A stretch of DNA of 21,283 bases from a virus: positions 1 to 21,283 of the IMG/VR virus record IMGVR_UViG_3300009496_002242; one strand, given 5' to 3'. This document shows positions 1 to 21,283 of the stretch, piece by piece; the first letter of the stretch is position 1; the number at the start of each line of letters is the position of its first letter. The notes under the pieces are model-generated. The model did not search any database. It worked only from the letters and a program-made list of their open reading frames with translations, and was not told the origin of the DNA. The position numbers and the translations under genes were made by a program.

Positions 1-222
1 AATGCGTTTGGATTCAATAAGTTCAAAGGGTGGAATTGTAATGCAGGGTATCAAGGATGCGTTATAAGAGAGAACGAAGTTAAACGCAGCTATAGTTGCC
101 ATGATGAACCCTTAGGCACGTTAGACGGCGGATTTGAGCTCTTTAAGACACCACGTAAGTGCATTACTCCAAGTTGTGTTAGTAGTGCTGATAGCAAAAT
201 ACCAAAGGTTAAACATGTATAA
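1..222 (+). CDS. Radical SAM/SPASM protein, C-terminal fragment (5' end outside window)
   Basis: Frame 1 is open from the first base to a TAA at 220-222 and encodes about 73 residues. They contain GWNCNAGYQGC, then a YSC, then a CITPSC motif and a closing AD..IPK segment. This is the auxiliary iron-sulphur (SPASM-like) tail of a radical SAM enzyme. The GW.C start and paired cysteines near the end match the tails of the complete radical SAM proteins at 1787-2797 and 4740-5648, so it is probably a third member of that subfamily. The catalytic core with CX3CX2C lies upstream of the window and is not seen. Its stop overlaps the next gene's ATG (215) by 8 bases, showing one co-translated plus-strand operon. 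The substrate is unknown. Confidence 0.8.
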   Translation, partial: NAFGFNKFKGWNCNAGYQGCVIRENEVKRSYSCHDEPLGTLDGGFELFKTPRKCITPSCVSSADSKIPKVKHV

Positions 223-1201
223 TATTGAAAATATTAAAAGCATTCATTTAGAAGTTACTAGTAAATGTCAAGCTAAATGTCCTATGTGTCCTAGAAGAAT
301 GCAAGGCGGCATATTGATGCCTTGGATAGATTTAACAGAAATTACAATTGATCAATTTAAGAAATGGTTTCCAATTAATTTTATAAAACAGCTAAACAAA
401 TTAAATATGTGCGGAAATCTTGGAGATCCAATAATTGCAAAAGATACTGTGCTAATTTACAAATATTTAAGAGAAAATAATGCTACAATGGATTTGCAAA
501 TGCATACTAACGGCAGTGCAAGAGATAATCAGTTTTGGAAAAATTTAGCAGCATTAAATGTTAAGGTAGTTTTTGGGATAGACGGTTTAGAAGATACACA
601 TAGCAAATATAGAATTGGAACTGATTTTAACAAGATTATCGAAAATGCAAAAACTTTTATAAATGCTGGCGGAGAAGCACGTTGGGACATGCTAGTATTT
701 CAACATAATCAACATCAAACAGATGAATGTGAAAAATTGGCAAACGATTTAGGCTTTGTATTCTTCCAAAAGAAAAACTCAAGTAGATTTAAAGATGGAA
801 AGTATAATGTTCTAAACGAAAGTGGTAAAACTATAGACATTCTTTATCCAACTAAAAAAAGTAAAAGCTTTGTAGACAAAATTAAACAGTCAAAATATGA
901 TATACAACCTGTTATTAACTGCAAGGCAAAACAACATAATGAAATATATGTAGCAGCAAACGGAAATGTTAGTCCGTGTTGTTGGTTAGATGCAGAATGG
1001 CTCCCTCCGGTTAGTGATGCAAGAATAGACTATATGGATAAAATTGAAATTTATCCTAACCTAAATAAAAACACATTAGATGAAATATTTAATTCTACAT
1101 ATTTTACAGATGTAGAAAATACATGGAGTTGTGATCCTTTAAAAGAGTGTGCAAAACAATGCGGAAAGTTTGATAAGTTAGGAGCGCAATTTGAGAGTTG
1201 A
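215..1201 (+). CDS. Radical SAM/SPASM domain protein
   Basis: A 328-residue protein. The radical SAM cluster motif CX3CX2C is at Cys18, Cys22 and Cys25, in the usual position just after the first beta strand. A GNLGDP segment replaces the common GGEP. The C-terminal auxiliary-cluster region has Cys236, Cys255, Cys256, Cys306, Cys312 and Cys316, typical of SPASM domains that bind extra 4Fe-4S clusters. Such enzymes cleave S-adenosylmethionine to a 5'-deoxyadenosyl radical and often modify peptides or sugars. The frame stays open upstream to 134, but that extension runs through the preceding gene, and ATG 215 puts the first strand directly before the cluster motif, so 215 is preferred. It overlaps both neighbours by about 10 bases. 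The substrate cannot be read from the sequence. Confidence 0.9.
   Translation: MYNIENIKSIHLEVTSKCQAKCPMCPRRMQGGILMPWIDLTEITIDQFKKWFPINFIKQLNKLNMCGNLGDPIIAKDTVLIYKYLRENNATMDLQMHTNGSARDNQFWKNLAALNVKVVFGIDGLEDTHSKYRIGTDFNKIIENAKTFINAGGEARWDMLVFQHNQHQTDECEKLANDLGFVFFQKKNSSRFKDGKYNVLNESGKTIDILYPTKKSKSFVDKIKQSKYDIQPVINCKAKQHNEIYVAANGNVSPCCWLDAEWLPPVSDARIDYMDKIEIYPNLNKNTLDEIFNSTYFTDVENTWSCDPLKECAKQCGKFDKLGAQFES
1180..1184 (+). promoter_or_regulatory. Ribosome binding site fixing a TTG start
   Basis: AGGAG lies six bases before TTG 1191. The next in-frame ATG is at 1224 and has no comparable site, so TTG is preferred as the start of the methyltransferase-like gene. Confidence 0.55.
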
Positions 1202-1790
1202 TATACAAGACGTACTATTTTGGATGGATGCTATTCGCAACAGCGATAACAAATATCGTACACTTGAAAGTTTTTGGAAAGGACAAGTCAACAGCAAAGT
1301 ATGGCTTGCTGATGCATTACGTATAAACTATGCAGATGACGATGCTCGCATTGTAATCTACGGTGGATGGAATGGTGTTCTTGCAAGTATACTGTTTAAC
1401 AGCAGTCTTAGTATAGAACATATCACAAGCGTAGACATTGACGAAGACTGTCAAGAAACTGCATACACAGTTAATAAAAACTATGAAATAGCAGGAAGGT
1501 TTGATGCAGTTACCGCAGACATGTGCGAATACACAGAACCTGCTGACATTGTAATTAACACAAGTTGCGAACACATTACACAAGAACAATATGAGCAGTG
1601 GTTAGACATCCAGCCAGACGATGCATTATTTGTTGTACAAAGCAATAACTACTTTGAGTTAGACGAACATATTAGATGTTCTGTAGATATCAACGATTTT
1701 ACTCATATGAGTAAAATTAAACCTTATTTAAGAGATACATTATCGTTGCCAAAATACGATAGATATATGATTATAGGTAGAAAAAAGTGA
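1191..1790 (+). CDS. Class I SAM-dependent methyltransferase-like protein
   Basis: A 199-residue protein with a Rossmann-type SAM-binding pattern. A motif I-like strand and loop (IVIYGGWNGVLA, residues 54-65) is followed by strand 2 ending in an acidic residue (SVDID, 80-84), a DAVTADM segment near 104, and a motif IV-like VINTSCEH after a hydrophobic strand. Motif I is divergent (GGWNG rather than GxGxG), but the spacing fits small phage methyltransferases. It probably methylates a small molecule or peptide. The substrate is unknown. The start is TTG 1191, supported by AGGAG; ATG 1224 is the alternative. It overlaps the preceding radical SAM gene by 11 bases, and its end overlaps the GTG of the next gene by 4 bases, so it belongs to the same operon. 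Confidence 0.68.
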   Translation: MRVDIQDVLFWMDAIRNSDNKYRTLESFWKGQVNSKVWLADALRINYADDDARIVIYGGWNGVLASILFNSSLSIEHITSVDIDEDCQETAYTVNKNYEIAGRFDAVTADMCEYTEPADIVINTSCEHITQEQYEQWLDIQPDDALFVVQSNNYFELDEHIRCSVDINDFTHMSKIKPYLRDTLSLPKYDRYMIIGRKK

Positions 1791-2797
1791 AGCCAATTTC
1801 AATAGTAAACGAAATAACTCCTGAAGAGATTTATGTTGAAATTATTATGGGATCAACTTGCAATTTTAATTGCAGTTATTGTTTTCCTGGATGTAATGAT
1901 GGCAAATATCGATGGCCTATCGGAAAACAGCAAGACATTTTTTATAAAAATTTAATTTATATATTTGATGTGTTTAAAGAATATGGTAAGAAAAATTTCA
2001 TCATAAATGTAACTGGTGGAGAGCCAACGTTATGGCCGGGGCTAGGAAACTTTGCAAAATTCTTTAAAGAGACATACGGCGCAAGAGTTATAATGTCGTC
2101 AAACGGCTCTAGAACATTGCGTTGGTGGGAAAAAAATGCAAAGTATTTTAGCGGTATAAACATAAGTGTACACAACGAAGAAGTAGATGTAGATCACACC
2201 ATACAGGTTTTAGATTGGATATATCTTAATACAGATACGTCAGTACGTGCATCAGTCTTAATGGATATTAAAAATTGGGACAAATGCAAGAATATAGTAG
2301 ATAAGTTGCAGGCTCACGACGTGCCATGGCTATTAAACGCTGGAGCAGTGATGGTGGGAGATGATATGATTGATTATTCTAAAGAACAATTAGAATATTT
2401 ACAGCCAAGGAGTAAAAAAATCCCCCCAAAAGAATACATAGAAAAAATGAAAGAAAAAAACAATATAGTTATTAGAGATAATAAGATTTTCACAGTATAT
2501 GAGGACGGATCTAGAGAACAATTTTCCTCCGTCAAATGGTATGCAAATAATTGGCATCGCCTTGAGGGCTGGGAGTGTAATTTAGGAGTAGAAAGATTTT
2601 ATATATGGATGGATGGAGATATTAAAGGAGGCTGCGGCGCAACTAATCTTTTTAATCGAACTGTGCCATTAAACATTTATGATGAATCTTTACCTAATAA
2701 GTTTTTTCTTAAAGACATTCTGCCGTTAATATGCAAATATAAAGCGTGTGTTTGTTCTTCAGAACTACAAGTAAATAAAAGAAAAGTAAATGACTGA
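1787..2797 (+). CDS. Radical SAM protein with C-terminal auxiliary cysteines
   Basis: A 336-residue protein. CX3CX2C is at Cys25, Cys29 and Cys32 (CNFNCSYC), and GGEP is at 77-80 after a hydrophobic strand, as in the radical SAM barrel. The tail holds Cys264, Cys283, Cys316, Cys321 and Cys323, a SPASM/twitch-like set starting GW.C. The same spacing is found in the protein at 4740-5648, and a related pattern in the fragment at the left edge. The start is GTG 1787, which overlaps the upstream TGA (GTGA). The next ATG options fall after the first strand or the cluster region. It is co-translated with the methyltransferase-like gene before it and overlaps the next gene by 8 bases. The reaction is unknown, and the surrounding enzymes suggest a tailoring step. 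Confidence 0.88.
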   Translation: MKPISIVNEITPEEIYVEIIMGSTCNFNCSYCFPGCNDGKYRWPIGKQQDIFYKNLIYIFDVFKEYGKKNFIINVTGGEPTLWPGLGNFAKFFKETYGARVIMSSNGSRTLRWWEKNAKYFSGINISVHNEEVDVDHTIQVLDWIYLNTDTSVRASVLMDIKNWDKCKNIVDKLQAHDVPWLLNAGAVMVGDDMIDYSKEQLEYLQPRSKKIPPKEYIEKMKEKNNIVIRDNKIFTVYEDGSREQFSSVKWYANNWHRLEGWECNLGVERFYIWMDGDIKGGCGATNLFNRTVPLNIYDESLPNKFFLKDILPLICKYKACVCSSELQVNKRKVND

Positions 2798-4100
2798 TAC
2801 ATTTTGCCCCTTACCGTGGATACATTTAGCGACTCGTCCTAACGGTGATGTTCGTGTATGTTGCACAGCTAATGCTAGTGGCGCAGGCGTAACTGATGAT
2901 AAAGAGGCTGGACTTGTAAAGCAAGATGGTATTAACATGAACTTGCGTGAGCATTCTGTAGAAGAAGTATGGAATAGCGAACATATGCGCAACACTAGAT
3001 TGCAAATGTTAAACAATATAGTTCCGTCGAGTTGTCGTAAATGTTTTGAAGAAGAATCAAAAGGCATTAAAAGTAAACGCTATTGGGAAACTGAAGTTTG
3101 GAAGGAGCGTTTAGACATTGATGGTATTGTAGCCCAAACACAAGCATCCGGCAGTTTGCCAGTAAACATTCCTTACTTTGATTTACGACTAGGTAACATG
3201 TGTAATTTAAAATGTGTTATGTGTAGCCCGCACGATTCGAGTAGTTGGATTAAAGATTGGAAACTTCAGTATCCGCAATATACAAACGAACAACTAAAGC
3301 AAGATCAAAACTGGAATCCTAACTTTGACTATACTTGGTATAAGAAAGGTACGTTCATTGAAAGCATGAAAAGTCAAGCACAATATATTAAAGAATTATA
3401 CTTTGCAGGCGGCGAACCGTTAATGATTCCAGAACACTTTGCAATACTAGAGTTTATGGTTACTGAAGGATTTGCTAAAGATTGCATTATTAGATATAAT
3501 TCAAATGGTACAATAATTGATCAACGTACATTAGACTTGTGGAGCAAGTTTAAACAGGTTAAATTTAACTTTAGTTTAGATGCTGTTAATGAGCGCAATG
3601 ATTATATAAGATATCCTAGTAAGTTTAAAGAAATTGAAACAAACTTGCAAATGTTAGATAATACTCCTGATAACATTGTAGTTAATATTGCATGTGCAGT
3701 ACAAGCATTAAATGTCTACCATATTGTAGACTTAGCAGAATGGAAACTTGCACAGAATTTTAAAAAAATTAATCAAGCACCTTATGGAGCCGGACTAATA
3801 GGATTGCATCTAGTCTACTTGCCTAGTCATATGAATGTTAGGGTATTACCCGAAAAAATCAAGCAACAGGTGTCAGAAAAGATAATTAATTTTGCAACTA
3901 GTTCTGATCGTAGCATTGAATTTAATACAAATTCCTACGGTAAGGAGCGATGGTTAGGACTTGTCGATTATATGAATGCTGAAGATTGGAGTCATAAACT
4001 TCCAGCATTGCAGCAATACTTAAAAATAAATGATAAAACACGAAAACAAGACTTTATTAAAATATTCCCAGAATTGGAGTTAGTATATGGAACAACATGA
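2790..4100 (+). CDS. Radical SAM protein with N-terminal twitch domain
   Basis: A 436-residue protein. The N-terminal iron-sulphur (twitch) domain begins FCPLPWIHLATRPNGD and has Cys6, Cys24, Cys25, Cys82 and Cys85. The radical SAM motif comes later, at Cys138, Cys142 and Cys145 (CNLKCVMC), with GGEP at 207-210 and YNSNGT after it. Having the accessory cluster ahead of the barrel is the hallmark of the N-terminal-twitch radical SAM family, which is poorly characterised. Two paralogs lie at 5628-6749 and 9518-10558. The start ATG 2790 overlaps the upstream stop by 8 bases, and the end overlaps the oxygenase-like gene by 14 bases. The substrate is unknown. Confidence 0.9.
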   Translation: MTDTFCPLPWIHLATRPNGDVRVCCTANASGAGVTDDKEAGLVKQDGINMNLREHSVEEVWNSEHMRNTRLQMLNNIVPSSCRKCFEEESKGIKSKRYWETEVWKERLDIDGIVAQTQASGSLPVNIPYFDLRLGNMCNLKCVMCSPHDSSSWIKDWKLQYPQYTNEQLKQDQNWNPNFDYTWYKKGTFIESMKSQAQYIKELYFAGGEPLMIPEHFAILEFMVTEGFAKDCIIRYNSNGTIIDQRTLDLWSKFKQVKFNFSLDAVNERNDYIRYPSKFKEIETNLQMLDNTPDNIVVNIACAVQALNVYHIVDLAEWKLAQNFKKINQAPYGAGLIGLHLVYLPSHMNVRVLPEKIKQQVSEKIINFATSSDRSIEFNTNSYGKERWLGLVDYMNAEDWSHKLPALQQYLKINDKTRKQDFIKIFPELELVYGTT

Positions 4101-4743
4101 AATAGAGCGAGCATTACGTTGGCAAAGTTTAGTTAACTTAGGTAACCAAGTTAAACTAAAATGGAAAATTGACCACTATGCCGTTGAGCAACAATTAGAG
4201 CAGTTTAATGATAATTGGTGCCCGTATAATGCTAAGAAGGATACACACAATAATCGTTGGGGATTGCCTGTAACAAGCCATACTGGTGATGTTATGGACA
4301 ATTATCATTTGAACAGTTTTGGTCACATGCAAAAATATCATGATGTAGAAATGAAGGAAGAAAACTTTAATACACCTACAGAAGTTTATCATGCTATTCC
4401 TGAACTTAAAAGACTAGTAGATGTGTTTGCTCCTGATCTTGGCAGAGTACATTTACTACGTGTAGACCAAGGAGGCTTTTTCCCTCCACATAGAGATTTT
4501 CACGGAACTAGCCCAGAGTACTTTAGATTACTAACTGTATTTGGTCGTTGTAGTCCAGAAAACTATGTGCAGATGGTTGACGGTAAACCGTTGTATCCTG
4601 AAGCAGGATACGTGTATTTTACAAACTTTCAATTGGATCACAGTGTGTTTAGTTTCAGTGACAACTTATATAGTCTTATTTTAACAGTAAAATTAAATGA
4701 ACGTACACAAAATTTAGTACTAAACAATACGATGGCAGAATGA
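4087..4743 (+). CDS. 2OG-Fe(II) oxygenase-like protein
   Basis: A 218-residue protein whose second half has a cupin-type oxygenase pattern. RVHLLRVDQGGFFPPHRD gives a candidate HxD iron site (His135, Asp137), and the distal histidine is probably His185 in LDHSVFSF. Enzymes of this family use iron, O2 and 2-oxoglutarate to hydroxylate or desaturate a substrate. The arginine that usually follows the distal histidine and binds 2-oxoglutarate is not obvious here (SFSDNLYSL), so co-substrate use is less certain than in the other oxygenases of the window. GGAG before ATG 4087 supports the start. It sits between two radical SAM genes, overlapping the first by 14 bases and the second by 4 (ATGA). Confidence 0.7.
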   Translation: MEQHEIERALRWQSLVNLGNQVKLKWKIDHYAVEQQLEQFNDNWCPYNAKKDTHNNRWGLPVTSHTGDVMDNYHLNSFGHMQKYHDVEMKEENFNTPTEVYHAIPELKRLVDVFAPDLGRVHLLRVDQGGFFPPHRDFHGTSPEYFRLLTVFGRCSPENYVQMVDGKPLYPEAGYVYFTNFQLDHSVFSFSDNLYSLILTVKLNERTQNLVLNNTMAE

Positions 4744-5648
4744 AACTAACATACGAAGATAGCACAAAAGAAAATTGGTTCCTTGTTAGTTGGGTATTAT
4801 CAAACAAGTGTAATTATAGATGTTCATATTGTCCTAGTCATTTACATAGCGGAACTACAGGTCAACCTAAGTGGGACGTAGTGTCTACATTTATTAAAAA
4901 CTTTAAAGTGCCAAACAAACAAATTTGTTTTAGAGTTAGCGGCGGCGAGCCAACACATTGGAAATATTTTTCTAAAATGGCTGCTCTTATTAAAGAACAA
5001 GGTCATATTTTTAGTTTTATGTCTAACGGAAGTCAACCTATAGAATATTATAAAAATATTTCTAAATACACTGACGGACTAATTTTAAGTTATCATCCAG
5101 AAAAGTCGTCTGTTGATCACTTTATTAAAATTGCTAACAACGTAACTTGTCCTATTGCTGTAAATCTGATGCTTATGCCTGAGAATTTTGATGATATAGT
5201 AGAGATTGCTAAGTTATTGTATAACGGGACTAATAATATGCTAATTTGGCCTAAGGTTATTTTAGACAAAAGTGCTGCTGATGGATACATTACAAATGAA
5301 GTAAGTTATTATACTCCGGAACAACAAGAGTTAATCAATAATTGGCCGTATTCGAGAAAGATTGATGATAGCAAGCTACATAGAGGTAACATGTTGTTAA
5401 ACGGTAAAAAGATAACAGCTAACGACCTAATTCTTAACGGACTTAACGCACACGACGGGTGGAAATGCTGGGCAGGAATAGACGGAGTAAATATTGATAT
5501 GTGGGGAAAACTATACAGAGCCGACTGTCAATACGGCGGTCTGATTGGTGACTTAACAAGCTATACATTGCCTTCTGAACCTATCATTTGCGGCAAAGAT
5601 ATATGCGGATGTTTAAGCGATATCTATTTAAGAAAAGAGACTACTTAA
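4740..5648 (+). CDS. Radical SAM protein with C-terminal auxiliary cysteines
   Basis: A 302-residue protein. CX3CX2C is at Cys24, Cys28 and Cys31 (CNYRCSYC), and GGEP is at 68-71. The tail has Cys243, Cys263, Cys284, Cys289 and Cys291, starting GWKC. The final C-x4-C-x-C spacing equals that of the protein at 1787-2797, so the two are paralogs. The start ATG overlaps the preceding stop as ATGA. It is the last gene of the left plus-strand block, and its last 21 bases overlap the 3' end of the minus-strand gene 5628-6749, with no terminator between them. The substrate is unknown. Confidence 0.88.
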   Translation: MKLTYEDSTKENWFLVSWVLSNKCNYRCSYCPSHLHSGTTGQPKWDVVSTFIKNFKVPNKQICFRVSGGEPTHWKYFSKMAALIKEQGHIFSFMSNGSQPIEYYKNISKYTDGLILSYHPEKSSVDHFIKIANNVTCPIAVNLMLMPENFDDIVEIAKLLYNGTNNMLIWPKVILDKSAADGYITNEVSYYTPEQQELINNWPYSRKIDDSKLHRGNMLLNGKKITANDLILNGLNAHDGWKCWAGIDGVNIDMWGKLYRADCQYGGLIGDLTSYTLPSEPIICGKDICGCLSDIYLRKETT

Positions 5649-6749
5649 TTCAGGACATACTTGATGTATACTAGTGTTGCGTAACTTATCTAACTCTTGC
5701 GTATATAAAATAAAATTCTTTAATTCTTTAGTATTTTCTTTATGTGATATAGGAGTGTCTTTTAAAATGCTTTCCGGCAATATAGCTGGATTTAAATAGG
5801 CTGGTGTAGTAACAACGTTATTTAAAAATAATTCGTAGTTCAGCTGTTTGATTCCTTCGTACCAGCTTTCAATGTTAGCTAAATGACAAATATTGTATGT
5901 CATTATAGTGCCTGCAAAGATTACTCTACTAAATTTATTAAAGTTTTGTAAATTATTTTCAAACTGTTCAAACGAGAAATTGTCACCACCTCTAATATAT
6001 TCGTAAAGCTTACCTGTTCCTTCTAAACTAATATGCCATTTAGTTTCTTTAAACTGTAATGCTAGTTCGTCGAACTCGTGATCGATAACAGTGCCGTTGG
6101 TACTAATGTCGAGTGTTATGTTTTTTGCTAAGTTTAAGTTAATTAACTTTTCTAAAATCTTTTTATTTGCAGGCTCTAAATATGGTTCTCCGCCTTTGAT
6201 ATTTAAGTATTGAAGGTTTTTAAATAATTCCGGAAATTCAAATAATTTATCAACTACAGTTAACGATATATTTTGATATCCGAAGTTATTGTGTTCAACA
6301 GGCCTACTAAGACAACTATGTTTACTTAATGCAATATCATCCTTGATCCATGCTGTCGAACTAACTCCGCTACACATTCTACATTTAAGATTACAGACAT
6401 TGCTCATATTAATTTCAAGGAATCTTATATCGTATGATGATTGATGATAGTTACACTTGCTATTATGCACTAACGGCGTAAGAACATTATTAAAAAACTT
6501 GCGTCTGCTATGTCCGATCGTTTCTTCTTTTCTAGTACATTGAACACATTGTACCGGTAACACATCTTGTTGTATAGAAGTTTTTAACTGACTAACTGCA
6601 TCAGATTTAAGTATTTCAGGCAACGGGGTCTCTAATATATTTCCGTATTTGCCTACGTAAACACAGTCAGGAGCAATGTCGCCATTAAATCTTACCTGTA
6701 AAGAATGCCACGGTGCGAGGCACTTTATAGAGCTGCAATTGTGTTGCAT
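5628..6749 (-). CDS. Radical SAM protein with N-terminal twitch domain
   Basis: A 373-residue protein. The N-terminal domain reads CLAPWHSLQVRFNGD and carries Cys10, Cys29, Cys68 and Cys71. The radical SAM motif is CNLKCRMC (Cys119, Cys123, Cys126), followed by KGGEP (GGEP at 186-189) and STNGT. It is a paralog of the proteins at 2790-4100 and 9518-10558. The second cluster ligand is a single Cys where the others have Cys-Cys. The start ATG 6749 lies 25 bases inside the upstream repeat-protein gene and is preceded by AAGGA at good spacing. A later start would remove the twitch motif. It ends the second block and converges on the left block with a 21-base overlap. Confidence 0.9.
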   Translation of the reverse strand: MQHNCSSIKCLAPWHSLQVRFNGDIAPDCVYVGKYGNILETPLPEILKSDAVSQLKTSIQQDVLPVQCVQCTRKEETIGHSRRKFFNNVLTPLVHNSKCNYHQSSYDIRFLEINMSNVCNLKCRMCSGVSSTAWIKDDIALSKHSCLSRPVEHNNFGYQNISLTVVDKLFEFPELFKNLQYLNIKGGEPYLEPANKKILEKLINLNLAKNITLDISTNGTVIDHEFDELALQFKETKWHISLEGTGKLYEYIRGGDNFSFEQFENNLQNFNKFSRVIFAGTIMTYNICHLANIESWYEGIKQLNYELFLNNVVTTPAYLNPAILPESILKDTPISHKENTKELKNFILYTQELDKLRNTSIHQVCPELSSLFS

Positions 6750-7867
6750 GTTAAGTCCTTGTTAAATTTATAAACAGTACTAATTTTAGTAGTTATGTCG
6801 TAACCTATTACATGTACGGCATTATTATATAGTATAGGCCGACCAAACATTGTATCTTCGTAAAACTTTTTTTCGATTGTACCGTCTTCGTATACTTTAA
6901 TTATAGGGCATGACGGAGTGCCTGTTGGAAAAAAGAGTCCGTAGTTATCTACGCTAATTCCGGATCGATAACGATACTTTCCTCCGAAGTTTAATCCTAT
7001 ATCAAGTGAAATGCTTTGTTTAGTAATTAAATTAAAAATAACTCCGTAGTTACTGTTGTCATCATCCTCGTCTCCGTACGGTAATCCTATAATAGAATTA
7101 CCTACAACGATTTGTGTATTAAATTTTTTAGGAAAATCCGGAACATCTAGCGGGTATAATGTAAATTGGTGTGTGTCTGTGTCAAACTCGACTACGTCTG
7201 TTAGTCCTTCTGTTTCTCCATACGGCAAACTGTAAAGCTTGTTGTCAATCGGAACAATGTCAGTGAATTTTCTTGTTATACTGGCATCTACAGGAACTTT
7301 AAATGTTTCTAAATCAGTACCGTCAAATCCTAACAGATTTGTGTATCCGGGTTCGTCTCCGCGAGGCATACTCCAGTATCTTCCGTTACACCAAACAGTC
7401 CCCATATGAGCTTTAACATTTTCTGCGGTGTACTCAACGGTTTGAAGTCCGTATTTGTTGATGTATATGATATAGTTGGTTCCTTCGTATCCTAACGGAA
7501 AGCTACACGCTGAATTATTATTAGATGCTATGCTATAAAACTGTCCCTTGCCGGGTTTATCTATTGCATGATAAGTTGCACTAGTGTTGTTTAATTCTAC
7601 AATGATATTAAATTTGTCCCATATTCCGTACGGAATTAACCAAAGAGAATCATCAACTTGTGCTAATGCATTAAATTTACTAGTTACAGGCGGTAAGTCT
7701 AAATCAATGTACGATACAGATGTTCCTTCTAATACAGCTATTTTACTGTAATCTTTACATAACTCGGTTGCAAACGGTGGAGATATTAATTTTCCATTAT
7801 ATTCGTGTAATATTAAATGTTTAATTTCTAATTCTTTGTAAAAGTCTTGGAATGCTTTATATTTCAT
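6725..7867 (-). CDS. Beta-propeller-like repeat protein (PYG repeats)
   Basis: A 380-residue protein with no signal peptide or membrane segment. A motif of the form (L/I)(Y/W)x(L/M/I)P(Y/R/L)G recurs about every 44-51 residues: near 28, 75-81 (LWLIPYG), 120-125 (CSFPLG), 164-170 (YWSMPRG), 211-217 (LYSLPYG), 259-265 (IIGLPYG) and 310-316 (GLFFPTG), with a degenerate last copy near 350. Each copy is followed by a strand ending in an acidic or polar turn. This periodicity fits a seven- or eight-bladed beta-propeller. It resembles the next gene upstream (7857-9077), from which it probably arose by duplication. Propellers can be binding scaffolds, lyases or hydrolases, and no catalytic residues are evident. 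It overlaps its neighbours by 11 and 25 bases. Confidence 0.65.
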   Translation of the reverse strand: MKYKAFQDFYKELEIKHLILHEYNGKLISPPFATELCKDYSKIAVLEGTSVSYIDLDLPPVTSKFNALAQVDDSLWLIPYGIWDKFNIIVELNNTSATYHAIDKPGKGQFYSIASNNNSACSFPLGYEGTNYIIYINKYGLQTVEYTAENVKAHMGTVWCNGRYWSMPRGDEPGYTNLLGFDGTDLETFKVPVDASITRKFTDIVPIDNKLYSLPYGETEGLTDVVEFDTDTHQFTLYPLDVPDFPKKFNTQIVVGNSIIGLPYGDEDDDNSNYGVIFNLITKQSISLDIGLNFGGKYRYRSGISVDNYGLFFPTGTPSCPIIKVYEDGTIEKKFYEDTMFGRPILYNNAVHVIGYDITTKISTVYKFNKDLTCNTIAAL

Positions 7868-9077
7868 TTAAATTTATTACCTTTATTACTTTTTCTTTAA
7901 TGGTGTCAAAAATTAATACAGTTTGAAAACTATCACTCTCGCCATATGGAAATGCGTATATAACATCATTGACAATAACACATTGGTTGTATTTTTCAAT
8001 AGTAGTGTTGTCAGTAAAATATTTACTAACATCTATGGTATAACAAGAATCGTCTGCTGTGTCAACTACAAGAACTTCTGCTAGATCGCCTTGACTTTTC
8101 CAAGTTTCTTCTGGTTCGCAAACACACCCTCCTCTTGGAATGTAGTATATTTTACCCTGACTGTTTTCAGCACCGGCAAAGTACTTTTTACTTTCTTTGC
8201 CTATGCCTAAATCCTTTGTGTACCATGTATTGTTGTTAGCATCAACAATTAACATTTCGCTCCAATCCTCTTCGTGACCTGCTGGAGGAAAATAAATTTT
8301 ATTGTTACTTGCAACAGTGTGCGAATAATATTTTCTACTGGTAGCTTTTATGCCTGTGTGTTCAAATGTCCAACCGTTGTCGTACTTTGCTAACAGATCA
8401 AAATCATCATATTCACTATAAGGCGGAGCCCAAAGTTTATTACCTACCTTTGCCATAGTTGTAAACTTTTTATTGCAATATTTGTTTGTATCGTACTCCG
8501 TCCAATAATTAGATAAGTCAGTTAATGTGTATGTTTCCATATCACAGTCAAACTCTATAGCATAACTAAAATGTTTATCTAAACTTTCGCCTCTAGGCAA
8601 CCCGTAAATAGTATTTCCTATAAGTTGAGTTTGGTGCCACTTCTTTTCGTCGTCGGGTAAAATTCTTAATTCAATTTGTTTAACCCAGTTTGCATCTGTA
8701 TCTAATATTAATGCATAACTGTAAGGAGCGTGTTCTCCGTAAGGTAGAGCATATATTTTGTTTTTATAAACGTGACCCTGAATATATTTGCCTTGTCCGT
8801 CTATAGGAACTTCAATATATTGTATACTATTATCTTTAGTGTCTAATACTAGAATATTTTTCTCGTTATAAGGTAGCCAATATATTTTACTGCCTACTAC
8901 AATACCACGTTGCCATTTTTCGTAACAGTCTGATACTTCTAATGCAATCTTTTCAATAGAATATGTTTTAGGATCAATAACTAACATATAGTCTAAACTT
9001 TCGTTTAGTCCATAAGGCGGAACATATATTAATCCGTTATTCCCCACAGTAGGGTAACTAAATGCTTGTGGTGTCAT
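7857..9077 (-). CDS. Beta-propeller-like repeat protein (IYxxPYGE repeats)
   Basis: A 406-residue protein built almost entirely from about eight repeats of the form KIYxxPYGE...(L/V)x(V/F)D(T/A/C). Cores are at residues 15-23, 64-70, 107-114, 156-163, 213-221, 259-267, 308-316 and 371-379. The pattern of short strands with a DT turn is that of a beta-propeller. The seventh repeat carries an insertion with a CVCEPEETW segment. A strong site, AAGGA, stands 7-8 bases before ATG 9077, which lies 20 bases inside the kinase-like gene. It is a paralog of the adjacent 6725-7867 protein. Both sit between two twitch radical SAM genes, so they may bind, present or themselves be the substrate. This is inference only. 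Confidence 0.68.
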   Translation of the reverse strand: MTPQAFSYPTVGNNGLIYVPPYGLNESLDYMLVIDPKTYSIEKIALEVSDCYEKWQRGIVVGSKIYWLPYNEKNILVLDTKDNSIQYIEVPIDGQGKYIQGHVYKNKIYALPYGEHAPYSYALILDTDANWVKQIELRILPDDEKKWHQTQLIGNTIYGLPRGESLDKHFSYAIEFDCDMETYTLTDLSNYWTEYDTNKYCNKKFTTMAKVGNKLWAPPYSEYDDFDLLAKYDNGWTFEHTGIKATSRKYYSHTVASNNKIYFPPAGHEEDWSEMLIVDANNNTWYTKDLGIGKESKKYFAGAENSQGKIYYIPRGGCVCEPEETWKSQGDLAEVLVVDTADDSCYTIDVSKYFTDNTTIEKYNQCVIVNDVIYAFPYGESDSFQTVLIFDTIKEKVIKVINLNEI

Positions 9078-9531
9078 TTAAAAATCCTTCGAACTTCTCT
9101 CCAAATGCAGATTTTAAATCTAAATGCATTTTTATTATTGCTCCTTTTCTAGGAAACAAATTAATGTTATCCCAATCTATAAACACAACTTTATCATCTG
9201 GAGTAATAATCATATTACTTAAAACCCAGTCTCCGTGCGCATACGGTCTAGTCCTTTCTAGATCTTTAATACATGCAGAGTAAATCTTGTCAAAAAACTC
9301 TTGTGTATGATCAAACGTACTTGCTAGTTTTCCTTCTATAACATTCATTTTAAGAGTCATGCGATCTTTGTTACATGAATAGCTGTTAACTATCTCAGGT
9401 GCATATGTATTTAATAATTCAACATGTGCTTCTAGCCAGCTAGAGTCGCTAAAGTTCCATGATTTGTAATAAAATTCACCGTCAAAGTGTACCGAACGAA
9501 ATTTTGATTTATTTTCTTTAATTAAGACCAT
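9058..9531 (-). CDS. Minimal APH/choline-kinase-like phosphotransferase
   Basis: About 157 residues. AHGDWVLSN gives the catalytic loop (HGD near 99-101, metal-binding Asn106), and FIDWD gives the metal-binding aspartate (Asp119) of the aminoglycoside phosphotransferase and choline kinase fold. A candidate ATP lysine is in FYYKSW and a helix-C glutamate in LEAHVELL. The N-lobe is extremely short and no glycine-rich loop is obvious; usual members are 250-300 residues. It would phosphorylate a small molecule or sugar. The start is uncertain: ATG 9531 has AGAGG 12 bases before it, while an in-frame TTG at 9543 abuts the same AGAGG with no spacer. It overlaps the upstream radical SAM gene and the downstream propeller gene. 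Confidence 0.7.
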   Translation of the reverse strand: MVLIKENKSKFRSVHFDGEFYYKSWNFSDSSWLEAHVELLNTYAPEIVNSYSCNKDRMTLKMNVIEGKLASTFDHTQEFFDKIYSACIKDLERTRPYAHGDWVLSNMIITPDDKVVFIDWDNINLFPRKGAIIKMHLDLKSAFGEKFEGFLNDTTSI

Positions 9532-10558
9532 ATGCTTGTGCAACCTCTGGCAAGTAGTCTTTTATTTTTATATTTCTAAAATTATCTAATCTTGTAATTT
9601 TGTCTTTGAATACTTCTATTTGATTTGGATTAGGGTCGCCTTGTTCCCATCCGTTAGTATAAGTAAACAATTTTTTAAGATCATTGGGTGCATTTTGAAC
9701 ATTTAAATATTTAGGATTATCTAACTTATTATTTAGGTGAATAGTTAAATTTTCTGAGTCACACCAGTCAACTAATTCTTGCATGTATGGGGCATTTAAT
9801 ATGCTAATTGTTGGAGTTACACTAGTTAAAACACAATACTCTCTATATCTTTTGTAATTGTCTAAGATTTCGTTCCATTTGCTGCCGTATCGAATGTATT
9901 CAATTTTCTTTCCGATTGCATCAAAAGAAAACGCCATGTTTACAACTTTAAAACGTTTTAATAATTTTTCTAATTTATTATTATAAATTGTACCGTTAGT
10001 GTTAAATCTTACCATAACATCTGGATCTAAACGTTCTAACAGCTTAGGTAAATGCCTGACCATCATAGGTTCCCCGCCTGTAAGATATACTTCTTGTATA
10101 GGAAATTTAGTAATTTGTTGTATTGCTTCTTCACTAGCCCAGTTAAAATTAGGAACTTCTATTACATTATTAACCGGAGTAAGCCCTTGTTTTTGCATTT
10201 CTATAGCTTCTTCGGCAATACTGCTGCTGGACATTTCCCAGCAACTTATACATTTTAAGTTACAACTATTGCCAAATCTTATATCTAAGTGACTTATGCC
10301 TGGCCCGTATAACCGAGGCCTACTTCGCATACTTTCTAAACCGAGATCTTCATTCTTTTTACAAGTTATACACGCATTTGGCCATTCTCCTCGAGCAAAT
10401 GCTTCTCGGGCTTCTAAGTGAGTTTTGCTATTAAACCATTCTTGCGGAGTATGAGTTTTGATATTTTCTTTGTTGTTAGGTTCTGTACTAGCACAACAAA
10501 ATCGGTATTGCCCATCTGATCTTACACATAGTTGATGATCGAGATATTTGCATTTCAT
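9518..10558 (-). CDS. Radical SAM protein with N-terminal twitch domain
   Basis: A 346-residue protein and the first gene of the second block. Its N-terminal accessory cluster has Cys3 and Cys11, Cys21-Cys22, then Cys63 and Cys66 (CITC). The barrel motif CNLKCISC has Cys99, Cys103 and Cys106, followed by LTGGEP (GGEP at 161-164) and FNTNGT. It lacks the C-PW element of its two paralogs but keeps the order of domains. AAGGA upstream of ATG 10558 supports the start. Transcription probably begins in the divergent region 10559-10627. The reaction and substrate are unknown. Confidence 0.89.
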   Translation of the reverse strand: MKCKYLDHQLCVRSDGQYRFCCASTEPNNKENIKTHTPQEWFNSKTHLEAREAFARGEWPNACITCKKNEDLGLESMRSRPRLYGPGISHLDIRFGNSCNLKCISCWEMSSSSIAEEAIEMQKQGLTPVNNVIEVPNFNWASEEAIQQITKFPIQEVYLTGGEPMMVRHLPKLLERLDPDVMVRFNTNGTIYNNKLEKLLKRFKVVNMAFSFDAIGKKIEYIRYGSKWNEILDNYKRYREYCVLTSVTPTISILNAPYMQELVDWCDSENLTIHLNNKLDNPKYLNVQNAPNDLKKLFTYTNGWEQGDPNPNQIEVFKDKITRLDNFRNIKIKDYLPEVAQAYGLN

Positions 10559-10627
10559 TCTTTATATTATCCTTAAATGTTGTAAATAAATACTCATACA
10601 ATATATATATCTAAGGTAACGTAATTA
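10559..10627. promoter_or_regulatory. Divergent intergenic promoter region
   Basis: These 69 bases separate two divergent blocks and are the only non-coding stretch of this length between the left edge and 19715. They are very AT-rich and hold an alternating AT run at about 10601-10610. On the plus strand TTGTAA (10580-10585) lies 16 bases before TATATA (10602-10607), a possible sigma-70 early promoter. A late-promoter-like octamer overlaps it. Ribosome binding sites face both ways: AAGG before ATG 10628, and AAGGA before ATG 10558 on the minus strand. Confidence 0.5.
10581..10588 (+). promoter_or_regulatory. Possible T4-type late promoter (TGTAAATA)
   Basis: TGTAAATA differs at one position from the T4 late consensus TATAAATA. 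It lies about 40 bases before ATG 10628, leaving a leader of about 34 bases. The match is short and the DNA is AT-rich, so chance is possible. Confidence 0.35.
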
Positions 10628-11344
10628 ATGTCTCATAATGAATTAGAAGAATATCTAAAAACGCACTCAAAAGATTACAACTATAAGTACCCCGATATGT
10701 TTGATCCTAAATGGACTATAACAGAATCAGGATGGCCTTGGTTCCATTTAAGTTTACTTGATAATCAACCCTTTAAAGAAATGCATAAAGAAGCTGAAGC
10801 ATTGCTTGATGATTTTTATGTACATAGAGACGACTATGGAAAAGGGTGGAAAAGTTTAACAATACATGGTCTCGACAATGATACGCAGAGTCTTAACACG
10901 TATGGCGAGCGTAACGAAGTTCTTCAAAAATTAAATTGGACTCATGTGGCAGATAAGTGTCCTGTAACTAAAAAGTTTTTAACAGATGTTTGGCCTGCAG
11001 AATATTTAAATCGTGTGCGTTTTATGTTACTCGAACCAGGAGGATATATTCTGCCACATCAAGACAGACCTAGTGATCAAAAACGTTTAAGTGTGTGCAA
11101 CATAAGTCTTAATATGCCCGAAGGATGTGAAATGGTTATGAAAGATTTTGGTCGTGTTCCTTTTAAAGACGAAGGCAGTGCATTCTTAATGGACATTAGT
11201 AACGAACATGCAGTTATTAATAGAAGCAATAAGCCGAGAATACATATGATTATACATTACGAAATTGGCAGGCGATTACGTGATTTTTTCTATGTACTAA
11301 GAAGCAGTTACTACACAAATAGAGAAGACAATGAAAGATTATAA
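10628..11344 (+). CDS. Aspartyl/asparaginyl beta-hydroxylase-like 2OG-Fe(II) oxygenase
   Basis: A 238-residue protein. The segment RVRFMLLEPGGYILPHQD is typical of the Asp/Asn beta-hydroxylase (AspH) type, with HxD at His144 and Asp146. The distal histidine is His194 (NEHAVINRSN), and the 2-oxoglutarate arginine is Arg204 (KPRIHMIIHY). All expected cofactor residues are therefore present. It would hydroxylate a substrate using iron, O2 and 2-oxoglutarate. Despite the name, the phage substrate is not known to be a protein residue. It is the first gene of the third block and overlaps the next gene by 14 bases. Confidence 0.85.
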   Translation: MSHNELEEYLKTHSKDYNYKYPDMFDPKWTITESGWPWFHLSLLDNQPFKEMHKEAEALLDDFYVHRDDYGKGWKSLTIHGLDNDTQSLNTYGERNEVLQKLNWTHVADKCPVTKKFLTDVWPAEYLNRVRFMLLEPGGYILPHQDRPSDQKRLSVCNISLNMPEGCEMVMKDFGRVPFKDEGSAFLMDISNEHAVINRSNKPRIHMIIHYEIGRRLRDFFYVLRSSYYTNREDNERL

Positions 11345-12818
11345 CAGTTTATCTGATTCAGACAGATATTTTGATAGTTCGCAAATAGAAACATCTATCG
11401 GTGTAGGCATACTTGATCTTAGCAGAGATATTACAAATAACTTTGTTAGGAAAAAAACCTTCGACCTTACTTTTTGGATGATAAATCAAAGCTTACATCA
11501 AAATTTGTGTACGTACAGCGGCTTTAATTATAGTGTTAAACATTTACTAAACCAAAGTATACAGAATGGTAATAAAGTATGTATTATTCTAGCTCAGGGA
11601 ATAATGGCACCTAAGCTATATAGGATTCTAAAAAAGACCTCAGAATATTACATCGCTAATCCGGATTTCTTTGTAATGGGTCATATAATGGCTAAGCAGG
11701 ATCGCTATCCTGGGTTACATAGACAGATGCTAGTAGTTAATCTTGATAAGTGGGTAGAACTAGGTTCTCCTGAGTTTAACGAACAAGGGTTCTTTTGGGA
11801 TCGAAAAGAAGAATATAGTAACTATACTTTAAGTAAAGAAACACTCAGTGCAGATTATGCACCTGCATATATAGAAACTGCACCGGGAACACAAGTAGTA
11901 CACGTAGTAGAAGATGGTGCCAACTGGGTAGACATTGCTTGCAAGAATAATATTCGCATAGATAACTTTAGTTTTGAAATAAGAGATTGTAAGGCGTTTT
12001 TGTATCCGTATGACGATGCTGATAGATTAGAATATATTTGGAAAAATTTACAAGATGAAGAAGAAGTAGATAAAGTTGCAAATTACGCCCAACGAGCTTG
12101 GATACGCAAACTAGCATACCAGGAGCATATTGAAAAAGATCGCGTGTATGCGTACAACACCGAGCGTCTAAGCGGTGAAGGAGTAAGAAGTCCTGGACCA
12201 GTTGATGCTATTTTTAGTGCAGCCGCTGGCTTTAAAACAATGAAACTGTTAGATAATAATGGCTTTCACGAAAATACCGTTGTGACATATTATGATTGGT
12301 GTGATTCTAGTTTGCGTTTTAAACAACACTTACTTGAAACTTGGAATGGATTGGATTTTGACAAGTGGTTGCTCGAGCATGATTTAGAATACAACTTTAG
12401 TAGTACATATCGCGGAAACTACTTAGAGTTCTGGGAACAAGAAATACAAAAAGAATTCGGTAACAAAGAAGCATTTAAAGAATTATGGGACAGATATCGG
12501 CAATTAGAACATAAATTTATAGTTGTTAATCTTGTTAACGAACCGCAAAAACTATTTACTGAAATAAACAAGTATACTGGCAACAAGGTGTTATGGACTA
12601 CTAACATATGGCCTACACTTATGTTACATTGGAATGTAGATATTGATGAAATAGAACAAAAATATTTAGAGTTTGAAAAACTAGTACCGGATGACTTAGT
12701 ACTGTATGGTCAAGATTACTTAGCAATAGATTTACAAGATAGGATAAGACACAATAATAAACGAACACATCCTCGCTATTCTTCGACTAATAAATACGTA
12801 GTAAGATTGGAGGAATAA
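11331..12818 (+). CDS. Large protein of unknown function, possibly two-domain
   Basis: A 495-residue protein that I do not recognise. The N-terminal part has a hydrophobic strand KVCIILAQG (82-90), then FFVMGHI (113-119) and YPGLHRQMLVVNL (126-138), loosely like glycosyltransferase cores. The C-terminal part (about 290-440) has VDAIFSAAAGFKTM (291-304), VVTYYDWCDSSL (317-328), FIVVNLVNEPQ (396-406) and VLWTTNIWPT (420-429). This alternation of strands and helices could be a Rossmann-like fold of the methyltransferase type, but no clear SAM motif is present. There is no signal peptide or membrane segment. It sits between two oxygenase genes in a tightly coupled operon, so a role in the same pathway is likely. 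Confidence 0.75.
   Translation: MKDYNSLSDSDRYFDSSQIETSIGVGILDLSRDITNNFVRKKTFDLTFWMINQSLHQNLCTYSGFNYSVKHLLNQSIQNGNKVCIILAQGIMAPKLYRILKKTSEYYIANPDFFVMGHIMAKQDRYPGLHRQMLVVNLDKWVELGSPEFNEQGFFWDRKEEYSNYTLSKETLSADYAPAYIETAPGTQVVHVVEDGANWVDIACKNNIRIDNFSFEIRDCKAFLYPYDDADRLEYIWKNLQDEEEVDKVANYAQRAWIRKLAYQEHIEKDRVYAYNTERLSGEGVRSPGPVDAIFSAAAGFKTMKLLDNNGFHENTVVTYYDWCDSSLRFKQHLLETWNGLDFDKWLLEHDLEYNFSSTYRGNYLEFWEQEIQKEFGNKEAFKELWDRYRQLEHKFIVVNLVNEPQKLFTEINKYTGNKVLWTTNIWPTLMLHWNVDIDEIEQKYLEFEKLVPDDLVLYGQDYLAIDLQDRIRHNNKRTHPRYSSTNKYVVRLEE
12789..12796 (+). promoter_or_regulatory. Weak late-promoter-like octamer (AATAAATA)
   Basis: One mismatch to TATAAATA, inside the end of the upstream gene and 31 bases before the TTG start of the next. 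Such strings arise often in AT-rich DNA, so this is only a candidate. Confidence 0.2.
12809..12813 (+). promoter_or_regulatory. Strong ribosome binding site fixing a TTG start
   Basis: GGAGG lies six bases before TTG 12820, among the best sites in the window. It decides the start of the oxygenase gene, which has no ATG nearby. Confidence 0.7.
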
Positions 12819-12819
12819 A

Positions 12820-13548
12820 TTGTCTAATAAAATTATCAAAAACTATGACTCTGTTAATCACGGAATAACTCATAATTTCTTATACAATAATAATGACTGG
12901 GATATAATCGAACTTAATTATAACGTCGATAGTGCAAGACTTAAAGCATGGTGGAACAATATAAAAAAAGATTCTAGCCATTTGATCTTTAATTTTAATA
13001 ACATGTTTGAGAAGTTAGATGTTAATAAAAGTAAAGAAATGGTAGAACAGGGATATTGTGGATACTATTGCGGTCCTATAGACGGTGTTACTCTTGCGTG
13101 GCCGACTGAGCGATACGAGCCCCTTCCGCCGCCAGCACAATGTAATCCGGATATGTATCCAGAAGTTAATCGCGATACGTTCATTGATGATGCAAAGTTA
13201 CTACCTAAATTATATTTTGATTATTTTAAAGAGTTAGTTGAAGAATTGGGACATGATGCTTTTAGGCAAGCAATCGTCACTAGACATCATCCTAGTATGT
13301 ATATACGTCAACACATTGACAGTAAAGTACTTAAATTACATATCCCCATCGAGAGCAATGAAAATAGTTATTTTCATTTTGGTAAAGATAAAGAACGCTC
13401 ATATCATATGAAAGAAGGTAAAGCGTATATACTTAATACTGGAGATTGGCACGGAACAACTAACGAAACTCCAGATTATAGATCACACATCATTACGAGA
13501 ATAACCGAATCTCATATTTTAAAAGTTATAGGTATGACAAATGGATAG
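12820..13548 (+). CDS. 2OG-Fe(II) oxygenase-like protein (paralog 1 of the tandem set)
   Basis: A 242-residue protein beginning at TTG with a strong GGAGG. It has HxD at His165 and Asp167 (IRQHID), LKLHIPIESN after it, distal His211 (WHGTTN) and Arg221 (YRSHI), giving the complete iron and 2-oxoglutarate set. Ahead of the core is an AWPTERYEPLPPP segment that recurs in the next gene as TWPTARNVPLPPP and marks the subfamily. It shares the pattern H-D, HIPI, HxTTN, R with the three genes that follow, so the set arose by tandem duplication. Differences upstream of the core probably set substrate choice. The substrate is unknown. It overlaps the next gene by 8 bases. Confidence 0.8.
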   Translation: MSNKIIKNYDSVNHGITHNFLYNNNDWDIIELNYNVDSARLKAWWNNIKKDSSHLIFNFNNMFEKLDVNKSKEMVEQGYCGYYCGPIDGVTLAWPTERYEPLPPPAQCNPDMYPEVNRDTFIDDAKLLPKLYFDYFKELVEELGHDAFRQAIVTRHHPSMYIRQHIDSKVLKLHIPIESNENSYFHFGKDKERSYHMKEGKAYILNTGDWHGTTNETPDYRSHIITRITESHILKVIGMTNG

Positions 13549-14284
13549 AGTTTTACGACCTTCCCAAGTTGACTTGTCAGTTTTAGAAAGTTTGGAATGG
13601 GATATTATAATATTAGATAAAAAAATAGATGTTAAAAATTTACAATATTGGTATAATACCGTTACATCTAATTTAGACCATTTAAAATTTAACTTTCTAA
13701 CATGTCATGAGTATATAAAAGAATCTGTTAACGATAAATTTACTACTGATACAAATGATTACAAATGGGAACGTAGTAAAAAATATGAAGCATTAATCAA
13801 CTCGTGGACATTAACTTGGCCAACTGCTAGGAATGTGCCTCTTCCACCTCCTTGGGCTTCGGACTTAGAGTTTTTTACAGAATTAAAAACTCACTACGAC
13901 AATGACAATAATCTTGTAAAAGATTTTGAGTATAACAATAACATATATCTTACCCAATATAACTTTGGAGAATGGAAATCTATAGTAGAAGGAATAGGTA
14001 ACTATATTTACAATCCGCGTATTACACAACATATGCCTGAACTTATACTTTATCCTCATACAGACGGATACGGTGCTAGATTACACATTCCTATGACATA
14101 CGATAATAGTAAGTTTTACTGGGGAGAAGAATGGAATAGGGAATATAATTTTGAACCAGGAAACGTTTATATTATAAATTCAAGAGTTCCTCATTCTACT
14201 ACAAATTTTAGTCCTACGCCGAGAGCAAATATTATAGCAGACATACGTCTTGATAAATTTATGGATTTAGTAAACTGGAAATGA
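13541..14284 (+). CDS. 2OG-Fe(II) oxygenase-like protein (paralog 2)
   Basis: A 247-residue protein. HxD is at His173 and Asp175 (YPHTDG), followed by ARLHIPMTYDN. Distal His218 is in VPHSTTNF and Arg228 in TPRANI. The TWPTARNVPLPPP segment is shared with the preceding paralog. ATG 13541 overlaps the upstream stop by 8 bases, with AGG upstream. The last four bases form ATGA with the next gene. The lysine- and asparagine-rich middle (about 60-140) is the most divergent part of the set. It probably hydroxylates or desaturates a pathway intermediate; this is inference from family and context. Confidence 0.78.
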   Translation: MDRVLRPSQVDLSVLESLEWDIIILDKKIDVKNLQYWYNTVTSNLDHLKFNFLTCHEYIKESVNDKFTTDTNDYKWERSKKYEALINSWTLTWPTARNVPLPPPWASDLEFFTELKTHYDNDNNLVKDFEYNNNIYLTQYNFGEWKSIVEGIGNYIYNPRITQHMPELILYPHTDGYGARLHIPMTYDNSKFYWGEEWNREYNFEPGNVYIINSRVPHSTTNFSPTPRANIIADIRLDKFMDLVNWK

Positions 14285-14922
14285 AACGGTATATAGAAAC
14301 ACATGCTCCTATTGATTTAGGTTTCGACGTTAAACGCATTTTTTCCGTCGATATACAAAAGTTACAAAATTGGTATGACGATTTGCAAGAAAATTACAAA
14401 GATTGGAAATTTATTGTAGGAGAGAATCATCATGTGTGGCAGTTTCCAATTAGTGACCCTACCGGAGAGACTGGGCATATTATACCCGACGAAACAGGTT
14501 ACTATACATTATGTTGGAACAGTGACGAAGAAGGTCCTAAACCTTTCGAACAAGGTTGTGCTAAACCAGAGTATAGAGACAATGACAACGACGAATTAAA
14601 TCCACGCAAATGCTTTACAGGATACGGGTTAGAACTTGTAAACAAATTGCCTTTTAGGAGTAAAAAATGGTTAGTAACTGAGCACGTTCCTGGCACTAAA
14701 TTAATTACACACCAAGATAGCCCTGATAAAATTAGAGTACACATTCCTATACATACTAATAAAGATAGTAATTGGATTATAGACGGTATAGAGTATCACA
14801 TGGAGCCAGGATGGGCATACTTAGTTAATACAACTTTGCCGCATAGTGTAGAAAATAACGGAAAAACAAATAGAGTACACTTATATGGAAAGGTTTGGAC
14901 TGAGGATATAAAAAATGATTAA
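14281..14922 (+). CDS. 2OG-Fe(II) oxygenase-like protein (paralog 3)
   Basis: A 213-residue protein with HxD at His144 and Asp146 (ITHQD), IRVHIPIHTN, distal His188 (LPHSVENNG) and Arg198 (TNRVHLYGK). Its N-terminal half differs from paralogs 1 and 2 and lacks their LPPP segment. The distal motif H-S-V-E-N-N-G-K-T-N-R-V-H-L is closest to those of the double-domain protein at 15333-16505 (GDTDRIHL, GSTDRIHL), so it may be the nearest single-domain relative of that fusion. The start overlaps the preceding stop (ATGA), and the end overlaps the phosphatase-like gene by 8 bases. Confidence 0.8.
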   Translation: MKRYIETHAPIDLGFDVKRIFSVDIQKLQNWYDDLQENYKDWKFIVGENHHVWQFPISDPTGETGHIIPDETGYYTLCWNSDEEGPKPFEQGCAKPEYRDNDNDELNPRKCFTGYGLELVNKLPFRSKKWLVTEHVPGTKLITHQDSPDKIRVHIPIHTNKDSNWIIDGIEYHMEPGWAYLVNTTLPHSVENNGKTNRVHLYGKVWTEDIKND

Positions 14923-15340
14923 CGTAAAAACATATGCAATGAAAGATGTACATCCTATTCCGAGCAACGAATATCTTATCGGTATAACTAGTAATGGTAA
15001 TTGGATTCATTCTAACCCTGTTATGAAAGATGCAATAAACGTATTAAATTTAAAATTTGAAGATGTTGAAAAGTCAGGGCTAAAAGTAATCCAATGGTTT
15101 AACAATACTCAGAGAATAATATACGCTAGTATTTGTAGCGTCAATCAAGCAAAGCAGATTGTAGATTTTATACGTAAAATTCCAAAAAATGCAACACTGC
15201 ATGTATATTGTGCAAAAGGACAGTCGAGGAGTGTTGCTGTTGCTAACTATGTTAGAAAGTATTACAATAACGAAATAATAGACGACAGTAGTCATAACAA
15301 ACATGTTTATAGTTTATTAGAAAGGTATCATAATGCTTGA
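14915..15340 (+). CDS. Cys-based (dual-specificity/tyrosine type) phosphatase-like protein
   Basis: A 141-residue protein with the CX5R signature LHVYCAKGQSRSVAVANYV: nucleophile Cys99, phosphate-binding loop AKGQS and Arg105, followed by the usual helix. The residue before Cys is Tyr, where classical family members have His. The preceding region (QAKQIVDFIRKIP) fits the helix before the active-site strand. A general-acid aspartate is not clearly identifiable. Such small enzymes remove phosphate from proteins, RNA 5' ends or small molecules. Given the kinase-like gene at 9058-9531, a phosphorylated intermediate in the pathway is possible. GAGGA stands nine bases before ATG 14915. It is embedded between oxygenase genes in the same operon. 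Confidence 0.7.
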   Translation: MINVKTYAMKDVHPIPSNEYLIGITSNGNWIHSNPVMKDAINVLNLKFEDVEKSGLKVIQWFNNTQRIIYASICSVNQAKQIVDFIRKIPKNATLHVYCAKGQSRSVAVANYVRKYYNNEIIDDSSHNKHVYSLLERYHNA

Positions 15341-16505
15341 TTTTGATGTTAAAGAATTGCCTAATCTTAAATTTTCTATGCAGGATTTAACAACATACTA
15401 TAATGAAGTTAAAACACATGAAACACTAAAATGGACTCCTAAAGATACAGACACATTAAATCATAATGTTAACGGAATATATAGTTGGGCTATACAAAGT
15501 AATTTAAAGGATGCTACAAAGCCTTGTCCACCGTATGACATTAAACATGATGATACTGTTTTGGGAACATTTGATAATCCTACAGATTTAATATTTGGGT
15601 TTGGCAAGTATATTGTAGATGCAATACCAAATGTTAGACAAACAGTTATAAGTGCGCATCCTCCAGAAACTGTTATTCAACAGCATATAGATAACACAGA
15701 ATACGTAAAAGTTCACATACCAATTGAAACAAATCCTAAAAGTTATTTTTCTTTTGGTGATACTAACTATACTTTAAAAGTAGGAAAAGCATACCTTATT
15801 AATACAACCCGTCCTCACGGCACTAACAATAGTGGTGATACTGATAGGATTCATCTAATATTTAAAATACCTATAAACAGTGTAGATGAACTACTTAACA
15901 CAGAGTGGATATTAGATCCAGCCCAAATAAACTTTGATTGTAAAAGAATAGAAAATATAAAATTTAATTTTAATGAATTAAAAGAATACTATGCTGATCT
16001 TGTAGATAATTTTGATTACTTAAAATGGACAATGTCAGAAGTTACAGGAACTAATCTAGAAGGATTATACGGTTATGGTATACTAACTAATTGTGAAAAT
16101 GTAGACGAGCGTCCGTTGCCTCCAGGTATGCGCAAACATAAAAAAATATTTGATCCTATTACAAAGCCTACTAAAATGCTTAAAGGATTTGCTAAAAAAT
16201 TATACGATCAAATTCCTTATATAGAAGAATTAGTTATTACCGGACATCCGCCTAATTCTGGAATACCTCTTCATGCAGATAAAGATGAGCATGTAAGAGT
16301 GCATATTCCGTTGTATGCTAACAACTATTCGTATTTTATTATTAACGACCACTCGTATGTATTAGAACCTAGCAATGTTTACATTGTTAATACAAAACGT
16401 ATACACACTACATTTAACAAAGGTTCTACAGACAGAATCCATTTACATTTTAAAATCCCTATTGGAAAAATAAATAATTTTCTAAAAACGGATATAAAAA
16501 TATGA
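15333..16505 (+). CDS. Tandem double-domain 2OG-Fe(II) oxygenase-like protein
   Basis: A 390-residue protein made of two copies of the oxygenase unit seen singly in the three genes upstream. Domain 1 has His118, Asp120, His162 and Arg172 (QQHID, HIPIETN, PHGTNN, DRIHLIFKI). Domain 2 has His314, Asp316, His358 and Arg368 (PLHAD, HIPLYAN, IHTTFN, DRIHLHFKI). Every catalytic residue is exactly 196 residues from its partner, so the duplication kept its register. Both domains appear competent. It might perform two successive oxidations or act as a built-in dimer. The start ATG 15333 has AAGG at seven bases and overlaps the phosphatase-like gene. The end forms ATGA with the halogenase start. Confidence 0.85.
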   Translation: MLDFDVKELPNLKFSMQDLTTYYNEVKTHETLKWTPKDTDTLNHNVNGIYSWAIQSNLKDATKPCPPYDIKHDDTVLGTFDNPTDLIFGFGKYIVDAIPNVRQTVISAHPPETVIQQHIDNTEYVKVHIPIETNPKSYFSFGDTNYTLKVGKAYLINTTRPHGTNNSGDTDRIHLIFKIPINSVDELLNTEWILDPAQINFDCKRIENIKFNFNELKEYYADLVDNFDYLKWTMSEVTGTNLEGLYGYGILTNCENVDERPLPPGMRKHKKIFDPITKPTKMLKGFAKKLYDQIPYIEELVITGHPPNSGIPLHADKDEHVRVHIPLYANNYSYFIINDHSYVLEPSNVYIVNTKRIHTTFNKGSTDRIHLHFKIPIGKINNFLKTDIKI

Positions 16506-17716
16506 AAAGTATAATAGTAGTTGGTGGAGGCACAGCAGGCTGGATGTCTGCGGCTTATTTTTCAAAAAAAGGCTTTAGTGTTACATTAATCGAAAGTCCG
16601 AGTATACCAATAATAGGTGTAGGCGAAAGCACAGTGCCTGCAATGACGTCTTTCTGTCAAACACTTGGACTAGACGAAAACACTTGGATGGACCAAGTAA
16701 ACGCTATACATAAACTAGGAATTTGTCATTCAGGCTGGAAAAAAGGATCTACAATTGACTGGTGGCATTGGTTTGAATACGATAGAACTAAACAAGAAAG
16801 TAGACACGAATATTTAAAAAACGACGCCCTACCAAGTTCTACTTTAGAATATGCTTATCATATTGATGCTGTTAAATTTGGTAATATTGTTTGCAAACCT
16901 GTAGCACTTGAAAATAGTTGTGTACATATAGTTGATGATGTAGTAGAAGTATTAACTGACTATAGCGGCATTAAAGGGTTACAAACAAAAAGTAACGGTA
17001 CTCTAGTTGCAGATTTTTATATAGACTGTACAGGGTTTCGAAAAGTTCTTGCATCTGCACTAGATATTAAGTATAATAAATTTGAACATGTTATTAATGA
17101 TAGTGCTATTGCTTGTCAACAAGAACCGTTAGATACTCCTGCAAAATATACGTTAACAAGAAAAATGAATGCAGGCTGGAATTGGGAAATAGCATTGCAA
17201 AATCGTCGAGGAGCAGGATATGTATATAGTAGTAAGTTTATAAGTGATGAAGATGCTATTAAAGAATATGTTTCTTTATATCCGGACACTAACAAAGATA
17301 AGTTGCGGGTTTTAAAATTTAACCCAGAATATACCGAAACGCCTATCTATAAAAATTGTGCTCTTATTGGCCTTAGTTCAGGATTTTTAGAACCTTTAGA
17401 AGCAACATCTATTTGGCTCATACAATATTTTATCGAAGGAACACATGCTATAATAAAAGATAACAGAAGTCCCAAAGTATTTAATAAAGCTCAGTTAAAA
17501 ATAATGAAAGAAATACACTATTTCATATTGTGTCATTATACTTTATCCGATCACGATGACACTGAATATTGGAAATATTATAAAAATCTTGAAAAACAAT
17601 TAAATACAAAAGAGTATGTAAAAATAAAATCTAAAGAGAAAGATGGCAATCCAACAAAATATAATAAGTTTTTTCACCCCTACAGCTGGTGGAGCATGAA
17701 TAAATTTTTAAACTAA
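16502..17716 (+). CDS. Flavin-dependent tryptophan halogenase-like protein
   Basis: A 404-residue protein. The N-terminal FAD-binding motif is VGGGTAGW (residues 7-14), and GVGEST is at 39-44. A catalytic-lysine motif gives Lys71 (KLGICHSGW). The family signature WxWxI appears as GWNWEI (225-230), and GYVYSS follows at 239-244. FLEPLE (295-300) holds the catalytic glutamate Glu300. In the family, FADH2 and O2 make hypochlorite or hypobromite that is passed to lysine. Two deviations are seen: the proline after WxWxI is Ala231, and the serine after PLE is Ala301. It is shorter than bacterial enzymes such as PrnA (about 540 residues). Related genes occur in marine T4-like phages. No flavin reductase is in the window, so reduced flavin would come from the host. 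It ends the third block. Confidence 0.88.
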   Translation: MKSIIVVGGGTAGWMSAAYFSKKGFSVTLIESPSIPIIGVGESTVPAMTSFCQTLGLDENTWMDQVNAIHKLGICHSGWKKGSTIDWWHWFEYDRTKQESRHEYLKNDALPSSTLEYAYHIDAVKFGNIVCKPVALENSCVHIVDDVVEVLTDYSGIKGLQTKSNGTLVADFYIDCTGFRKVLASALDIKYNKFEHVINDSAIACQQEPLDTPAKYTLTRKMNAGWNWEIALQNRRGAGYVYSSKFISDEDAIKEYVSLYPDTNKDKLRVLKFNPEYTETPIYKNCALIGLSSGFLEPLEATSIWLIQYFIEGTHAIIKDNRSPKVFNKAQLKIMKEIHYFILCHYTLSDHDDTEYWKYYKNLEKQLNTKEYVKIKSKEKDGNPTKYNKFFHPYSWWSMNKFLN

Positions 17717-18262
17717 TCTCCATTGCTTATAAGCGTTGACATTAATTTTCCATAATCTTTGTTCGGTATACATGTAATAAAAGTTACCGTCAACTAATTC
17801 CATAATGCCCAACTGTTCTGCTTTAGGATTAAACACTTTGTCTATTACAGAACTTTTTCCATTTATTTGTTCTTTATTACTAGTTAAGTAAAACTCAGCA
17901 TTTGGATTTAACGATAATATAAAGTCTATTTGTTGATTAAGTGTAACTGTAAATTGCCAACTGTTTTTTAATCCACCTCGTGATGTAACATGTTTTGGTA
18001 ATACAGCACCTCTAAACAAGCACCTATAAGCGTTCTTGTTTAGTTCTGGCATTTGATGTACACCTGCCAAATTAAAAATGTACCCATCTATTTCACCTAT
18101 AAAGAATTGTCCATAGGGCATCTTCATTTGATCTAATTTAATGTCTTTAAATGTGCTATTATTTTTGTAACCTAAATCTCTACACTTGTTACAAAACTCT
18201 TGTAGAATTGCATAATCGGTATTTTTTAATTTTCTAAAAGTTATTCTTCCATGTTTTTCCAT
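17708..18262 (-). CDS. Possible GNAT-family acetyltransferase
   Basis: A 184-residue protein. It starts ITFRKLKNTDYAILQEF, the strand-helix opening typical of GNAT enzymes. Then come QFFIGEIDGYIFNLAGVHQ (52-70) and YRCLFRGAVLPKH (79-91), resembling the central strands with a SRGGLKNSW loop where acetyl-CoA would bind, and a late EQLGIMELVDGNFYYMY (149-165). No canonical Q/RxxGxG/A loop is present, so the assignment is tentative. ATG 18262 lies 29 bases inside the AMP-binding gene and has AAGGA nine bases before it. The 3' end overlaps the halogenase gene by 9 bases in convergent orientation. It is the last of three co-directional genes that together suggest acyl-group chemistry. Confidence 0.6.
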   Translation of the reverse strand: MEKHGRITFRKLKNTDYAILQEFCNKCRDLGYKNNSTFKDIKLDQMKMPYGQFFIGEIDGYIFNLAGVHQMPELNKNAYRCLFRGAVLPKHVTSRGGLKNSWQFTVTLNQQIDFILSLNPNAEFYLTSNKEQINGKSSVIDKVFNPKAEQLGIMELVDGNFYYMYTEQRLWKINVNAYKQWRLV

Positions 18263-18902
18263 TAGGAGAAATCCTTCTATGTGAGAATGTCATTGTTTGT
18301 GTGTCAAAGATATCACCTGTAGCTCTCCCATTTATTATTGCTTCGCCTAAAGAGGATGTTGCTGTTACAGGTTGAAACATTATATGATCGTCTGTTGGTC
18401 GATTGTGCAAATCAAAACTAGGACTATCATAACCTATAAGAATAGGTGGCGGATACTCTGTCATACCGTACCAGTTTGCTACACACTGTACACCTCTATT
18501 TTTAAATGCATCTATAAAGTCTTGATCTATTGTATTACTACCTGTTACCATGTAACGTACACAACTCATATCTAAGTCTTTAAAGCCTTTTGTACTTTGT
18601 AAAAGCTCTAAATGACGAGGTATAAGCGCAATATAAGAAGGTTGTAAGCGTTTAAATGCTTGTATGTACGTATATGGTGTAAAGTTGCTACAAACGTACT
18701 GTGCGCCGCTTAAAACGCTAGGATACGCTGTTATAGTCCAGTGTGCAATAGTATTAGCAGGAAACACATCTAGTACAATGTCTTTGCTAGTTAGTTGTAT
18801 TTCCTTAGCACTACGTCTAGCACATTTATTAATGTATTCCCAAGAATGTGTTATTTGTTTAGGTTCGTCTGTACTACCTGATGTATAGAGTGTTATGCTC
18901 AT
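18234..18902 (-). CDS. Truncated AMP-binding (ANL adenylation) domain protein
   Basis: A 222-residue protein holding only the central part of an acyl-CoA synthetase or adenylation enzyme. The phosphate-binding loop is at the very N-terminus (LYTSGSTDEPKQITHS, 5-20). AVxxxP-type strands follow (YIALIPRHLELL, 90-101), then WYGMTEYPP (144-152, the A5 motif) and ATGDIFDT (194-201, the A7 motif). The chain stops after HRRISPNGKTW (208-218), about where the hinge to the C-terminal subdomain would be. Normal members are about 500 residues, so the first ~150 residues and the C-terminal ~120 with its catalytic lysine are absent. It could form acyl-adenylates only, or work with another protein. It overlaps the SGNH-like gene by 4 bases. 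Confidence 0.78.
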   Translation of the reverse strand: MSITLYTSGSTDEPKQITHSWEYINKCARRSAKEIQLTSKDIVLDVFPANTIAHWTITAYPSVLSGAQYVCSNFTPYTYIQAFKRLQPSYIALIPRHLELLQSTKGFKDLDMSCVRYMVTGSNTIDQDFIDAFKNRGVQCVANWYGMTEYPPPILIGYDSPSFDLHNRPTDDHIMFQPVTATSSLGEAIINGRATGDIFDTQTMTFSHRRISPNGKTWKNNF

Positions 18903-19714
18903 GGTAGTCTATCCTTTAATACATCTGCTGTATGTTTATGTACACCTATACCTGGATGGCCTGATATAGTACCGTTTTGTTTACAAATATCTCTAGCAAA
19001 TTTTTCATTAATGTCTTCGATACCTAGTAAGTCTATATTAATGCGTATAATAGGCAAAGTAGTAGGAAAGTAACTAAACATAGTTAATGGTATGTTGTTA
19101 GTCTTACAAAATACTTCTAACATGTTTACATATATTTCTGCTTCGTTTTGTAAGAAGTCAGTACGTTCTAGTAATTCATAAGGTTCTACATATTTGCATT
19201 TAGGCCTATGACTGCCAGTAAATGTAAAAGCAAAATGATCTGTAAAAAATGTATATCCGTGTGCAGGCGGAAATTCAAAACATGCACTTTTTGGAGCACC
19301 GTGTAAGTTTACATAATTAAAAAATGATATAACTTGTATTTTAGTGCTATATGTAGGACCAGCATAACTTAGCATAGGTGTGTCTAGTTCGTTGGATAAT
19401 ATATCAGTATATCTATCTTTTTCATCTATGCCAACGCCTAACGTATAACTTGTACCACTGAAGTAAATTAAATCTTTAGTTAAATCTACTTCAGTAGTCA
19501 TACGCAATCCTAAACTATTAAAGTTGTAATTAATTTGTTTGTCATTGTATATCCAGCTACTGTCTTGGTATTTTTTATTACGTTCGTGTAGACTTTCGCT
19601 ATCAGAACCCAAATAACTAAAGCTTGTATTAGGAATCATACTGTCGTGCTGATACGGCCAATCAGTCTTTTTGTAAGGAATACAAGTATTCAATCTTGTT
19701 TTAATATTAGCCAT
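18899..19714 (-). CDS. SGNH/GDSL hydrolase-like protein
   Basis: A 271-residue protein. Block I is YFSGTSYTLGVG (84-95), with candidate nucleophile Ser89 after a hydrophobic strand. A SYAGPTYS segment (116-123) may be the oxyanion block, and SGHPGIGVHKHTA (251-263) supplies the C-terminal histidine. The usual acid of the DxxH motif is not conserved (residue 250 is Ile), so activity is uncertain. SGNH enzymes cleave or move acyl groups on sugars and lipids. There is no signal peptide. A clear ribosome binding site is missing before ATG 19714, and translation may be coupled to the small reading frame that ends 8 bases inside it. It is followed by the ANL and GNAT-like genes. Confidence 0.7.
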   Translation of the reverse strand: MANIKTRLNTCIPYKKTDWPYQHDSMIPNTSFSYLGSDSESLHERNKKYQDSSWIYNDKQINYNFNSLGLRMTTEVDLTKDLIYFSGTSYTLGVGIDEKDRYTDILSNELDTPMLSYAGPTYSTKIQVISFFNYVNLHGAPKSACFEFPPAHGYTFFTDHFAFTFTGSHRPKCKYVEPYELLERTDFLQNEAEIYVNMLEVFCKTNNIPLTMFSYFPTTLPIIRINIDLLGIEDINEKFARDICKQNGTISGHPGIGVHKHTADVLKDRLP

Positions 19715-19787
19715 TATATGTTATATGTGTTTCGCTTTTTAATAGTCGATCTACAGCGTCATTTGACGGATCAGAGTGTAGCAACAC
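19707..19787 (-). CDS. Possible micro-ORF, GTG start, 26 residues
   Basis: Directly after the TAA of the 15-codon ORF, and in the same frame, GTG opens 26 codons ending at TAA 19707-19709, with an 8-base overlap of the next gene. The 8-base overlap repeats the spacing used between several genes of the window. The ribosome binding site is weak. It may be the second half of a 42-codon gene split by a stop codon, or not translated. Confidence 0.25.
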   Translation of the reverse strand: MLLHSDPSNDAVDRLLKSETHITYNG

Positions 19788-19835
19788 TTATTCATCATTG
19801 CCGTAATTTTCTAGATCTGTAATTAATTTTGTCAT
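19788..19835 (-). CDS. Possible micro-ORF, 15 residues
   Basis: ATG 19835 is preceded by AAGGAG at a seven-base spacing, one of the best ribosome binding sites in the window. It opens MTKLITDLENYGNDE followed by TAA. The reading frame continues after the stop for 26 more codons. The site itself is inside the terminator hairpin. The product is too short to assign. Confidence 0.35.
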   Translation of the reverse strand: MTKLITDLENYGNDE

Positions 19836-19881
19836 AAAAAAACTCCTTCAATGTATTTACACATTGCTAAGGAGTTTTTTT
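19836..19881. terminator. Bidirectional hairpin terminator that also sequesters a ribosome binding site
   Basis: AAAAAAACTCCTT (19836-19848) and AAGGAGTTTTTTT (19869-19881) pair over 13 bases. Inside, CAATGT (19849-19854) pairs with ACATTG (19861-19866), leaving a six-base loop and a two-base bulge. The A-tract and T-tract make it work in either direction. It stands 16 bases after the fibre gene stop, so it would end that transcript. On the minus strand its 3' arm contains AAGGAG followed by T7 and ATG 19835. Confidence 0.85.
19854..19861 (-). promoter_or_regulatory. Possible late promoter at the hairpin loop (TGTAAATA)
   Basis: On the minus strand TGTAAATA spans the loop, with one mismatch to TATAAATA. 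By T4 spacing, transcription would begin near 19848, exactly at AAGGAG. Such a transcript lacks the pairing arm and leaves the ribosome binding site free. Confidence 0.4.
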
Positions 19882-19896
19882 GTATTTGTGACTAGT

Positions 19897-21123
19897 TTAG
19901 TTTAAGTCTACCCAAGCACTTCCGTCATACCCTTGGAACTTAGGATTACCTGCACCGTCGCCGTCTGTTAAGAAAACCATCATACCTGCTACTGGTGTTG
20001 TAATTGCTGCATCTCGGGCTGTAGCGTCAGCATAAGTACCAGGAGTAATTACCGGAGCAGTAAACCCTACTTCTCTAGATAGTCTTGCTTGATAAATGTT
20101 TGCAGGATTAGGACCGTCGAGTAACAAAAATCTAAGATCGCCTTGATTAAACGTAGTATCATTGTCGCCTAATTGTTCTAACACAGATGTAATCATTGAT
20201 GATATAGCAATCTCTCCAGAGATATCAGTTCTTTCTGTACTAAATCTAAGTTGACCTAGACTGTCTCCAACACCTACACTATTGTAATCGCTGTATAAAC
20301 TAGAGCTATCATGAGAGGTTAACGAAAGTGAAGGACCTTGAGACACACCAGATCCTGGGCCTCTAATCACTAAAGCAGGGTCTTGTGACGATGTTATAAT
20401 TTCAACTGCTTGACTTGTGAGGTTCGAACCATCAATAAATGCTTTTCTTTCGGTTAAAATTTCACCGGTAATAATACCAGATACACCGTCTACTAATAAT
20501 GTACTATCGTCGGCAAATACGCTGCCTCTTACATCGCCGTCTACGTTACCGAATACTTGTCCTGTATGTATACCAAATGTATTGATTGCTATTGAGCCAT
20601 CGTCATCAGTTGCTGTTGCTAAAGCTTCGTCGATACTTTTTGGAACAAAGTTAAAACCGTCATATTGTAGTACATCCCAAGTTGCTACGTTATCAGTGTT
20701 TACGTTATCTAAATCATTTAGTGTAAGCGCACCAACTTCTGGCAGCGTAGTTGGTTCCCACCTGTTAGTTCCGGACAAGTAAGTTAGAACTTGATTATTT
20801 TCTACGACATCAGTGTTTACGTTATTTAAATCATTTAGATTTAGTGCTCCGACGCCCGGAACTGCAAGTGCTTCCCATTTGTTAGTTCCTCCATTAAATG
20901 TTAGCACATCATTGTTTGCAGCACCAGTTAAATCAGTATCAGTTAGTGCATCTAGTGTTGTAGAGCCTCCACCACCGCCTGAACCTGTAACTAATGTACC
21001 TCCAGCAGTAGTACCATCGCCGACATATAGCAACTTGGTGTCAGTAGTGTAAATTAGTTCACCCTCTACAGGTGTTATTAGCAAGCGCTCTGCATCTGTG
21101 CCGCGTCTTAGACGTAATGCCAT
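19897..21123 (-). CDS. Phage tail-fibre/appendage structural protein
   Basis: A 408-residue protein. The N-terminus MALRLRRGTDAERLLITPVE, then GELIYTTDTKLLYVGDGTT, is the attachment-type domain common in marine T4-like phage fibre and appendage proteins. A glycine linker (about 47-53) follows, then three degenerate units of about 39 residues (57-94, 95-133, 134-163) of the form LNDLxNVNTD...VLTYxxGTNxWEP. A variable, glycine- and serine-rich central part leads to a tip ending AGMMVFLTDGDGAGNPKFQG plus YDGSAWVDLN, also typical of marine phage fibres. There is no signal peptide or membrane segment, as expected for a virion protein. A perfect late promoter and AGGAG precede the ATG, and a hairpin terminator follows. 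It is probably part of the host-recognition apparatus. Confidence 0.85.
   Translation of the reverse strand: MALRLRRGTDAERLLITPVEGELIYTTDTKLLYVGDGTTAGGTLVTGSGGGGGSTTLDALTDTDLTGAANNDVLTFNGGTNKWEALAVPGVGALNLNDLNNVNTDVVENNQVLTYLSGTNRWEPTTLPEVGALTLNDLDNVNTDNVATWDVLQYDGFNFVPKSIDEALATATDDDGSIAINTFGIHTGQVFGNVDGDVRGSVFADDSTLLVDGVSGIITGEILTERKAFIDGSNLTSQAVEIITSSQDPALVIRGPGSGVSQGPSLSLTSHDSSSLYSDYNSVGVGDSLGQLRFSTERTDISGEIAISSMITSVLEQLGDNDTTFNQGDLRFLLLDGPNPANIYQARLSREVGFTAPVITPGTYADATARDAAITTPVAGMMVFLTDGDGAGNPKFQGYDGSAWVDLN
20692..20720. repeat. Direct repeat copy A within fibre gene
   Basis: A 29-base segment matches 20809-20837 with one mismatch, 117 bases (39 codons) away. It encodes the LNDLxNVNTD core of the fibre repeats. 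Confidence 0.8.
20809..20837. repeat. Direct repeat copy B within fibre gene
   Basis: Partner of 20692-20720. The near identity at DNA level suggests recent duplication or gene conversion between fibre repeat units. Confidence 0.8.
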
Positions 21124-21152
21124 GTGTATACTCCTAGAATATCTATTACTAG

Positions 21153-21160
21153 TATTTATA
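21153..21160 (-). promoter_or_regulatory. T4-type late promoter
   Basis: On the minus strand TATAAATA followed by CTAGT is an exact match to the T4 late consensus. It lies 29 bases before the fibre ATG, with AGGAG between, and fits late expression of a virion gene by a sigma-gp55-like system. Confidence 0.8.
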
Positions 21161-21183
21161 CATTTTTAAAGATAACCTAGGAT

Positions 21184-21283
21184 CTATTTCCGTTTCTTCA
21201 TAAAAGATCTTGTACGTTTTTTAACATCGTCAACTACTTTTGATGTGTTTAGTCTAAAATCTACATGATCGATATCATCATTA
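21184..21283 (-). CDS. Unknown protein, C-terminal fragment
   Basis: The minus strand is open from the window edge to TAG at 21184-21186 and encodes about 32 residues ending VVDDVKKRTRSFMKKRK. The end is strongly basic. The 5' part lies outside the window. It is co-directional with the fibre gene and probably belongs to the same structural region, but no function can be assigned from so short a piece. Confidence 0.55.
   Translation of the reverse strand, partial: NDDIDHVDFRLNTSKVVDDVKKRTRSFMKKRK

Follow-up and report, generated by a model that had tools for sequence, protein, structure and literature searches.

The window analysed here is a 21,283-base virus fragment from IMG/VR (record IMGVR_UViG_3300009496_002242, positions 1-21,283), whose source is a T4-like and probably marine phage. 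In it, a fibre-like gene is followed by a short hairpin, by a start codon that opens a remnant reading frame and by a set of overlapping genes (Table 1). A reading of this DNA made from the letters alone (the sequence-only reading) had labelled the latter SGNH, ANL and GNAT. The AMP-binding label was confirmed with Pfam, and the SGNH and GNAT labels found no match there even at E = 1. The region from the fibre gene to the SGNH-like gene gave no DNA match among 50,697 phage records. Positions 134-17716 hold a metabolic island with radical SAM/SPASM proteins, an aspartyl hydroxylase-like protein and a tryptophan halogenase, a gene set that resembles a peptide-modification cluster.

Table 1. Coordinates of the hairpin and its flanking features in the window
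Feature	Positions	Strand	Remarks
Exact late-promoter octamer TATAAATA upstream of fibre gene	21153..21160	-	Same octamer also upstream of many fibre-gene homologues (L130-L147, L157, L161)
Fibre-like gene, Mtd_N domain at N-terminus, upstream of hairpin	19897..21123	-	ORF of 408 aa; Pfam PF18454 Mtd_N, E 1.1e-9
5' outer arm: A7 (19881-19875) and CTCCTT (19874-19869), anti-Shine-Dalgarno	19869..19881	-	Same CTCCT in all 5 distinct homologous hairpins
Inner stem, 5' arm CAATG	19862..19866	-	Covaries with 19849-19853
8-nt loop TGTAAATA, late-promoter-like octamer, G at -12	19854..19861	-	Loop of relatives GTTAAATA; TAAATAC invariant
Inner stem, 3' arm CATTG, predicted -5 to -1	19849..19853	-	Covariation
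AAGGAG, Shine-Dalgarno (SD) and 3' outer arm; predicted transcript start 19848	19843..19848	-	T4 octamer begins at -13 (numbering of PMC2988020)
T7, terminator U-tract and SD-to-ATG spacer	19836..19842	-	Invariant in 12 relatives
15-codon remnant ORF, MTKLITDLENYGNDE and stop, from ATG 19835	19788..19835	-	Ancestral first 11 codons fused in frame to C-terminal part; TAA for TGG of relatives
Once C-terminal coding sequence; frame open from the GTG that follows TAA without a gap	19707..19787	-	Stop overlaps next ATG
Downstream gene, earlier label SGNH	18899..19714	-	No Pfam match; 90-93% identical in relatives
AMP-binding (ANL-like) gene	18234..18902	-	Pfam PF00501, E 7.8e-19
Third gene of overlapping set, earlier label GNAT	17708..18262	-	ORF; no Pfam match

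The sequence-only reading took AAGGAG as the ribosome binding site of ATG 19835. The ATG and its spacing are present, and the frame that it opens is the remnant only. In the relatives (twelve contigs), the place of the remnant is taken by a 255-256-aa gene that starts with MTK(L/I)ITDPQNY and, in the contigs where it was followed to its end, finishes with ...NHG(N/D)(D/E)EW(V/I)LLHSDPSNDAVDRLLKSETHITYNG and a stop. The window retains the first 11 codons and then the last stretch from GNDE on. With both termini in frame, the middle missing and TAA standing for TGG, the window's gene has lost more than 200 internal codons and acquired a stop.

The 256-aa protein has two relatives among the proteins of the window (26-27% identity, E 2e-15 and 2e-23), and no similar protein was found among 50,697 phage records. 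Since Pfam gives it no name, calling it oxygenase-like is a guess from its resemblance to the neighbouring cluster, of which one member matches aspartyl/asparaginyl hydroxylase (Pfam). In relatives, the stop of the 256-aa gene overlaps the ATG of the SGNH-like gene. This overlap is kept in the window, which together with the GTG directly after the TAA makes coupled translation through the remnant into the downstream genes possible.

Fold and covariation of the hairpin

On the minus strand, the hairpin reads A7-CTCCTT-ag-CAATG-(TGTAAATA)-CATTG-AAGGAG-T7-ATG. The AAGGAG/CTCCTT pairing had been proposed for positions 19835-19881, and it is indeed found there, with a predicted RNA fold of -19.2 kcal/mol, where shuffled sequences average -4.6 (z = -6.5) and none of 200 is as stable. 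The pattern CTCCTT-N(3-30)-AAGGAG occurs once in the whole window, at this hairpin.

A homologous hairpin was found at the same place, between the end of the fibre-like gene and the next start codon, in 12 of 12 viral contigs. The comparison covers five distinct sequences, window included. When the window and the four distinct relatives were folded, all gave a stable stem followed by a U-tract (z from -3.6 to -6.6), with AGGAG paired with CTCCT in every predicted fold.

The inner stem is CAATG/CATTG in the window, TGTAG/CTACA in L263 and L268, TGCAG/CTGTA in L266 and CGTAG/CTACA in L274. Pairing holds in 24 of 25 cells, against a maximum of 13 in slid registers, a count made with a one-base window gap set by hand at the bulge before AAGGAG, where MAFFT puts the gap inside the stem. 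Four of the five inner pairs changed on both sides between the window and its relatives, and the 5' inner arm of the window pairs with the 3' arms of the relatives at only 1-2 positions. Thus the relatives keep the stem through compensatory changes, which was one of the two checks named in the sequence-only reading. As for the outer CTCCT/AGGAG stem, it shows no variation among the compared hairpins and is therefore uninformative by itself.

The other check was conservation of the loop octamer, and its outcome is mostly in favour as well. TAAATAC, AAGGAG, T7, ATG and their spacing are invariant across the compared hairpins. The loop has 8 nt both in the window (TGTAAATA) and in the four distinct hairpins of the relatives (GTTAAATA), and as an octamer it is non-standard when measured against the T4 consensus, the deviating positions being -12 (window) and -13/-12 (relatives).

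The loop octamer and late transcription

The octamer lies between the 5' arm and the SD and keeps the TAAATAC core. TGTAAATA matches 7 of the 8 positions of the late consensus TATAAATA, which agrees with the single mismatch claimed earlier. One-mismatch octamers are found by the dozens in the window, on both strands, so that such a match alone is weak evidence. In terms of placement, TGTAAATA ends 5 nt before AAGGAG, and T4-type spacing therefore puts the predicted start at 19848, at AAGGAG and without the pairing arm, just where the sequence-only reading had placed it. A late start there would drop the 5' arm and retain the SD. The distance from octamer end to AAGGAG is 5-6 nt in the window and relatives, and TAAATA falls 4-7 nt before AAGGAG in approximately 0.7% (0.5-1.1%) of shuffled hairpin interiors.

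The lineage has a clear NATAAATA late-promoter motif. Of the 29 ATAAATA sites in the 152-kb relative G001, 18 lie upstream of genes, where 0.9 would be expected (p = 3e-20). Its standard NATAAATA late leaders most often have a motif-to-ATG distance of 18-19 nt; the octamer of the hairpin is 18 nt from the ATG in the window and 19 nt in the relatives. The 3' half of the L266 hairpin, GTTAAATACTGTATAAGGAGTTTTTTTATG, is very similar to GATAAATACTGTAACAAGGAGTTTTACATG, which is one of the standard late leaders in G001. Furthermore, this relative (the window itself is a fragment) encodes a gp55 homologue at 147274-148152, with E 2.5e-7 to T4 gp55 and 47% identity to annotated late sigma factors of Pseudomonas phages. 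The NATAAATA late motif has also been reported for the marine cyanophage S-PM2 (PMC2984593).

Neither TGTAAATA nor GTTAAATA has the A at -12 that is typical of late promoters in this lineage. In G001, the -12 variants [GTC]TAAATA are found 17 times in sense and 0 times in antisense orientation (p = 0.001). This bias was not replicated in four other contigs (26/10 vs 125/56), and tolerance at -12, seen in G001 only, was rejected as a lineage rule. A precedent for deviation is Aeromonas phage Aeh1, whose late promoters differ at -13/-12 (a/gC for TA) and are otherwise like the T4 consensus (PMC2988020). Given the non-standard -12 and the unreplicated tolerance, we only infer that the loop octamer acts as a late promoter.

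Related hairpins in other viral contigs

Hairpins in which CTCCTT and AAGGAG arms enclose the exact octamer TATAAATA are widespread among viral contigs. Among the matches listed, 66 of 90 distinct ones stand before an open ORF; with a permuted octamer, the fraction is 15 of 40. A close sibling, CTCCTTTACGG-TATAAATA-CTGTAAAGGAG-TTTTT...ATG, with a T5 tract, is present in L019, L021 and L028, and in the last it precedes a gp5-like baseplate gene. Few of the hairpins with SD, T7 and ATG in direct succession carry an octamer in their loop.

Some other arrangements were also seen. In L023, L042, L049, L050, L065, L087 and L088, genes that look divergent are separated by a single hairpin in which TATAAATA can be read on either strand. 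Such a stem-loop could lock both directions and act as late promoter for both, and genomes of 165-172 kb are among the cases. Unrelated hairpins with an SD inside a terminator (CTCCTT...AAGGAGTTTTTTTATG), differing stems and a recurrent loop GTTAAA(C/T)A were found in L169, L193, L207 and L216, before short genes that by eye look like P2/Mu-type tail chaperones.

The leader of the fibre gene also has a predicted fold (window 21121-21200, minus strand), with the exact TATAAATA between pairing CCTAGG and CTAGG(AG). L161 carries a strong version of it (GAGATATC/GATATCTC, -25 kcal/mol). This lock hairpin is predicted in the window, L130, L134, L137 and L161, and it was rejected as a general feature because its SD-pairing part is not conserved in other relatives.

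A proposed terminator combined with a locked leader

In T4, early transcripts of gene e need to be silenced (PMC3014915). The lock of genes e and soc had been invoked as a precedent for the hairpin, correctly so according to the literature (PMC3014915, PMC2988022). As in the e and soc leaders, the SD is in the 3' arm, a late-type octamer lies between the 5' arm and the SD, and the predicted late transcript lacks the 5' arm. Unlike them, the hairpin here is flanked by A7 and U7 in a terminator-like way, its octamer, which deviates at -12, occupies the 8-nt loop of a stem that covaries, and the gene upstream is itself under a late promoter. The same lock with release by a late promoter is found in the leaders of T4 I-TevI and segB and of Aeh1 mobE (PMC2988022). 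Those are homing endonuclease genes, several of them inside early or middle units, whereas here an oxygenase-like gene and other metabolic-type genes are concerned.

The hairpin is also like an intrinsic (Rho-independent) terminator, with a stem, a flanking A-tract and U7 shortly after a stop codon. It differs from one in having few G-C pairs, in holding an SD and a late-type octamer and in being followed immediately by an ATG. It was not listed by a simple terminator scanner (continuous stem, loop of 3-8) run on the window. Sister phages without the hairpin (L134, L141, L148, L150) have ordinary intrinsic terminators directly after the fibre gene, which suggests that the site may first have served for termination and have gained promoter and lock afterwards.

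We consider, with moderate confidence, that the hairpin is best explained as an intrinsic terminator and a T4-type locked leader in one. Transcripts of the fibre gene would fold the hairpin and most would stop at the U7 tract, and in read-through RNA the AAGGAG would be paired with CTCCTT and poorly translated. On the DNA, the loop octamer, NNTAAATA(C), would be the recognition site of a gp55-type late RNA polymerase, with initiation at about 19848. The result would be a 13-nt leader, AAGGAGTTTTTTT-AUG, which should be open since the pairing arm is absent. In relatives, this would drive the gene of the 256-aa protein and, after it, the SGNH-like gene. With the first gene cut to its remnant in the window, ribosomes would have to reach the downstream genes by coupling through it. 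Points against the locked-leader reading are the non-standard octamer, the late promoter of the upstream gene, the small set of five distinct hairpins and a locked start codon that in the window leads to the remnant only. The purpose of the hairpin is probably more than a simple block of early expression.

A rather unlikely explanation is a plain intrinsic terminator of the fibre transcript whose 3' arm doubles as an SD through compaction, with the octamer as an AT-rich coincidence that a few relatives inherited and the downstream genes expressed by read-through or from a promoter elsewhere. The conserved U7 and upstream A-tract fit it, as do the terminators of the sister phages, which carry neither SD nor octamer, and the many unrelated phages with SD-in-terminator hairpins and T7-ATG, mostly without octamer. 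Against it stand a TAAATAC core that stays unchanged while the flanking stem changes by compensation, and an octamer placement that fits the spacing of late leaders and is as infrequent in shuffled interiors as given above.

Much less probable is a strict timing lock of the e/soc type with no terminator role, where early or middle transcripts from far upstream stay silent until the loop promoter fires. Its architecture fits the gene e and soc leaders (PMC3014915, PMC2988022), but a U7 tract points to termination and away from tolerated read-through, and a late promoter stands before the adjacent upstream gene both in the window (21160) and in G001, where GATAAATA precedes the homologue of the fibre gene (at 77439). 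Messages that enter the hairpin are thus probably late already, which leaves a timing lock with no obvious target. For the same reason the claim that the hairpin restricts the downstream genes to late infection is not supported. Finally, a loop read as RNA, with a RegA-like or other protein binding UAAAUAC and repressing translation or protecting the mRNA, is very improbable: an invariant loop on a covarying stem is the usual signature of a protein-bound RNA hairpin, and such an operator is described for T4 gp43 (PMC3014915), but the loop matches a late-promoter DNA motif with correct spacing, no loop-binding protein is known here and the hairpin has no Rfam match.

Within the merged terminator and locked leader, we tentatively propose that one hairpin was selected for three jobs: it would end the upstream late transcript, hide the SD and present a divergent late promoter, NNTAAATAC, as its loop, and it would have outlived the deletion of the first gene. 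With the promoter placed as the 8-nt loop, late initiation would both bypass the terminator and unlock the SD.

This hairpin is probably a known T4 switch in a compact form, which related phages have kept despite a non-standard start signal. If this is true, the logic of e and soc, known from a handful of T4-type genes, extends to uncultured T4-like phages and their metabolic genes, with the lock merged with a terminator in about 46 nt. The hairpin pattern would then allow late-controlled operons of uncultured phages to be recognised from sequence.
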